From Saprospiraceae bacterium (GTDB taxonomy: Bacteria > Bacteroidota > Bacteroidia > Chitinophagales > Saprospiraceae), in contig CATQHI010000008.1 of NCBI GenBank assembly GCA_958295895.1, positions 1-64,000 on the forward strand: a stretch of DNA of 64,000 nucleotides. The letters are read 5' to 3'. The position numbers and the translations under genes are program-made. The notes beneath the pieces were generated by a model. It had not been told where the DNA came from and did not search any database. It saw only the letters and a program-made list of their open reading frames with translations. The stretch's first letter is position 1. Each line of letters starts with the position of its first letter. Below, piece by piece: positions 1 through 64,000 of this stretch.

Positions 1-60
1 GGCTCACCACAGAGTCCCCTGGCGGGGCCACACGGAGGGGGTCACAGAGTACGCACGGAG
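1..60. repeat. CACAGAG-type dispersed repeat, copy 1
   Basis: The block starts with a CACCACAGAG motif, continues with CACACGGAGG and ends with a CACAGAGTACGCAC motif. The same order recurs at 41446-41507 and 55860-55922. All three copies lie between genes. No coding potential is evident. Confidence 0.6.
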
Positions 61-89
61 GCGGGCGGGGCTGGGAGGAAAACGGAAGC

Positions 90-107
90 CAGCACCTAGC
101 GGTGCTG
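90..107. repeat. Palindromic hairpin repeat, copy 1
   Basis: The 18-nt sequence CAGCACCTAGCGGTGCTG is a perfect 7-bp stem with a TAGC loop. Identical copies lie at 51321-51338 and 55956-55973. Here it sits just past the 3' end of the 121-1158 gene, where it could act as a terminator stem. Confidence 0.6.
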
Positions 108-120
108 CGGGAGGGGTCAC

Positions 121-1158
121 CTACCGCTTGGCCTCCACCACCCCGACCCGCTCCAGCCGCAGCACGTCCGCTACCTCCAGGGGGTAGGCAACGAGCTTGC
201 CGTGGTGCGGGATGCGGTAGGGAAACACCCCCAGCGCGCCGGTGTAAAGATCGATCAGCAGCTGTACCTGCTTGCGGTAGGGGCGTACGCCGAGCTGACT
301 GCGTCGGTCCTCGTACTCGGCCACGGTAGCCGGCGGGTAGACGATGCGGTAGAGGTCGTTGGTGCCATCCTGTAGCAGTACGACCGCGGTAGTGCCGTAG
401 CCCCCGGGACCACCCAACCTGGCGTGCTGAGTACTAAGCAAGTTCATGTAGGTGGCCGTCTCGATGGTGCCCCGGCGGGCCAGGTACTCCAGCAGCGGCA
501 GGAAGCCGAAGCGGTCGTTGCCGGTGCTGTTGACGCGTTCGAGCTCGTGCAGCAGGGGCAGGTAGTAGGGGTAGTTTTCTTCCATGGGGCCGCTGCGGCG
601 CAGGTGCCGCTGCCCCGGGAAGCCGTAGGTGGCGATGCAGTCGGTGAGGCCCACCATGTTGAGGGAGTCCTGCGTCTGCCGCACCTCCCCGGGCGGATTG
701 GCGGTACGAATTACTACATCACGGTAAGCGACCTGCTCGTAGCAAGCGGTCAGCTCTCCCTCAAAGGTCTGCTCGTGTTGTGTTTGGTACTGTAGCAGCT
801 CACCACGCAGGGCGTACCAGTCCAACTGGGGGTGGTCGAGGTCCATGCGGTGGCGGTCGAAGTAGGCTACGGGGATGCCCAATTGGGCCAGGTTGCCCAG
901 GTACTGCCGCAGCAGAGCGGGCCGGTCGGCGGCGCGGGCGGCCAGGGCGGCGTTGTACAGGTCGTGGGTGTGGGGGTCGGCGGGTACGGCGAAGGCCAGC
1001 TGGTAGTAGTGGAGGGCGGTGTGGGGGTCGTGGTGTAGTAGGGCATCCTCGGCGGCCGTTACCTGGGGGTTGTAATCTAGGAACCAGTCGACTGCGGTGG
1101 ACTGGGCGGACAGGCAGGCGCTACTTAGCAACAGCAGGACAAGGTGCAGCGGGTACAC
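121..1158 (-). CDS. Hypothetical secreted protein (345 aa), paralogue of the 6398-7456 product
   Basis: I do not recognise a named family. The product begins with a typical signal peptide (hydrophobic residues 4-18, cleavage likely after SAQS), so it should be exported. The start codon is GTG at 1158. The first 120 residues are helical and TPR-like, with the stretch around HHDPHTALHYYQLAF. Around residues 165-250 it aligns by eye with the protein at 6398-7456: both have DS(L/I)NM, FPG(Q/E), a PLL/PLD motif, an (L)V/ARRG-type motif and LGG at matching spacing. The shared layout suggests a lineage-specific secreted family. One paralogue ends the RiPP maturase operon, while this copy has no such neighbour. 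Function unknown. Confidence 0.75.
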   Translation of the reverse strand: MYPLHLVLLLLSSACLSAQSTAVDWFLDYNPQVTAAEDALLHHDPHTALHYYQLAFAVPADPHTHDLYNAALAARAADRPALLRQYLGNLAQLGIPVAYFDRHRMDLDHPQLDWYALRGELLQYQTQHEQTFEGELTACYEQVAYRDVVIRTANPPGEVRQTQDSLNMVGLTDCIATYGFPGQRHLRRSGPMEENYPYYLPLLHELERVNSTGNDRFGFLPLLEYLARRGTIETATYMNLLSTQHARLGGPGGYGTTAVVLLQDGTNDLYRIVYPPATVAEYEDRRSQLGVRPYRKQVQLLIDLYTGALGVFPYRIPHHGKLVAYPLEVADVLRLERVGVVEAKR

Positions 1159-1206
1159 GGGTGGGCGGTAGGTTTACCGTAAGATAAGGTAAACCGGGCA
1201 GTACAA

Positions 1207-1602
1207 TTAGTCAATCCCGGCCTCCACTAGCAGCCGCCGCAGCCGGTTGGCCTCCACCTGGCTATCTACATTGAGCACATCGCGCAGCTTGCCGTTCTTT
1301 AATCGCAGAGCGTACCGCTTACGTCCCAGTACCGTTTTGACCCGCAGCCCCTCAATATCTTCGACCGGTACCTTCTCCTGACTGGTTTTCTTGAATGGCA
1401 CGGTAAGCACCGGACACGCTGATACCACTACCAATAAATCGACGGCTTCATCCCAACCAATCCCCGTGGACAACGCGCGGTACAGATCGCTACCGGAACT
1501 AATCATCAGAAAGATCATAGTCAGGTACGTTAGTCGGTACCGTAGAGCGAGTTTGTCTTCGAATTGAAAGGCGCGGTCGGCGGCGTTGTAGGTGATGGTC
1601 AT
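1207..1602 (-). CDS. Small two-TM membrane protein with a PH-like C-terminal part
   Basis: The 131-aa product has two hydrophobic segments (about residues 24-40 and 52-70). A soluble, strand-rich tail of about 60 residues follows (GLRVKTVLGRKRYALRLKNG, then a helix ending in LLVEAGID). This arrangement resembles small bacterial PH-domain or photosystem-assembly-type membrane proteins, but the assignment is by pattern only. The ATG overlaps the stop of the upstream 57-aa gene (ATGA), so the two are translationally coupled. Function unknown. Confidence 0.7.
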   Translation of the reverse strand: MTITYNAADRAFQFEDKLALRYRLTYLTMIFLMISSGSDLYRALSTGIGWDEAVDLLVVVSACPVLTVPFKKTSQEKVPVEDIEGLRVKTVLGRKRYALRLKNGKLRDVLNVDSQVEANRLRRLLVEAGID

Positions 1603-1772
1603 GGCTTGGCGGGGGATGTGCTACGGAAATCAACGTAAAAAAGTACACTTGAAGCGATAACTACTAGCGCAATTTCCAGCCAAGAAAATGCTCGGTCGAT
1701 GATCACGTTGCCAACTACATACCCTACCGTGACGAGCAATGCGTAGATAAATGGATTGATCTTGTCGTACAT
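1599..1772 (-). CDS. Small membrane protein (57 aa)
   Basis: A short reading frame from ATG at 1772 encodes MYDKINPFIYALLVTVGYVV and continues to a second hydrophobic segment (WLEIALVVIASSVLFYV) before a short polar tail. This gives two membrane spans. Its TGA overlaps the ATG of the next gene by four bases, a hallmark of translational coupling and good evidence that it is real. It may work with the 131-aa membrane protein. No family was recognised. Confidence 0.65.
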   Translation of the reverse strand: MYDKINPFIYALLVTVGYVVGNVIIDRAFSWLEIALVVIASSVLFYVDFRSTSPAKP

Positions 1773-1907
1773 CGGGCGATATCAGTTTTGACTTCTTTCT
1801 CAGGTTCGCAGGGCAATTCTCACTAGATGCATCTGTTGCCGGGTAACTAGTAATAATCACATACAAAGTACGAGTAAAGGTAAGGATTACGGACGGTTCT
1901 TGCCGGG

Positions 1908-1925
1908 GGGCGGGGCCGCGGGTGC
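1908..1925 (-). repeat. 18-nt GC-rich dispersed element, site 1
   Basis: Reads GGGCGGGGCCGCGGGTGC on the plus strand, 64 bases before the ATG at 1990. An AAATTTGG box resembling the Bacteroidota -7 element lies between it and the gene. The rest of 1773-1989 shows nothing coding that I trust. Confidence 0.6.
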
Positions 1926-1989
1926 AAGGAACCAATACGTGGGCCACGATCCCAACAGTGAGAAATTTGGTAACTTCAGTCTTCAAACT

Positions 1990-3164
1990 ATGCGTCTAGC
2001 CCTCCTCTCCGCTGCCTTCAGCCTCTTACTCTGCACCTGCGGCCCCGCCCCCGCAGATGACGGCCCCTCCATCGGGATGCCCGAACACGAATACGCGATG
2101 GTAGCCGGGCAGCCCTACGGCGTTTGGGACAGTGACGGAAGCTACCCAGGGTCCGCTTGCGATTTGACGGTGATTCGGTGCAGCTGTTTAATCCGTTTAC
2201 TACCTACCAAAAGCGCCTTCGTGCGTATGTGGCCGATACGGCGGCGCGGTTTTCGGATACGGAGTATGTGACCTATGATCGAGTGACTGACACTACTTTG
2301 CAGCTAGTGATCCGGTCGGATGAGGGGGATGAATTGCAGCAGCAGTACCGGATCACGGAGCCCTTGGTCTACCAGGATCTTTCCTCCACAACCGCCAATC
2401 AGGTGTATGCGATCACCCTCGAGGAGACGGACTACATGCTGTACGTTGCGGAGCTAAAAGGGCAAACCAGTAACATCAAAACCGTGGAACTAACGGCGGT
2501 ACCACCCGCGTCCGACCCGCGTAAGGCTGATGTGAATGTAGGCTACCCGATGGGGTTTGGGGCAGGTATAGCACTGCCCATGCCAGTAGCCGGTGAAAGA
2601 CGCCGCACCAGGAGCGGTAGGGATAGGCTACTGGTTTCCGAAAGCCCATCCGGACAGGTACAGGCGCATATCCTGCGCGGGCAGGAAAACCGGGTGGAGG
2701 GGCCGGTGTTTGCACGCCCCTACCCTTCCCCTATCCCGGATTCAGTGGCAACTGCTGACCTCCTTCACCTCCTCAACGCGGGTCAGATTACTGTATCACC
2801 CCCGCCACCCGAACCGGACTCCGTAGGCATCCAGTACACCGATCTGAATGGGGAGGGCACGGGCAGACTGGTCACCCACGAGGAGCTGCCGCATATAGAT
2901 TTTGAGTTTAACAAGGATGGAACGTATGCGCTATTTGCGGGCGACCGGGTGGTGCAGCGCGGCCGGTGGTCGCTGAGTAAGGGACGGCAGTTTATTGAGA
3001 TGCGGTCCCTGACTACTATGACCGGAGCCGCTAGGTTGATCGAGGCGTACGGGCCGGGTACGCTTACGTTTTCTCTTCCTATCGATGTGCAGACGCGGGA
3101 GCCGCGGGGGGTGCGGTTTACTTCGTATTACACGCCGGTGGTGGGGTTGCGGTTTGGGTTGTAG
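1990..3164 (+). pseudogene. Frameshifted lipoprotein with lipocalin-like C-terminal part
   Basis: The N-terminus (MRLALLSAAFSLLLCTCGPA) is a lipoprotein-like signal, but this frame runs off near 2150. The remaining 330 residues continue in another frame from about 2140 (RFDGDSVQLFNPFTTYQKRL onward) to the stop at 3164. The two parts join naturally around SDGSYP/RFDGDS, so a single indel in the ctacccaggg stretch (about 2143-2150) separates them. The C-terminus has an IDFEFNKDGTYALFAGDRVV stretch followed by GRWSLS, like small lipocalin-like sensor domains of Bacteroidota lipoproteins. It is either a recent pseudogene or a sequencing slip. The signal peptide itself contains one copy of the 18-nt element (2033-2050). 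Confidence 0.65.
2033..2050 (+). repeat. 18-nt GC-rich dispersed element, site 2 (inside coding sequence)
   Basis: GCACCTGCGGCCCCGCCC, read here in a frame that gives CTCGPAPAD at the signal-peptide cleavage zone of the lipoprotein. Confidence 0.6.
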
Positions 3165-3181
3165 GGCGGGACCGCAGGTGC
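3164..3181 (-). repeat. 18-nt GC-rich dispersed element, site 3
   Basis: GGGCGGGACCGCAGGTGC starts at the last base of the lipoprotein stop codon and ends 10 bases before the IS66 end. Confidence 0.6.
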
Positions 3182-3222
3182 GGTATCGGTCGTAAGCATC
3201 CGAGCAACCCCGTGTTGCTAGT

Positions 3223-4866
3223 CTACACTTTAGCCTTCCAGCGCCCCGGCAGCAACTCCTCGATGCGGTTGATGGGGTGCTGACCGATCCGCAGCAAGAC
3301 GTCATGCAGCCACTCGCGCTCATTGAGGCCCGCCTCGCGGCAACTGCCGAAGAAAGAATACAGCATGGCCGCCCGCTGAGCCCCCTGGCGCGAGCCGGCA
3401 AAGAGATAGTTTTTACGCCCCAGGGCCAGGGGACGGATCGTGTTTTCGATCGGTTGTTCTCGATCAGGTTGTTATCGATCGCGATGCGCCCGTCATTCAG
3501 GTAAGCCCCGAGCCGTGGCAGATGGTTGTGGGCGTAGCTGAGCGCCTTACCGATGCCTCCTTTACTCAAGTTAGTCCGCCGCTGCTCGCCCACCCATTCC
3601 AGGAGCGCGGTATAGGCCGGACGGGCGTAGCGCTGGCGTAACTGCCGGCGGCGCTCGGGCTCCAGCTCGTAGCGACGGCAGATATCCTCGATGCGGTAGA
3701 GATACTGGATGGCACGCAGGGCCAGCTCGGCTAACTCCCGGTGGTTGGAGCGAGCGTCGAAGAACTTACGCCGGATGTGGGCCAGACAGCTGACCAGCAC
3801 TACCCCGGGGTGCTTTTTCATGAAGCTGGTGTAGGCGGCATAGCCGTCACTCTGCAGCTGGCCCGCAAAGGTGTCCAGCGTCTCGTGGAGGATACCAGCT
3901 CCCCGTCCCGGATGGTAGGCAAAAAGCACCCCCCCGGCTACCGGGTTTCTAAACACCCACATGTAACCCAGGTGTACCTTGCGCGACTTAGGCGGATGGC
4001 GGTGACTCTTGTTCTTGGTCTGCTCCGCGGCTCCCCGTTCCAGGACGGTGATACGCGACTCGTCGCCCTGCAGGTAGTCGGTGTCGAGCACCTGCTGTTC
4101 AAGTGCTGCGTAGAGGGGTTCGAGCAGCGCACAGGTGGCAGCAGGGCCAGTCGCCCAGGGTGGAGGAGGGGACGTCCCAGTCGAAGTCCCGCCTGAACAT
4201 CGCTCGCTGGCGGTACAGCGGCAGGTGGTCGATGAACTTAGCGATGGCCAGCTGGGTCAGTAGCCCCGCCCCGGCAGTGGCTTTGGGCAGCACCTGGTCC
4301 GGAGCCGGGGCCTGGATCACGGCGCTTCTTTCCGCGTGCTCTTCTTCCTCATGCTGTACTTCCTCATGCTGTACTTCCGCGTCCTAACCCGCTGTGGTGA
4401 CGGGGCGGCGGCGTACGTAGCGGGGCCGCACGTACTCGATCACTTCGAGTTTACCGGGGGTGTAGTCGACCTTACGGGTGATGTCCTGGCCGATCTCGAT
4501 CAGGTCGCCGGTATCCTGCCCGGGGGGCTCGATGCGCAGTTGGCGTACCGGAAGGTGCTCGGGTAGCGGCGTACGTCCGGGATGGGAGTGCTTAGCCTTC
4601 CTCCGGCGTCGTTCGTAGCTGATTTTCTCCTTAGCTGGCTCGCCGGAAGGGGCCTCGTCGTGGGGGAGTTCTTGGTCCCACAAAGCCATCTGCTCGTCCG
4701 CCACCGCCGCCGGTACGAAGCGCTCGGACTTAGCGGCGAAGATCAGCCGCTTAAGCTCGGCCAGCTCGTGACGCAGCGCCTCATTTTTGGCTTTAAGTTC
4801 ATCGTACTGGGCCCGGGAAACGGTGGCTTCCATATGCGACAAAAATACAAAAAAGTAGCCGCCCAT
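3223..4866 (-). pseudogene. tnpC: IS66 transposase TnpC, disrupted
   Basis: The N-terminal coiled coil (LKAKNEALRHELAELKRLIF), the DUF-type linker, the IS66 core (LQSDGYAAYTSF, CLAHIRRKFFDA) and the DNNLIEN signature are all present but not in one frame. An in-frame TAG lies at 4384-4386. A frame change lies around 4130-4150. Another at 3442-3470 comes from an imperfect 14/15-nt tandem duplication (gttttcgatcggtt, gttctcgatcaggtt) right after NNLIEN. The last 70 residues, ending GRWKAKV, continue in the shifted frame to TAG at 3223. A 15-bp tandem repeat (4345-4380) encodes repeated EVQHEE. The ATG at 4833 (MEATVS) is the likelier original start. Confidence 0.88.
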
Positions 4867-5213
4867 CAGGCCGCCCGGCTATATCTTTTACGCCTTTTCA
4901 CGGATTTAATTTCAATACCTTCCAACAGTAACTGGATATCCGTCCAGCTCATCTCCAGGCGCTCACCCTCCCCGGCCGGTAGCTCGAAGGTGCCCCGTTC
5001 CAGCACCTTGTACCAGACCACAAAGCCGGTGCGGTCCCAGACCAGTAATTTGATGCGGTCGCGGCGTCGATTTAGGAAAATGAACACATCCCCACTCAGC
5101 AGTTCGTGGTCGATGTGCTGGCGTACCAGACCACTCAGCCCGTTAAAGCCCTTACGCATGTCGGTTACCCCACGGTACAAAAAGTAGCGCGGTCGACTAG
5201 AGAAGCTAAGCAT
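4866..5213 (-). CDS. tnpB: IS66 accessory protein TnpB
   Basis: The 115-aa product has the conserved IS66 Orf2 features: a YRGVTDMRKGFNGL stretch, then DVFIFLNRRRDRIKLLVWD, and the GTFELP motif. Full length and intact. It overlaps tnpA by 8 bases. TnpB is needed for IS66 transposition, but its exact role is not settled. The C-terminal KRRKRYSRAA tail is basic. Confidence 0.92.
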   Translation of the reverse strand: MLSFSSRPRYFLYRGVTDMRKGFNGLSGLVRQHIDHELLSGDVFIFLNRRRDRIKLLVWDRTGFVVWYKVLERGTFELPAGEGERLEMSWTDIQLLLEGIEIKSVKRRKRYSRAA

Positions 5214-5547
5214 CGCCGGGGCAGAGTTGGTGGGTAAGCTCGATGAGGTCCGTCAGTGGCCAGTTCGTCAGCTCCAGGCGAGCGCCGCCGGGCAGGTACA
5301 CCTTTGTGGCGCGGATAACCTCCCCGCGCGCCGCCGCCGCCGCCGCCGCCGAAGGAGTAGTGACTAGACGAGTAAAGCCTTCCGCTACCGACACCGTCTC
5401 CTTGCTGGCAGCGTACTTTGCCCGCCAGGCGTAAAACGTACCCGTATTGATGCCGTGGGACCGGCAGTACACAGCAATGGACTCGCCACTGCTAGTCTGC
5501 TCGGCCAGTAGGTGCTTGATTTGTTCGGGTGATCTACGGCGGCGCAT
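5206..5547 (-). CDS. tnpA: IS66 accessory protein TnpA (HTH)
   Basis: The 113-aa product begins MRRRRSPEQIKHLLAEQ and has the helix-turn-helix typical of IS66/IS3 Orf1 proteins (SIAVYCRSHGINTGTFYAWR), so it probably binds the element ends. A run of GCC/GCG codons at about 5330-5352 encodes seven alanines, a trinucleotide tract prone to slippage. The C-terminal part (VYLPGGARLELTN) matches the usual end of the family. Confidence 0.9.
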   Translation of the reverse strand: MRRRRSPEQIKHLLAEQTSSGESIAVYCRSHGINTGTFYAWRAKYAASKETVSVAEGFTRLVTTPSAAAAAAARGEVIRATKVYLPGGARLELTNWPLTDLIELTHQLCPGDA

Positions 5548-5621
5548 CTAGTCGGTTTTGCTGGCCGCAAAGTTCAAGCCCTAAGGTTAGGTCTACAAGA
5601 TGGGGTTGCTCGGATGCTTAC

Positions 5622-6147
5622 TGGTATCCTCCGCCTTAGCTGATGCCTCTATCACCTTATAATCCTCCTCATTGGGCTGTTGCGCTTCCTGTTTTGGCGG
5701 CCGCGGCGGCGGTACCTGATCACTGGGCCGGGCGCGGTGCTTGATGACCTTGAGCTCATGAGCCTGAGCGATCAGCATGTCGTTGACCGCTTTGCTGCCC
5801 TGCTCACCCAGTCGCTTGCGGATAGTAACAAAGAGGTGGGGCACAAACACGGGCTCGGCCTGAAAGCTACTCAACCCCACGAAGTACTGGGCGTAGATAT
5901 TCTCCTGGATGTACTCGATGGTCCGTTCGTCACTCAGGTTCTCGATGTGCTTGACCAGCAGGGTGCCCAGATCAACAGAAGGACGTCCTTCGGCCACGCT
6001 CATGCTACGCAGGAACACCGTAGCCATCTCGTCCCAGGGCACCAAATCGGCCATCCTGACCCAGCGGTTCTGGGGGCATAGGGCAGCGTCGAAAGGGGTG
6101 CGAAAAAGCTGAAGGCAGAGCTTGGAGGCGGGGGTGTGCTTGATCAT
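5622..6147 (-). pseudogene. Truncated DDE transposase (DUF772-type N-terminus)
   Basis: From ATG at 6147 the frame encodes the N-terminal part of an IS5/IS1182-like transposase. A NRWVRMADLVPWDEM stretch, GRPSVDLGTLLVKHIENLSD and the ENIYAQYFVGL motif are those of the DUF772 domain. A variable spacer follows (PPPRPPKQEAQQPNEED). The catalytic domain is missing because the IS66 end cuts the gene at 5621/5622; the final few residues are read from IS66 DNA. I could not find the missing 3' part on the other side of the IS66 element. Non-functional. Confidence 0.85.
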
Positions 6148-6397
6148 GTGCTATTTGCAAGGTTTTGAGCTTAAGTTACCACTTTTCCGTGCATTTGGCA
6201 ATACTTTAATAAATCCGTTCTGACTCGTAGACCCGCTTAAACACTAGACTTGAAGACTTTTTGAGGAAGACCTAGTTACACCAGAACAACTCTCTTTTCA
6301 CCGCCAGTTTCGTATATACTAAAGTTTACTTTTGGCAAATCTAAACGGCTTGAATAATCGCGCTTTTTGGTAAGGGGAAGGTCAGGGGAAAAGCCAC

Positions 6398-7456
6398 TTA
6401 TTCTCTCGAAGCACCCTCAGGTACCAGTTGGTTCATTTTCTTTGCCCAATTCTCCACTTCGGACGCAGTTGCCTCAACTACCTGACGTTGTACATCGAAG
6501 ATATACGGTTGACTAGGATGATCGATTACGTACTTAACTACATTGTAGTAATCTACGAGCGGCTCCATGTGTAGCCACTTCCGATTTTGTGCAATTATCG
6601 TCTGCTGCAAGTAAGTGTAGGATGATACGTACGGTTCAGAGATTTGTCCATCCACGCTAAACTGAAAGATATGATTTCCTCCCAATAAAAGGCCATCGTT
6701 CTGTAGGGCCAACCAAAGGGCGCATTTGTTCGGCATTAGCTTGCCTTGGTGGACCAAGTCTACCAGGATGGAGGTAATCTTTGGTTTCGTCGGATCTAGC
6801 GAGGTCGATTGCGTGTAGTGATGCAGCACGATGTCTAAGGGTTGCGTACCGTACATGTCAGTGACCCCGCCCAGCGCCTCACCGGGGAAGCGATCGTTCG
6901 CTACGAGATCCAGCACAATATCCATGTTGATGCTGTCGATGAATGCAATCGTATCCCCGTGCACGCTATATGAGCCGGGCTTTAAGCGGAAGTATTGGTC
7001 ATTTTGCTCCAACTGATAGAGGGTATCCCGTAAGCGATTATCCAGCGCCAGCGCCTTTTCGTTTTTATCGAGGAATAATTGCCATCGGGGGTCCGTCTGA
7101 TGCATACTGAACGGCTGATGCTCAACAAGGTATTCATTCTTGAGTCCCTTGCCGACTACTAGGTCTAGCAGCACGAAGAACGTATCTATTCGACCAAGCT
7201 CAGTAGCGAGCAGCAGACCGTTATGTATGTCTTTAATAAAGTTGCCGTCGGCTTGCAAGAGAATTTCGTAATACGCTGTTAAAGCTTCTAGCTGCTTGCC
7301 GGCGAGCAGGTGTTTCTCTGCTTTATGAATATTGTTCTGATAGTAAGCAAAGTTTCCAATTTGCGCCTGGAGGCTGATCGTAAAAGATGACAGCCAAAGG
7401 CCAAAGACTGTAAACATCTTAATATTCCCCTTTAAGGTCGATTTGTTATAAATCAT
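6398..7456 (-). CDS. Hypothetical secreted protein at the end of the RiPP maturase operon
   Basis: The 352-aa frame overlaps the end of the SPASM gene by 11 bases when started at 7456. A second ATG at 7417 is preceded by AAGGGGAA and begins directly at a good signal peptide (MFTVFGLWLSSFTISLQAQ), so 7417 is the more likely start. The exported part has an N-terminal helical TPR-like region (residues 30-120) and a conserved middle part (DSINM, RFPGE, GTQPLDIVLHHYTQ). It is a distant paralogue of the 121-1158 product. Its position suggests a link to the peptide product, for example immunity or a surface partner, but that is inference. 6148-6397 upstream of its stop holds nothing I recognise. Confidence 0.75.
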   Translation of the reverse strand: MIYNKSTLKGNIKMFTVFGLWLSSFTISLQAQIGNFAYYQNNIHKAEKHLLAGKQLEALTAYYEILLQADGNFIKDIHNGLLLATELGRIDTFFVLLDLVVGKGLKNEYLVEHQPFSMHQTDPRWQLFLDKNEKALALDNRLRDTLYQLEQNDQYFRLKPGSYSVHGDTIAFIDSINMDIVLDLVANDRFPGEALGGVTDMYGTQPLDIVLHHYTQSTSLDPTKPKITSILVDLVHQGKLMPNKCALWLALQNDGLLLGGNHIFQFSVDGQISEPYVSSYTYLQQTIIAQNRKWLHMEPLVDYYNVVKYVIDHPSQPYIFDVQRQVVEATASEVENWAKKMNQLVPEGASRE

Positions 7457-8474
7457 AGTACATCATTGTGAGTTCATTTGATATATTTCTCCAATTGCTC
7501 CATTCTCCTGAATAAGGATCATATCCACACTTAAGCGGTTTGCTGTTTGGCTCTTCTGGTTTATTTATGTATGCCCTACAATCAGTACAAATGTATCTAA
7601 ATTCACAGTCTCTACATATTTCAATGTCATCTTTTCGAATCGACGCAACCTCTTGAAAATGAGTCAACTTTATTATATCTTCAAAATAACTTTCTCCTAT
7701 TTTTCCATAGACCATGGGCATCGATGGACAGTTCCTTATACAACCCCGAACATCTATCGCCAATTTATTATACAAACAACTATTCGCATTCTTTGCTAAA
7801 GTTATAAATCTTCGTGTTGGCACGAAACCTTTCGATGAAATATTTCCACAAGACTTCATTGATAGAGGTGTATCCACATATTCTAAAACTCTTCCGTACT
7901 GATCAAAAGTACTTGAAAATTTACCTGAAGAAAAGAAGCATAGCCGGTAGATAGATCTAAATTCATCAAAAATATCTATCAACGGTTGTTCGTTACTATA
8001 AATAGCGCTACTTAATATTTCGAATGAAAGCTTCATATCTTGAAATTTCCTTATGAATTTTGAAATTTCTATGGTGTTAACTTCATCGTATAGCTGAATC
8101 TGAACGATATTGAAACCTGCCACATAGGCCGCTTCAATAAATTTTACGTAGCAGTCGTTTAAAGCAGTATATTTATCTAAGCAAATTATAATATCCCCAT
8201 TAGCCTCATGCCAATTCATTGAACGTTCTTTACTACGTAGAAACAGCGATGCATCTCTTTCATGAGCCTCGAAATGCATCCCTTCCTCTAAAAGAAAGTT
8301 ATTGAAAACATCCGAATCCGATGGGATTACTTTATTTGACAAATTAAAGCATATGGACTGTAAATAAGTATTCTCAAATCTATAAACCTTAGTTTTGTCT
8401 GTGTTTATAATGATGGAATGACTGGCTCCCTTAAAACAGAAAGTCGTACTGTATGGAATTATATTAATCATCAT
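7446..8474 (-). CDS. gwsS: Grasp-with-spasm system SPASM-domain peptide maturase
   Basis: The 342-aa product ends in a strong SPASM-type cysteine cluster (IEICRDCEFRYICTDCRAYI, then PLKCGYDPYSGEW), which matches the SPASM protein of grasp-with-spasm RiPP systems. An earlier Cys pair (CIRNCPSMPMVYGKIGE) is also SPASM-like. I see no CxxxCxxC radical-SAM motif in the N-terminal half, so it may bind auxiliary clusters without classic SAM chemistry. The ATG at 8474 overlaps the stop of the 56-aa gene, and its own end overlaps the secreted-protein gene. This gives a tightly coupled operon. Strongly AT-rich compared with the rest of the window, pointing to transfer. Confidence 0.88.
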   Translation of the reverse strand: MMINIIPYSTTFCFKGASHSIIINTDKTKVYRFENTYLQSICFNLSNKVIPSDSDVFNNFLLEEGMHFEAHERDASLFLRSKERSMNWHEANGDIIICLDKYTALNDCYVKFIEAAYVAGFNIVQIQLYDEVNTIEISKFIRKFQDMKLSFEILSSAIYSNEQPLIDIFDEFRSIYRLCFFSSGKFSSTFDQYGRVLEYVDTPLSMKSCGNISSKGFVPTRRFITLAKNANSCLYNKLAIDVRGCIRNCPSMPMVYGKIGESYFEDIIKLTHFQEVASIRKDDIEICRDCEFRYICTDCRAYINKPEEPNSKPLKCGYDPYSGEWSNWRNISNELTMMYYDL

Positions 8475-8634
8475 TCGTAATTTTGATAGTATTTACCGGC
8501 CTATAAGGTATAGGATATACAATCAGGTTTTCATCTAATACTGTCGCCCTTTTGACTCTTGCCTGGACTAACAACGCCTTCTCTTCATTCAACAAGAATG
8601 AATAATTCAGAGGTAAATTTTGATATTTTTTCAC
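8464..8634 (-). CDS. 56-aa small protein coupled between the ATP-grasp and SPASM genes
   Basis: A short frame starts with GTG at 8634 and encodes (M)KKYQNLPLNYSFLLNEEKA, continuing to a KITNDD end at 8464. The GTG overlaps the ATP-grasp TGA by four bases (GTGA). Its last codons overlap the two ATGs of the SPASM gene (ATGATGATTAA). Such overlaps on both sides strongly favour a translated gene. The peptide is not hydrophobic and has no signal; it has a helical charged middle (LNEEKALLVQARVKRATVL) and a strand-like end (ENLIVYPIPYRPVNTIKI). It could be a peptide-binding or docking partner of the maturases. I do not recognise the family. Confidence 0.7.
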   Translation of the reverse strand: MKKYQNLPLNYSFLLNEEKALLVQARVKRATVLDENLIVYPIPYRPVNTIKITNDD

Positions 8635-9581
8635 TTCATTGAAATTAATTGTTCTGCAATATTTCCATAGATGTCTATATGCCCATACGTATACATCATA
8701 TCAAATTGACCAACTGGATTTATTTCTAGAAACCACCAATTATCATCGCCGTCTAATAAAATATCTAATGATCCTGTCTGTAAATTCAAGCCATCCATTG
8801 TTAATAGAATCTTTTGTTCGACTTCGGTAGGAAGTTCGCAAATCGTATACCTATTATTCTGTCTATTCCTTATGTCAATATGCTTGTTCTCACTGTCATT
8901 AATGCAAGCTATTGCGTAAATTTTCGCCATAAATACAAAAACTCTGAATTCATACTTCACGTACACTCTATCTTGTAAAAGTGAATACCCATAGCAATTT
9001 GCAATTTTACCTGTTTCAACCTTATTTGTCTCGTGAGTACAAATACTTCCGTTTCGGTTGAGTACAAGTATATCTTGAATATTCTTAGTTATGAGTTCGC
9101 CTCGCCTGAATTCAGCTGCGTAATTACTTAAGTGTTCTCCTGAAGATATATACGTATTTGGTACCTTGAATCCCGCGGCGGTTGCAACTTTCAAGGCAAT
9201 TAGTTTATTTTGATTATAGTTTAATTGACTACCAATTGCCTTATCACCTAACAAGTAAAGGAAAAATTCCAGCAGGGTATTTGACTCTGATATTAAGTGA
9301 TCTTCGATCTGCTTAGCTACTTCTGGCTCGTCAAAAACCATATCAATATTATCGTACCTAAAGTCATAAAAGCCTCTTCGGAACCATATGGCATCTATCT
9401 GAGAAACAAAGTCTCCATTGCTTAATTCTATATCAATTTTATCGGCTCCAATATGTAATGATTTAATCGGCCGAACTAAAGCTTCGCCACAAACACTACG
9501 GTACTCGGCCCCTCTCGCATTCAGAACGGAGATGACCTTCTCTGCTGACATATCCCTTCCACAATGTACTACATAAATCAT
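8631..9581 (-). CDS. gwsG: Grasp-with-spasm system ATP-grasp peptide maturase
   Basis: The product (316 aa from ATG at 9581; TTG at 9587 is an alternative) is a RimK-like ATP-grasp ligase. The N-terminal part has an IDAIWFRRGFYDF stretch. The ATP-grasp fold follows, with NQNKLIALKVATAAGFKVPNT, a KYEFRVFVF strand, and the metal-binding end DILLDGDDNWWFLEINPVGQ. This class forms macrolactones or macrolactams between Asp/Glu side chains and Thr/Ser/Lys of a precursor (graspetides). The upstream gene is the precursor, so that should be its substrate. The downstream 56-aa gene and SPASM gene are translationally coupled to it. Confidence 0.9.
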   Translation of the reverse strand: MIYVVHCGRDMSAEKVISVLNARGAEYRSVCGEALVRPIKSLHIGADKIDIELSNGDFVSQIDAIWFRRGFYDFRYDNIDMVFDEPEVAKQIEDHLISESNTLLEFFLYLLGDKAIGSQLNYNQNKLIALKVATAAGFKVPNTYISSGEHLSNYAAEFRRGELITKNIQDILVLNRNGSICTHETNKVETGKIANCYGYSLLQDRVYVKYEFRVFVFMAKIYAIACINDSENKHIDIRNRQNNRYTICELPTEVEQKILLTMDGLNLQTGSLDILLDGDDNWWFLEINPVGQFDMMYTYGHIDIYGNIAEQLISMK

Positions 9582-9680
9582 ACACAAATGCTAACAGAGG
9601 TTTTTGTCTCAACGATAATACTGTCTAGCAGTGACAAGGCATACTATATATGCATACCTATGAAAACAAACAAGCAAATA

Positions 9681-9770
9681 GTGACAACTAGTTATAGTAC
9701 GTGCAGTTAAAAGTTAATATATTCGAATCAATTTCTAACTGTACGTACCATAACCATAGCTAGTCGTTAC
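9681..9770 (-). promoter_or_regulatory. Long imperfect inverted repeat between precursor and maturase genes
   Basis: The left arm 9681-9712 (GTGACAACTAG..AGTACGTGCAGTTA) pairs with the right arm 9732-9770 (TAACTGTACGTACC..CTAGTCGTTAC). There are a few mismatches and one 5-base bulge, and the loop is AT-rich. It lies directly after the precursor stop and about 100 bases before the ATP-grasp start. In the transcript it could be a partial terminator or RNA-processing stem that gives more precursor than enzyme mRNA. There is no U-tract, so a simple intrinsic terminator is less likely. Confidence 0.6.
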
Positions 9771-9771
9771 T

Positions 9772-10023
9772 TCATACCTGATAAGGATTTGATCCGTAGG
9801 GACCTAAAGGTGGAGTGGGAGGGCATCCTGTACTCTTGTCAGTGTATCTATGAAGAGTCATGGTATTATAACTAGTTCTTGTATCAGCCGAGTATGAGAA
9901 TATACCAACGTTTGGACCCCCGTCTGCAGTACCACCACCAGTTGGAGTACCACTACAAGTACCCCCATACAAACTTCCTGTAGTCACTATCTCATGAGGT
10001 TGAAAATCTAACTTCTTTTTCAT
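9772..10023 (-). CDS. Candidate RiPP precursor peptide (83 aa)
   Basis: From ATG at 10023 the peptide has a short leader, MKKKLDFQPHEIVTTGSLYG, ending in Gly-Gly at residues 20-21. The core then contains two Cys (23 and 67), many Thr/Ser/Gly and a Pro-rich end (GCPPTPPLGPYGSNPYQV). Three Asp (34, 47, 62) and many Thr are possible partners for ATP-grasp ester bonds, and the Cys and Tyr are possible SPASM targets. An upstream extension to 10059 has no leader-like features, so 10023 is chosen. It is the first gene before the ATP-grasp/SPASM pair. The Gly-Gly site matches cleavage by the C39 exporter at 18125-20320. Core boundaries are inferred. Confidence 0.75.
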   Translation of the reverse strand: MKKKLDFQPHEIVTTGSLYGGTCSGTPTGGGTADGGPNVGIFSYSADTRTSYNTMTLHRYTDKSTGCPPTPPLGPYGSNPYQV

Positions 10024-10056
10024 AACAAAGATGATTAAAGTGAATTGCCCCTGACA

Positions 10057-10064
10057 CAAATTTT
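10057..10064 (-). promoter_or_regulatory. Possible -7 box for the precursor gene
   Basis: On the minus strand AAAATTTG lies 33 bases before the precursor ATG; it differs from TAnnTTTG at one base. I see no clear -33 TTG. Weak. Confidence 0.3.
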
Positions 10065-10188
10065 TTATTAGAAAGCATGTTCACTGTGTTGCCTACTCTC
10101 TTTAGAATCCCGGTTTTCGACACACCCCGGACCGATCATCTAATCGATATAACAAACTTAGCTATCATCAAGGCAAAAATTTTACCCC

Positions 10189-10213
10189 CATCAAAAATTG
10201 TAGATATTTGATG
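10189..10213. repeat. Short AT-rich inverted repeat
   Basis: CATCAAA (10189-10195) and TTTGATG (10207-10213) form a 7-bp stem in the gene-free stretch 10065-10229, which otherwise shows nothing recognisable. Confidence 0.35.
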
Positions 10214-10229
10214 AGATAGTAGAATGAAC

Positions 10230-10258
10230 GTAAGTGTTTGAGAAACTATGTCTCGTTT
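10230..10258. repeat. IS66-like terminus
   Basis: GTAAG, GAG, AACTA and GTCTCGTTT occur at the same spacing as in the IS66 end at 10698-10726, with differences at about seven of 29 positions. It probably marks the end of another lost element. Confidence 0.4.
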
Positions 10259-10265
10259 CATACCG

Positions 10266-10462
10266 CTAGACATTTAATAAGTTGATGGATTGATAGCCCT
10301 TGTTACTTCGCCTAAGTTCTCGGCTCAGATAGCGGCAAAAGGCGAGTAGATCCTGAGTATGCTTCGCCAGGTTATCGATGCCATAGCGGAACACGTAGGT
10401 CGCCCGGCAGCGCCAGCCGGCTGAACCCTGCACCTTGAAGTTGACCCCTACACGTAGTGCTT
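10266..10462 (-). pseudogene. Transposase-like C-terminal remnant
   Basis: An open minus-strand frame without a start encodes VGVNFKVQGSAGWRCRATYV, then FRYGIDNLAKHTQDLLAFCR, and ends SNKGYQSINLLNV at 10266. It lies between an IS66-like end and a truncated IS3-type orfA, so it is most likely mobile-element debris. I cannot name the family. Confidence 0.35.
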
Positions 10463-10522
10463 GAGGCTTTCTAAGATGGTCTTTCCAACTGGGACAGAAA
10501 AACTTTGTAGATTCTTACGACC

Positions 10523-10678
10523 ATGGAAGCAAAAAAGTTAACAAAGACGGGTAAGCGTGCCTACCGCCGCTACGATGCCAACTTTAAGGCCGAAGCCGTC
10601 AAACAACTCGAGCGCGGCATGTCGGTGACCGAACTGGCGGGGTCGTTAGGGGTAAAGCCCAGCTTACTCCATAACTGA
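10523..10678 (+). pseudogene. Truncated IS3-type OrfA
   Basis: The 51-residue frame encodes MEAKKLTKTGKRAYRRYDAN and the OrfA helix-turn-helix (FKAEAVKQLERGMSVTELAG, then VKPSLLHN). It stops at TGA where the family has Trp: reading on gives KSQAKQR, as in HNWKSQAKQR. After a few codons it is cut by the IS66 end at 10698. Non-functional. Confidence 0.75.
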
Positions 10679-10697
10679 AAGTCTCAGGCCAAGCAAC

Positions 10698-11053
10698 GTA
10701 AGCATCCGAGCAACTACGTCTCGTTTAGATCCTGCGCCGCCGCCCACTGATCGGGCAGCAGCTCCCGCAGCCGGTTAACGGGGTGGTCGGGCAGACGGGC
10801 AAGCACATCGGTCAGCCACTCCCGGGGGTTGACCCCTAGATGCTGACAGCTACCGAAGAAAGAGTACATCATCGCCGCACGCTGCGCCCCGGCGTGGGAA
10901 CCGGCGAACAAGTAGTTCTTGCGGCTAAGGGCCAGGGGGCGGATCGAGTTTTCGATCAGGTTGTTGTCCAGTTCCAGCCGGCCGTCGTCGTTGAAGCAGG
11001 CGGCCAGTTTAGGCAGTTCGTGCTTAGCGTAGTGCAGGGCCTGACCGATATAA
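10698..11053 (-). pseudogene. IS66 transposase C-terminal fragment (second IS66 copy)
   Basis: The left end carries the same 17-bp terminal repeat as the first IS66 element. The fragment encodes the C-terminus of TnpC on the minus strand (YIGQALHYAKHELPKL, LDNNLIENSIRPLALSRKNY, AGAQRAAMMYSFF) and stops at 10714. Everything upstream is removed by the IS3-type element starting about 11054. Its sequence differs enough from the 3192-5621 copy (ending AAAQDLNET) to be a separate IS66 type. Confidence 0.85.
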
Positions 11054-11092
11054 GTAGGAGTAACCCTTAACTTTACTTCTAAACTTAGCACC

Positions 11093-11418
11093 ATGCGTAA
11101 GAGCAAATTCACCAAGACCCAGCAGCAGGCTATTCTAGCCCAGCACGACGCGGGCACCAGCGTAGCCGATCTGTGCCGCGAGCACCAGATCAGTGCCGCT
11201 ACCTTCTACAAATGGAAGAAGGGCCACCAGGACGACAGCAAAGCAGAAGAGCGTCGCCTAGCCGAGCTGGAACGGGACAACGCTACTTCACCGTAGGGCC
11301 CCTCCCCCATGCTTCGTGGAAGAAGATGTACGCCGAACTCAGTATGAATCACGAGATCCTGCAGGAAGGCTACTCGATGCTAAAAAAGTGGCAGGCCCAA
11401 GACGTCAAGAAGAAGTGA
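11093..11418 (+). pseudogene. IS3-type OrfA, interrupted by a short insertion
   Basis: OrfA begins MRKSKFTKTQQQAILAQHDA with the HTH (SVADLCREHQISAATFYKWK) and reaches LAELERDN. Then about 32 foreign bases (about 11283-11314) bring a stop at 11294. The expected continuation (WKKMYAELSMNHEILQEGYS) is in another frame and ends at 11418. The inserted bases resemble a dispersed repeat found at 25972, 41511 and 54711 (shared core AGGGCCCCTCCCCC). The slippery heptamer A AAA AAG at 11382-11388 is correctly phased for the -1 frameshift that makes the OrfAB fusion. Confidence 0.75.
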
Positions 11419-12260
11419 TCGATGCGATCTGGCAGCCGGACAGTCCGAAGAGTGTCCGTCAGTGCTGCCGCGTCTTGGGCTTTCGTCGGCAGACCTACTA
11501 TGCAAGAAAGCGGGGCCACCGCCCTGAGGTAGCCGATGAAGCGTTGGCGGCCGTACTACGCCGAGCCTGCGAGGAGCACCCCTACTGGGGCTTCTGGAAG
11601 ATCTTTCACTGGCTTCGGCGTAAGCCCGAGCACACCTTCAATCATAAGCGGATGTACCGTATCTGGAAGCGGGAGGGGCTCAACCTGCGCCGGCCACCAA
11701 AGCGCAAGCGTATCCACCGCGAGTACCAGGCCCTGCTGGCTCCCGAGGGCATCAACGAGGGCTGGGCCATGGACTTTGTCAGCGACTGGGTAGTGGGCCC
11801 CGGCCAACAGTCCGTGCGGGTCATCAACATCATGGACGAGGGCTCGCGGCGGGCCCTGTGGACGGAAGCCCATACCAGCATCTCGGCCCGTAAGTTGATC
11901 GAGGTGCTCGATCAGGTGGTCGAGGTGCGAGGTCGACCCGGCTACATCCGCTGTGATAACGGACCGGAGTTTATCAGCCACCAACTCAAGCACTGGGCTA
12001 CCCGACAGGGGGTAGAGCTACGCTTTATCCAGCCCGGTAAGCCGACGCAGAACGGGCTAATCGAACGGCTCAACAAGACCCTACGGGTGGAATGCCTAGA
12101 TTTGACGTGGTTCACGACCCTGGAGGAGCTCAACGAAGAGATACAGCACTGGTCGCTGACCTACAACCTGGACCGCCCCCACGCGAGCCTGGGCCACCAA
12201 ACACCCGCCGAACATGAAATCGAACATCAGAAATTCTACTATCTACCGGTAGCGGCTTAG
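11316..12260 (+). CDS. IS3-family transposase OrfB (DDE integrase)
   Basis: The catalytic part is intact: an N-terminal HTH_21 region (HPYWGFWKIFHWLRRK), then the rve domain with D in WAMDFVSDW, D in YIRCDNGPEF and E in NGLIERLNK, followed by the usual YNLDRPHASLGHQTP end. The frame is open from 11316, but translation is expected to enter it by -1 frameshifting at 11382-11388 from orfA, so residues before about 11389 are probably not native. Because orfA is broken, the element may depend on a related copy in trans. Confidence 0.88.
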   Translation: MEEDVRRTQYESRDPAGRLLDAKKVAGPRRQEEVIDAIWQPDSPKSVRQCCRVLGFRRQTYYARKRGHRPEVADEALAAVLRRACEEHPYWGFWKIFHWLRRKPEHTFNHKRMYRIWKREGLNLRRPPKRKRIHREYQALLAPEGINEGWAMDFVSDWVVGPGQQSVRVINIMDEGSRRALWTEAHTSISARKLIEVLDQVVEVRGRPGYIRCDNGPEFISHQLKHWATRQGVELRFIQPGKPTQNGLIERLNKTLRVECLDLTWFTTLEELNEEIQHWSLTYNLDRPHASLGHQTPAEHEIEHQKFYYLPVAA

Positions 12261-12271
12261 GGAAAGCCTAC

Positions 12272-12511
12272 AGGGATACCACTTTAAATAGCGGTTAACG
12301 TAAGTCCAAACGTCTTCGTGGTTGGTGTGAACAAATGAGCACCATACTTTGAGACTAGAATGCCGTTGTCGTCGATGTAATCGTAGCAGTTGCCAGCAAT
12401 GTGGTTACGCTTTTCTATGATAATTACTTGTTTACCACTACTAGCGTAGCGTTCTGCCAGCACAGCTCCACTGATACCTGCACCGATAATTATAATTTCT
12501 GCCTTATTCAA
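12272..12511 (-). pseudogene. glf: UDP-galactopyranose mutase, truncated and frameshifted
   Basis: The minus-strand frame from TTG at 12511 has the FAD-binding N-terminus of Glf (AEIIIIGAGISGAVLAERYA, EKRNHIAGNCYDY, SKYGAHLF). One base has been lost at about 12327-12333. Shifting the frame there restores HTNHEDVWTYVNRY, exactly the expected Glf sequence. After LKWYP the gene is cut by the IS3 element at 12271. Only about 75 of the usual 370 residues remain. Glf makes UDP-galactofuranose for surface polysaccharide, so this is a relic of such a locus. 12512-12703 upstream shows nothing. Confidence 0.85.
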
Positions 12512-12703
12512 TGGGTGAACTGTTTTGTTATAAGGAATTGCGTTCAGATCACTGTATCATCCAAAAAAGTATTTTTCAAGGTGGCGTGATGATCGCGTAT
12601 AATTTTACTTGTAAAGACAATCTTGGTGGACAGAGTAAAGCCCAACTTCACGCTTCATATTCAGTAGTACATACAACCTGCTTGATACAATACTTAATAA
12701 CAG

Positions 12704-14569
12704 CTAACTATGATAATCAATTATTACTTCTCTGAAAAATGAAACCAGACGATCAACATGATGGTCGAATGTAAATAAGTGTCTATTTCTCCAAACGTTT
12801 TTCCTAATTTGCTTCATTCTTAGCTTGTCATTTAATTTTTGATATAAATCATCGAAGCCGTCAAATAATACCCCTATATCTAAGTTATTAATCAAGGTCT
12901 GCGTAGCGACATGATGTCCATTATTAGATCTTTGTAATAACGGTACCCCAGAAACAGCAAGCGTAGCTATACGAGCAGGATAATTCAAATCATCCCACGA
13001 AGCCTTTATTATTTCACCATCGTTATCGCTTTTAAAAATGTGAAGCCATCCAGCGTCATATTGGGAAAATTCCTTAACCCAATCTTTCTGAATACAGTTG
13101 GGGTGAAAGTGCAAATAATCATTAGCACTGCCACCAATTTTGCTGAGCCATTCGTGATGCATGTCGTAGTACCTATTACCATAGAAATGTAAGTGTATTT
13201 TCCTCTCCACTATTTCCTTTACAATGGAAGTCTGAAGCCCGATCAATCGACCTGCAACTAATGTATGAATTTCCTCGCCTCTAGTAGATAACAGATCTGA
13301 CTTTTCCTGTACAAACCATCTACTGCTAGGCAAATCACCATCTAACACTATAGATGGGGTTTTTCTACCCTCCACAATAGACTGACTAAACCATTCTTTA
13401 ACAAGTGAATTTATGTATATTTGACCACTCGAAAAGCTATATAAATCAATTAGCTTACTCCAAATTCCCAATACTCTACAAACAAAAGGTCCTTCCTTGA
13501 AGTGCCATACAAAAGGTATATCGATATCACTCATCATTACTTCGTGAGCCAGTGGAACGGCTTGAAAATTTAATAGCGCGTATATTATATCTGGCTGTAT
13601 CTCATCAATTGTTTTCCGCCAGTTCTTTTTCGGAACGTCTTGTATGTTGCCGAAAGGCAGCGGACCAATCGCATTATAGTGATTAGGATTATCTATCCAC
13701 AACCCGTACAACTGGTGCCCAGCTTCCTCAAGAGAGTAAATTCTATCTTCATTGTATGCCAATTCTCCAACCACCAATATTTTTAATCTATCCTTAATAC
13801 CATTAGTTCTTATCCCCCGCAGATGACCGTACTGTTCAATCTCGTTAATACACTTACCAACTGAAGGCTGAAAGTTAATTGGACTATCTATCTGATAGGT
13901 TGCTTTAAATTTATTTAACCCTCCCCCAAACGTTTCTAATATAGTTCTGTGCCTTTGCTCTGAATGAAAGGTCCATTCGCATGTAACTTTCTTAGTCTCG
14001 ATATAGCAATGGTCATGTATTATTGATCCCCAGAACATATCAAATAGGCTATCAGTGACTATCTCTCTTCTTTCTCTCCATAGACATTCCGTTCTCCTGT
14101 GTAAAACCTGTACTAGCTGAACGTCGTACCCATCGATCTGACCTTCAGCAGATCGGCGAAAGCTACCACTAAAGTTATTCACTTGGTGATATCTTATCCC
14201 GGAATAAGCGACCACAAGATTATCGTCTTTTTTAAGGATATTTAGAAGTGATTCCAAGTGATCTTTAAAATATATGTCATCCGAAGGCAGGTACGCTATC
14301 AGATCGTATTTGGCATTCTTCAAGCCAATATTTAGGCTAGCTCCGAGCCCGAAGTTTTTTGAGTTGGTAATGCATCGTATGTTCTGTTCATTCATAAAAT
14401 GACCTATAATGTACTCAGTATCATCAACAGATGCATCATTAACAATTATAAGTTCCCACTTACAGTGCGTTTGCAACTTCAAACTTTGTATAGCCCGTGC
14501 AATAAATTTGGCCTGATTATAGGTAGGCATGATAACTGAAATTCCTCCGCAGGACATGGCATTTTTCAT
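12704..14569 (-). CDS. Two-domain glycosyltransferase (GT2 plus GT1/GT4-like)
   Basis: The 621-aa product starts with a GT-A family 2 domain (GGISVIMPTYNQAKFIARAI, VNDASVDDTEYI, YLPSDDIYF with the DxD-like acidic motif), about residues 8-220. From about residue 270 a second, GT-B-like part begins (RLKILVVGELAYNEDRIYSL, PDIIYALLN) and ends with a glycosyltransferase-type tail (YPARIATLAVSGVPLLQR). It probably adds sugars to a surface polysaccharide or glycoprotein. It lies just upstream of the broken glf on the same strand and is AT-rich. The alternative ATG at 14557 would give MSCGGIS. Catalytic specificity cannot be read from sequence. Confidence 0.82.
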   Translation of the reverse strand: MKNAMSCGGISVIMPTYNQAKFIARAIQSLKLQTHCKWELIIVNDASVDDTEYIIGHFMNEQNIRCITNSKNFGLGASLNIGLKNAKYDLIAYLPSDDIYFKDHLESLLNILKKDDNLVVAYSGIRYHQVNNFSGSFRRSAEGQIDGYDVQLVQVLHRRTECLWRERREIVTDSLFDMFWGSIIHDHCYIETKKVTCEWTFHSEQRHRTILETFGGGLNKFKATYQIDSPINFQPSVGKCINEIEQYGHLRGIRTNGIKDRLKILVVGELAYNEDRIYSLEEAGHQLYGLWIDNPNHYNAIGPLPFGNIQDVPKKNWRKTIDEIQPDIIYALLNFQAVPLAHEVMMSDIDIPFVWHFKEGPFVCRVLGIWSKLIDLYSFSSGQIYINSLVKEWFSQSIVEGRKTPSIVLDGDLPSSRWFVQEKSDLLSTRGEEIHTLVAGRLIGLQTSIVKEIVERKIHLHFYGNRYYDMHHEWLSKIGGSANDYLHFHPNCIQKDWVKEFSQYDAGWLHIFKSDNDGEIIKASWDDLNYPARIATLAVSGVPLLQRSNNGHHVATQTLINNLDIGVLFDGFDDLYQKLNDKLRMKQIRKNVWRNRHLFTFDHHVDRLVSFFREVIIDYHS

Positions 14570-14964
14570 AATTTTAAATTATTTATAATAATACATTAAT
14601 AATATTAAATTATTCGACAACATTGATACGTCCCTCATCACCTAACCTTAGCTATCAATACGAACGCAATATAAATTACTGAAATTTGGTACGTATAAGC
14701 TCGATTCACCAAATGCATGATTGAATAGCGTAAATATTGATGCATTTAAGGACAACCTACGGATAAATTAATTCCCATATCATATACAGCCACAACATAC
14801 AATAGACGGCATACAATAGAATCAATCGTTATGATAAGTGAGCTATATATAATTTCCTTTCCACACGGTCACTAATCATACGTAATCTTGCCCTCTTGGT
14901 TTATATTTATCTCCAAGGCTATAACTCTATTTAAACTGCTAAATGTTGAAAATTTAAGTCTTAT
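14570..14964. other. Gene-free AT-rich stretch
   Basis: About 395 bases without a convincing frame. A short stop-free minus-strand stretch (LNRVIALEININQEGKITYD) directly after the next gene's stop has no start codon. No tRNA or clear terminator was seen. Confidence 0.4.
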
Positions 14965-16344
14965 TTACACTACAGCACCCCCCCCTTGATCAGTTATCCA
15001 TTCATCTGGTTGAACAAAGCGAAGCAGCCCATCATTTAGAAGAATATATAATAAATATTTGATTATGTATTTCTCCAGAGTATCGCTCTGGATATTCATC
15101 CTGTGCTGACAGTGCTCTATGAACTCACTTACAGTAAGTGGATTCTCAAATAACAGCAGCGCACCGTCAATACTATCTGAATTCATGTTAAATTCGACCA
15201 TATCCGAATTATTATTTACATATACCAGAGTCTTTGAACCCTCTTTAAGGCTTGAATTAATAATCCTACTTGAATTAAATTGTAGAACGCAACCCATAAA
15301 ATACTCTGAATCATGGCCATATATCTCGTATATAAATCTCCGAACAGACTCATCAATATCAATAGATAGGCATAAGTCACGATTAGAATCATTCGATTTA
15401 ACCTTATTCACTAGACTACTACCATTAACAGCGTTATTTTGCTTACTAGGTATTTTATTAAAGTATGTATTAGATGAGTGAGATAGAATGCCTAATTTTG
15501 ACTGAATGTACTCATGATAGAAATGTACATATCTTCTCACCACTGGATTACGTTTTGTATTACCGACAAAGTGTATAAATTTGTCAAGGTGGGGAGCTAA
15601 GTGAAATCTTATTACCTGAGCAAAATCGGGATCTACATTATCAATCAAAGTGTCAATCTTAAAATCTTTCGACCTTAAGAACCAGTAAAGACTAAATTGT
15701 TCAATAAATTGATTAACTATGTTAGATTCATACTGAATGAGGGTGCTTTCATTGTTACGAACAAATTTGTCAATTGCAACATAAAATTCATCAAGAACAT
15801 CTACGTCACAAATTGCAAATACACCGAGATTAACAGCTATAGAAACATTATTACTGAGTCCCGCTAATATGAAATCAGGGATATCAATCAGTAAGGACTT
15901 TGCATTCTGAAAAAAGAAGTCGTAAGATGGAAAATTAATTTCTATGTTTTGAACTACGACGGATTTCCCGTCAGGCTCATTAATCTTCTCAAACAGCAGT
16001 ATGTCATTGTCGAAGTGTATAAACCCGCTCTTCTGACTACATAATGTTAAAATTTTACCGTAGGACCAAAAATTTTGGGGAGACTTAAGACTCAGATTTG
16101 AAAGCTCCAAAGATGTTTGAAGCTGTAGAAATTTACATTCTTCGATCTCTTTAAGTAGATTAAATCCCGTTTCATCTACAACTACCTCACAACTCTTACC
16201 ATATACACTGGAGATAGTATAATTACTAACATGTAGCAATTTAAGATAGTCACTCAATTCACCTGAGCAACTATCAACACCAAGCTGTGGATAGCTGTTA
16301 CATACTTCCATCGGTTTGGTCCAAAGCGATTGAATAACCCTCAT
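14965..16344 (-). CDS. DUF6734-like protein (459 aa)
   Basis: The start MRVIQSLWTKPMEVC, the helical/strand pattern in residues 20-110 and the FIHFDNDILLFEKI stretch (a DxD-like acidic site) resemble DUF6734, a Bacteroidota family with a glycosyltransferase-A-like look. That assignment is from memory of the pattern, not a search. The C-terminal 150 residues (about 310-459) are less typical and may be a separate small domain: VYVNNNSDMVEFNMNSDSI, then a helical part that looks like a PqqD-type or winged fold (NPLTVSEFIEHCQHRMNI). An 8-base C/G homopolymer at 14978-14985 encodes three Gly next to the end and could shift the last codons. The gene is AT-rich and lies upstream of the exporter operon's end. 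Role in the RiPP system is possible but unproven. Confidence 0.6.
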   Translation of the reverse strand: MRVIQSLWTKPMEVCNSYPQLGVDSCSGELSDYLKLLHVSNYTISSVYGKSCEVVVDETGFNLLKEIEECKFLQLQTSLELSNLSLKSPQNFWSYGKILTLCSQKSGFIHFDNDILLFEKINEPDGKSVVVQNIEINFPSYDFFFQNAKSLLIDIPDFILAGLSNNVSIAVNLGVFAICDVDVLDEFYVAIDKFVRNNESTLIQYESNIVNQFIEQFSLYWFLRSKDFKIDTLIDNVDPDFAQVIRFHLAPHLDKFIHFVGNTKRNPVVRRYVHFYHEYIQSKLGILSHSSNTYFNKIPSKQNNAVNGSSLVNKVKSNDSNRDLCLSIDIDESVRRFIYEIYGHDSEYFMGCVLQFNSSRIINSSLKEGSKTLVYVNNNSDMVEFNMNSDSIDGALLLFENPLTVSEFIEHCQHRMNIQSDTLEKYIIKYLLYILLNDGLLRFVQPDEWITDQGGGAVV

Positions 16345-16462
16345 TTGCTTATTTTATTGCGGCTGAAGTATATACCGCAGTTATACTAATACGCAGTATC
16401 CAAATTCAAATATTATATGTTTGTATAAATTTTAATCACTTACTTAAACTTGAGTCTTTAAC

Positions 16463-16819
16463 CTAATCTAAAGTAGGTATCTGATATGTATCACGAAAAT
16501 CGCCTTTGTTGGTGCAAGTATTCTGCCCCCAGCAGCATTCTAAAATAATTTTTTGGCCACCGCGCAACCGATCCAAATTCTCTACCTCGATCACGATGTT
16601 CCAATCAAAAAGCACTCGATTACGATAGACATAAGAACCCCTCCCGCGATCATAGCAAATCTCCGCCCCAAAGTCCTCCAATTCCTGTTTTAGGTTAGTT
16701 ATCGTCCGCACACTCACCCCAAGCCGCTCCGCTAACTCCTCCCGATTGCCCGTTGCCTTCCGGCGTATCAGCGCATCCAACCGGTCCAGTTGCCGCAGTC
16801 GTTCGATTAGGTAGCTCAT
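16463..16819 (-). CDS. HTH-domain protein with Gly-Gly/Cys tail
   Basis: The 118-aa product has a winged HTH of the DeoR/HTH_11 type at residues 1-60 (RLDALIRRKATGNREELAER, LGVSVRTITNLKQELEDFGA). After YDRGRGSYVYRN the tail contains LRGG and then Cys residues (ECCWGQNTCTN). It starts 3 bases after the HlyD stop and is the last gene of the exporter operon. Similar HTH proteins sit beside peptide-export genes in Bacteroidota, so it may regulate this cluster. The tail looks superficially like a peptide core, but an HTH leader would be unusual. Confidence 0.75.
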   Translation of the reverse strand: MSYLIERLRQLDRLDALIRRKATGNREELAERLGVSVRTITNLKQELEDFGAEICYDRGRGSYVYRNRVLFDWNIVIEVENLDRLRGGQKIILECCWGQNTCTNKGDFRDTYQIPTLD

Positions 16820-16822
16820 AGG

Positions 16823-18121
16823 TCAACGATTTTCACTCAGGTTAAAAAATTGGTCCAGCAGCCGCTCCAGCAGCGTCCGCTCTTCTGTGATGATGCGGGC
16901 CGTGCCCGTCAGGTTATACTGAAAGGACAGCAGCCGCCCGTAAGACGACACCAAACTATCCGGAAGCAATACCGTAGCCTGCCGTCCGTAGCGCTGTTCT
17001 GCGTCCGGTAAGGCAACTGGATCGATGGTGAGCACTTCTCCAAACAGCTGCCCAAACTCCCGTGACGGGTAAGCATCCAACGCCAGCAACACTTCATCCC
17101 CCAGCGCTACCCTACCCTCTCCCTCCGGTGGTAGCCGGAGCCGGGCCACTTTTCGCGATCCGCCCCGTGCCGGTATGATGAAGCCCAGCGGTACTGAGGA
17201 TGACACTAATGCCCCCTCCCTCACCTCCGGTAGCCAATCGATTGTACCCGCCTCGCGTGCGATCACAAATTGATCAAGTGCAAACCGGTCAAGCGTAGCT
17301 ACTAGTACCTGTCGTTGCAGGTTCCACCGGCGATCAAACTCCGCAAGCCTCTCGCGGTGATCCAGCTCAAGTTGCAGAATCTGCTGACGGAGTTGGTTCA
17401 CCCGCAGCGAGTTTTGTACATCTCCCGCCACCAGCACTTCCCGCTGCCGTAGTGCACCAATGGTTTGTTCCTCGATAGCCTCCGCTTCCTGCTTACTGAT
17501 AAGCTCCTGCTCCTCCATCGTACGCGCCCGTTCGACGTTCATCCGTTTGTAGCCGAGCTCCCGGTCATACAGGTCCACCTGTCGTTGCAATGAGCCACTC
17601 AAACGGCCCGCCTCTTCAACCTCCCGCTCTAGCGCGGCTACTTGCTCCGTTACGCCATTAGTTTGCAGATAGCTCTGCCGGCCCTTACGTATACCCTGTA
17701 GTTCACTTACCACTGGCGCGATAACGGAAGGATAGTTCTGATCGGTAGCGGACGTCTCGTCGCTGTCTTCTTCCTCGAGCCAGGCACGCAATTGCCTAGT
17801 AGTTCGCCAGTTCCCATCGCTACGGAACACCATTAGTGTATCGCCCACCGCTATGGGTTGCCGGTCTTCTACCAGTATAGCTTCCACATAGTTGCCCGCA
17901 CCTGCGTGTACCGCCAAAGGAACCGTCTCCGTTTGCAGCACGAAGGGCGCCTCCACCCGCTCCGGATACCGAATAACGGCCGCTAGCCCCAGTACCACCG
18001 CTACCGTCAGCGCGATCACGGTCAGTCCCGAACGCAGCAGCCAGCCCGGCGGCCGACCCAGCATGTCCTGGATGGCGGAGTCGCGGTACTGCGCGTCGGA
18101 TATGAGGGTAGTCTCTGGCAT
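16823..18121 (-). CDS. HlyD-family periplasmic adaptor
   Basis: The 432-aa product has a cytoplasmic start, one TM segment (GLTVIALTVAVVLGLAAVI, about residues 32-50), then the split biotinyl-lipoyl/β-barrel domain (VEAILVEDRQPIAVGDTLMV) around a long α-hairpin (about residues 145-260, with EEAGRLSGSLQRQVDLYDRE). A C-terminal β-rich part follows (EGRVALGDEVLLALDAYPSR). It would join the inner-membrane ABC exporter to an outer-membrane channel. It lies 3 bases from both neighbours in one operon: exporter, adaptor, HTH protein. Its GC content is higher than that of the RiPP genes. Confidence 0.9.
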   Translation of the reverse strand: MPETTLISDAQYRDSAIQDMLGRPPGWLLRSGLTVIALTVAVVLGLAAVIRYPERVEAPFVLQTETVPLAVHAGAGNYVEAILVEDRQPIAVGDTLMVFRSDGNWRTTRQLRAWLEEEDSDETSATDQNYPSVIAPVVSELQGIRKGRQSYLQTNGVTEQVAALEREVEEAGRLSGSLQRQVDLYDRELGYKRMNVERARTMEEQELISKQEAEAIEEQTIGALRQREVLVAGDVQNSLRVNQLRQQILQLELDHRERLAEFDRRWNLQRQVLVATLDRFALDQFVIAREAGTIDWLPEVREGALVSSSVPLGFIIPARGGSRKVARLRLPPEGEGRVALGDEVLLALDAYPSREFGQLFGEVLTIDPVALPDAEQRYGRQATVLLPDSLVSSYGRLLSFQYNLTGTARIITEERTLLERLLDQFFNLSENR

Positions 18122-18124
18122 GGC

Positions 18125-20320
18125 TTAGTTTCCGAGTTCGAGTTGGTTCTTGACTAGGGTGTAGTACTGGCCCCGTGCGGCGGTGAGCTCCTGGTGAGTC
18201 CCTTCTTCCACTACTCGGCCCGCCTCGAGCACCACGATCTTATCGGCGTGAGAAACCGTAGAGAGCCGGTGCGCAACCACCACAACGGTCTTGCCCGCTA
18301 AGAACTCGTCCAGCCGGTTTACGATGGTCCGCTCGTTATTGGCATCGAGGGAGTTGGTCGCCTCGTCCAGAAAGACGTAGCTCGGATCCTTATATACCGC
18401 CCGGGCAATGAGGAGTCGTTGCCGCTGCCCCTGACTCACGCCGTTGCCCCGCGCCCCGATCATGGTATTCACCCCCAGCGGTAACTCCTGAACAAAGTCC
18501 TCGATGTTAGCCACGTGCAGCGCCTCATTGAGCCGGTCCGTCTGCGGCCAGTCATCGCTCTCACTCACATTGTTGGCAATCGTATCGGAGAAGATGAAGC
18601 CCTCCTGCATCACCACCCCGCAGTGGTCACGCCAGGCCTGCTGATCGAACTGACCGACGTCGCGCTGCCCCACCGTGATCTTCCCCTTCGTTGGCGGATA
18701 AAAGCCCAGCAGTAGCTTCAGCAGGGTCGTTTTACCACTACCACTCGTTCCCACGATGGCCGTCACCTTACCCTGCGGTATGACCAGGTCAACCTCCTGC
18801 AATACCTCCTCTGCCAGCGCATTGTACCGAAAACTCACCCTATGAAACTCAAGGTCCCCCTCCCTGGGCGGGGCCGCAGGTGCGGTGGACGTAGAAGCAA
18901 GCGCATCCTCCTCCGCGACCGCATGTATCTCCCCGAGTCGGTCCAGACTAATCTTGGCATCCTGCCCGGAACGAACGAACTGGATCATCTGCTCCAGCGG
19001 ACCGTTCAGCTGTCCTATTATATACTGTATCGCCAGCATCATACCGAGCGTCAGCTCCCCCCGGATCACGCCGGTAGCCGCGATGACGGTGATGACAATG
19101 TTCTTAGTCTGGTTGATGGTAGAGCCACCCGCCTCCTGCCACTGCCCGATCCGCAGGGCGCTCATCTGTACCCGGAAGAGCTTCGCCTGGATTTCGGCCC
19201 ACCGCCACCGCCGCTTCAGCTGACTGCCCTGGAGCTTGATCTCCGTCATGCCCTGTACGATCTCGATCAGGGAGTCCTGGGTAGCAGAGTTTTGCTGGAA
19301 GGCGCGGTAGTCGATCTCTTTGCGCAGCCGGAGGAAGAAGGCGATCCAGCCGAAGTACAGCACGGAAGCACCTAGAAAGATGGCGAAAATCGTGGTAGAA
19401 TAATAGAGCAGGACGACGCTAAAGGCCAGCAAATTGAAGATCGCCAGAATGGCCCCCAGCGTGGACTGGGTAAGGAAGGCCTCGATCCTGCGGTGGTCGC
19501 CAATGCGCTGTAGCAGATCGCCCGTCATCTTCGTATCGAAGTAGCCTAGGGGCAGCCGCATCAACTTCACTAGAAAATCACTAATCAGTGCTACGTTAAG
19601 CCGGATGCCAATGTGCAACAGAATCCAGCTCTGAATAAAACGCACCCCGGTGGAGGTCAGAAACAGCATCAACTGACCGATCAGAATCAGGTAGATGAAG
19701 CCGATATCCTGATTGACGATGCCCGTATCGACGATAGCCTGCGTCAGGAAGGGGAACAGCAGGGCCAGTACGGAGCTCACCGCCAGACCGATACCAAGCT
19801 GCCAGCCCAGTTTGTGGTAGGGCCGTAGGTAGTTCAGCACGAACGACAGACTCAACTTGTCGCTCGGCGGCTCTTCGGAGGTATAAAAAGACGGGGTAGT
19901 TTCGACGATAAGCGCAATGCCCTTCCCGTTATCACTCTCCCACCCCCGTAAGAAATCTTGCACCGGCAGCTTGTGCTTCCCATCGGCGGGATCCGAAATC
20001 CATACGTACTTCTTACTCGCACGGTACACTACGACAAAGTGATTCTGGTTCCAGTGCACGATGGCGGGAAAGGGTGCTCGGAGAAGGTCCGGTTGACTGC
20101 CTCGCGCGCTGAATTGCACCTTCACGGCCATCGTCCGTAGACCCACCCGCTCGGCGGCCTTGCTGATACCCTTTAGGCTCACCCCCTCCCGACTAATGAA
20201 AGAGACCGACCGCAACCAGGGCAGCGGATAGTAGCGCCCGTGATACTTGAGCACCATCTGTAGACAGGCCGGACCGCAGTCCATACTATCCAGTTGGGGG
20301 TAGAAGGGGAAAGCTCCCAC
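18125..20320 (-). CDS. Peptidase-containing ABC exporter (C39 peptidase, PCAT)
   Basis: The 731-aa product combines three parts. Residues 1-140 are a C39 bacteriocin-processing peptidase with the catalytic Cys15 in MDCGPACLQMVL, His94 in NQNHFVVVYR and Asp110 in WISDPADGKHKL. An exporter TM domain spans about residues 165-430. An ABC ATPase follows with Walker A GTSGSGKTT, signature VSQGQRQR, Walker B YVFLDEATNSLD and the H-loop AHRLST. Such proteins cut leaders after Gly-Gly and export the core. The only Gly-Gly precursor visible is at 9772-10023. Start is GTG at 20320. The linker between TM and ATPase domains contains a copy of the 18-nt element (18866-18883), read as TAPAAPP. Confidence 0.93.
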   Translation of the reverse strand: MGAFPFYPQLDSMDCGPACLQMVLKYHGRYYPLPWLRSVSFISREGVSLKGISKAAERVGLRTMAVKVQFSARGSQPDLLRAPFPAIVHWNQNHFVVVYRASKKYVWISDPADGKHKLPVQDFLRGWESDNGKGIALIVETTPSFYTSEEPPSDKLSLSFVLNYLRPYHKLGWQLGIGLAVSSVLALLFPFLTQAIVDTGIVNQDIGFIYLILIGQLMLFLTSTGVRFIQSWILLHIGIRLNVALISDFLVKLMRLPLGYFDTKMTGDLLQRIGDHRRIEAFLTQSTLGAILAIFNLLAFSVVLLYYSTTIFAIFLGASVLYFGWIAFFLRLRKEIDYRAFQQNSATQDSLIEIVQGMTEIKLQGSQLKRRWRWAEIQAKLFRVQMSALRIGQWQEAGGSTINQTKNIVITVIAATGVIRGELTLGMMLAIQYIIGQLNGPLEQMIQFVRSGQDAKISLDRLGEIHAVAEEDALASTSTAPAAPPREGDLEFHRVSFRYNALAEEVLQEVDLVIPQGKVTAIVGTSGSGKTTLLKLLLGFYPPTKGKITVGQRDVGQFDQQAWRDHCGVVMQEGFIFSDTIANNVSESDDWPQTDRLNEALHVANIEDFVQELPLGVNTMIGARGNGVSQGQRQRLLIARAVYKDPSYVFLDEATNSLDANNERTIVNRLDEFLAGKTVVVVAHRLSTVSHADKIVVLEAGRVVEEGTHQELTAARGQYYTLVKNQLELGN
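18866..18883 (-). repeat. 18-nt GC-rich dispersed element, site 4 (inside coding sequence)
   Basis: GGGCGGGGCCGCAGGTGC lies in the variable linker just before the ATPase domain of the exporter, a place that tolerates insertion. Confidence 0.6.
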
Positions 20321-20675
20321 AGGGGTGGAGGTTAGGAGAGTGTGTTGTTCGGGGGGCAGATAAACATCCGCAGCCCATCACTTCCGGGTAGACCACTGCA
20401 GTGCCTTTAAAATACGCTACTACTTCCCACTGAGTTAGGCACAACTGAGCTTACTGTAAAGTCCACAACAGCCATCTTATTAGTTTCAACAATCAACAAA
20501 CTGTTGACTATCAAACACTTACCTAAGTAAGAATGACTTTTGCATATGGACTTTAGAAATATGAATCATACAAACTTTAACGTTTCACCCCCAAATATTA
20601 TGCTTCACCGCACTACTCTTACCGCACCAGCGACCCCGCCCTCTACCACATCCCCCGTCCCCAAATCCCCCTACC
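20321..20675. other. Intergenic region upstream of the exporter operon
   Basis: The region is gene-free and partly AT-rich (20440-20610). It probably holds the exporter operon promoter. TAATATTTG on the minus strand near 20600 is similar to the -7 box but imperfect. No operator or terminator was recognised. Confidence 0.4.
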
Positions 20676-21395
20676 CTACCCCCACTTCCCCAACTGCCGC
20701 ACCATAGCCCGCATATCCTTAGGTAGCTCCGCCTCAAAACGCAGCCACTCCCCCGTCACCGGATGCGCGAAACCCAACCGCGAGGCATGCAACGGCACCC
20801 GCGCAAGCAGCGGCCGCTCCTCCTCATGCTTCCCCTTGTTGTAGCGGCGGCCCTTGAGCTCGGAAAGGAAAAACTCCGTACGCTTGCCGTAGAACGGATC
20901 GACCAGCAGCGGATGGCCGATGTACGCCAAATGCACCCGGATCTGGTGCGTACGCCCGGTAAAGATCTGCACCCCCACCAGACTGAACTTACCGAGCACC
21001 TCCATGACCTTATAGTCGGTACGGGCGAACTTGCCGCCGCGGTTCGAGACCAGCATCTGGCCCACCTTGCTGGGGTGGGGCGCGATGGGCTCGTCAATGG
21101 TGGCCTCGTCGGGATCGGGCACGCCATCGACCAGGGCCAGGTAGACCTTCTCCACGTCGCGGGCCTCGAACTGCATACTTAAGGAGCGGTGGGCCTCCGG
21201 GGTGCGGGCAAAGACGAGCAGGCCGGTGGTGGGCCGGTCCAGGCGGTGCACGGGAATGACCTGCCCGTACTGCTCGCTGAGAAGCTGCTTGAGGTTGGGC
21301 AGGTCGGGATCGTGGCGGTCGGGGACGGTGAGCAGGTCGGCGGGCTTATCGACGACGAGGAGGTGGGGGTCTTGGTGGAGGAGGGGGAGCTTCAT
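20676..21395 (-). CDS. RluA-family pseudouridine synthase
   Basis: The 239-aa product has the RluA/RluD core: LLVVDKPADLLTVPD, the catalytic motif HRLDRPTTGLLVFA with the nucleophilic Asp, and the GRTHQIRVHLAYIGHPLL motif. It converts uridine to pseudouridine in RNA, but the target (23S rRNA or tRNA) cannot be told. There is no S4 domain, and the length suits the RluA/YqcB type. Start ATG at 21395. It is divergent from the secreted-protein gene at 21515, sharing an intergenic stretch with an 18-nt element. Confidence 0.9.
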   Translation of the reverse strand: MKLPLLHQDPHLLVVDKPADLLTVPDRHDPDLPNLKQLLSEQYGQVIPVHRLDRPTTGLLVFARTPEAHRSLSMQFEARDVEKVYLALVDGVPDPDEATIDEPIAPHPSKVGQMLVSNRGGKFARTDYKVMEVLGKFSLVGVQIFTGRTHQIRVHLAYIGHPLLVDPFYGKRTEFFLSELKGRRYNKGKHEEERPLLARVPLHASRLGFAHPVTGEWLRFEAELPKDMRAMVRQLGKWG

Positions 21396-21446
21396 GGAAT
21401 GTAAAGATTGGGGCGGGCGGCAAAGATGGCACCAAGCCTACCACTA

Positions 21447-21464
21447 GGGCGGGGCCGCAGGTGC
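21447..21464 (-). repeat. 18-nt GC-rich dispersed element, site 5
   Basis: GGGCGGGGCCGCAGGTGC, between two divergent genes, 50 bases before the ATG at 21515. CAAATTTG follows it within a few bases. Confidence 0.65.
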
Positions 21465-21514
21465 AACAAATTTGACGTTTGACCATTATCTTATTTACGA
21501 AATAAACCACTTTT

Positions 21515-23631
21515 ATGGCTTACTTTACCCGATTAGGGCTGCTCCTGGTAGCTCCCCTATGCTATTGCACTACCGGCTACGCGCAATCCTCCCCGACACC
21601 TGGTTAGAAGCCGAATGTACCGTACTGGTCGGTTCAGACTACGTGCCGAGGCGCGATTACACCGCCTCCAATAAGCGCTACGTGACCCCGCGCCGGAAGG
21701 AAGACGGTACGCCGATTCCCCCCACGGAAGACTTCCTCCGCTACTCCGTTTACCTCGACGAACTCCCGGACTCCTCGGCGAGTCTGGCGGTATACGGACG
21801 GCTGCGGACCATCCTGTCCGCCACCGATTTTCTCCGCGTACGCATCAACAGCAGAGCCTGGACCACCTTCGCCGGTAGCCTGGCGGTGGCCGATACCTTC
21901 GCCTGGTACGCCGCCCCGGTCCGACTGACCGGCCTGGAGCAGGGCTTCAATATTCTGGACGTGGCCCTGCCCCAGCCCGGCACCCAGCTCGATAATATCT
22001 TCACTACCATCACCGACCGGGTGCCTACCGGACTCGGCGGACCGCCGGCAAACTGTGATGCCTCCGAGCTCAACCTGCCCCCGGTCGCCATCGCCCGGGC
22101 CGAGCCGGACGGTGGCACGGCACCGCTGACGGTGCTGCTCGACGGTAGCCAGTCCTTCGACGACGACGGTGTCATCAAATCCTACACCTGGGCCTGGGCC
22201 GGCGGGGGCTACGCCACCGGTGCTACCCCCACGGTCACCCTCGCAGCCGGTACCTATACCCTCACCCTTACCGTGACCGACGACTTCGGGGCCAGCGCCA
22301 CGAGTGAGGTTACGATCCCCGTGATCGACCTAGAAACTACCCCCGACACCCAGCCGGAGACCGCCTTCTGGCTGGAAGCCGAATGTGCCGCAGTAGGGGA
22401 ATACTGGACCACCGTGCAGCCCGACCTGGTATCGGGCGGTCAGGCCGTAGTAGTCCGGAAACTAAACGCCCGGGCCACGCCCCCCGCCGACCTACCCGCC
22501 AACCGCGTACGCTTCACCCTCGACCGGGTACTGCCCGGTAGCTACCACCTCTTTGCCCGCATCGACGCCCCCGACAACCACAGCGACTCCTACTGGGTAC
22601 GCATCAACGGGGGACCGTGGTTCAGCTGGTCGAGCGGGATGCACCAGGGCCTGGGCTACGTCTGGAACCGCTACCCCGCCGGCACCATCGACCTGGCGGC
22701 CGGCACCAACTACATCGATTTCGCCTTCCGCGAGGCCGGTACCGCCCTGGATAAGCTCCACCTCAACCAGACGGGCGCGCTCCCCTCCGGCTACGGCACC
22801 GTAGCCACCAACTGTAGCCTCATCACGGAGGCGGATACCCGCTTTTCCCTGGAGGCCGAGTGCGCACAGCGCGGCGCGGGCTGGCAACCCGTCACCAGCC
22901 CCCTGGCCTCCGGCGAGAAGTATACGGTATTCCTGGGGCCTAACGGGCTGGATGTACCTGCCACCGTCGATCCGCGCCGGGCCCTCACCTTCCCGATCAA
23001 CGTCACTAAGGCCGCCACCTACTTCGGCTTCATTCGCCTTGACGCGCCCGATCCCGGCAGCAATTCCCTCTGGCTGCGCGTCGACGCCGGCACCTGGATC
23101 AAGATGAACCAGGAGATTAGCGGCGATCCCCTACGCACTGACGGTTTCGCCTGGCGCGCAGTGGCCGACGCCGGCCTGCCCGTTTCCTTCGATCTTGGGG
23201 TAGGCCCCCACACGATCACGGTGGTCAACCGCGAGTCCAATACCCGGCTCGATAAGCTGTACCTGTCCACCGCCCCCATGCTTCCCGACGGTCTCGGCAT
23301 CCCGGCCACCAACTGTAGCACGCCGCCCCCCGTGGTGAGCTTCCCGGGCGGACCGCTCGGACCCGCCGTCCGTCTACCCGTCGCGGACCTATCCATCTAC
23401 CCTAACCCTACGCACTCCACCCTTTCCCTGCGGCGGTCGAGCGAGTATACGGGCCCGGTCACCATCCGGATTTCCGACTTTACCGGTCGCCAGTTGCGTC
23501 TGTTGTCCGTCGACAAGCCGGGCACCCAACTTACACAGACCCTCGACCTGAGTGACCTGCCCGCCGGCATGTATCGCCTACAGCTATTGGAGGGCCGGCA
23601 GCCTACCGTGGTGCCCTTCGTTAAACAGTAG
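21515..23631 (+). pseudogene. T9SS-secreted protein with CBM-like modules and PKD domain, signal peptide frameshifted off
   Basis: The ATG at 21515 encodes a clear signal peptide (MAYFTRLGLLLVAPLCYCTT, then GYAQ), but this frame stops at TAG within about 30 codons. The mature part (DTWLEAECTVLVGSDYVPR onward) is in another frame. One extra C in the cctcccc run at about 21590-21596 would join them, as in the intact paralogue at 24074. The mature part has three WLEAEC/FSLEAEC modules of about 150 residues (carbohydrate-binding, CBM6-like), with a PKD domain after the first (APLTVLLDGSQSFDDDGVI). A T9SS sorting domain ends it (SIYPNPTHSTLSL to PFVKQ). The protein would be a secreted, surface-attached glycan binder. 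It is either a real defect or a homopolymer error. Confidence 0.8.
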
Positions 23632-23660
23632 GTCGTTCCCGTCAAACATATCGCGCAGGT

Positions 23661-23679
23661 GGGCGGTACACGCAGGTGC
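23661..23679 (-). repeat. 18-nt element variant, site 6 (19 nt)
   Basis: GGGCGGTACACGCAGGTGC keeps both ends of the element with a changed middle. It lies 26 bases before the ATG at 23706. Confidence 0.45.
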
Positions 23680-23705
23680 AACCGCAATCGAAACGCACAA
23701 GTCCC

Positions 23706-23966
23706 ATGGTCGAAGCCCTCATCAACGCCACCGTCGCCAGCCTCCGTCGCCCCGAAAATCGGGAAAACGGCATCACGGCCGCCATCCTGCAGTTTCTCCA
23801 ACCGGCCTTTGCGGAGCATAAGAAGGAGTTTGCCCGCCTGGAGGGCGACCCCACGAGCGCCGATAGCAGCCGGCTGGTACATACCCGCCTCGACGATTAC
23901 CTCACCGGCGAGCCCGACCGGATCGAGGAGCTGGAGGATATCCTGGATCGGGAGGACGGGGTGTAG
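23706..23966 (+). CDS. Small acidic hypothetical protein (86 aa)
   Basis: From ATG at 23706 the product is a helical, acidic protein: MVEALINATVASLRRPENRE at the start, and a C-terminal run of acidic residues (LTGEPDRIEELEDILDREDG). There is no signal peptide or membrane segment. The longer frame to GTG at 23676 would start inside a repeat and is less likely. It lies between the two paralogous T9SS proteins. No family recognised. Confidence 0.6.
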   Translation: MVEALINATVASLRRPENRENGITAAILQFLQPAFAEHKKEFARLEGDPTSADSSRLVHTRLDDYLTGEPDRIEELEDILDREDGV

Positions 23967-24073
23967 CCGGTACGCATAGCTTTAGGTAGACAGTCCGTAT
24001 CTTGGCTGGACTTCCCCGTAGCCACTCCTTGGTCGGGGAGCCCTCTCATGTTACCTACCTAAACCTACCCTAC

Positions 24074-25933
24074 GTGCATTTCTCTACCTCCCGGTGGCTG
24101 CTCCTGGCGGCCCTCTACTGCGTTACCCCTTCCCTCCTACTGGCCCAGCTTCCACTTAGCGCCTACCTCGAGCCCGAGTGCTTCGACCTGAGCGGGACGA
24201 ATTTTTTCGTGGCCACCGACGCCCTGGCCTCCAACGGCCGCTACGTAGCCTACCAGGTGCCCCCGCCCGGTCAGGAGCCGCAACTACGCACCTTTCGCCG
24301 TACCCTCGATTTCGGACGGGGCCCGGAGCTCGACATCCCCTTCATCGAGCTGCTGAGCCTCAACGTCTACGGTCGGCTCCGCGCCACGGAGGCTAGCAAA
24401 AGTTACCTGGAGGTGCGGGTCAACGAGGGGGAATGGTTCACCTTCGAGGGTTCGATTGCCCCCACCGACGACTTCGAGTGGATCGCCGCCCCGAACCGTC
24501 TGACCGGACTACGCTCCGGCATCAACACCTTCGATATCCGCATCCGGCAGCGGGGCACCCAGCTCGACAAGATCTTCGTGACCCTCACCGGTGAGGTACC
24601 CACGGGCCCGGGCGATGAGGCCATCAACTGCGAGGGCATCGACTTCGAGCCGGCACCGATCGCCGAGTACTGGCTCGAAGCCGAATGCGCCACGGTGGGT
24701 GCGGCCTGGGAAACCATCGTTACCGATCGGGCGGCTGCCGATCAGGCCGTTTCGGCCACCGCGAGCTCCCGGCCCAGCCCCCCCGCCGACGTAGCGGCCA
24801 GCCGCGTACGCTTCACCCTAGAGAACCCGACCGGGGGCGACTATAGCCTTTTTGCCCGCGTCAACGCCCCCAGTGGCCAGAGCGACTCCTACTGGGTGCG
24901 CGTCAACGACGGGGAGTGGTACCCCTGGTCGCGGGGCTTCCGCCAGGGACAGGGATTCCGGTGGAAGCGCTACCCCGACGGGCCGGTCAGTCTGCAGGCG
25001 GGCACCAACACCATCGACTTCGCCTTTCGCGAGGCCGGTACGCAGCTCGATAAACTGCACCTGAATACCACCGGTATTCGCCCCCCCGTCACAGACTTTG
25101 GTGCGACCGGCACAAACTGCGATGCCGTAGCCCCGCCCACCTTTGCCTTCGAGGCCGAGTGCGCCGTGCGGGGCGCCGGCTGGGTACCCCTCACTAGTTC
25201 GACGGCTTCTAACGACAAGGCCATGGTTTTCCTCGGCCCCAATAGCCTGGCCGAGCCCACGGGTGAGCTGAACGACCGTGCGCTGGTCTTTGCATTCAAC
25301 GTCCCCGCCCCCACCACCTACTACGGCTTCCTGCGGCTGGATGCTCCCAGTCTGGGCAGCAATTCCTTCTGGGTACGCATTGACGGAAGCGACTGGATCA
25401 AGCTGTGGAAAGAAGCCGACGGCAGCCCCCTGCGCACCGACGGACTGGAGTGGCGTGCGCTGACCGATGATGGGCAGCCCGTCTCCTTCGACCTGACCGC
25501 CGGGCCGCACACCGTTACGGTGGTGAATCGGGAGTCTGGTACGCGTCTGGATAAGCTTATTCTCTCGGCTAGTGACGTGCTTCCTACCGGTCTGGGTGCG
25601 CCGGCCGCTGGCTGTACCACCCGGCCGCCGGTCATTCCTTTTCCTCAGACTCCGGCTCCAGCCGCCTATAGTGCTCCGGCCGCTGCTGAGGTGGCTGTTT
25701 ACCCTAATCCAGCCACCACCGAGTTAACGCTGGAGCTTACTACTGCGTACGTGGGGCGGGTGACTGTGCGGGTGGTTGATGGTATGGGTCGTGCGGTGCG
25801 GCAGTTGGTGGTTGAGAAGGCTGTCGGGGAACTGCGTGCAGGGATTGATGTGGGTGATTTGCCTGGTGGGGTGTATCGGCTGCAGGTGCTGCAGGGGCAG
25901 GAGACTACGGTTGTGCCCTTCCTTAAACAGTAG
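24074..25933 (+). CDS. T9SS-secreted protein with three CBM-like modules
   Basis: From GTG at 24074 the product (619 aa) starts with a signal peptide (HFSTSRWLLLAALYCVTPSL, then LLAQ). Three modules follow, each opening with an L-E-P/A-E-C motif: AYLEPECFDLSGTNFFVATD, YWLEAECATVGAAWETI and FAFEAECAVRGAGWVPL. Each ends with a TQLDKI/TRLDKL motif and a late Cys. The C-terminus (EVAVYPNPATTELTLELTTA to PFLKQ) is a type IX secretion sorting domain. It is a close paralogue of the 21515 gene but lacks the PKD domain. It probably binds glycans on the surface. A TATCTTGG box at 23998 may be its promoter. Confidence 0.85.
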   Translation: MHFSTSRWLLLAALYCVTPSLLLAQLPLSAYLEPECFDLSGTNFFVATDALASNGRYVAYQVPPPGQEPQLRTFRRTLDFGRGPELDIPFIELLSLNVYGRLRATEASKSYLEVRVNEGEWFTFEGSIAPTDDFEWIAAPNRLTGLRSGINTFDIRIRQRGTQLDKIFVTLTGEVPTGPGDEAINCEGIDFEPAPIAEYWLEAECATVGAAWETIVTDRAAADQAVSATASSRPSPPADVAASRVRFTLENPTGGDYSLFARVNAPSGQSDSYWVRVNDGEWYPWSRGFRQGQGFRWKRYPDGPVSLQAGTNTIDFAFREAGTQLDKLHLNTTGIRPPVTDFGATGTNCDAVAPPTFAFEAECAVRGAGWVPLTSSTASNDKAMVFLGPNSLAEPTGELNDRALVFAFNVPAPTTYYGFLRLDAPSLGSNSFWVRIDGSDWIKLWKEADGSPLRTDGLEWRALTDDGQPVSFDLTAGPHTVTVVNRESGTRLDKLILSASDVLPTGLGAPAAGCTTRPPVIPFPQTPAPAAYSAPAAAEVAVYPNPATTELTLELTTAYVGRVTVRVVDGMGRAVRQLVVEKAVGELRAGIDVGDLPGGVYRLQVLQGQETTVVPFLKQ

Positions 25934-25971
25934 CACAGAGCCCAGCGCAGTCGTAGACTGCTTGCCACAGC

Positions 25972-26017
25972 GCTGCCGGAGGGCTTACACCAGGGGCCCC
26001 TCCCCCTGCTGACGCGG
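25972..26017 (+). repeat. Dispersed GC-rich repeat, copy A
   Basis: CGCTGCCGGAGGGCTTACAC followed by CAGGGGCCCCTCCCCC and a GACGCGG end. It matches the copy at 41511-41557 (other strand) at most positions and the core copy inside the kinase gene at 54711-54745. Confidence 0.7.
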
Positions 26018-26091
26018 TACTTGTGGATAACTTTTTGTTTGAAAAAGGCGTTTTCTAGCTACCTTGCCAGGGCCGAAAACCACCCCGTCCC

Positions 26092-29000
26092 ATGCCCGAA
26101 TTCTGCCACCTGCACTGCCACACCCAGTACTCGCTACTCGACGGGGCCTCCGAGATCGGGACGATGATGGACAAGGCGCAGGCCGACGGGCAGAAGGGCG
26201 TGGCGCTGACCGACCACGGCAATATGTTCGGGGCCTTCAAGTTCGTGGCCGAGGCCGATAAGCGGGGACTGAAGCCGATGGTGGGCTGCGAATTCTACGT
26301 GGTTGAGAACCGGCGGGTGCAGGCCTTTAGTCGGGCACGGGGCGAGAAGGACGTACGCTACCACCAGCTCATGCTGGCTAAGAACAAGCAGGGCTACCAG
26401 AACCTGGCTAAGCTCTGTAGCCTGGGCTACATCGAGGGGCTCTACGGTAAGTACCCCCGCATCGATAAGGAGTTGATCCGGCAGCACAGCGAGGGGGTGA
26501 TCGCCAGTAGCTGCTGCATCGGGGCGATCATTCCGCAGCTGCTGATGCAGGGCAAGGACGAGGAGGCCGAGCAGGAGCTGAAGTGGTGGCTCGACGTGTT
26601 CGGAGAGGACTACTACATTGAGCTACAGCGCCACCGCGGGCTAGAGAACATCGACAACCTCGGCGTGAGCCAGGAGGATATCAACCAGAAGCTGCTACGG
26701 CTAGCCCGTAAGCACGCCGTGAAGGTGATCTGCACCAACGACAGCCACTACGTGGAGGAGGAGGACTACCTGCCCCACGACATCCTGCTGTGCGTCAATA
26801 CCGGCTCGTTGATGGAGGATATGAGCCGGTTTAAATTTCCGAGCTCCGACTTCTACTTCAAGTCGCAGCGCGAGATGGCCAAGCTCTTCAGTGATGTCCC
26901 CGAGAGCGTGGCCAACACTATGGAGATCCACGACAAGATCGAGCACCTGAAGCTGACCAGCGACGTACTGCTGCCCAACTTCCCGATGCCGACCGGCTTC
27001 GCTACCCAGGACGACTACCTACGCTACCTCACCTACGAGGGGGCCAAGAAGCGCTACGGCGAGCTGACCGCCCAGGTGACTGAGCGCCTGGATTTCGAGC
27101 TGAGCGTCATCAAGGCCTCGGGCTATCCCGGTTACTTCCTCATCGTACAGGACTTCACGGACGCGGCCCGCAAGATGGGCGTAAGTGTAGGTCCCGGAAG
27201 GGGCTCGGCGGCCGGCTCGGCGGTAGCCTACTGCACCGGCATTACCAACATCGACCCCATCAAGTACGACCTGCTCTTCGAGCGCTTCCTCAACCCGGAA
27301 CGGGTGTCGATGCCCGATATCGACATCGATTTCGACGACGTGGGCCGCCAGAAGGTGATCGACTACGTGATCAATAAGTACGGCCAGCAGCAGGTGGCCC
27401 AGATCATCACCTACGGTACCATGGCAGCCCGCTCCAGCCTGCGCGACGTGGGCCGGGTGATGGACGTGCCGCTGCACGAGGTCGATAAGGTTGCCAAGTC
27501 CTTTCCTACTCAGCTCGGAGCTACCCTACGCGACGTACTTGCCCCCAAGGATATCCACCCGAAACTCAAGTCTAAGCTCAATAGCGACGATACGGAGAAG
27601 GCCTACCAGTTCCGGCAGTTGGCCGAGCAGCAGGATGCTATCGGCGAGCTCATCCGCACGGCCTCTAAGTTGGAGGGTAGCATCCGCAACACCGGCGTCC
27701 ACGCCTGCGGGGTGGTCATCACCCCCACCCCGGTCACCGACCACGTGCCCGTCACGGCCGATAAGGAGACCGGCATGTACATCAGCCAGTTCGACAACTC
27801 CGTAGCGGAGACGGCCGGGCTACTCAAGATGGACTTCCTGGGCCTCAAGACCCTCAGCATCATCAAGGATGCGGTGACGATGATCGCCGAGAACCACCCC
27901 GAGGTGGGCCTGATCGATATCGACGCCATCCCCCTCGACGACGCCAAGACCTACGCGCTCTTCCAGCGCGGGGAGACCAACGCCATCTTCCAGTACGAGT
28001 CTGGCGGCATGCAGAAGCACATGAAAAACCTGCAGCCCACTACCTTTGACGACCTCATCGCGATGAATGCGCTCTACCGGCCCGGCCCGTTGGAGTACAT
28101 CCCGGAGTTCATTGATCGCAAGCATGGGCGGAAGCCGATCGTGTACACCCTCGCAGGTGAAGAGCAGTATTTGAGGGAGACATTCGGTATTTACGTCTAT
28201 CAGGAGCAGATTATGCTGTTGTCACAGTCAATCGCCGGCTTTTCCCGCGGCGAGGCCGACGTGCTCCGCAAGGCCATGGGCAAAAAGCAAAAGGCCGTCC
28301 TCGACAAGATGTACCCCGCCTTCATCGAAGGCGGTAAGGTAAAGGGCCACCCCGAGGATAAACTCGGCAAGATCTGGAAAGATTGGGAAGCCTTCGCCTC
28401 CTACGCCTTCAACAAGTCGCACTCCACCTGCTACGCCTTCGTAGCCTACCAGACCGCCTACCTCAAGGCCCACTATCCGGCCGAGTACATGGCCTCGGTA
28501 CTGAGCCACAACCGCACCAACCAGGAAAAACTCACCTTCTTCCTCAAGGAGTGCCGCCGCATGGAAGTACCCGTACTAGGGCCCGACATCAACGAGAGCC
28601 AGGCCGAGTTCGCCGTCAATAAAAAGGGGGCCATCCGCATCGGGCTCACCGCGCTCAAAGGTGTTGGTGAGGGACCGGTAGAGGAGATTCTGCGCGCCCG
28701 TAAGGACTGCGGTCCCTTCACCTCCGTATTCCACCTTATGCAGTGCGTGGAACCCGGCTCGGTCAATAAGCGGGTACTGGAAGCTCTGGCTGATGCCGGC
28801 GGCTTCGACTGCTTCGAGACCATCCACCGGGCGCAGTACTTCGCCCCCAGTGATAAGTACGATAGCTACCTGGAGCATGTCACCAAGTACGCCAACGCCT
28901 ACCAGAGCCAGTTGGCCTCTGCCGCTACCTCGCTCTTCGGGGCCATTCAGGAGGAGATTCTACCCGATGAGCCCGAGCCCCCCCAGGCCCGGGCGTGGAA

Positions 29001-29643
29001 CCTGCCCGAAAAGCTCAACCGCGAAAAGGAAGTCACCGGCATCTACGTCAGCGGCCACCCCCTGGATGGCTACAAGCTCGAGATCGACAACTACGTCACC
29101 TGCTGCCTCGGCGAGGTCAACCCCGAGAAGTACGGCAAGATCACCATGCGCCTGGCCGGCATGATCAGCGCCTCCCGCCACATGGTGAGCAAAAACGGCA
29201 ACGGCTGGGGTATCTTCGAGCTCAGCGACTTCGACGATACCATCGAGTTCAAGCTATTCGGTGAGGACTACGAGAAGTACAAGCACGTACTCAACCAGGG
29301 CAAGGCCGTCTTCGTACGGGCCAATTACCGCCAGCGCCGCTGGGGAGACGATAATGAGGTGGATTTCAATATTTCAGAAGTAAAACTCCTCGAAGGCATC
29401 GGACGCGAACTTACGGAGGCCATCATCCTCAAACTCCCCCTGCGCGACCTCACCCCCCAGTTGGTCGCCGAGCTGGATACCCTGTGCAACAAGTTCAAGG
29501 GGCAGCAAAAACTTCGCATGGTCTTCTACGACGCCGAGGAGGACATGAAACTTAAGATGTACAGCCGCGAGCGCCTCGTAGATGCCGACACCGATTTTAT
29601 CAACGGCATCGAGCGACTGGGCATCAAGTACCGGGTGGCCTAA
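26092..29643 (+). CDS. dnaE: DNA polymerase III alpha subunit
   Basis: The 1183-aa product is full length for bacterial DnaE, the replicative polymerase. Residues 1-270 are the PHP domain (FCHLHCHTQYSLLDGASEIG, ALTDHGNMFGA). The Pol3 core has GPGRGSAAGSAVAYCTGITN and the catalytic Asp pair in MPDIDIDFDDVGR (about residues 406-416). FNKSHSTCYAFVAYQTAYLK and YMASVLSHN are the usual later motifs. The helix-hairpin-helix (LTALKGVGEGPVEEI) and OB-fold part follow. ATG at 26092 fits the conserved N-terminus. A TACCTTGC box lies about 26 bases upstream. Confidence 0.97.
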   Translation: MPEFCHLHCHTQYSLLDGASEIGTMMDKAQADGQKGVALTDHGNMFGAFKFVAEADKRGLKPMVGCEFYVVENRRVQAFSRARGEKDVRYHQLMLAKNKQGYQNLAKLCSLGYIEGLYGKYPRIDKELIRQHSEGVIASSCCIGAIIPQLLMQGKDEEAEQELKWWLDVFGEDYYIELQRHRGLENIDNLGVSQEDINQKLLRLARKHAVKVICTNDSHYVEEEDYLPHDILLCVNTGSLMEDMSRFKFPSSDFYFKSQREMAKLFSDVPESVANTMEIHDKIEHLKLTSDVLLPNFPMPTGFATQDDYLRYLTYEGAKKRYGELTAQVTERLDFELSVIKASGYPGYFLIVQDFTDAARKMGVSVGPGRGSAAGSAVAYCTGITNIDPIKYDLLFERFLNPERVSMPDIDIDFDDVGRQKVIDYVINKYGQQQVAQIITYGTMAARSSLRDVGRVMDVPLHEVDKVAKSFPTQLGATLRDVLAPKDIHPKLKSKLNSDDTEKAYQFRQLAEQQDAIGELIRTASKLEGSIRNTGVHACGVVITPTPVTDHVPVTADKETGMYISQFDNSVAETAGLLKMDFLGLKTLSIIKDAVTMIAENHPEVGLIDIDAIPLDDAKTYALFQRGETNAIFQYESGGMQKHMKNLQPTTFDDLIAMNALYRPGPLEYIPEFIDRKHGRKPIVYTLAGEEQYLRETFGIYVYQEQIMLLSQSIAGFSRGEADVLRKAMGKKQKAVLDKMYPAFIEGGKVKGHPEDKLGKIWKDWEAFASYAFNKSHSTCYAFVAYQTAYLKAHYPAEYMASVLSHNRTNQEKLTFFLKECRRMEVPVLGPDINESQAEFAVNKKGAIRIGLTALKGVGEGPVEEILRARKDCGPFTSVFHLMQCVEPGSVNKRVLEALADAGGFDCFETIHRAQYFAPSDKYDSYLEHVTKYANAYQSQLASAATSLFGAIQEEILPDEPEPPQARAWNLPEKLNREKEVTGIYVSGHPLDGYKLEIDNYVTCCLGEVNPEKYGKITMRLAGMISASRHMVSKNGNGWGIFELSDFDDTIEFKLFGEDYEKYKHVLNQGKAVFVRANYRQRRWGDDNEVDFNISEVKLLEGIGRELTEAIILKLPLRDLTPQLVAELDTLCNKFKGQQKLRMVFYDAEEDMKLKMYSRERLVDADTDFINGIERLGIKYRVA

Positions 29644-29647
29644 AACT

Positions 29648-29685
29648 CCGCGACCCCACCACGTAGGATACGGGCGGGGTCGCGG
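29648..29685. terminator. Hairpin between convergent dnaE and susD
   Basis: CCGCGACCCC (29648-29657) pairs perfectly with GGGGTCGCGG (29676-29685) across an 18-base loop. It has no T-run. The second arm belongs to an 18-nt dispersed element. The place suits a bidirectional terminator. Confidence 0.6.
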
Positions 29686-29689
29686 GTGC
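29672..29689 (-). repeat. 18-nt GC-rich dispersed element, site 7
   Basis: GGGCGGGGTCGCGGGTGC, forming one arm of the hairpin between dnaE and susD. Confidence 0.55.
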
Positions 29690-29712
29690 AAGCTCGGTTG
29701 CGTGTCTCCAAG

Positions 29713-31431
29713 TTACTGGGTATACCCGGGATTCTGCGGATAACCTCCTAGCGTCCGGTCGATCTGGTTTTGCGGGATCGGGCGCACCGTGTGGTAATCC
29801 TGAATGTTCGGCGCGGCCTCGGCGTTGTACTCGCGTACACGTTCCACCAGCGTCGTCGTGCGGGTAAGATCGAACCAGCGGTGGCCCTCCCCGACTAGCT
29901 CGCGGCCCCGTTCGTCGAGTAGAAAGTCAAGGTCTACGTCCGCAGCGGAAATCAGCATCGCGGCTTCATTTGCCACTGCGACTTCCTCGTCTTCGCTGTC
30001 CACAGCGGCGCGACGGCGGATGACATTGATGTCGGCGGCAGCGCCTTCTCTATCGTCTTGCCGTAGGCGGGCCTCGGCGCGGAGGAGGTAGGCATCGCCC
30101 AGCCGCATCAGGAAGTAGTCGCGCTGCCCCTGCATATGCTGGCGGTTGGGCCGCGTGGGGTCAAGCCACTTGCTCAGCGAGGGGAAGAGCCGCTCCGTAT
30201 ATTCATCCGACGTGATGACCTGGTAGCGGGTCTGGGCCTGGCGGGCCTGCGGCCACTCGTCCTCGAGCTGGGGCCCTGGGATATAGATCGCCGTATCGCC
30301 CAGTTCGAATTTAGGCTCATCTACCTTACCCAGGCCGGCAGCAGCCTCCTCGGCGGTGTATGTAGGGATCGTACCGGGATTGTTTGCCAGAAAGGCTGAT
30401 TTGAAGGAACCATCGTAGCGGGTATCCCGCGAGCGATCCCAGAGGCTGAGCGTATAGGGCGTGGGGCGGAAGCGCTTCCAGGGCCGGCCGTTCTCGATGT
30501 CGCGGGTCAGGCCGGGTTGGTTGTCGTACTCCATGAGAAAGTAGAGGTGACCGCGGTTGCCGTTATTATCCAGGCCCTGGTCCACCTGCTCCTTGGAATT
30601 CTGGACGGCCCAGATGATCTCCGGATTCTGCTCGTTGTCGATCTCCCAAAGATCGGCATAGTTGTCGAGCAGCCGAAAATCGTAGTTATTGATTACGTTG
30701 CCAAATAGCGCCTCGGCGCGGCTGGCATCGTCGCCGGCGGCGTAGGAGGTGTAGCTGCGGGTCAGTAGCGCCTTGGCCAGTAGGAACTCGGCGGCGGGCT
30801 TGGTGGCCCGCCCGTAGTCACTCTGCTGGTCGGGCAGGTTGGCGATGGCGAACTCGAGGTCGGGTACAATGGCCTGGGCGTAGATCTCGGAGGCGGCCGT
30901 TTTATTGGCCTCCACCTCGATCCCCTCAGTTTCCTCCAGCGTCAGATGCACATCACCGTAGATGCGCGTTAGGTCGAAATAGTACATGGCGCGCAGGAAG
31001 CGCACCTCGGCAATACGTAGTGTTTTTTGCTCCTCCTCGATATTCTCCAGGGTAGCCGAACGATTAATCACCGCATTAGCCTGATTGATGCCGCGGTAAA
31101 GGTCACGCCAGGTATCCTGAATAAAGCCATTGGAGCCGTTGAGCCGGCCGTCGTAGGCGTTGATGCCCTTGAAGTCGCCGTCGGCCCCGTTGGTGTAGGT
31201 GTCGGTGCCGAAGACCGTCAGGGTGAAGCCGCGCTCCACGCCGTAAAACGGCTTATTGAAGGCGTAGGTAGCCTTCACCGCATCCTCAAAACCGGTCGGC
31301 GTGGGATAGTAAGTAGCCGCCGAAACATTAGAGACCAGCTCCTCCTCGAGGTATTTATCGCAGGACGGTACCACGATGCTGGCCGCTAGTAGCAGCAAGA
31401 GGACGGGAAGTTTATTCGATACTGATTGCAT
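29713..31431 (-). CDS. SusD/RagB-family nutrient-binding lipoprotein
   Basis: The 572-aa product has a lipoprotein signal (LLLLLAASIVVPSCDKYLEE, Cys as lipidation site). The SusD N-terminal region begins with TGFEDAVKATYAF, and helical TPR-type parts follow (RIAEVRFLRAMYYFDLTRIY, typical of SusD). The C-terminal end has FLLDERGRELVGEGHRWFDL, the family hallmark. It is the surface-exposed binding partner of the SusC channel encoded 12 bases upstream. Together they import oligosaccharide or peptide. No glycoside hydrolase lies next to them, so the substrate is unknown. Confidence 0.95.
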   Translation of the reverse strand: MQSVSNKLPVLLLLLAASIVVPSCDKYLEEELVSNVSAATYYPTPTGFEDAVKATYAFNKPFYGVERGFTLTVFGTDTYTNGADGDFKGINAYDGRLNGSNGFIQDTWRDLYRGINQANAVINRSATLENIEEEQKTLRIAEVRFLRAMYYFDLTRIYGDVHLTLEETEGIEVEANKTAASEIYAQAIVPDLEFAIANLPDQQSDYGRATKPAAEFLLAKALLTRSYTSYAAGDDASRAEALFGNVINNYDFRLLDNYADLWEIDNEQNPEIIWAVQNSKEQVDQGLDNNGNRGHLYFLMEYDNQPGLTRDIENGRPWKRFRPTPYTLSLWDRSRDTRYDGSFKSAFLANNPGTIPTYTAEEAAAGLGKVDEPKFELGDTAIYIPGPQLEDEWPQARQAQTRYQVITSDEYTERLFPSLSKWLDPTRPNRQHMQGQRDYFLMRLGDAYLLRAEARLRQDDREGAAADINVIRRRAAVDSEDEEVAVANEAAMLISAADVDLDFLLDERGRELVGEGHRWFDLTRTTTLVERVREYNAEAAPNIQDYHTVRPIPQNQIDRTLGGYPQNPGYTQ

Positions 31432-31443
31432 GATGCACGATCT

Positions 31444-34400
31444 TTAAAAGGTGACCTTGACGCCACCCAGGAATAGTTTGGTAGTGGGGATAAGGAAGTT
31501 ATTACCGCTCTGTACGTTGGTGTCGATCTCGGGATCGAAGGTGTCGTACTTGGAGCTGAACCAGAGATTCTGCCCGGAGACGTAGAAACGCAGCCGTGTA
31601 AGCCCGAGCCGGCTGGTGAATGAGTCGGGCATGTTGTACCCTAGTTGCACGTTGCGCAACTTGACGAAGCTGCCGTCGAAGTAGGCCAGCGTATTGCCAT
31701 CCCGCGGCCGCTCCTGGTTCTCGTTCGGCCGGGGGTTGGCGTTAGTGGGGTTGTCGATGGTCCAATAGTCAACGTTCAGGTTGTTGTAGCGGGCAAAAAG
31801 GGTATTGTAGCCGGCGTAGAAGTCGCTGAAAATGGTCTGCCCCTGCCGGAAAAAGAAGAAGAACGACAAATCGAAGCCCTTGTAATCAAACCGGTTGGTG
31901 ATGCCCCCTACGTAATCGGGAATGTCATTACCCAGAATGACCCGGTCATCGGGGGTGATGACCCCATCGCCGTTAACATCGTCGAGCTTAATCTCGCCGG
32001 GCACCTTGTTCTCCCGGCTCAGGGCCAGCTCCACCTCGTCGGCCTGGTAGATGCCGATCTTGCGGTAGTTGTAAAAGGTGCGGATACTTTGTCCGATGAA
32101 CCAGTTATTGCCCACATCGTCGATGGGGTTACCCTCCTCATCGCGCAGTGCCAGCTCGGTGATCTCCTCCGAGTAGCTCGATATATTGAAGTCGACACTC
32201 CAGCCCAGCCCATTAGGGTTATCCAGGATGGCGGCACCGAGGCTGAACTCGATGCCCTCGGTGCGGGTGGCCCCCACGTTCTGTAAAATATTATTGTAGC
32301 CGGAAGAAGGTGGCAGGTTACGCTCCAGGAGCAAATTGGTAGTATTGGTACGGTACAACTCTAGCGAGCCGTTGAAACGGCCGTTGAGCAGGTCGAAGTC
32401 CATGCCGACGTTGACCGTCTCGGAGCGCTCCCAGCCCAGTTCCGCATTGGGGATGTCGCGCAGTGCAAAACCGAAGCCCGGCCTGTTCCCAAAGGCGTAC
32501 ACGGTACGCTCCAGGCTACCCCGGGTTTCGTAAGGTTCGATAGCCGTATTGCCCACCGCGCCGTAGCTCACCCGTAGCTTGAGGTCGTTGATGAAGTCCG
32601 CTCCCTGTAGAAAGGGCTCGGCCCCCACACGCCAGCCGAAGGATAGGCCCGGGAAGTAGTCCCACTGGTTGCCCTCCGATAGCCGACTCGATCCGTCCGC
32701 CCGCATGCTGGCCTGGAAGAGGTACTTACTCTTAAAGCTATAGTTGACCCGGCCCATGAAGGAGGCCAGCTGCCACTCCCGCAGATCGCTGCCGATGTCC
32801 CCCTTCACCTCGGCTGTGCCCATATTGTAGAACAGCTGCTCTTCGTACGGCAGATTGGAGACCGCACTGCGTTGCTCCTCAAAACGATACCCTTGAATGG
32901 ACTGAAGTGCGGTCACACCCAGGGTATGGTCAGCCCCGAAGTCCCGATTATAATTCAGGATATTTTCCCAGGTGTACCCCAGGGTCTGGTTAGTCTCCAG
33001 CGAGGCATCCGAGGGGCCACCCCGGTTATTGTTGGTCAGGCTACCAAAGAAGGCACCCCGGCGGTAGTAGCGGATATCGGGTCCGAAGTTGGTGGTAAAG
33101 GTGAGCCCCGGCAGTAGATCCGCCTTGATGTAAATCGGTGCGAAAATCCGGGTCACCCGCCGGTCGTCGACTACCGCATTGGGCTGGATCTCCGAGAGCG
33201 GGTTGGTACGAATACCGTCGTTGGTGGGTAGAAAGCGTACGCTGCCGTCTTCGTTGTACGCTACCCCCAGTGGATTGTTGGTCAGGGCCTCGCCAATAGT
33301 GGCGTTGCTGCCGTAGTTCTGCAGGGAATTAGATAGCGTAAAAGATACCCCGGCCCGGAAAATGCTGCCAATATTCTGATCCAGGTTGATGCGGGCGGTG
33401 TAGCGGCGGAAGTCCATGTTCTCGATGATGCCCGGCTCGTTGAAGTAGCCCAGGGAGACGTTGAACTGGGTGTTCTCGCTACCGCCGCGGACGCTGAGCT
33501 GGTGGTTGGTCTGGGAGCCGTCCTGCAGCACCAGGTCCTGGAAGTCAGTACTCCGTCCTTCGTCCAGGCTCACCAACTCCGTGGGGTCTAAAAATACCTC
33601 CTCGTCCGAAGGAATGGCCCCGTTCCAGCCGTCGCGGCGGCTCTCCCGCTTGAGGGCGGCAAATTGCTCGCCGTTCATCACGTCTACGGTATTGACCGCG
33701 CTGGTCACGCCGTAGTAGCCGTCATAGGAGACGATAGTGCGACCGGCCGTGCCCCGCTTGGTGGTGATAATGACCACGCCGTTTGCGCCACGGCTGCCGT
33801 AGATGGCCGTGCCGGCGGCGTCCTTGAGGATCTCCATAGACTGGATGTCCTGGGGGTTGATGTCCTGAATGGCGTTGGTGCCGCTAGTCTGCGGAATGCC
33901 ATCAATGACAAAGAGCGGATCGTTACCGGCCGAAAGTGAACGGCGGCCGCGGATGCGAATGATGGGGCTCTGTCCGGGACGGCCACCGACGGGCACAATA
34001 TCCACGCCACTGACCTGGCCTTGCATGGCGCTAACGCCACTGGGCGTAGCGATGGCGGTGATTTCCTCGGCGTCGAGGCTGGCAATGGAGGCCGTTACGT
34101 CGCGCTTCTTCTGTATGCCGTAACCCACTACCACCACCTCATCGAGGGTGGCGGCGTCCTCTTCCATGACGATCTCGAAGCTCGTCTGGTTACCCACGGG
34201 GACTTCCAGGGTGCGGTAGCCGGTGTAGGAGATTTGGAGCACGGCGTCCTCGGCCGAGACATTGAGCGAAAAGCTGCCATCGATGTCGGTGACCGTACCG
34301 CTGGTCGTACCCAGCTCAAGCACAGTAGCCCCGATAAGTGGCTCCTGATTGGCATCGGTGATGGTGCCGTTGATGAGGATGAAGGCCGGCAGAGAGCCCC

Positions 34401-34473
34401 CGGACGGCGGCGCGGGCACGGCCGAAAGCACGGCACTTCCCGCTACCAGGAGTAGCAGTAAAATTTGTTGCAT
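31444..34473 (-). CDS. SusC/RagA-family TonB-dependent outer-membrane transporter
   Basis: From ATG at 34473 (MQQILLLLLVAGSAVLSA, signal peptide) the product is about 1009 aa. It contains a carboxypeptidase-D-like domain (INGTITDANQEPLIGATVLE), a TonB box (ATLDEVVVVGYG), the plug (RIRGRRSLSAGNDPLFVIDG, EILKDAAGTAIYGSRGANGV) and a β-barrel ending KLFLGGVKVTF. The frame extends upstream to 34539, but the -7 box at 34537-34544 means that extension is not transcribed. It imports substrate across the outer membrane with the SusD lipoprotein encoded downstream. Confidence 0.95.
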   Translation of the reverse strand: MQQILLLLLVAGSAVLSAVPAPPSGGSLPAFILINGTITDANQEPLIGATVLELGTTSGTVTDIDGSFSLNVSAEDAVLQISYTGYRTLEVPVGNQTSFEIVMEEDAATLDEVVVVGYGIQKKRDVTASIASLDAEEITAIATPSGVSAMQGQVSGVDIVPVGGRPGQSPIIRIRGRRSLSAGNDPLFVIDGIPQTSGTNAIQDINPQDIQSMEILKDAAGTAIYGSRGANGVVIITTKRGTAGRTIVSYDGYYGVTSAVNTVDVMNGEQFAALKRESRRDGWNGAIPSDEEVFLDPTELVSLDEGRSTDFQDLVLQDGSQTNHQLSVRGGSENTQFNVSLGYFNEPGIIENMDFRRYTARINLDQNIGSIFRAGVSFTLSNSLQNYGSNATIGEALTNNPLGVAYNEDGSVRFLPTNDGIRTNPLSEIQPNAVVDDRRVTRIFAPIYIKADLLPGLTFTTNFGPDIRYYRRGAFFGSLTNNNRGGPSDASLETNQTLGYTWENILNYNRDFGADHTLGVTALQSIQGYRFEEQRSAVSNLPYEEQLFYNMGTAEVKGDIGSDLREWQLASFMGRVNYSFKSKYLFQASMRADGSSRLSEGNQWDYFPGLSFGWRVGAEPFLQGADFINDLKLRVSYGAVGNTAIEPYETRGSLERTVYAFGNRPGFGFALRDIPNAELGWERSETVNVGMDFDLLNGRFNGSLELYRTNTTNLLLERNLPPSSGYNNILQNVGATRTEGIEFSLGAAILDNPNGLGWSVDFNISSYSEEITELALRDEEGNPIDDVGNNWFIGQSIRTFYNYRKIGIYQADEVELALSRENKVPGEIKLDDVNGDGVITPDDRVILGNDIPDYVGGITNRFDYKGFDLSFFFFFRQGQTIFSDFYAGYNTLFARYNNLNVDYWTIDNPTNANPRPNENQERPRDGNTLAYFDGSFVKLRNVQLGYNMPDSFTSRLGLTRLRFYVSGQNLWFSSKYDTFDPEIDTNVQSGNNFLIPTTKLFLGGVKVTF

Positions 34474-34536
34474 GATGGAGATTAAGTTGTAGTGAGATCG
34501 ACGGTCGCTGTAGCCAACGACCGCTGAAATATAGCT

Positions 34537-34544
34537 CAAATCTA
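34537..34544 (-). promoter_or_regulatory. Promoter -7 box of the susC-susD operon
   Basis: TAGATTTG on the minus strand matches TAnnTTTG exactly, with a TTTG about 23 bases upstream as a possible -33 element. The leader to the ATG at 34473 is about 60 bases and contains a small CGGTCG/CGACCG hairpin. Confidence 0.6.
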
Positions 34545-34637
34545 TAATTCAACCGGTTTAATTTTTACAAAGGTGTTAAAATGGGCGACCTGAGTCGGTG
34601 GGGCCGCTAGGGTTGGCCCCGCCATTCCACGCCGTGC

Positions 34638-34655
34638 GCACCTGCGGCCCCGCCC
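34638..34655 (+). repeat. 18-nt GC-rich dispersed element, site 8
   Basis: GCACCTGCGGCCCCGCCC, 29 bases before the ATG at 34685, followed by TAACTTGG, a near -7 box. Confidence 0.65.
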
Positions 34656-34684
34656 GCTGTTGTAACTTGGTTAGCCCTCCCACT

Positions 34685-35836
34685 ATGTCTGATCGCCCCT
34701 TCTACCGCCGTAAGCGCTTCCTCATTCCCGCCGTGGTGGTGCTGCTGCTCGTCGCCTTCCGGCTGTACCTGCCTACGCTGGTCAAAGACTACGTCAATAA
34801 GACGCTAGCCGAGCTGCCGGGCTACTACGGACAGGTGACCGATATCGACATTGCGCTGCTCAGGGGGGCCTACGTGATCGAGGGGATGTACCTCAACGTG
34901 GTGAACGGGGCCACCGAGGTGCCCTTCCTGAAGCTGCCACAGACGGACATCAGCGTGGAGTGGAAATCGCTGTTCCAGGGGCGGGTAGTGAGCGAAATCT
35001 ACCTGACGAGCCCCGAGGTGATTTATTTGCTGGAGGACCAGGAGGGCCTGACGACGGAGGAAAGTCCCAGCACCGACGACTGGACCAAGGCGCTGACCGA
35101 CCTGGTGCCGATCGACATCAACCACCTGGAGATCACCGACGGAACACTGGCCTACGTGGAGGTCAATGCCGATCCGAACATCGACCTGGAAATTACCAAC
35201 TTACGGCTGGTGGCCGATAACCTGAGCAACGTCGTAGCCGCCCCCAACACCCTGCCCTCACCCGTCACGGCCCGCGGCGTAAGCTTCGGCGGCGGGGCGG
35301 TGAAGCTGGACGGCAGGGTGAACCTGCTCAGGGAGGTGCCGGATGTGGACCTGACCTTCTCGCTCGAAAACGCCAACGCAACGGCCCTCAACGACTGGAC
35401 GCGACAGTACGTGGGCATCGACTTCGAGAGCGGCACCTTCGAGGTATTCAGCGAGGTAGCGATCGCCGACGGCTACATGACCGGCTACGTGAAGCCGTTA
35501 CTGACCGACGGTAAACTCATCGGCAAGGACGACTCCTTCACCCAGGTGGTGTGGGAGGGCTTCGTGGGCTTCTTCAAGTTTCTGTTTACCAACCAGAAGA
35601 CCGATACGTTAGGTACCGAAGTGGACTTCGAGGGCGACCTAAGCGACCCCCAGGTGCAGGTCTGGCCTACGGTGACCAATATCTTCAAGAACGCCTGGAT
35701 TAAGGCCTTCTCCCCCGACACTGACGACAGCATCGACTACCAGGACGCGCTGAACCGTGACGGGCAGGGCAAGTCGAAAAAGGAACTGCGGCAGGAGCGG
35801 CGGGCTAAGCGGCGGGCGGAGAAGGGGGGGCAATAA
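34685..35836 (+). CDS. DUF748/AsmA-like envelope protein
   Basis: From ATG at 34685 (MSDRPFYRRKRFLIPAVVVL) the 383-aa product has one N-terminal TM segment (FLIPAVVVLLLVAFRLYL). A repeating β-rich part follows, with ITDGTLAYVEVNADPNIDLE and GGGAVKLDGRVNLLREVPDV. This layout is that of DUF748/AsmA-like proteins that line the periplasm in many Gram-negatives. The tail is highly basic (KSKKELRQERRAKRRAEKGG). The role in envelope maintenance or lipid transport is inferred from the family. Start choice: the upstream extension to 34598 reads through a repeat and is not membrane-like. Confidence 0.8.
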   Translation: MSDRPFYRRKRFLIPAVVVLLLVAFRLYLPTLVKDYVNKTLAELPGYYGQVTDIDIALLRGAYVIEGMYLNVVNGATEVPFLKLPQTDISVEWKSLFQGRVVSEIYLTSPEVIYLLEDQEGLTTEESPSTDDWTKALTDLVPIDINHLEITDGTLAYVEVNADPNIDLEITNLRLVADNLSNVVAAPNTLPSPVTARGVSFGGGAVKLDGRVNLLREVPDVDLTFSLENANATALNDWTRQYVGIDFESGTFEVFSEVAIADGYMTGYVKPLLTDGKLIGKDDSFTQVVWEGFVGFFKFLFTNQKTDTLGTEVDFEGDLSDPQVQVWPTVTNIFKNAWIKAFSPDTDDSIDYQDALNRDGQGKSKKELRQERRAKRRAEKGGQ

Positions 35837-35879
35837 GCTTAGGCATTGGACGCTTAGATAACAGATTAAACCCCGAGCA

Positions 35880-37199
35880 TTGATTTATTTGCGCTGGTTG
35901 CCGGTCCTGCTGGCCTGGACGACCGTACTGAGTGGGCAGGGCAGTCCGCCCCCCGACACCACCGCTCTCTTCGCCGAGCTCACGCGCCGTACCGCGGCCG
36001 TGGTGGGCGCTACCCCCGTGGCCCAGCGGGACTTCCTGCGCACCGCCCTCACCGAGCGGGACGACTACCTGCGCCGGGAGATCCGTGACAGTGCCTACCT
36101 CTTCGACGGCGCGCTGCGGCCCTATCTGGAGGGACTCTTCGACCGCATCGTGACGGCCAACGCACTGGACCTGGACCCCATCGTATTCCTCGACCAGGAT
36201 TACACCAGCAACGCCTTTAGTATGGGGCAGGGGCTGTTTACCATCAATTTGGGGCTACTGCGGCAGCTGGGCACCGAAGAGGAGCTACTATTCGTATTCT
36301 GCCACGAGGTGGCCCACGACCGGCTGCGCCACCAGCTGACCAAGCTCCGCGGTCTGGCCGACCGGCGGGCGGCCGTCTCGCCCACCCTGCGCAAACTCAG
36401 TCGGCCCACCCTGTTGCGCAGCCAGCGCCGGCAGCGCAGTCTGATCCAGGACCTGCGCGATCACACCTACGCCGGCTTCCGGCTACAACGGGAGGCGGAG
36501 CTACAGGCCGACAGTCTGGCCCTGGTGTACTTCAGCCGCCTGGGGTATCCGGCCAGCTTCGCGGCACGGGCCCTCGCAGCGGGTAGCCGGGTGCCGGTAG
36601 ACAGCAGCCGCCGCGACGAGCTAGTGGAGCTACTCGCCACCGAGGCCGCTCCCCTCCGGGAAGCCTGGCTCACTCCCCCACCCCAACTCTTCGGCGGCGG
36701 CGGATTCGGGGCGGGGGCCGCGATGGGACAGGACGATAAGCCCGCCTACTTCTGGGAAACCGATAGCCTACTCACCCACCCCGCCCTGGCCGACCGCCAA
36801 CTCCACATGCAGGGCTACGTGACCGAGCAACTGGCCGGCGATACGCTGCAAACGGGCCACGCCCACGGTCTGCGGCATACGGTGGACCGGGCCCTGCTAA
36901 GTGCACACTTACAGCGGCACGATTACGGACTGGCCCTGGTGGCCGCCCTGCGCCTACTGCACCGGCAGCCGGACGATGCGGCCCTGCGGCGGCTGAGTGC
37001 CGAGGCCCTGCTGGGGGTCTACCGGGCGGCCGAGGCCCACGACTTCGATGAGGCGGTGCCGCCGCCGGAATTCTTTCACGATGCCGCCTCCCAGCAGGTG
37101 GTGCGGGTGCTAAGGCAGATGCGGCAGTCGGAACTCAAAGCATTCACCCTGGCCTACCTGCAGTACGCGCACCCGGCCGCCTACGCCGCCCAACGATGA
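35880..37199 (+). CDS. M48-family metallopeptidase, secreted
   Basis: The 439-aa product starts at TTG (35880) with a signal peptide (IYLRWLPVLLAWTTVLSGQG). A zinc HExxH motif lies in FCHEVAHDRLRHQL (about residues 140-150), and the third ligand sits in LQREAELQADSLALVYFSRL, the usual M48 layout. The C-terminal 150 residues are helical and may be TPR-like (YGLALVAALRLLHRQPDDAA). It probably degrades damaged envelope proteins. Its stop overlaps the next start (ATGA), so it is coupled to the 37196 gene. Confidence 0.88.
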   Translation: MIYLRWLPVLLAWTTVLSGQGSPPPDTTALFAELTRRTAAVVGATPVAQRDFLRTALTERDDYLRREIRDSAYLFDGALRPYLEGLFDRIVTANALDLDPIVFLDQDYTSNAFSMGQGLFTINLGLLRQLGTEEELLFVFCHEVAHDRLRHQLTKLRGLADRRAAVSPTLRKLSRPTLLRSQRRQRSLIQDLRDHTYAGFRLQREAELQADSLALVYFSRLGYPASFAARALAAGSRVPVDSSRRDELVELLATEAAPLREAWLTPPPQLFGGGGFGAGAAMGQDDKPAYFWETDSLLTHPALADRQLHMQGYVTEQLAGDTLQTGHAHGLRHTVDRALLSAHLQRHDYGLALVAALRLLHRQPDDAALRRLSAEALLGVYRAAEAHDFDEAVPPPEFFHDAASQQVVRVLRQMRQSELKAFTLAYLQYAHPAAYAAQR

Positions 37200-38632
37200 G
37201 GTTGTTCTACCTAACCCTGTGTGCACTGACCGGCCTGCAGGCCACCGCCCAGGAGGCCCCACCCATTACCGATCAACTGCTGACGTGGGGCGAGCTGCTG
37301 CAGGACCAGCAGAACGTGGGCCACTACAGCATCACCAGCCGGCAGGACGAGCGGCAGAAAACGGCCATCTTCACCGTCTCCCTCTACAGCAGCAACCTCC
37401 AGCCGGTGGGGGAAAAGACCTATCCGCCGGGGGAAGACACCGACGTACAGGACGTGGCCTACAACGGTACCCACCTCGGCGTGCTCATCCACGACGCGGC
37501 CGGTAAGCGCAGCCGCGTGGAGGTCCTGGACCAGACAGCCCGCACCGTAGCGACCTATCCCCTACAGGGACAGACCCTAAAGACCAGCGGTGAGCTCTAC
37601 GCCACCCCCGACGGCTTCGTGGTGGTCAACTCCTTCCCGATCCAGCCGGGTCTGCCGGTCAGCAATACTAATTACGTCGTCGAGAAGGTAGTCACCCAGG
37701 GCAGCGGCACGGGCTGGATACGCCGTTACGGCTCGCCCGAAGCTAGCAGTACCGACATCCGGCTGGCCGTAGCCGCCCTGGACGAGGAGGTACTACTGAT
37801 CCGCGTCTGGGACCTGGTGACTAAAACCTTCAGTCGTAAGGTACAGAGTGCCGTTTACGCCCTTGACCTAGCTACCGGGGCCGACCGGTTCAGCGAGATC
37901 GTCGAGACGCAGCGGGCCGCCGAGGCACCTACCTTCATCGGGGCGGCCCGCGTCGGTACGGGCTATAAGCTACTCCGCCTGCATCCCGCACGCCGGGAGA
38001 AGCGCATTGCCATTCCAGCTACCCTTAACGTCCTGACCTACCGGGCAGATCGGCTAGTAGACACGAAAACCATCGACCTGCCCGCCGCCGTCGGGGCCAG
38101 GTTACGCGAGCAGCACCTCGCTCCGCTACCCCCCCAGGTCGAGTTCGTGTACCGCGTAGGGCTGATCACGCCCACGGGAGCCTTCTCGCTGGTACTGGAG
38201 CCCTTCACCGCCCAGGGGCGTAACGTGACGTACACCAGTCCGTACGTGGTTGCCGTCGACTCCTCCGGCCGCCTACAGGACCTGACCGTCCTGCGGCATC
38301 AGAACTTCGTGCTCCCCGCCACGCTCACCAATCCCCAGCAGCTCAATACGCTGCGGATGTACGACGGCCCCTTCAACCACGCCCTGTCGCACCAGCTCGG
38401 CCCGCGCAACTACCACTACGTGCTGGACCGCAGCTTCGCTAGGGACGGCGTGACCTACCTGGGCATCAACGCTACGGTGTTTGACGGGGAGGGCTTCGTC
38501 ACGGAGTACATCCCCCTCAGGGACACGGACTACCTGCGGCTCTACCCCGCCCGGGAGGGGTACCTCTGTGTGCTGGAGCCGAAGTTCGGGGAGGGCAAGA
38601 TCGTGCCGCGGCTGGAGAAGCTGAATTACTAG
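37196..38632 (+). CDS. Hypothetical secreted protein (478 aa)
   Basis: A signal peptide (MRLFYLTLCALTGLQATAQE) leads to a β-rich exported protein with no motif I recognise. Stretches such as LDQTARTVATYPLQGQTLK and YALDLATGADRFSEIVETQ could be blades of a β-propeller. It is translationally coupled to the M48 peptidase gene by a four-base overlap, so the two may act together in the periplasm. The C-terminus (RLYPAREGYLCVLEPKFGEG) shows no T9SS sorting domain. Confidence 0.75.
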   Translation: MRLFYLTLCALTGLQATAQEAPPITDQLLTWGELLQDQQNVGHYSITSRQDERQKTAIFTVSLYSSNLQPVGEKTYPPGEDTDVQDVAYNGTHLGVLIHDAAGKRSRVEVLDQTARTVATYPLQGQTLKTSGELYATPDGFVVVNSFPIQPGLPVSNTNYVVEKVVTQGSGTGWIRRYGSPEASSTDIRLAVAALDEEVLLIRVWDLVTKTFSRKVQSAVYALDLATGADRFSEIVETQRAAEAPTFIGAARVGTGYKLLRLHPARREKRIAIPATLNVLTYRADRLVDTKTIDLPAAVGARLREQHLAPLPPQVEFVYRVGLITPTGAFSLVLEPFTAQGRNVTYTSPYVVAVDSSGRLQDLTVLRHQNFVLPATLTNPQQLNTLRMYDGPFNHALSHQLGPRNYHYVLDRSFARDGVTYLGINATVFDGEGFVTEYIPLRDTDYLRLYPAREGYLCVLEPKFGEGKIVPRLEKLNY

Positions 38633-38728
38633 ACGAAGGGTAGATTATCCCACCCCAACGGTAGATTGCCCCCCCTCTCGCCCGGCCGCCATCCGTTACC
38701 TTAGCGGGACTGCAGTATACCTCCCTCG

Positions 38729-39772
38729 ATGACGGACCTCCTACAACGGCACAAGAAACTTCTTCTGCACCTCGCCTTTTGGAGCGTGTACGCCTCGCTG
38801 TTTTTGTACACCATCAGTTTCGGGCGGGACGGGGAGCCCAACTGGGGGCGGATCCTTTCCGACGGCAGCTTTCACGTCCTGTCGCTGCTGGGCGTTAGCT
38901 ACCTGAACTACTTCTTCTTCCTGCCGCGGCTCATCCGGGACCGGCGTATCGGTCTGTATCTGCTCACCTTCGGGCCGGTATTCCTCGCCTTTAGCTACCT
39001 CTTCCTACAGGGGAAGCAGCTCATTCTCGCCTACTACTTTCCGGACAGCGGCTGGATGTTCTCTCCACGCTTTGCGGTCAATGTGATCATGAGTGGGTTC
39101 TTCGCGGTGAGCTGCGTGGGGCTGCTCAAATTCGTGGAGGATTACTTCGAACTGGAAGCCCGCTCCCGGGAGCTCGAAAACCAGCAGCTGACCAGTGAGC
39201 TACAGTTCCTCAAGGCGCAGATCAACCCCCACTTCCTCTTTAACACCCTCAACAACCTCTACTACCTGGCCATCAACGAGAGCAGCCGCACCCCGGAGGT
39301 GATCGCCAAGCTCTCGGGCATGATGCGCTACATGCTCTACGATTCCAACCACCCCCTGGTGCCCCTGGCCCGTGAGATCGAGTACATCGAAAACTACCTG
39401 AGCCTGGAGCGGCTGCGCCTCGACGATCGGGTGCCCATCACCTTCGAGGTCGCCGGCCAGGTCGAGGGCGTGCGCATTGCCCCCCTGATCCTAATCACCT
39501 TTCTCGAAAACGCCTTCAAGCACGGGGTGAGTGGGTCGGCCGAAGGAGACGTCTTCATCACCGTGCGCCTCGACGTGGAGGCCGGCAGTTGCCACTACCG
39601 CGTTACCAACAGTAAGCTGGCCGAGGGCAGCAAGACGCTGAACGAAAAATCGGGCATCGGCCTACAGAACGTCCGCCGCCGCCTGGAGCTCAGCTACCCC
39701 GACCGCTACCGGCTGCACACCGACGAGACCGAGGACCGCTACCGCGTAGACCTCCAACTCCAACTCGCGTGA
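38729..39772 (+). CDS. LytS/YehU-type sensor histidine kinase
   Basis: The 347-aa product has four TM segments (about residues 11-31, 48-66, 74-96 and 113-135) and a short coiled coil. The His_kinase domain (PF06580) has its phospho-acceptor His168 in LKAQINPHFLFNTLNNLYYL and the ATP-binding N-box in ILITFLENAFKHGVS. There is no extracellular sensor domain, so the TM part probably senses the signal. The stop overlaps the response-regulator start by four bases. A TACCTTAG box at about 38697 may be the promoter. Confidence 0.93.
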   Translation: MTDLLQRHKKLLLHLAFWSVYASLFLYTISFGRDGEPNWGRILSDGSFHVLSLLGVSYLNYFFFLPRLIRDRRIGLYLLTFGPVFLAFSYLFLQGKQLILAYYFPDSGWMFSPRFAVNVIMSGFFAVSCVGLLKFVEDYFELEARSRELENQQLTSELQFLKAQINPHFLFNTLNNLYYLAINESSRTPEVIAKLSGMMRYMLYDSNHPLVPLAREIEYIENYLSLERLRLDDRVPITFEVAGQVEGVRIAPLILITFLENAFKHGVSGSAEGDVFITVRLDVEAGSCHYRVTNSKLAEGSKTLNEKSGIGLQNVRRRLELSYPDRYRLHTDETEDRYRVDLQLQLA

Positions 39773-40482
39773 CTCCGCTGAGCTGCCTGGTGGTTGACGA
39801 CGAGCCCATGGCCCGCGCCCTGCTGGAGCAGTACATCGGCCGTACGCCCAGCCTCACCCTGGCCGGCTCCCTGAGTAGTTCCGTGGCCGCGCTGCAACGG
39901 CTGCAGACCGATCCGCCCGACGTGCTCTTCCTCGATGTGCAGATGCCGGAGCTCACGGGTATCGGCCTGCTCCGGGTGCTGAGGGAGCCACCCGCCGTCG
40001 TGCTTACCACCGCCTATTCCGACTACGCCATCGAGGGCTACGAGCTTGACGTGGCCGACTACCTGCTCAAGCCCATCACCTTCGAGCGCTTCCTGAAGTG
40101 CATAGACCGCCTGCTCAGTCCGGCTGCCCTGCCAACCACCGAGTCTACGGCCCTGCCGGCCACGCCGGATTACCTATTTGTTAAGGACGGCACTAAAAGT
40201 GTGCGCATCCGGCTGGAGGACATCCAGTACATCGAGGGGCTGAAGGACTACGTGCGCATCCACACCCCGCAGCGCAAGATCACCACCCTGCAGAGCCTCC
40301 GCGGACTGGTCGAGACCCTGCCCGAGGACCGCTTCATGCGGGTGCACCACTCCTACATCGTGGGCCTGGACTGGATCGAGGAGGTGACGCGCGACGCCCT
40401 CAAGATCGGCCAGGCCGAGGTGCCGGTGAGCGAGAGCTACCGCAGCCGCGTCAAGCAGTTCGTCGATGACCGCTACCTCTAG
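39769..40482 (+). CDS. LytTR-family response regulator
   Basis: The 237-aa product has a receiver domain (CLVVDDEPMARALLEQYIGR; phospho-acceptor Asp56 in DVLFLDVQMPE, then Thr and Lys in LTTAYSDYAI and DYLLKPITFERF). A LytTR DNA-binding domain spans about residues 135-235 (IQYIEGLKDYVRIHTPQRKI, RFMRVHHSYIV). Start GTG at 39769 overlaps the kinase stop, so kinase and regulator are made together. Target genes are unknown. The stop overlaps that of the convergent 40479 gene. Confidence 0.94.
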   Translation: MTPLSCLVVDDEPMARALLEQYIGRTPSLTLAGSLSSSVAALQRLQTDPPDVLFLDVQMPELTGIGLLRVLREPPAVVLTTAYSDYAIEGYELDVADYLLKPITFERFLKCIDRLLSPAALPTTESTALPATPDYLFVKDGTKSVRIRLEDIQYIEGLKDYVRIHTPQRKITTLQSLRGLVETLPEDRFMRVHHSYIVGLDWIEEVTRDALKIGQAEVPVSESYRSRVKQFVDDRYL

Positions 40483-41384
40483 TTGAACCCTAATTCTTCC
40501 AGTGCCCGGTGGCTGATGGCGATGGCCTCCATCGGCGTCTCGTTGAAGGTCTGGTCCTGCTCCACCAGGTAAAACTCCATGCCCGACTCCGCCTTCTCGG
40601 CCAGGATGCGGGCAAAGTTGATGCTACCCTCTCCGATCGGAGCGAAGCGGCCCTCGCTGTCCATGTCCTTCACGTGCCAGGCCTTAAAGCGGCCCGGGTA
40701 GCGGCTAAAGTAGTCCAGCGGATCGGCCCCGGCCTTGGTGACCCAGAAGAGGTCCATCTGGAAGTTGAGCTGCTCGGGGTCGGAATTTTCCAGAAAGTAT
40801 TCGATGGGCACTACGCCCTCGGCCGTCTCCCGGAACTCGAAGTCGTGGTTGTGGTATAGGCACTTCAGTCCGGCGGCGGCGCAGCGTGCAGCGATCGTAT
40901 TTATGTCGGCCATCACCTCCTCCATGGGCTTTTTCATCTGCATCGTGCGCGTCTCGGGATCGACCCCGAAGGCCCCCATGGGCGGCACCGGGATCACCAG
41001 GTACTCGAAGCCGGCAGCCTTCACGTCGGCGATGGTTTGGTCCAGGTTGTCCATGGTAATCCCGCCATTGTGCGAGCTCATCGGCTTAAGCCCTACCTCA
41101 TCCAAAAAGCTTTTAAATTCAGTGGGAGACATACCGTAAAATTTCCCGTCCTGATAGCCGGCCGCCTCAATGTAGGCGTAGCCGTCGGCGGCGACCTGGC
41201 GTAGGGCGGCGCGGGGGTCTACGCCCATGGTATCGCGCAGGGTGTAGAGGGCCAGTCCCCCCAGTTTTTGGGCGGGTGCGCCGGATGCGGCAGGCGTGGT
41301 GGAAGCCGTCGAGCTCTGGCGTGGGGCGCAGGCGGCGAGTAGGAGACCCAGGAGTAGGGCTAGGAGGATTGGGCGTGCGTTCAT
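40479..41384 (-). CDS. Sugar phosphate isomerase/epimerase-like TIM-barrel lipoprotein
   Basis: The 301-aa product starts with a lipoprotein signal (LLALLLGLLLAACAPRQSST). An AP-endonuclease-2/xylose isomerase-like TIM barrel follows: GGLALYTLRDTMGVDPRAAL, SSHNGGITMD, LYHNHDFEFRETAEGVVPIE, NFQMDLFWVTKAGAD, WHVKDMDSEGRFAPIGEG. These His/Glu/Asp positions fit the metal site of the family. Substrate unknown. Many Bacteroidota carry such exported barrels in sugar catabolism. Confidence 0.88.
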   Translation of the reverse strand: MNARPILLALLLGLLLAACAPRQSSTASTTPAASGAPAQKLGGLALYTLRDTMGVDPRAALRQVAADGYAYIEAAGYQDGKFYGMSPTEFKSFLDEVGLKPMSSHNGGITMDNLDQTIADVKAAGFEYLVIPVPPMGAFGVDPETRTMQMKKPMEEVMADINTIAARCAAAGLKCLYHNHDFEFRETAEGVVPIEYFLENSDPEQLNFQMDLFWVTKAGADPLDYFSRYPGRFKAWHVKDMDSEGRFAPIGEGSINFARILAEKAESGMEFYLVEQDQTFNETPMEAIAISHRALEELGFN

Positions 41385-41445
41385 GGGGTAAAGGTACGGC
41401 AGGGTGGATGTTATAGGCTTGATGGGTGTGGTAGGTGTGGCAAAT

Positions 41446-41507
41446 TCACCACAGATGGCCTAAGGGCCACACAGAGGGTTGCACAGAGTACGCACAGAGC
41501 CGTCGGG
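41446..41507. repeat. CACAGAG-type dispersed repeat, copy 2
   Basis: CACCACAGA, GGGCCACACAGAGG and GCACAGAGTACGCACAGAG in the same order as copies at 1-60 and 55860-55922. Confidence 0.6.
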
Positions 41508-41510
41508 AGA

Positions 41511-41557
41511 TGCGTCATCGGGGGGAGGGGACCTTGATGTAAGCCCTCCGGCAGCGC
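41511..41557 (-). repeat. Dispersed GC-rich repeat, copy B
   Basis: On the minus strand it reads CGCTGCCGGAGGGCTTACAT, then CAAGGTCCCCTCCCCCC and a GATGACGCA end, nearly identical to copy A at 25972-26017. Confidence 0.7.
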
Positions 41558-41585
41558 CAGCAAAATGCAGCCTCCGGCTGCGCTA
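41549..41585 (-). repeat. GCAGCCTCCGGCTGC palindromic repeat
   Basis: GCAAAATGCAGCCTCCGGCT and flanks match the complement of 47812-47845. It runs directly into the stop codon of the β-barrel gene. Confidence 0.6.
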
Positions 41586-42791
41586 AAGCACTCCAATCCG
41601 GTAAGCCGCCACCACCCCCAACGTAGTATAGTCCGTAGAGTAATCGCGGTAGGTATCCGTCACCCCCCGCTCCAGGCCGTAGCGCAGCTGTAGCTGGTAG
41701 CGATCCCGTACGTTAAGCCCTAGGCCAAACTCAAAACCCGGGTTAGTGCTCGGCGTGACCTCGGTGGAGAGGATCGAGCCGACGAGGGTGAAATTAGATT
41801 TGTAGGGCACGTCCAGCGATACGGCCGCGTCGACAAACAACCCACTACTGCCCCCGGTGATAGCTATGTACCGCCGAATACCGAGGGGTACGGTCACCGC
41901 CTGGTAGTAGAAGTTGATGCTGCGGTCCAGTCCCCGCGTACGCTGCCCCCGCACCCTACGCTGCGCTACCTCGGCGAATACGGCCCAGCGGTTGTTGGCG
42001 AAGGGCAGTTGGTACTCTACTTCGAGCCCGTAGCGTAGTCGGTCATCGGTTACTTCCGACTCTAGCATCGTGCCGAAGGAAGTGACCTCGCCAAACACGA
42101 TGGTACCCCGCTCCACGCCTACGCGGGGTGCGATACTCAGTCTGCCCCGGGCGGTACGGCGTACGAGGGTGCGTGACGCGCCGCCTACGCAGTCATTATA
42201 GGCTGTAACGTAGCGAACTAGGGGGACGCGCTCGTAGCGGAGCTCAGCTAATCGTGCATCCTGCGGCGGTCCACAGCTAAGCTCCCGGCGCAGGGTACCG
42301 CGGAAGGAGTCGTCGCGCTGTATGCCCACCGATCCCACCCGGTAGACCCGGCTGACCAGCGGCTGCATGCTACCGGTACCACGGCGGTAGTAGAAGCGAC
42401 GCAGGTTGCCCTCGGTGTAGGCGTAGAGTTCGGCCGGCCCTTCGACCAGTAGCTCCAGGAAGACCGTCTCCTCCACGTACTGCGGCACGGCGGCCGTGCT
42501 GAGCAACTTGGGCTGCTCGCTCGACCGGTCGATGCCTACGGTAAAGCGGCGGTACTGGAGGGAGCCATCGGTGTAGCCGAACTCGCTGACCTCGGATACC
42601 GTAGCGGTTTGCCAGTCGCCGGTAGCTGCGTCGCTGCGGTACCTGAAGCTGCCGGGGTTATCGACCCAGTCGCGGTCGATGATATAGACTTCCGAGCGGG
42701 TGCCGACCAGGTCAATGAGGTAACCGGGGCGGGGAGCGGGTTGGGCGATTAGCAGGGTGGTAGTGAGGAGAAGATAAACTAAGTGGGGCAT
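41583..42791 (-). CDS. Outer-membrane β-barrel hypothetical protein
   Basis: From ATG at 42791 (MPHLVYLLLTTTLLIAQPAP, signal peptide) the product is about 402 aa. The first half is a soluble β-rich part (SEVYIIDRDWVDNPGSFRYR). The second half (residues 215-402) alternates short amphipathic strands ending in LQLRYGLERGVTDTYRDYST and GVVAAYRIGVL, like PorT-type outer-membrane barrels common in Bacteroidota. The two-part layout, with conserved Cys in LSCGPPQD and YNDCVGG, is seen in several unnamed Bacteroidota proteins. Function unknown. Confidence 0.75.
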   Translation of the reverse strand: MPHLVYLLLTTTLLIAQPAPRPGYLIDLVGTRSEVYIIDRDWVDNPGSFRYRSDAATGDWQTATVSEVSEFGYTDGSLQYRRFTVGIDRSSEQPKLLSTAAVPQYVEETVFLELLVEGPAELYAYTEGNLRRFYYRRGTGSMQPLVSRVYRVGSVGIQRDDSFRGTLRRELSCGPPQDARLAELRYERVPLVRYVTAYNDCVGGASRTLVRRTARGRLSIAPRVGVERGTIVFGEVTSFGTMLESEVTDDRLRYGLEVEYQLPFANNRWAVFAEVAQRRVRGQRTRGLDRSINFYYQAVTVPLGIRRYIAITGGSSGLFVDAAVSLDVPYKSNFTLVGSILSTEVTPSTNPGFEFGLGLNVRDRYQLQLRYGLERGVTDTYRDYSTDYTTLGVVAAYRIGVL

Positions 42792-42934
42792 GATCGGCGA
42801 ATCTTGAAGGCTCACCACCGAGCGCTCGCTGGGGTAGAAACCCCGAGTATAAATCTCGGAAGTGAGCGGTTCTAAAGGTAATCAGGAGACCGGTCATCAA
42901 ACAGTGCCCACAACCCAATCCACCCCCCAACCAT

Positions 42935-42942
42935 TACCTTTG
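42935..42942 (+). promoter_or_regulatory. -7 promoter box for gcvP
   Basis: TACCTTTG matches TAnnTTTG exactly, 25 bases before the gcvP ATG. The -33 side is C-rich with no clear TTG. Confidence 0.5.
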
Positions 42943-42967
42943 CTACCCCCTACCCCAAGCCCTTCAC

Positions 42968-45859
<2,892 letters not shown>

Positions 45860-45861
45860 CC

Positions 45862-45920
45862 AAGAACCTCGAAGGGTTCGTTGGAGCGCAGCGACTTCGA
45901 ACCTTTGAGCCTTCGGTCGC
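45862..45920. repeat. Hairpin-rich dispersed repeat (ACCTCGAAGGGT type), copy 1
   Basis: GAACCTCGAAGGGTTC forms a hairpin, followed by AGCGCAGCG and CGAACCTTTGAGCCTTCGG. It is related to the ends of the 51303 and 55940 repeats. It lies between convergent gcvP and the WD40 gene and may serve as terminator. Confidence 0.55.
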
Positions 45921-45924
45921 GCAG

Positions 45925-46818
45925 TCAACTAGCATCGAACCCCCACTCCAGCACCCGCCGATCATCCCCCCCAGTCACCAGCGTCTCCCCATCCAGCCAG
46001 CACAGCGCATTCACGCTATTTACGTGCCCCTTATCCCGCACCACCTCGCAGACTTTGAGGAGGGCTAGGTCACTAGTACGCCAGAGTTTCACGGTCTTAT
46101 CACGGCTCGCCGTAGCCAGGTAGTCACCACTCGGGTGCACGGCCAGGGCGTTGACGGTCATCAGGTGGGCGGTCACGGTCTGATCTAGCGTGAGGCGGCC
46201 GTCGAGGACCTGCCAGCGGGTCATCGAAGCATCACGTCCCCCACTGAAGAGGTACTCCCCATCGGGAGAAAAGCCCAGGGCAAAGACAGAGGGCGCGTGC
46301 GCAGGTGCGGTGCTTAGCGGGGAAAGGTCGGCCTGGTCGAACAGGTACAGCCGGCCATCGCTCGCCCCCACGGCGAGTCGGTCGTAAACGGGATCATAAG
46401 CGATACGGCGTAGGGAATTGGCGGAAACGGGCAGACTCTCCAGGCTACGGGCCTCGGCGAGGGACCAGCGGGTGAGTACGCCGTCGCCGCCACCACTGTA
46501 GACGGTATCACTCACTCGGAGCAGGGTGAAGGTGCCCCGCCGGTGGTGGGCGATGTGCTTGTTGCGGTCGGGGGCGTCGGGGTAGAGCCAGTGTAGGCCG
46601 CCGTCGAGGGTGCCGGCAATGAGGAGATCGGGCATGGCGACGAGGCTCAGGAATTTACCGTTCTCTACGGTGGCTACGACTTGGCCGAAATCGACGTCCT
46701 GGCGGTGCCAGTGGACGAGGAATCCGTCGGCGGCGGCGCTGTAAAATCCCTCCCCCGCGGGCTGCAGATCGTAGATGGCGGCGCGGTGACCGGAGCGGAC
46801 GTGGGTGCGGGTAAGCAT
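45925..46818 (-). CDS. WD40-repeat protein
   Basis: The 297-aa product has no signal peptide and consists of about six to seven WD40-type blades: RSGHRAAIYDLQPAGEGFYS, SVFALGFSPDGEYLFSGGRD, VNALAVHPSGDYLATASRDK, VKLWRTSDLALL, and VNSVNALCWLDGETLVTGGD. It therefore forms a single cytoplasmic β-propeller, probably a scaffold for protein interactions. One copy of the 18-nt element (46291-46308) falls in the STAPAHAPS loop between blades. Partners unknown. Confidence 0.9.
   Translation of the reverse strand: MLTRTHVRSGHRAAIYDLQPAGEGFYSAAADGFLVHWHRQDVDFGQVVATVENGKFLSLVAMPDLLIAGTLDGGLHWLYPDAPDRNKHIAHHRRGTFTLLRVSDTVYSGGGDGVLTRWSLAEARSLESLPVSANSLRRIAYDPVYDRLAVGASDGRLYLFDQADLSPLSTAPAHAPSVFALGFSPDGEYLFSGGRDASMTRWQVLDGRLTLDQTVTAHLMTVNALAVHPSGDYLATASRDKTVKLWRTSDLALLKVCEVVRDKGHVNSVNALCWLDGETLVTGGDDRRVLEWGFDAS
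46291..46308 (-). repeat. 18-nt element variant, site 9 (inside coding sequence)
   Basis: GGGCGCGTGCGCAGGTGC, encoding APAHAP in a loop of the WD40 protein. Confidence 0.45.
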
Positions 46819-46896
46819 GGGTCGACGTGAACAAGGTGTTAGGGTACAGGGTTTTGGAAGTGTACTAGCCCTGGCGCCGTGGCGTCACCCCACCGA

Positions 46897-47058
46897 ATGA
46901 AATACCTTTTCCTGGTTCTTCTTTGCTGGGCGGTAGGATTTGCGTTGCCCTATTTTACCGCCGTCGTGCAGCTCATTGCCGCTGCTATCATGGTATGCAT
47001 TATCCTGGTGGGATTGTACTATTACATCGATACGCGGATCAACGCTGTTCGTTTGTAA
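46897..47058 (+). CDS. Small two-TM membrane protein (53 aa)
   Basis: The frame from ATG at 46897 encodes MKYLFLVLLCWAVGFALPYF and a second hydrophobic segment (AAAIMVCIILVGLYYYI), ending DTRINAVRL at 47058. It is too hydrophobic and regular to be chance, and it lies in the gap between the WD40 and phosphopantetheinyl transferase genes, 12 bases before the latter. No family recognised. Confidence 0.6.
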   Translation: MKYLFLVLLCWAVGFALPYFTAVVQLIAAAIMVCIILVGLYYYIDTRINAVRL

Positions 47059-47070
47059 ACCCCCCTTCGC

Positions 47071-47709
47071 TTGCCCCTGCTTTTTCACGACTCCCTGCTG
47101 CCACCCGGCGAGTGGGGCCTCTGGTCGATCACCGAATCAGAGGACTGGCTGCGTAGTCAGCTGGCGCTCTTCTTCCGGGAGGAGAAGCAACTTTATGGCA
47201 TAAAGGGCGAAGAACGGCGGCGGGAGTTTCTGGCCGCTCGCCAGTTGCTCCACCTGATGAGCGGCCGCAGTGAGCGGGCCGAGCTGGTCAAGGATGGTGA
47301 CGGAAAGCCCCACCTGCCGGACTCAAAATTCTACGTTTCCATCAGCCATACGGTGGGTTACTCGGCGGCCGCGGCCCATCCCCGGCCGTGTGGGATCGAT
47401 GTGCAGCGGATCGTACCGCGGATCGTGAACCTGGCTCCGAAGTTTGTAGGGGCGGGGGAGCGCAAACAGCTTACGGATGAAAAGGAGCTAGAGCAACTGC
47501 ATCTGATTTGGGCGGCTAAGGAGGCGATGTACAAGGCTTACGGGCGGCGGCAGCTGGATTTTAAGAAACATCTATTTGTGGAGCTGGGAACGGAGGCTAC
47601 GGGTCGGCTGCGGCGGGGGGCGGTGGGGATGGACTTTGAGCTGGCGTACAAAATTTATCCAACCTTTGTGCTGGTAGCCGCAGTACAATGCGGCCTCCGG
47701 CCGCGGTAG
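47071..47709 (+). CDS. 4'-phosphopantetheinyl transferase, Sfp type
   Basis: The 212-aa product transfers phosphopantetheine from CoA to carrier-protein serines. The family motifs are visible: SISHTVGYSAAAAHPRPCGI with GIDVQ, then LIWAAKEAMYKAYGRRQLDF (W-x-x-K-E-A). It starts at TTG (47071), 12 bases after the small membrane gene; no ATG is available nearby. The last residues (VQCGLRPR) are read from the end of a repeat element (47687-47858), so the C-terminus has probably been replaced by insertion. It may serve fatty-acid or other carrier proteins. Confidence 0.9.
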   Translation: MPLLFHDSLLPPGEWGLWSITESEDWLRSQLALFFREEKQLYGIKGEERRREFLAARQLLHLMSGRSERAELVKDGDGKPHLPDSKFYVSISHTVGYSAAAAHPRPCGIDVQRIVPRIVNLAPKFVGAGERKQLTDEKELEQLHLIWAAKEAMYKAYGRRQLDFKKHLFVELGTEATGRLRRGAVGMDFELAYKIYPTFVLVAAVQCGLRPR

Positions 47710-47858
47710 ACGTAGCAGCCTCCGGCTGCGAGAGCCGCCCTGGCGGCGACCGGAGTAGGACTGGCAGTGAGACGGACTCCGGAAACAACCTCTATTCGTA
47801 GTATTCCAGCGCAGCCGGAGGCTGCATTTTGCTGCCGCTGCCGGAGGCAGCATTGTAC
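47687..47858. repeat. MITE-like element with terminal inverted repeats
   Basis: The ends AGTACAATGC and GCATTGTACT are perfect inverted repeats about 170 bases apart. Inside are several GCAGCCTCCGGCTGC-type palindromes and no gene. The left end forms the last codons of the phosphopantetheinyl transferase, and the right end touches the stop of the carbonic anhydrase-like gene. Part of it recurs at 41549-41585. Confidence 0.6.
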
Positions 47859-48367
47859 TAGTACCAGCTAGCATAGGTCAAGTAAGCCCCGGCAATCCGC
47901 TCAATAGTATCCGCCCGCTGCTCCGGCGCCAGCTCCTTAATCTTCCGGGCAGGAATGCCGGCATACACCGAGTTAGCCTCACACCGCATGCCGGCGGGCA
48001 CCACCGCCCCGGCCCCGATGATCACGTTACTTTCCACCACGGCATCATCCATCACGATGGCCCCCATGCCGATGAGTACGCTATCGTGAATGGTACAACC
48101 GTGCACGATGGCGCGGTGGCCGATACTGACGTCGTTCCCAATAGTAGTGGCCGCACGCTGGTAGGTGCAATGGATGCAGGCGCCATCTTGGATGTTGACC
48201 CGGTCGCCGATGGTAATGCTGTTGACATCCCCGCGTACGACGGCGGTGAACCAGACGCTGCACTGACTGCCCATCGTGACCTCACCCACCACCGTGGCGT
48301 TTTCGGCAAGGAAGCAGTCGGGACCGATCCGGGGCGTGTGTCCGCGGACGGGGAGGATCAGAGCCAT
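47858..48367 (-). CDS. Gamma carbonic anhydrase-family protein
   Basis: The 169-aa product is a left-handed β-helix built of hexapeptide repeats: ATVVGEVTMGSQCSVWFTAV, VRGDVNSITIGDRVNIQDGA, then NDVSIGHRAIVHGCTIHDSV. The zinc His ligands are in IHCTYQR, IGHRAIVHG. This is the YrdA/PaaY type of gamma carbonic anhydrase-like protein. Whether it hydrates CO2 or acts as an acyltransferase-like protein is unknown. It is 13 bases downstream of the DksA-like gene. Confidence 0.9.
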   Translation of the reverse strand: MALILPVRGHTPRIGPDCFLAENATVVGEVTMGSQCSVWFTAVVRGDVNSITIGDRVNIQDGACIHCTYQRAATTIGNDVSIGHRAIVHGCTIHDSVLIGMGAIVMDDAVVESNVIIGAGAVVPAGMRCEANSVYAGIPARKIKELAPEQRADTIERIAGAYLTYASWY

Positions 48368-48380
48368 AGCGGGGGCGGGA

Positions 48381-48920
48381 TCAGATCAGGTCGTCCTCTT
48401 CCTCCTCCTGGCGCTTGCGGCGGCGGCTGCGCTTCTTGGGTTTGGGCTTAGCCTTGGGTGGGGGCGGCTTCTTGATCTTGGAGATTACCTTATTGGGGCC
48501 CTCACGGCGTTCGCTGGCCATGCGGGCGAGGTCCTGGGCGGTGACGTCCATCACGCCGCTGGCCTGTAGCTTCATGCCCTCGAGACTTTTGGTGGTGGTG
48601 GGCACCGCTTCGAGGCGTTTGCGGTCGATGAGTTTGCCCGTGACCGAGCAGACACCGTAGACCTTGTTCTTGATCCGCAGCATGGCGTTCTGGAGATCCT
48701 GCACCTGGTCGCGCTTGCGTAGCACCTGCTCGTTGAGGAGCTCGAGCTGGGAGACGGAGCTGCTGTCCTGGGTATAGTCGGCTCCGAAGCCTTCGGTGAT
48801 ATTTTCCGAAAACTCGCTGACCTGATCGCGCAGCATCTGCAGCTCCTTCTTAGCCTGCTGGTAGTTATCCTTTATAATTTGCTTGAACTCGTTGAGTTCC
48901 TCGTCGCTGTATCGTTCCAT
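48381..48920 (-). CDS. DksA/TraR-like protein with basic tail
   Basis: The 179-aa product has an N-terminal coiled coil (residues 5-95, FKQIIKDNYQQAKKELQMLR) followed by the C4-type zinc-finger region of DksA/TraR proteins (RIKNKVYGVCSVTGKLIDRK, RLEAVPTTT). Only one Cys remains, so the zinc site is degenerate, as in many Bacteroidota homologues. The C-terminal 45 residues are a Lys/Pro/Arg-rich disordered tail ending EEEEDD. It probably affects transcription by binding RNA polymerase; inferred. Confidence 0.85.
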   Translation of the reverse strand: MERYSDEELNEFKQIIKDNYQQAKKELQMLRDQVSEFSENITEGFGADYTQDSSSVSQLELLNEQVLRKRDQVQDLQNAMLRIKNKVYGVCSVTGKLIDRKRLEAVPTTTKSLEGMKLQASGVMDVTAQDLARMASERREGPNKVISKIKKPPPPKAKPKPKKRSRRRKRQEEEEDDLI

Positions 48921-49051
48921 ATCGGCTAATTATACACCCCCGTTGCGGTCAATGTTATATTTTTTCCGCGGTTATGCAAATTTGCGTGCTCCGGTAGGGA
49001 CGTTTACGCCGGGAATAGTCACATTCAACCCATAGTCGGGTACGGGGTTTA

Positions 49052-49059
49052 TACCTTTG
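49052..49059 (+). promoter_or_regulatory. -7 promoter box for the ferredoxin gene
   Basis: TACCTTTG matches TAnnTTTG exactly, 53 bases before the ATG at 49113. Confidence 0.5.
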
Positions 49060-49112
49060 CCCCCTCGATTTGGATTGCATCCCGCGTCCCCGCCCTAAAA
49101 AACCCTTCCGGT

Positions 49113-49460
49113 ATGGCCATCATGATCACCGACGATTGCATCAACTGCGGAGCCTGTGAGCCCGAATGCCCCAACAATGCCATCTACGAAGGCGGGGTGG
49201 AGTGGACGATCTCGGACGGTACGACCATCCACGAGCCCTACAAAATAGAGACCGGCGCGGTAATCGGCCCGAACGAGGATCAGGAGCCGGTCAGCGACGA
49301 ATTCTACTACATCGTGCCGGATAAGTGTACCGAATGCGTGGGTTTCCACGAGGAGCCGCAGTGCGCCGCGGTGTGCCCGGTAGACTGCTGCGTGCCGGAC
49401 CCCGAGCGGGAGGAGGCCGAGGCGGTACTGGCGGCTCGGCAGCAGGTGCTGCATGCGTAG
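49113..49460 (+). CDS. 4Fe-4S dicluster ferredoxin
   Basis: The 115-aa product carries two [4Fe-4S] motifs: CINCGACEPECPNN near the start and CTECVGFHEEPQCAAVCPVD in the second half, with an insertion inside the second motif as in Allochromatium-type ferredoxins. A spacer of about 40 residues separates them. It is a soluble electron carrier; partners are unknown. ATG at 49113 places the first cluster at the N-terminus as expected. Confidence 0.93.
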   Translation: MAIMITDDCINCGACEPECPNNAIYEGGVEWTISDGTTIHEPYKIETGAVIGPNEDQEPVSDEFYYIVPDKCTECVGFHEEPQCAAVCPVDCCVPDPEREEAEAVLAARQQVLHA

Positions 49461-49505
49461 TGGTGGCTTTAGCCGTACTACCTCACCCCTGCTTACCTTT
49501 CGCTT

Positions 49506-51284
49506 GTGCTACGCGTCATTCTTTTATTAGCGGGCGTCTCTGTCTGCACCTTCCTCTACAGCCAGGGCGCTCCCCTACCCCTCAACGAGGAAGGCTACGA
49601 CCTCATCCGGCGGCTGTCCATCAAGTATGGTTTCGCGGGCTTCACGGCTCCGGCGGCGGATCTGAACCTGCGTCCGGCTAGTCGTGGTGACCTGGTGCGG
49701 CTGGCCAAGACCTACGATGAGCTGTACGGTGGGGAGATGTCTACCGTGGAGCGCTACCGGCTGCAACGCTTCTACGACGACAACGACGAGTGGCTGAGTC
49801 TGCCGAGCCTGGTGACCACCGACGATGCCGACCGGGCCCCCTTCTACATCGGCGACGACTTCGCGTTGGAGTCGGAGGCCTCGCCGCTGTACCGCAGGTC
49901 GCGCCGGCCCATTTTCAATACCTTTTACGAGACGCCCGCCTACCTGCTTTCGTATAACCGTAAGGACTTCTACCTCCGGCTTAATCCGGTACTGGACGTA
50001 CGCTACGGCCAGTTACAGGATGACGAGCAGGCCTACCTGTACAACAAGCGGGGGGTACGGCTGCGGGCGGGCTTCGACGACCGGATTTTCCTGCACTTCG
50101 AGATTCTGGATACCCAGTTCGGTGCCCCGAACTACATCCGGAACTACTTCCGTAGCGTAGGCTCCCTGCCCGGGGCGGGGTTGGTAAAGGACGAGCTGAC
50201 CCTATCTGCATTCAACATCGAGCGGGGTTACGATTTTCTTAACGGGGCGGGTTACCTCTCCGCCGATATCACCCGCCACGTAGGCGTACGTCTTGGCTAC
50301 GGGCAACACTTCATCGGCAATGGGGAGCGCAGTCTGTTCCTGAGCGATTTCAGCAACAACTACCCCTTCCTGGAGATCAACTGGCGCATCTGGAAGCTGC
50401 ACTACCGCAACATTTTCGCCGAGCTCACGAGCGGTCCGCAGGACGTACCCAACACCGGACTGACGCTGCCCAAGAAGTACCTGGCCGCCCACCACCTGTC
50501 GATCGACATCGGCAAACGCCTCGCCGTGGGCCTGTTCGAGGCCGTGGTACTGAACCGGGAGAACGGCTTCGAGCTAGCCTACCTCAACCCCATCATCCTG
50601 TACCGGACGGTGGAGGGTAGCGTGGGCAGTCCGGATAATGTGGTGATCGGGCTAACGTCATCCTACCGCTTTCCGTTCCGTACGGAGGTTTACGGGCAGT
50701 TCATCCTGGACGAGTTTGTATTCGATGAGTTGTTCATCAAGCGCGAAGGGTGGTGGGCGAATAAGTGGGCGTACCAGATCGGGGCCCGGCACGTAGACGC
50801 CTTCGGTATCGACCAGCTTGACTTGGTGGCCGAGCGCAACGTGGCCCGACCTTACATTTTTAGTCATGATGGCCTGAGCAGCTACACCCACTTCGCCATG
50901 CCGCTGGCGCATCCGCTTGGCGCTAACTTCACGGAAAATTTGGTGGGCTTCGACTACCGACCGCTACCGCGGCTGCACCTGGACGGCCGGCTGTACCTGA
51001 CCGAGCAGGGGGAGGGCATTGACTCTACCGTGGTGGGCGAGAACCTGAATCAATCTAGTGATCTGCGCAGCATGAGCCGTGGCAACGAGATCGGGCAGGG
51101 CGTGGGCTACACCAACACCATCATTCAGCTACGGGCGGGCTACGAGGTGCGGCCCAATCTGTGGGTGGAGGCGGAGTACTTCTCGCGGAGCAAGGATTCG
51201 GAGCTGGACGTGCGGGATCTGGAGACTACGTTGGTGAATGTAGGGGTGCGGTGGAATGTGGGGCGGCGGCGGGAGGCGTTTTAG
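49506..51284 (+). CDS. RemB/Wzi-like outer-membrane protein
   Basis: The 592-aa product begins with a signal peptide (GTG at 49506; LRVILLLAGVSVCTFLYSQG) and ends with outer-membrane strands (VNVGVRWNVG). The middle and late parts resemble RemB and capsule-assembly Wzi-type proteins of gliding Bacteroidota: LAAHHLSIDIGKRLAVGLFE, AYLNPIILYRTVEGSVGSPD, GQFILDEFVFDELF, GWWANKWAYQIG, YTHFAMPLAHPLGANFTENL. RemB takes part in surface adhesion and gliding in Flavobacterium; the role here is inferred. TACCTTTC precedes it at about 49494. Confidence 0.72.
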   Translation: MLRVILLLAGVSVCTFLYSQGAPLPLNEEGYDLIRRLSIKYGFAGFTAPAADLNLRPASRGDLVRLAKTYDELYGGEMSTVERYRLQRFYDDNDEWLSLPSLVTTDDADRAPFYIGDDFALESEASPLYRRSRRPIFNTFYETPAYLLSYNRKDFYLRLNPVLDVRYGQLQDDEQAYLYNKRGVRLRAGFDDRIFLHFEILDTQFGAPNYIRNYFRSVGSLPGAGLVKDELTLSAFNIERGYDFLNGAGYLSADITRHVGVRLGYGQHFIGNGERSLFLSDFSNNYPFLEINWRIWKLHYRNIFAELTSGPQDVPNTGLTLPKKYLAAHHLSIDIGKRLAVGLFEAVVLNRENGFELAYLNPIILYRTVEGSVGSPDNVVIGLTSSYRFPFRTEVYGQFILDEFVFDELFIKREGWWANKWAYQIGARHVDAFGIDQLDLVAERNVARPYIFSHDGLSSYTHFAMPLAHPLGANFTENLVGFDYRPLPRLHLDGRLYLTEQGEGIDSTVVGENLNQSSDLRSMSRGNEIGQGVGYTNTIIQLRAGYEVRPNLWVEAEYFSRSKDSELDVRDLETTLVNVGVRWNVGRRREAF

Positions 51285-51302
51285 GGGGCGTTGGAGGTGT
51301 CA

Positions 51303-51427
51303 TCGGAAGTACACGGAGGCCAGCACCTAGCGGTGCTGGGCGTGGCAGGCGGCATACTCGCCATCAGCAAGGACCTCGAAGGGTCCTTTGCGCGTAGCGC
51401 TTGGGACCTTTGAGGGTCCGGTCGAAT
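51303..51427. repeat. Direct repeat of about 125 bp, left copy
   Basis: It starts GGAAGTACACGGAGGCCAGC, includes the hairpin CAGCACCTAGCGGTGCTG and the stem-rich end GGACCTCGAAGGGTCC, GCGCGTAGCGC and GGACCTTTGAGGGTCC. The copy at 55940-56062 is the same with few changes and in the same orientation. The TonB receptor/kinase/regulator genes lie between. Confidence 0.75.
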
Positions 51428-51477
51428 CGCCGCGACAACTCAACCCGTAAGTACGACGGTTCACCCCGAAACCCATT

Positions 51478-51495
51478 GCACCCGCGGCCCCGCCC
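51478..51495 (+). repeat. 18-nt GC-rich dispersed element, site 10
   Basis: GCACCCGCGGCCCCGCCC, 32 bases before the ATG at 51528. Confidence 0.6.
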
Positions 51496-51527
51496 CCCCT
51501 GCTTTGTGGTAACATAATGCCATCGCC

Positions 51528-53891
51528 ATGTTACTACGCTACCTATTCTTACTCGGTTTTCCTGCTCTCGTTACCGCCCAGACCGTACGGGGTACGCTCA
51601 CCGACGCGCAGTCGGACATGCCGCTCATCGGCGCCACCGTAGAACTACTGGACGCAGGCACCGAGGTGGGCACGACTACCGACCTGGATGGCACCTTCGC
51701 ACTCGAAGGGGTACCCGTAGGCCGGCAGACGCTTCGCATCAGCTACCTGGGCTACCGGACACAGACCATTCCGAACGTACTCGTCACGGCGGGCAAGGAT
51801 GTGATCCTGGATCTGGGGCTGGAGGAAGCCGTGACCGAGCTGGCCGCCGTGACGGTAACCGCCGAAAACGACCGGGAAACGGTCAACGAGATGTCGACGA
51901 TCTCCACCCAAAGCTTTACCGCCGAGCAGGTCAACCGCTTTGCCGGGGGGCGCAGTGACGTGAGCCGCCTGGCGACTAACCTGGCCGGCGTGGCCACCTC
52001 CGACGATAGCCGCAACGACATCGTGATCCGGGGCAATAGCCCATCCGGGCTGCTGTGGCAACTGGAGGGTATCCCGATCCCCAACCCGAACCACTTTGCT
52101 ACCCTGGGCACTACCGGGGGGCCGGTCTCGGCGCTCAACCCGAATATGCTGGCCAACAGCGACTTTGCTACCTCGGCCTTCGCGGCGGAGTACGGCAACG
52201 CATTCTCGGGCGTATTCGATCTGCGGCTGCGCAGCGGCAACCGGGAGCGGTACGAGTTTATGGGCCAGCTAGGGACCTTCTCGGGAATAGAAGTCATGGC
52301 CGAGGGCCCGCTGGGGGCAAAGGGAGGTTCCTTCGTCGCGAGCTTCCGCAACAGCTTCGTTGGACTGGCGGACGCGGTGGGTATTCCCATCGGCACCAAC
52401 GCTACGCCCGATTACCGGGACCTGACCTTCAAGGTAGACTTCGCCCAGGGCAAGGCCGGCAAGTTGTCGGTCTTCGGCATCGGGGGTACCAGCAACATCG
52501 ACTTTTTGGGATCGGAAACGGACAGTACGGATCTCTTCGCCGATCCGGGGGCCAACTCCTACGCCCGCAGTGACTTCGGCGTGCTGGGCCTGCGGCACAA
52601 CCTGATCACCGGCGAGCAGACTTACCTGCGCACCGTGCTCAGCGTGAGCAGCCAGGGCAACGGCTACGAGGAGTACGCCCTGGACGAGGCGGAGGGCAAC
52701 GGATTGCTCACCACCGATGTCGACGATCGTACGCTCCGCTATAGCCTGAAAACCTATCTTAACAGTAAGATCAGTAAGCGGCTCACCCTGCGCACGGGCG
52801 TTCAGGCCGAACTCAGTCAGCTCACCACCACCGTAGATGACCGCAGCGGACGGCCCGACCGCGACGGTGACGGACAGCGGGACCTGGACCGGCTGCGCGA
52901 CTTCGACGGCACCTTCACCCTGCTCCAGGGCTTCGGGCAGGCCCGGTACCGGCTGGGCGAGCGCACTACCCTGAATGCCGGGCTCCACCTGCAGTACTTC
53001 ACCCTCACCGAGGCCCTTGCCGTAGAGCCGCGCCTAGCCGCCGAGTATCGGACGAGCGACCGGCTGACATTCTCGGCCGGCTACGGTCGCCACAGTCAGA
53101 CGCCCGCCCTGCCGGTGTTCTTTTTCCGGGACGTCACTACCGGTCGGCCGGATGCTAACCAGTCACTGGGCTTTCTGCGCGCTGACCATTACGTTCTCGG
53201 AGGTGCCCTGCAACTCAACCCCGCCTGGCGCCTCAAGACCGAGGTGTACTACCAAAACCTGCGGGATGTACCCGTAGACAATTTTTCATCCTCCTTCAGT
53301 ATCCTCAACGCCGGGGCGGACTTTGTCTTCCCGGAGCGGGGCAGCCTGGTCAACGACGGCCGGGGGGAGAACTACGGCGTAGAGCTCACCGTCGAGCGCA
53401 CCTTCACTGACAACTGGTACGTGCTGGCCACCGGCTCGGTCTTCGAGAGCACCTACCGGGGCAGCGATGGCGTAGACCGCCCCACCGCCTTCAACAACCA
53501 GTACGTGGGCAACCTGCTGCTAGGCCGCGAGTGGCTCATCGGTAGGGATGGCCGCAACCGCCTCACCCTCAATACCAAGGTCACCACCTCGGGCGGGCGC
53601 TACTACTCCCCGGTCGATCTGGTGGCCAGTCGGGAGGCAGAGACCGACGTGCGCGACGAGGAGCTTGCCTTCAGGGAGCGCTACCCCAACTACTTCCGCT
53701 GGGACCTCAAGTTCGGCATCCAGCTTAACGGCAAGAACAAGAAGTTCAGCCAGGGCTTCTTCTTGGACCTCCAGAACCTGACCAACCGCAACAACGTCTT
53801 CCAGGAGCGCTACAACCCCGTGACCGGCAACGTCAATACGGTGTACCAATCGGGTTTCTTTCCGGATTTCCAGTACCGCGTGCAGTTCTAG
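51528..53891 (+). CDS. TonB-dependent receptor with carboxypeptidase-like N-terminal domain
   Basis: The 787-aa product has a signal peptide (MLLRYLFLLGFPALVTAQTV), a carboxypeptidase-regulatory-like domain (RGTLTDAQSDMPLIGATVEL), a plug (SDVSRLATNLAGVATSDDSR, IVIRGNSPSGLLWQLEGIPI) and a β-barrel ending FPDFQYRVQF. It lacks the SusC insertion lengths and has no SusD partner, so it is a generic TonB receptor, perhaps for peptide or metal. The LytS/LytTR pair starts 43 bases downstream and may control or be controlled with it. Confidence 0.93.
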   Translation: MLLRYLFLLGFPALVTAQTVRGTLTDAQSDMPLIGATVELLDAGTEVGTTTDLDGTFALEGVPVGRQTLRISYLGYRTQTIPNVLVTAGKDVILDLGLEEAVTELAAVTVTAENDRETVNEMSTISTQSFTAEQVNRFAGGRSDVSRLATNLAGVATSDDSRNDIVIRGNSPSGLLWQLEGIPIPNPNHFATLGTTGGPVSALNPNMLANSDFATSAFAAEYGNAFSGVFDLRLRSGNRERYEFMGQLGTFSGIEVMAEGPLGAKGGSFVASFRNSFVGLADAVGIPIGTNATPDYRDLTFKVDFAQGKAGKLSVFGIGGTSNIDFLGSETDSTDLFADPGANSYARSDFGVLGLRHNLITGEQTYLRTVLSVSSQGNGYEEYALDEAEGNGLLTTDVDDRTLRYSLKTYLNSKISKRLTLRTGVQAELSQLTTTVDDRSGRPDRDGDGQRDLDRLRDFDGTFTLLQGFGQARYRLGERTTLNAGLHLQYFTLTEALAVEPRLAAEYRTSDRLTFSAGYGRHSQTPALPVFFFRDVTTGRPDANQSLGFLRADHYVLGGALQLNPAWRLKTEVYYQNLRDVPVDNFSSSFSILNAGADFVFPERGSLVNDGRGENYGVELTVERTFTDNWYVLATGSVFESTYRGSDGVDRPTAFNNQYVGNLLLGREWLIGRDGRNRLTLNTKVTTSGGRYYSPVDLVASREAETDVRDEELAFRERYPNYFRWDLKFGIQLNGKNKKFSQGFFLDLQNLTNRNNVFQERYNPVTGNVNTVYQSGFFPDFQYRVQF

Positions 53892-53934
53892 CCTTCTTCC
53901 CCCCCGTAGTACCTTACGGGATAAGTCCACCACC

Positions 53935-55053
53935 ATGCACCTCCTCCTCACCCGCTCCGAACGCGTCCGCTACCTGGGCTTCGACGACCACTGGGCCATG
54001 CTACTGGGCGTCCCCCTGCTCTCGCTCCTGGCCTTCCTGTTCTTTGCCGGAGCGGGAAGTGGGGAGGTCACCACCGGCAAGATCATCCTCTGTAGCACAC
54101 TGGGCCTACTGCACACGGTGATCTACTGGTTTCTCAACCGCAGTGTGGCGGTCAACCTCCGGTACCGGCTGCCACGTCGGGAGCAGACGGTGCGCCGTAT
54201 ACTCCTGATGCTACTCGGTGCGGTGGTGATCGTCCTCGGCGTCGAACTGACCTCCCGCTGGCTGTTTACGAACCATTTTCCGTACGTCATCGAGGCGGGC
54301 TACGGTGACTCGCCCCTCCCCTTCCAGCTAGCGGTGTCGTTCACACTCTGCCTATTGGTGCTTGCCGTTTACGAGTCGGTCTATTTCTTCGCCAAATACA
54401 AGCAGAGCATCCTGGAGCAGGAGCGCCTCTCCCGCGCCAACGTACAGGCCCAACTCAGCGTGCTCAAGGAGCAGGTCAACCCCCACTTTCTGTTCAACAG
54501 TCTTAATACGCTGACCAGCCTCATCCCCGAGGACCAGCGTAAGGCCACCGTTTTCACCCAGCGGCTCGCGGCCACGTACCGGCGCATCCTGGAGTACCGG
54601 CAGGAGGAGCTTATCCCCCTCCACGAGGAACTCAGCGCCCTGGAGGACTATATCTTTCTCATGCAGACCCGCTTTGAGGACAAGCTACAGATCAGGTGGA
54701 ACGGGGGGGCTGCGTCATCTGGGGTAGGGGCCCTAGATGTAAGCCAGGTGCAAGGTCAGATGGTGCCCCTTACCCTCCAGCTCCTCGTAGAGAATGCCCT
54801 CAAGCACAACGTAGTCAGCCAGTCAAGCCCCTTACGGATCACCATTAGCATCACGGCCGCGAGTGTGTCCGTGACCAATTCTTTGCACCTGCGTACCCGC
54901 CCAAGCAGTACGGGATGGGGGCAAGACAGCATCCGGCGGCGCTACCGTATCCTCACCAACCGCCCGGTGGTCATCGAGCGAACCGAGGACGAATACCGCG
55001 TGACCGTGCCCCTGCTGCCGGCCGCCCAACCCGTTGCGTATGTCTCTGCGTAG
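53935..55053 (+). CDS. LytS/YehU-type histidine kinase with in-frame repeat insertion
   Basis: The 372-aa product has four TM segments (about residues 21-40, 50-68, 88-108 and 130-152). A His_kinase domain follows with His184 in LKEQVNPHFLFNSLNTLTSL and the ATP-binding LVENALKHNVV. Residues 259-271 (AASSGVGALDVSQ) are encoded by a dispersed repeat (54711-54745) and are extra compared with the usual family spacing between RWN and the N-box. The late loop LHLRTRPS is encoded by the 18-nt element at 54885-54902. The insertions are in frame and fall in loops, so the kinase may still work. The regulator gene overlaps its end. Confidence 0.92.
   Translation: MHLLLTRSERVRYLGFDDHWAMLLGVPLLSLLAFLFFAGAGSGEVTTGKIILCSTLGLLHTVIYWFLNRSVAVNLRYRLPRREQTVRRILLMLLGAVVIVLGVELTSRWLFTNHFPYVIEAGYGDSPLPFQLAVSFTLCLLVLAVYESVYFFAKYKQSILEQERLSRANVQAQLSVLKEQVNPHFLFNSLNTLTSLIPEDQRKATVFTQRLAATYRRILEYRQEELIPLHEELSALEDYIFLMQTRFEDKLQIRWNGGAASSGVGALDVSQVQGQMVPLTLQLLVENALKHNVVSQSSPLRITISITAASVSVTNSLHLRTRPSSTGWGQDSIRRRYRILTNRPVVIERTEDEYRVTVPLLPAAQPVAYVSA
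54711..54745 (-). repeat. Dispersed GC-rich repeat, copy C (in-frame inside a kinase gene)
   Basis: On the minus strand GGCTTACATCTAGGGCCCCT followed by ACCCCAGATGACGCA, matching copies at 25972-26017 and 41511-41557. It adds about 12 codons to the kinase. Confidence 0.7.
54885..54902 (+). repeat. 18-nt element, site 11 (inside coding sequence)
   Basis: GCACCTGCGTACCCGCCC, identical to the copy at 56375-56392 but read in a different frame. Confidence 0.6.
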
Positions 55054-55819
55054 CTGCTGGATCCTCGAGGACGAGCCGCCTGCCCTGCGCCGGCTCCAGG
55101 GTCTGCTCGCCCAGGTAGCTCCGAACCTGGAGGTAACCTTTGCCACGGATACGGTAACCGCCGCCCGCCAGGCCCTAGAAAAGCGTACGCATCCCGACCT
55201 GGTCTTCAGCGATATTCACCTGGCCGATGGGCTTTGCTTCGCGCTCTGGGAGTCGGTGCCGGTGGCTTTTCCAATCGTCTTCACTACGGCCTACGATCAG
55301 TACGGTATTCGTGCCTTCCGCACCAATGGTATCGATTACCTGCTCAAGCCCGTGGAGGAGGACGCCCTTAGCCAGTCCCTCGCCAAACTCGAACGACTGC
55401 GCCAGCCCGCTTTCCCACCCGACTGGGAGGCTCTGACCGCCCTACTCACCCAGCAGCGAACGCCACGGGTAGCGTACCGCGAACGTTTCCTGCTACAGCA
55501 CCGCCAGGACTGGATCACGGTACCGGTCAGCGAGCTTCGCCAGTTCTATAGCACCGACGGAATGAGTTTCGCCGTGGCCCACGACGCCAAGCGCTACCTC
55601 CTCGAGGGGTCGCTCAATCAACTGGTGGAGGAGCTCGATCCCGGGCGGTGGCTTCGCATCAACCGCGGCCAGATCGTACATATCGAAGCCGTGCGTAAGG
55701 TCAGCCCCTACTTCAACCACCGTCTGGTGCTCGAACTGCACCCTACGGGCGAGGGGGATGGGGTGGTGAGCCGCTCGCGGGTGGGGGCTTGTCGGGCTTG
55801 GTTGGGTTCTAGAGGTTAG
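55040..55819 (+). CDS. LytTR-family response regulator
   Basis: From ATG at 55040 (MSLRSCWILEDEPPALRRLQ) the product is 259 aa. The receiver domain has acidic residues in LEDEP, phospho-acceptor Asp58 in LVFSDIHLADG, and the TTAYDQYGI and DYLLKPVEEDA motifs. A LytTR DNA-binding domain follows (LLQHRQDWITVPVSELRQFY, RWLRINRGQIVHIEAVRKV). The start lies 14 bases inside the kinase gene, so the pair is coupled. A TTG at 55034 could add two residues. Confidence 0.93.
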   Translation: MSLRSCWILEDEPPALRRLQGLLAQVAPNLEVTFATDTVTAARQALEKRTHPDLVFSDIHLADGLCFALWESVPVAFPIVFTTAYDQYGIRAFRTNGIDYLLKPVEEDALSQSLAKLERLRQPAFPPDWEALTALLTQQRTPRVAYRERFLLQHRQDWITVPVSELRQFYSTDGMSFAVAHDAKRYLLEGSLNQLVEELDPGRWLRINRGQIVHIEAVRKVSPYFNHRLVLELHPTGEGDGVVSRSRVGACRAWLGSRG

Positions 55820-55859
55820 AGATTTAGGGTGTTGGAGGCGGTCGTTGGAGGTGTTATGG

Positions 55860-55922
55860 GGCTCACCACAGAGCGCCTAGGGGCTACACGGAGGTATTCA
55901 CAGAGGTTACACAGAGCCGTCG
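55860..55922. repeat. CACAGAG-type dispersed repeat, copy 3
   Basis: CACCACAGAG, GGGGCTACACGGAGG and CACAGAGGTTACACAGAG in the same order as copies 1 and 2. As in copy 1, the CAGCACC hairpin repeat follows it. Confidence 0.6.
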
Positions 55923-55939
55923 TTGGAGGTGTGGCAGTT

Positions 55940-56062
55940 GGAGGTACACGGAGGCCAGCACCTAGCGGTGCTGGGCGTGGCAGGCGGCAAATATGCAACC
56001 AGCAAGGACCTCGAAGCGTCCCTTGCGCGTAGCGCTTAGGACCTTTGAGCGTCCGGTCGAGC
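55940..56062. repeat. Direct repeat of about 125 bp, right copy
   Basis: Same order and orientation as the left copy at 51303-51427: the CAGCACC hairpin at 55956-55973, GGACCTCGAAGCGTCC, GCGCGTAGCGC and GGACCTTTGAGCGTCC. Confidence 0.75.
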
Positions 56063-56134
56063 CCCCCCGCGCTGAACCACCCCACCCCATTCCGCCTTCC
56101 ATCCGTTACCCCTATCTCCGTTAATTTCTACCCC

Positions 56135-57268
56135 TTGCCCCCTCCCCTCCCCACCCCCGCCTTCATCATCGAAGAAGACAAACTTCGCAAGAACCTCGAG
56201 CTCATAGCTGACGTAGCCACCGCAAGCGGCGTCGAGATCATCCTAGCCCTTAAGGCCTTCGCCTTCTGGCCCGCCTTTCCGCTGATCGCCGAGTACTTAC
56301 CCGGGGCAACTGCCAGTAGCCTAAATGAGGCCAGGTTGATCCACAAGCACTTCGGTCGCAAACCGCACGTCTACGCACCTGCGTACCCGCCCAGAGACTT
56401 TGCAGAGATGGCGGAACTGGCGAACCACCTGACCTTCAATACCCTGACGGAGCTCGAACGCTACCGGCCGCAGTGGGAGAAGCTAGAAACCAACGTAGGC
56501 CTACGGGTGAATCCGGAGTACAGTCCGGTGGAGACGGAGCTCTATAATCCTTCCAATCCCCACGGTCGTCTGGGAGAGACGCTGCCAAACCTACCGACCA
56601 AGCCACCGAAGGGCCTAAAGGGCCTACACATTCACACCCTCTGCGAGAGCGACGCGGCCGCCACGGCCACGCTGATCGAGCGCACCAGGGCGCAGTTCGG
56701 CCACTACCTGGAGCAGATCGAATGGCTCAACCTCGGCGGGGGCCACCTGATGACCCGGGAGGGCTACGATGTGGAAGGTCTGATCAAAACGCTGAAGGAG
56801 TTGCGGGCACGCTACCCCCACCTGAAGGTGATCCTGGAGCCCGGCAGTGCACACGTATGGCGGACGGGTTACCTGCAGTGCACGGTGCTGGACATCGTGA
56901 ATAATTACGGCTCGGCTACCCTAATGCTGGACGTGAGCTTCACCTGCCACATGCCCGATACGCTCGAGATGCCCTACCGGCCCGTGGTGCGGGGGGCCAG
57001 TGCGGAGCCAGCGGAGGGCTACCCCTACGAATACCGACTGGGGGGGATGAGCTGCCTGGCCGGAGATTACCTGGACACCTACTACTTCCGGCAGCCGGCA
57101 CGGGTGGGCGATACGCTGGTGTTCGAGGATATGGCGCACTATACGACGGTAAAGTCAACGATGTTTAACGGGGTGCCGCACCCAGCCATCGTGCTAGTAG
57201 ATGCAGATGGGGAGGTAGTGATGGAGCGGCAGTTTGATTACGAGGATTACGAAAAACGAATGGGCTAG
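56135..57268 (+). CDS. nspC: Carboxynorspermidine decarboxylase
   Basis: The product is a PLP-dependent fold-III decarboxylase that makes norspermidine or spermidine from the carboxy form. Visible features: PAFIIEEDKLRKNLELIADV, PLP Lys in ILALKAFAFW, VGLRVNPEYSPV, GLHIHTLCES, NLGGGHLMTREGYDVEG, LEPGSAHVW and the late GGMSCLAGDYLDTY. The frame is open from 56045, but that part lies in a repeat. TTG at 56135 gives the N-terminus expected for the family. The motif HVYAPAYPPRDF contains an 18-nt element (56375-56392). No carboxynorspermidine dehydrogenase is adjacent. Confidence 0.93.
   Translation: MPPPLPTPAFIIEEDKLRKNLELIADVATASGVEIILALKAFAFWPAFPLIAEYLPGATASSLNEARLIHKHFGRKPHVYAPAYPPRDFAEMAELANHLTFNTLTELERYRPQWEKLETNVGLRVNPEYSPVETELYNPSNPHGRLGETLPNLPTKPPKGLKGLHIHTLCESDAAATATLIERTRAQFGHYLEQIEWLNLGGGHLMTREGYDVEGLIKTLKELRARYPHLKVILEPGSAHVWRTGYLQCTVLDIVNNYGSATLMLDVSFTCHMPDTLEMPYRPVVRGASAEPAEGYPYEYRLGGMSCLAGDYLDTYYFRQPARVGDTLVFEDMAHYTTVKSTMFNGVPHPAIVLVDADGEVVMERQFDYEDYEKRMG
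56375..56392 (+). repeat. 18-nt element, site 12 (inside coding sequence)
   Basis: GCACCTGCGTACCCGCCC, encoding APAYPP in nspC; the same 18 bases occur at 54885-54902 in another frame. Confidence 0.5.
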
Positions 57269-57277
57269 TCGTCTGCC

Positions 57278-57316
57278 GAGTTCCGCGCATGGCGCGGCTC
57301 GTTCGCCAACTTTTTT
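57278..57316. terminator. Terminator hairpin between convergent nspC and EamA genes
   Basis: GAG-TT-CCGCGC pairs with GCGCGG-CTC around an ATG loop (57278-57300), followed by CTTTTTTC at about 57309-57316. The T-run serves the plus-strand gene. Confidence 0.65.
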
Positions 57317-57319
57317 CGC

Positions 57320-58210
57320 TCACCCCTTCGCCGAATTAATGAAGTACACCCCGGTCAGCAGCACCGCCCCCGCCAGCAGTGACTGTCCGGTGATCACCTC
57401 ATTATTGAATAGACCCCCGAGCAGCACGGCTACGACTGGATTGACGTAGGTATTCGTAGCTACCTTATCCGCACTCACCTTACCCAGCAGAAAATTAAAG
57501 GCGGAAAAGGCAATGATGGAGCCGAAGATGACTAAGAAGACCCAGGAGTACACCGAGCGGGCGGTGACCTCAGCGGGCGTCCAAGTAGACCAGTCATCGA
57601 GGACCGGACTAGAAAGCAGTAAGAACATCCCCGCCACTAGCATCTGCATCGCGGTGGCACGAACGCGGTTAGGCCCAAGATCAAGCCGCTGGCGTAAGAG
57701 CATGCCAGACCCCCAGCAGAGCATACCGCTGGCAATGGCGATGAATCCTTTATAGGTATCCGCCCCGCCGCCCACGGCCACCGGCTGGGAGATGAGCAGA
57801 CTCATGCCGCAGATACTGATGAAGGCCCCGAGGAAGGCCTTGTTGGAGGGACGGCTCTGTAGGATGCCCCACATCATCAGCATCACCACCAGGGGCTCGA
57901 AGGCAATGATGAGGCTGGTGGTGGAGGTAGGGATGTACTGCTGGGCCCATACTACGGCCCCCGTGCCCACGCTGAGCAGCAGGATGCCGATGATGCCGGA
58001 ATTGATGAGGTAGGTGGGGCGGGGCCAGGTGCGGTCGCCCCGTAGCAGGGTATAGACGTACATCAGCAGACCGGCCGTGAAGAAGCGGGTACCCCCCATA
58101 AAGAAGACCGGGATGGAGTCGATGGCCCAGTAGTTGGCCAGGTAGGTGGCCCCCCAGACGAAGTAGATGATGAAAAAGGCAAGGAGGATCAGGAGGCGGT
58201 CACGTCCCAT
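57320..58210 (-). CDS. EamA-family (DMT) transporter
   Basis: From ATG at 58210 (MGRDRLLILLAFFIIYFVWG) the 296-aa product has about ten TM segments in two EamA repeats. Conserved parts are SIPVFFMGGTRFFTAGLLMY, FEPLVVMLMMWGIL and VATNTYVNPVVAVLLGGLFN. It is a drug/metabolite exporter-type permease with unknown substrate. The frame extends to 58240, but the shorter start avoids overlap with the promoter box of the divergent gene. Confidence 0.9.
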   Translation of the reverse strand: MGRDRLLILLAFFIIYFVWGATYLANYWAIDSIPVFFMGGTRFFTAGLLMYVYTLLRGDRTWPRPTYLINSGIIGILLLSVGTGAVVWAQQYIPTSTTSLIIAFEPLVVMLMMWGILQSRPSNKAFLGAFISICGMSLLISQPVAVGGGADTYKGFIAIASGMLCWGSGMLLRQRLDLGPNRVRATAMQMLVAGMFLLLSSPVLDDWSTWTPAEVTARSVYSWVFLVIFGSIIAFSAFNFLLGKVSADKVATNTYVNPVVAVLLGGLFNNEVITGQSLLAGAVLLTGVYFINSAKG

Positions 58211-58221
58211 AGGGAAAGCTG

Positions 58222-58229
58222 TACTTTTG
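58222..58229 (+). promoter_or_regulatory. -7 promoter box for the OmpH-like/cdaA pair
   Basis: TACTTTTG matches TAnnTTTG exactly, 19 bases before the ATG at 58249. Confidence 0.55.
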
Positions 58230-58248
58230 CGGAAACTCAAGGATACGG

Positions 58249-58869
58249 ATGACCGACTTCGCTACAATACTACCCACCGCCGCATTAGTTCTCGCGGCCC
58301 TGGGCTTTTTTGGCTGCGACCAGCCGGTATCCGGTACGGTGGGGACCGTAGCTGATGCCAATTCATCCGCCGCCGCCCGCGCCCGCGCGGATGGAGCCGG
58401 CCTCAGCATCGTATTCGTAAAGGTCGATAGCCTACAGGCCGGCTACACCGTAGTAGCGGACGAGCTGGGCCGTCTGGAGGAAAACTTCACAAAGGCCGAA
58501 CAGAACCACAACAATCGGGTAGCCGATTTCCAAGAGGAAGTGCAAAAACTACAGAATCAGGTGCAGCAGGGCCTGCTGGCCCCCAATAAGATCCAGGCCG
58601 AGCAGCAGCGTATGGCCCGTAAGGAGCAGGAAATCATGCAGCAGCGCGATGTAGCCCTGGCCAGTATCCAGGAGGACCAGCTGCGCATCCAACAACAGTT
58701 CAGCGAGCGGGTCAAGGAGGTGCTGGAGGAGCTACAGGAGGAGAATCACTACGACTTCATCCTCAACCAGGGGCAAAACTCCGCCGTACTGATCACCAAC
58801 GATACCTACGACATCACCCCCCTGGTGCTCGAGCGGCTCAACGTAGCGGTCCAGGACATCGTGCAGTAA
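58249..58869 (+). CDS. OmpH/Skp-like periplasmic chaperone, lipoprotein
   Basis: The 206-aa product has a lipoprotein signal (ATILPTAALVLAALGFFGCD). The OmpH fold follows: IVFVKVDSLQAGYTVVADEL, a long coiled coil of about 90 residues (LEENFTKAEQNHNNRVADFQ; QQGLLAPNKIQAEQQRMARK), and the C-terminal strand pair (YDFILNQGQNSAVLITNDTY). OmpH/Skp proteins hold unfolded outer-membrane proteins in the periplasm. It is 11 bases upstream of the cyclase gene, so the two share a transcript. Confidence 0.9.
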   Translation: MTDFATILPTAALVLAALGFFGCDQPVSGTVGTVADANSSAAARARADGAGLSIVFVKVDSLQAGYTVVADELGRLEENFTKAEQNHNNRVADFQEEVQKLQNQVQQGLLAPNKIQAEQQRMARKEQEIMQQRDVALASIQEDQLRIQQQFSERVKEVLEELQEENHYDFILNQGQNSAVLITNDTYDITPLVLERLNVAVQDIVQ

Positions 58870-58880
58870 CTTTAAGGCCG

Positions 58881-59687
58881 ATGCCCTCCGCCGCGCTGCC
58901 CCTGGCCTTTAAGATCGGTTTTCTTCCCATCGACATCTGGGACGTCTTCGACGTGCTCATCGTGGGCTACCTCATCTACTGGCTCTACCGCTTGCTGCGG
59001 GGCAGTATCGCACTCAACATCTTCGTGGGCATCGTGGCCCTGTTTTTCAGCTACCAGGCCTTCACGGCCCTGGGCATGGACCTGCTGAGTAACATCCTCA
59101 ACCAGTTCATCCAGGTCGGCTTCATTAGCCTGATCATCATCTTCCAGCCCGAGGTGCGGCGGTTCTTACTGCTACTGGGCAGTGGCGCCATCAAACGGCG
59201 CAACAGCTTCTGGAACCGACTGCTGGGGCGGGAAGAATTCGACCGCGAGAAGGCTCCACAGACGGCCGTGGTCCGCCGCGCCTTTCTCCGCCTGGCCCGC
59301 CAGCGCACCGGTGCCCTCATCGTCTGTACCCAGGACGCCGACCCCAGTACCGTCATCACCGGTGGCACGGAACTCCACGCCGACATTAGCTACGGCCTGC
59401 TGGTCAGTATCTTCCATAAGGAAAGCCCCCTACACGATGGGGCCGTACTCATCTCCAACCGCCGCATTATCAAGGCTAGCGCCATCCTGCCCGTATCGGA
59501 GAACAGCGATCTACCGGCAGCCGTGGGCCTCCGCCACCGGGCGGCCGTGGGCGTCACCGAGAAGATCGACGTGGCCTGCTTCATCGTCTCGGAGGAAACG
59601 GGCAAGATCAGTTTTGCCTACGGGGGCGCGCTGGAGCGGGGGATCAGCGAGGAGCGGCTGACGGAGCTACTGGATATGTATTTGTAG
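58881..59687 (+). CDS. cdaA: Diadenylate cyclase, CdaA type
   Basis: The 268-aa product makes c-di-AMP from two ATP. Three N-terminal TM segments (VFDVLIVGYLIYWLYRLLRG, NIFVGIVALFFSYQAFTALG, FIQVGFISLIIIFQPEVRRF) precede the DAC domain with the DGA motif (SPLHDGAVLISNRRIIKASA) and RHR (VGLRHRAAVGVTEKIDVACF). This is the membrane CdaA (YbbP/TIGR00159) class. It is cotranscribed with the OmpH-like gene. Confidence 0.95.
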   Translation: MPSAALPLAFKIGFLPIDIWDVFDVLIVGYLIYWLYRLLRGSIALNIFVGIVALFFSYQAFTALGMDLLSNILNQFIQVGFISLIIIFQPEVRRFLLLLGSGAIKRRNSFWNRLLGREEFDREKAPQTAVVRRAFLRLARQRTGALIVCTQDADPSTVITGGTELHADISYGLLVSIFHKESPLHDGAVLISNRRIIKASAILPVSENSDLPAAVGLRHRAAVGVTEKIDVACFIVSEETGKISFAYGGALERGISEERLTELLDMYL

Positions 59688-59733
59688 ACGCCTAGCGGCT
59701 GGTTAGACGGTCTGACCAGCCGACAGGCGTCTA
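59685..59733. terminator. Bidirectional terminator hairpin
   Basis: Nested stems TAGACGCCT/AGGCGTCTA (59685-59693, 59725-59733) and CGGCTGGT/ACCAGCCG (59696-59703, 59715-59722) close around a small loop. It lies between the convergent cdaA and PLDc_N-type genes and contains both stop codons. Confidence 0.8.
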
Positions 59734-60012
59734 AAACACCTCCTGCTTATTCCGCCCCATAAAGAGATAAAGCAGCGCTCCCAGAAACGGAATGAATAAG
59801 ATGACCAGCCCCCAGATCAGTTTCTTGCTCACTGGGTAGGGCTTAGTAATCAGATCGTAGGCGGCCCAGAGGATGATGAGAAAATGGGCGATGGAGAGCA
59901 GGGCGTAAATGCCCAACCCGCCGGCCACGACCTCGCCACCGGAGACGTCCTCGCCGCAGGCAGTGAGGAGGGCGGCCAGGGGGAGGGCGGGAAGTAGTTT
60001 GCGTAGGTGCAT
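59731..60012 (-). CDS. PLDc_N-domain small membrane lipoprotein
   Basis: The 93-aa product has a lipoprotein-like start (LPALPLAALLTACGEDVSGG) and then two TM helices forming a PLDc_N domain (YALLSIAHFLIILWAAYDLI; LIWGLVILFIPFLGALLYLF, then MGRNKQ). The domain is normally the membrane anchor of cardiolipin synthases but also occurs alone as here. Function unknown. It is divergent from the M20 peptidase gene. Confidence 0.85.
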   Translation of the reverse strand: MHLRKLLPALPLAALLTACGEDVSGGEVVAGGLGIYALLSIAHFLIILWAAYDLITKPYPVSKKLIWGLVILFIPFLGALLYLFMGRNKQEVF

Positions 60013-60064
60013 AGCGGTGGATTTGGTAATAGAACCGGTCTAGCTGCCCATCGGTTTGTTCTTC

Positions 60065-60082
60065 GCACCTGCGGCCCCGCCC
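60065..60082 (+). repeat. 18-nt GC-rich dispersed element, site 13
   Basis: GCACCTGCGGCCCCGCCC, 29 bases before the ATG at 60112, in a divergent intergenic region. Confidence 0.65.
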
Positions 60083-60111
60083 CCCGTTACACCCGCAAAC
60101 TCTAAGCCCCT

Positions 60112-61506
60112 ATGACCACCACCGAATACATCGAGCAGCACCGCGATCGCTTCCTGAACGAACTCAAGACCCTCATACGCATACCGAGCATCAGTACGGC
60201 GAGCGAGCACAAGAAGGATACCCACCAGTGCGCCGTGCGGGTACAGGAATACCTGGTGCGCGCCGGTATGGATAAGGCCGAGCTCTACCCTACGGACGGC
60301 CACCCCATTGTATACGCCGAAAAAATAATCGGGGAGGATAAACCTACTATTTTGGTATACGGACATTACGACGTGCAGCCGGCTGACCCACTGGACGAGT
60401 GGGATACGCCCCCCTTCGAGCCGACGATCAAAACGACGGCGCAGCACCCCCAGGGAGCCATCTTTGCCCGGGGGGCGACCGACGATAAGGGCCAAATGTT
60501 CATCCACGTAAAGGCAGTGGAGGCTATGGTGCAGACCGGGAGCCTGCCCTGTAACGTAAAGTTTATGATCGAGGGCGAGGAGGAGATCGGGAGTCCGAAC
60601 TTACTGCCCTTCATCAAGGAGTATAGGGAGATGCTGCGGTCTGACGTGATCCTAATCTCGGATACCAGCCTGTTGAGTAAGAACCACCCTAGTATTACCG
60701 TGGGGCTACGGGGACTGACCTACCTCGACGTAAAGGTGCGCGCGGCACGGGCCGATATGCACTCGGGGCTCTTCGGCGGGGCGGTGGCCAACCCCATCAA
60801 CGTGCTCTGCGACATGGTGGCTAGCCTGAAGGACGAGAAGAAGCACATCACCATCCCCAGCTTCTACGACGATGTGGAGTTCCCCAGCGAGCGGGACCGC
60901 ACACTCATGCGCGAGGCCCCCTTCGACGCCGAGGAGTATATGGACTCACCGGGCGTTTTCGGCCTGGAGGGTGAGGAGGGCTACACCACCTACGAGCGCA
61001 CGGGCATTCTACCTACGCTAGACGTGAACGGTATCTGGGGCGGTTTTACGGGCGAGGGATCGAAAACCGTCATCCCCGCCGTAGCCAGTGCCAAGATCAG
61101 TATGCGGCTGGTCTCGAAGCAGAATTACGAAAAGATCACCCGCCTCTTTACCGAGCACTTCAAGCAGATTGCCCCGGATACAGTAAAGATCGAGGTACAC
61201 CCCCACCACGGCGGCAACCCTTACGTGACGCCCACCGATACTCCGGAGTACAAGGCGGCCGAGGCAGCTATCCAACAGACGTTTGGGGAGAAGCCGGTAC
61301 CGATGTACGAGGGGGGCTCCATCCCCATCGTGGCCCAGTTTAAAGAAGTACTCGGCGTGGAGACCATCCTAATGGGCTTTGGCTTCGACACCGACGGGCT
61401 GCACAGTCCGAACGAGCATTTCGGGCTGTGGAATTTTTTTAAGGGGATTGAAACGGTGCCGGCTTTCTTTTCTGCGTATGCGAGGATGAAGGACCTCACC
61501 GCCTAA
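60112..61506 (+). CDS. M20-family dipeptidase
   Basis: The 464-aa product is a di-zinc peptidase. Metal ligands are His85 in LVYGHYDVQPADPLDEWDTP, Asp in RGATDDKGQ and Glu in IEGEEEIGSPN; later motifs are YEGGSIPIV and DGLHSPNEHF. The dimerisation domain (about residues 200-370) is inserted as usual. It probably hydrolyses small peptides in the cytoplasm, since there is no signal peptide. The stop region overlaps the convergent SlyD-like gene by 11 bases. Confidence 0.93.
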   Translation: MTTTEYIEQHRDRFLNELKTLIRIPSISTASEHKKDTHQCAVRVQEYLVRAGMDKAELYPTDGHPIVYAEKIIGEDKPTILVYGHYDVQPADPLDEWDTPPFEPTIKTTAQHPQGAIFARGATDDKGQMFIHVKAVEAMVQTGSLPCNVKFMIEGEEEIGSPNLLPFIKEYREMLRSDVILISDTSLLSKNHPSITVGLRGLTYLDVKVRAARADMHSGLFGGAVANPINVLCDMVASLKDEKKHITIPSFYDDVEFPSERDRTLMREAPFDAEEYMDSPGVFGLEGEEGYTTYERTGILPTLDVNGIWGGFTGEGSKTVIPAVASAKISMRLVSKQNYEKITRLFTEHFKQIAPDTVKIEVHPHHGGNPYVTPTDTPEYKAAEAAIQQTFGEKPVPMYEGGSIPIVAQFKEVLGVETILMGFGFDTDGLHSPNEHFGLWNFFKGIETVPAFFSAYARMKDLTA

Positions 61507-62005
61507 CCCCCCCCTCCTCGATATACTGCTTCCGGACCAGCTCATCCACCGTAGGCTTACGCACGTTCAGGATGGCCCCGGAGAAGAACAGCGTTTTACC
61601 GGCCAGGGCGTGATTGGCGTCGAGGGTCACCGTGTTATCGTTCCAGTCGACGACCTTAGCGTTGACCGCCTTACCGTCGGCATCGGTAAGGGTGAGGTAC
61701 TGCCCGCGCTCCAGCAGGCCAGGCTCGATCTGCTCGCGTTCGTTCTGGAAAATGGTGATGGGTGCCTCCAGAATATGGACGTCGTCGCGCTGTCCGTAGG
61801 CATCGTCCGGCGCCAGCTGGAAGCTGAAGCCCATGCCGCTCCTGAGGCCAAACATCCGCCGTTCCCAGGCGGGTAGCATCCGGCCGGTCCCGAACATGAA
61901 CTTGAAGGGGTAGTTGACGTCCATGCGCTCCAGGAGGGTGCCGGAGGGGCCGCCGTCGCGCACCTCGTAGGTCATGGTCACTATGCTGTAGTCGTCGATG
62001 GTCAT
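61496..62005 (-). CDS. FKBP-type peptidyl-prolyl isomerase, SlyD-like
   Basis: The 169-aa product has the FKBP/SlyD layout: MTYEVRDGGPSGTLLERMDV, FMFGTGRMLPAWERRMFGLR, SGMGFSFQLAPDDAYGQRDD, an insert-in-flap domain, and VTLDANHALAGKTLFFSGAI. Unlike SlyD of enterics it lacks a His/Cys-rich metal tail. It acts as proline isomerase and chaperone in the cytoplasm. Confidence 0.92.
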   Translation of the reverse strand: MTIDDYSIVTMTYEVRDGGPSGTLLERMDVNYPFKFMFGTGRMLPAWERRMFGLRSGMGFSFQLAPDDAYGQRDDVHILEAPITIFQNEREQIEPGLLERGQYLTLTDADGKAVNAKVVDWNDNTVTLDANHALAGKTLFFSGAILNVRKPTVDELVRKQYIEEGGVRR

Positions 62006-62055
62006 GGGCTAGAACAGGGTCAGGGGTATAGCAGTGTTTTACCGCAAAAAGTTTA

Positions 62056-62073
62056 GGGCGGGGCCGCAGGTGC
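62056..62073 (-). repeat. 18-nt GC-rich dispersed element, site 14
   Basis: GGGCGGGGCCGCAGGTGC, 64 bases before the ATG at 62138, in a divergent intergenic region. TATCTTAC near 62104 may be the -7 box of the downstream gene. Confidence 0.65.
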
Positions 62074-62137
62074 AAGGAAACTCGTCTGCCGAATTCTTCC
62101 CCCTATCTTACACTTAACCATATTAACTACCACTACA

Positions 62138-64000
62138 ATGACTAAGCTATTTACCGTGCTTTTTCTACTTATTTGTACAGCACCCCTTACCGCCCAGACC
62201 CGCCTACTCTCCCACCCCGCCATCAGCGCCGACCACATCGCCTTCGCCTACGCCGGCGATCTGTGGGTGGCCGAGCGGGATGGGAGCGATCCGCGCCGGC
62301 TCACCATCGGTGAGGGGCCGGAGACGAACCCCGTGTTCAGTCCCGACGGCAAAACCCTGGCCTTCACCGGGGCCTACGATGGCAACCTGGACGTATACAC
62401 CGTGCCGGTGGCCGGGGGCATCCCCAGGCGGCTGACCTGGCACCCCGATCCCGATGAGGTACAGGCCTTCGCGCCGGACGGGCAGTCTGTGCTGTTTACC
62501 TCCAAGCGGTATGCCTTCACGAACCGCTTTAATCAATTATACACCATCGGATTGGACGGTGGCCGGGAAACCCCACTGAACATCCCAACGGCCTTCCAGG
62601 CGGATTATTCCGCCGACGGAAGCCACATTGCCTACACTCCCCTCGGCGACCGTTCCAGCATGTGGAAGAACTACCGCGGGGGCACGGTATCGCGGATCTG
62701 GCTCTTCGCTACGGCGGATAGCTCGGTGGTAGAAATACCGAAGCCGGAAACGGGCAGTAACGACAACTTTCCACAGTACCTGGATGGGAAGGTGTACTTC
62801 CGTAGCGACCGGGATGGGGAGTACAATCTTTATGTCTACGATCCGGCCGGTGAGCGGGTGGAGCAACTGACGGAGTTTACGGACTTCCCGGTGATCGGAC
62901 TACGGGCGGGAGCCGGGGCCATCATCTTCGAGCAGGCCGGTTACCTGCACGTGTACGATCCGGCTACGCGACAACAGCAGCGACTCGACATCACCGTGAA
63001 TGCCGACATCCTGGACGTAAGACCGCGCTACGTGACCGGCGGTGACAACGTGCGCACGGCCGGTGTATCGCCCTCGGGGACCCGCCTGGTCTTCGATTTT
63101 CGCGGAGAGATCCTCACCGCGCCGGCCGAGGAGGGTGACGTGCAGAACCTGACGCAGACGCCCGGGGTACACGAAACCTACCCCGCCTGGTCGCCCGATG
63201 CACGCACCGTGGCCTACTTCAGTGATGCCTCCGGGGAATATGCCCTGCATCTATCCCGCCTGGACCGGGACCGCCGGCGGCAGGTACGTGAGGTACCGCT
63301 GGCGGGTACGGGCTTCTACGCCCACATCCACTGGGCTCCCGATGGCAAGCACCTGGCCTTCGTGGATAACGGCAGAAACCTGTACGTGCTGGAGGTAGCC
63401 AGCGGTGAGGTAACCAAGGTGGATCAGGACGTACTTTACTACCCGGGAGACTACCGCGATCTGTTCGGCTCCTGGTCCTCCGACGGGCGGTGGATGGCCT
63501 ACTCTAAAGTCACGGCGACAAACTTCGAGCGCGCCTACGTCTATGACGTTAGCACCGGGCAGACCCACCCCATCACTGACCCACTAGTAAATACCACCGA
63601 GCCCACCTTCGACCCCTCGGGTAAGTACCTGTACCTAACCGCCTCTACGGATGCCGGTCCGGTGGTCAACTGGTTCCAGCAGTCGAGCAACGACATGCAG
63701 GCTACGAACGGCATCTATCTGATGACCCTGCAACAAGAGGTGGAAAGTCCCTTTTTTCACCGCAACGATACGGAGGAGCTCAGTGAGGACGAGCAGTACG
63801 AAGCGGCGCTGGAAAAGGAAAAAGCGGAGGAGCAGACTGATCAAGCGGAAGCAGAAACGGACACCACCGCCACAGCCAGCAAGGCGGTACGTATAGATTT
63901 TGCCGGCCTGGAAAACCGAATCGTGCACCTGCCCCTCCCAAACGGCAACTACCGCAACCTGGCGTCGCCGACGGAGGGCACGCTGCTCTTTATCGCCAGC
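62138..64000 (+). CDS. Tricorn-like S41-type protease, N-terminal part (runs off the window)
   Basis: The frame is open from ATG at 62138 to the window end (621 codons). It starts with a signal peptide (MTKLFTVLFLLICTAPLTAQ). The exported part is a β-propeller region typical of tricorn protease homologues: HPAISADHIAFAYAGDLWVA, GPETNPVFSPDGKTLAFTGA, a NLDVYTVPVAGGIPRRLTWH stretch, GVHETYPAWSPDARTVAYFS. A Glu/Lys/Thr-rich linker (about residues 545-585) follows. The PDZ and S41 catalytic parts should lie beyond 64000 and cannot be seen. Confidence 0.88.
   Translation, partial: MTKLFTVLFLLICTAPLTAQTRLLSHPAISADHIAFAYAGDLWVAERDGSDPRRLTIGEGPETNPVFSPDGKTLAFTGAYDGNLDVYTVPVAGGIPRRLTWHPDPDEVQAFAPDGQSVLFTSKRYAFTNRFNQLYTIGLDGGRETPLNIPTAFQADYSADGSHIAYTPLGDRSSMWKNYRGGTVSRIWLFATADSSVVEIPKPETGSNDNFPQYLDGKVYFRSDRDGEYNLYVYDPAGERVEQLTEFTDFPVIGLRAGAGAIIFEQAGYLHVYDPATRQQQRLDITVNADILDVRPRYVTGGDNVRTAGVSPSGTRLVFDFRGEILTAPAEEGDVQNLTQTPGVHETYPAWSPDARTVAYFSDASGEYALHLSRLDRDRRRQVREVPLAGTGFYAHIHWAPDGKHLAFVDNGRNLYVLEVASGEVTKVDQDVLYYPGDYRDLFGSWSSDGRWMAYSKVTATNFERAYVYDVSTGQTHPITDPLVNTTEPTFDPSGKYLYLTASTDAGPVVNWFQQSSNDMQATNGIYLMTLQQEVESPFFHRNDTEELSEDEQYEAALEKEKAEEQTDQAEAETDTTATASKAVRIDFAGLENRIVHLPLPNGNYRNLASPTEGTLLFIAS

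What the first reader, a model, noticed from the sequence alone, without database searches (positions are those of the whole stretch)
7446..10023. AT-rich grasp-with-spasm RiPP operon with its own precursor
Seen: an 83-aa peptide with a leader-like start and Gly-Gly, then ATP-grasp and SPASM enzymes with clear family motifs, all on the minus strand with tight overlaps. Known: grasp-with-spasm systems pair these two enzymes to modify a small peptide. Inference: the peptide at 9772-10023 is the substrate, and its Thr/Asp/Cys-rich core is an unusual target that I do not recognise. The cluster differs strongly from surrounding base composition.
Basis: partly seen in the sequence, partly recalled or inferred. 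Interest (0 to 1): 0.8.

Follow-up and report, generated by a model that had tools for sequence, protein, structure and literature searches.

The report
Graspetide operon with conserved core motif
A bacterium, probably of the genus Neolewinella, carries a small set of genes that most likely make a secreted, ring-bearing peptide; the kind of system is known, but its peptide belongs to a group sharing a short motif that I did not find described, and a nearby regulator carries what looks like an export signal.

Summary
This is the Bacteroidota "branch 5" graspetide architecture of Makarova 2022 (PMC8939145). Both enzymes hit the grasp-with-spasm profiles but fall below NCBI's cut-offs; the ligase keeps all 20 invariant columns of a 15-row alignment.

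The core is not an orphan. A profile of 17 motif-bearing precursors from other loci ranks it first of 567 window ORFs (E 8e-7). [WYF]-S-x-D occurs at 16 of 22 loci of its ligase clade that have a precursor candidate, against 4 of 56 elsewhere. With three Asp and no Glu, at most three side-chain rings are expected. The SPASM family has no CxxxCxxC motif (0 of 88).

Side lead: a winged-helix protein (16463-16819) beside the HlyD/C39-exporter genes ends in a leader-like GG. In Saprospiraceae 30 of 41 GG forms adjoin such genes, against 4 of 46 without GG; a wider sample did not confirm this (6 of 13 against 2 of 8).

The parts
9772..10023 (-). precursor peptide, 83 aa; leader to GG at residues 20-21, 62-aa core with TGGG and YSAD (core residues 23-26)
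   Evidence: first of 567 window ORFs with a 17-precursor profile, E 8.3e-7; no NCBIfam or Pfam hit
8631..9581 (-). GwsG-like graspetide ATP-grasp ligase, 316 aa
   Evidence: TIGR04192 E 1.8e-42, below cut-off; all 20 invariant columns of A1 kept; A1 profile hits solved graspetide ligases
8464..8634 (-). LPL-like small protein, 56 aa, GTG start, between ligase and SPASM gene
   Evidence: small ORF at this place in 77 of 84 other ligase-SPASM pairs; profile ranks it first of 165 window ORFs but E only 0.21; sequence holds LPL (NLPLNY)
7446..8474 (-). GwsS-like SPASM protein, 342 aa; no CxxxCxxC; eight invariant Cys
   Evidence: TIGR04193 E 1.2e-48, below cut-off
6398..7456 (-). secreted cluster-23/DUF6624-like protein, 352 aa
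   Evidence: phmmer to the same-place gene of L092, E 1.5e-24; invariant D, Q, R, D, E, H, R kept; family profile against DUF6624-bearing proteins, prob 98.6
16463..16819 (-). winged-helix (HTH_11) protein with C-terminal leader-like GG (LDRLRGGQ), 3 bp from HlyD gene
   Evidence: Pfam HTH_11 E 5e-6 over cut-off
16823..18121 (-). HlyD-type adaptor, candidate exporter part
   Evidence: TIGR01843 E 1.9e-16, below cut-off
18125..20320 (-). C39-peptidase ABC exporter, candidate leader-removing exporter
   Evidence: Pfam Peptidase_C39 E 8.2e-33, ABC_membrane, ABC_tran
12704..14569 (-). family-2 glycosyltransferase; membership of the cluster unproven
   Evidence: Pfam Glycos_transf_2 E 1.1e-31
14965..16344 (-). 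DUF6734 protein; membership of the cluster unproven
   Evidence: Pfam DUF6734 E 4.8e-34; beside a gws locus in none of six other genomes that hold both
11316..12260 (+). IS3-family transposase between the peptide gene and the upstream AT-rich genes
   Evidence: NF033516 209 bits, over cut-off

Best explanation
This is a branch-5 (grasp-with-spasm-like) graspetide operon. The ATP-grasp ligase joins Ser/Thr hydroxyls (or the single core Lys) of the GG-leader precursor to the side chains of its Asp residues, losing water and closing rings. The likeliest site is the conserved aromatic-Ser-x-Asp element (YSAD); at most three side-chain rings are expected, because the core has three Asp (TAD, YSAD, YTD) and no Glu. 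The SPASM protein, which lacks a radical-SAM cluster motif, and the LPL protein act as substrate-docking or scaffold partners rather than as a radical enzyme. A C39 exporter, probably the one at 18125-20320 with its HlyD adaptor, cuts after GG and exports the product; the secreted cluster-23 protein acts outside the cytoplasm. Shown: gene content, enzyme families, kept catalytic columns, clade-linked core motif. Inferred: ring sites, roles of SPASM, LPL and cluster-23 proteins, and use of this exporter.
For: Profiles. Ligase: 20 of 20 invariant columns kept; profile matches six solved ATP-grasp sequences, among them AMdnB and CdnC. Gene order ligase-small ORF-SPASM in 77 of 84 other pairs. Core: [WYF]SxD in 14 of 19 unique precursors beside the best ligase relatives (shuffle mean 0.6, 0 of 2000), 5 of 48 and 1 of 35 beside weaker ones; 12 of 17 after removing loci where I first saw it; 16 of 22 against 4 of 56 loci by clade, p 1.4e-8. 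Window core against L098 and L094 cores: z 7.2 and 6.4, 0 of 200 shuffles each. YSAD starts 22 residues into the core, as in five other clade cores. SPASM: 0 of 88 with CxxxCxxC.
Against: Both enzymes are below the curated cut-offs. The precursor has no recognisable relative in 20 other genomes of the genus. The profile was built from precursors chosen for the motif. The clade has support 83/95 with an unsettled bootstrap, and L098, the best core match, lies outside it. 6 of 22 clade loci with a candidate lack the motif. The exporter's best relatives in the genus (78% identical, G116 and G479) show that this exporter also exists apart from this operon, and IS3 plus other genes separate the two here. 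No product, expression or enzyme data.
Confidence: 0.72

Rival explanations
1. The SPASM protein is a true catalyst (electron transfer or radical chemistry with a non-standard cluster) that adds a second modification, for example at the two core Cys, as Makarova et al. suggest for branch 5 (thioethers).
For: PMC8939145 (sections read, passages) treats the SPASM protein as a radical-SAM enzyme; eight Cys are invariant in 48 rows, so clusters are probably kept; the window core has two Cys.
Against: No CxxxCxxC in the first 180 residues of 88 family members; the model (pLDDT 86.3) matches no solved structure at E 0.001 or better.
Confidence: 0.2
2. The operon is a decaying, non-functional remnant trapped between insertion sequences.
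For: IS3 at 11316-12260, an IS5-type fragment at 5593-6147 and a truncated UDP-galactopyranose mutase at 12284-12511; the genome's second gws locus (L036) has a SPASM gene whose C-terminal CxxC cysteines are gone (seen).
Against: All five window genes are open and keep their invariant residues; the precursor fits the profile of other loci.
Confidence: 0.12
3. Glycosyltransferase and DUF6734 genes upstream belong to the pathway and glycosylate the peptide.
For: Same strand, same low GC (0.38 and 0.35), between exporter and peptide genes; Pfam hits.
Against: DUF6734 in 12 of 298 family genomes; 7 of the 12 also hold a gws hit, but only in the window genome on one contig; neither protein has a relative of this kind near the 93 other gws loci searched, save one weak glycosyltransferase hit in L148.
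Confidence: 0.1

Closest known systems
Branch-5 graspetide loci of Bacteroidota (Makarova et al. 2022, PMC8939145)
   Same: ATP-grasp ligase, GG precursor upstream, LPL protein directly upstream of the SPASM gene, cluster-23 family protein, C39 exporter and HlyD
   Different: clade-linked [ST]GxG and [WYF]SxD core that I did not find in the parts read; divergent ligase; exporter genes separated by AT-rich genes and IS3; the SPASM family is called radical SAM there, but lacks the motif here
Grasp-with-spasm system of NCBIfam (TIGR04192, TIGR04193)
   Same: both profiles hit over nearly their whole length
   Different: both below curated cut-offs
Graspetide group 14 of Carter et al. 2026 (PMC13097080)
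   Same: SPASM protein co-occurs with the ligase
   Different: the sections seen give no core motif; membership not tested
Microviridin-type and chryseoviridin ligases (MdnB, CdnC)
   Same: ATP-grasp fold family; the profile hits solved structures 7m4s and 7mgv
   Different: precursors with GG leader and few acids; SPASM and LPL partners

Membership tests
Graspetide ATP-grasp ligases | ATP-grasp catalytic residues kept | tested here: met
   20 of 20 invariant columns of A1; TIGR04192, 04187, 04184, 04185 hits
Grasp-with-spasm equivalogs (TIGR04192/TIGR04193) | score above NCBI's curated cut-offs | tested here: not met
   145.8 of 230 and 166.3 of 175 bits; so not filed as these equivalogs
Branch-5 loci (PMC8939145) | SPASM gene with a small LPL gene directly upstream | tested here: met
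   position and LPL letters; the profile ranks it first of 165 window ORFs, though E is 0.21
Branch-5 loci (PMC8939145) | cluster-23 family gene | tested here: inconclusive
   related to same-place genes and to DUF6624 proteins; the published cluster-23 alignment was not available, so the name rests on description
Branch-5 loci (PMC8939145) | ligase falls in branch 5 of the published ATP-grasp tree | not tested
   the published tree was not available
Graspetides | side-chain ester or amide rings in the product | not testable with these tools
   needs mass spectrometry
Radical-SAM/SPASM enzymes | CxxxCxxC motif binding the SAM cluster | tested here: not met
   0 of 88 family members, window included
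SPASM domain | C-terminal cysteine set | tested here: met
   TIGR04085 hit at 25.5 of 27 bits; eight Cys invariant in 48 rows; Pfam SPASM hits 27 of 48 members but not the window's

The most novel reading that the evidence does not exclude
Beside Bacteroidota C39 exporters stands a family of small winged-helix regulators that end in a C39 leader-like GG (window: 16463-16819). The exporter's peptidase would bind or cut the regulator at its GG, leaving the DNA-binding part in the cell and releasing the variable tail, so that transcription of the peptide cluster is coupled to export. Tails of only 1-3 residues in some members would then favour docking or cutting over a secreted signal as the common function.
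Probability: 0.3. Interest if true: 0.75.

Novelty: new variant of a known kind. Interest (0 to 1): 0.5.

Why it matters
Branch-5 graspetides are described as having very diverse, hard-to-align precursors (PMC8939145). A core motif that follows one ligase clade gives a direct prediction of the crosslinked residues and a set of loci in which to test it. The absence of the radical-SAM motif in the whole SPASM family changes what one should assay: a docking partner rather than a radical catalyst. If the regulator lead holds, it would be a way of coupling transcription to export that I did not find described in the searches made.

Tried and rejected
Glycosylated product: DUF6734 is not linked to gws loci elsewhere. 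A single ORF search for relatives of the window ligase in genome contigs found none; an alignment query did. Precursor search by tblastn in 21 genomes of the genus found only itself; all other matches had E 0.09 or worse. Family profiles gave nothing for the precursor or the LPL gene. Foldseek with the SPASM model gave no match at E 0.001 or better; the best rows are partial barrels. Profile search of solved structures with the SPASM alignment: none. A Bacteroidota-type promoter pattern on the minus strand of 9001-21500 gave no match, and no IS3 terminal repeats of 13 of 16 bases were found. The regulator-exporter link was tested in a wider phylum sample and was not significant there: 6 of 13 GG forms against 2 of 8 others, p 0.40. 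That the regulator is itself a peptide precursor is not favoured, because some tails after GG are 1-3 residues (L165, L173, L177, L214). In one search the leader filter dropped the window's own precursor (its ORF there starts at an upstream TTG); I added it by hand and kept it out of the counts (16 of 22, 4 of 56). Some of the filter's candidates are doubtful ORFs (for example for L113 and L073) and were counted as lacking the motif.
Full report
WHAT IS THERE. On the minus strand lie, in order of transcription, a GG-leader peptide (10023-9772), an ATP-grasp ligase (9581-8631), a 56-aa GTG-started small protein (8634-8464), a SPASM protein (8474-7446) and a 352-aa protein with a signal-like start (7456-6398). 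After the peptide the genes overlap by 4, 11 and 11 bp; the peptide is 190 bp from the ligase. GC of these genes is 0.33-0.47 against 0.60-0.62 in the flanks measured. The AT-rich stretch continues, beyond a GC-rich IS3 copy (11316-12260), through a truncated UDP-galactopyranose mutase, a family-2 glycosyltransferase and a DUF6734 protein. Then follow, at 0.49-0.58 GC, a winged-helix protein, a HlyD-type adaptor and a C39-peptidase ABC exporter, all on the same strand.

HOST. One genome of the same genus (G473) has a contig of 264750 bases bearing a hit that the named collection gives as Neolewinella lacunae NZ_JACSIT010000153.1, also 264750 bases.

ENZYMES. TIGR04192 (ligase, E 1.8e-42, 145.8 bits of 230 needed) and TIGR04193 (SPASM, E 1.2e-48, 166.3 of 175) are the best NCBIfam hits, both below the cut-offs. 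In a 15-row alignment the window ligase holds all 20 invariant columns. That alignment's profile finds six solved sequences, including AMdnB (7m4s) and CdnC (7mgv). TIGR04192 is found at E 0.001 in 44 of 298 family genomes, over its cut-off in 20 (one of 14 control genomes also rang, below the cut-off).

SMALL PROTEIN. In 84 other ligase-to-SPASM pairs (duplicate loci included), 77 have a small ORF between the two genes (72 unique); 47 of the 72 have P[LFVIYA]x[YFH]. A profile of the 72 ranks the window's ORF first of 165 window ORFs, with E only 0.21. The window protein reads NLPLNY. Makarova et al. 2022 describe exactly such LPL proteins, always directly upstream of the SPASM gene, and suggest a PqqD-like chaperone role (PMC8939145; passages, sections 6 part 1 and 7).

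SPASM PROTEIN. Of 88 members of at least 300 aa (window included) none has CxxxCxxC in its first 180 residues; 78 have a C-terminal CxxC-type set. Eight Cys are invariant in 48 rows. An AlphaFold model (mean pLDDT 86.3, pTM 0.82) has strands and helices at the N-terminus, a few beta-alpha units, then the SPASM part; Foldseek finds no solved match at E 0.001 or better. I read it as a docking partner; that is inference. PMC8939145 treats it as a radical-SAM enzyme; Carter et al. 2026 (PMC13097080; abstract, passages, section 7) call it a SPASM-domain protein found with all of their group 14.

352-AA PROTEIN. It matches the gene at the same kind of locus in L092 (E 1.5e-24), keeps the invariant D, Q, R, D, E, H and R of a 10-row alignment, and the alignment matches three DUF6624-type proteins from other gws loci at probability 98.6 (DUF6624 hits in two of the three were tested). 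Pfam itself gives the window protein no DUF6624 hit. This fits the secreted cluster-23 family of PMC8939145, but that alignment was not available to me.

PRECURSOR. No family hit, and no relative in 20 other genomes of the genus. From 80 named loci and other fetched ones I collected 102 unique GG-leader candidates beside ligases other than the window's. [WYF]SxD is in 14 of 19 beside the best ligase relatives (shuffle mean 0.6; 0 of 2000 shuffles), 5 of 48 beside middling ones (mean 1.2; 16 of 2000) and 1 of 35 beside the weakest (mean 1.0). I had first seen the motif in L067, L068 and L072; without these it is 12 of 17. In a 93-row ligase tree the window falls in a 26-row group (support 83/95, bootstrap not settled) and pairs with L067 (99/92). 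In that group, without the window, 16 of the 22 loci with a candidate have the motif, against 4 of 56 outside (p 1.4e-8). [ST]GxG is also enriched in the group's 25 unique cores (11; shuffle mean 2.8; 0 of 2000), less so outside (11 of 80; mean 6.6; 126 of 2000). A profile of 17 motif-bearing precursors ranks the window peptide first of 567 ORFs, E 8.3e-7, over GG, TGGG and YSAD; the training set was chosen for the motif, so this is not wholly independent. The window core is closest to those of L098 (z 7.2) and L094 (z 6.4), 0 of 200 shuffles each. L098's ligase lies outside the group, so the link between motif and clade is not strict.

MECHANISM. The ligase family makes esters and amides between side chains (established knowledge of graspetides). 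The window core offers 11 Thr, 6 Ser and 1 Lys as donors, and only three acids, all Asp, each next to or two residues after a Thr or Ser (TAD, YSAD, YTD). I therefore expect at most three losses of 18 Da, with YSAD the likeliest site. GG and the C39 exporter genes suggest cleavage after GG. Whether the exporter at 18125-20320 serves this operon is not shown: the best relatives in the genus (78% identity; G116 and G479) indicate a standing exporter, G116's own gws locus lies on another contig, and IS3 plus other genes lie between here. For support, HTH and exporter genes stand close upstream of precursor and ligase in other loci (L021; L070; L072).

REGULATOR LEAD. The 118-aa protein at 16463-16819 matches Pfam HTH_11 over its cut-off; the model has a confident winged helix and a disordered tail; the nearest solved folds are DNA-binding regulators such as NiaR and BirA, none at E 0.001 or better. 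In a 10-row alignment GG is present in 9. Among the 87 listed Saprospiraceae homologues down to E 2.1e-15 (three of them in the model, one being the window), 41 have GG after the wing and 30 of these lie within 300 bp, same strand, of a C39-exporter or HlyD gene, against 4 of 46 without GG (p 4.4e-10). Two of the 41 (L223, L234) have the GG inside the domain; moving them gives p 2.6e-11. In 21 loci of a phylum-wide sample the split was 6 of 13 against 2 of 8, p 0.40; the exporter probe was the window's own, so other exporters could be missed. The GG-leader model TIGR04149 hits residues 76-104 only weakly (E 0.1), and the precursor profile puts this ORF second of 567, E 0.48. A HetC paper (PMC10986499, passages) proposes, without a known substrate, that a C39 exporter's cut could leave an N-terminal part to act on a regulator. 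Searches of the held library (listings, with passages of PMC10352776 and PMC10986499) did not show such an HTH-GG family; the library lacks most subscription journals.

NOVELTY. The architecture is known (PMC8939145). The clade-linked core and the missing radical-SAM motif make this a new variant of a known kind. The exact term grasp-with-spasm is in no held paper, which reflects the library. My claim that the motif is undescribed rests and the parts of the two graspetide papers named above; their supplements were not available.

Noticed in passing
window 16463-16819 and loci L157-L264: Winged-helix proteins with a C-terminal leader-like GG beside C39/HlyD exporter genes; strong in Saprospiraceae, not significant in a wider sample.
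   Followed up: partly
L159, L162, L166, L172 (rows): The variable tails after GG in several HTH-GG proteins share a short hydrophobic stretch ending in FCS or LCS.
   Followed up: no
L036 6163-7317 (G000:C25): The genome's second gws locus has two acid-rich GG precursors, and a SPASM gene whose C-terminal CxxC cysteines are absent.
   Followed up: no
window 121-1158: A second cluster-23-like protein, probability 97.4 against the family profile, about 5 kb downstream of the operon.
   Followed up: partly
window 12284-12511: Start of a UDP-galactopyranose mutase gene cut off next to the IS3 copy.
   Followed up: no
window 16463-16819: GC falls from 0.53 before to 0.37 after the GG codons of the HTH gene, so the border of the AT-rich stretch lies near or inside this gene.
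   Followed up: no
G000:C5:23628-24533 (L003, L039): A third ATP-grasp of the graspetide type in this genome, with the microviridin-like ending FLEINPAGQW.
   Followed up: no
L076 3835-5221 and L037 10930-11602: In same-genus relatives the gws ligase lies beside a run of tandem small peptides of another type (MSKQIT / MSNQLN starts).
   Followed up: no
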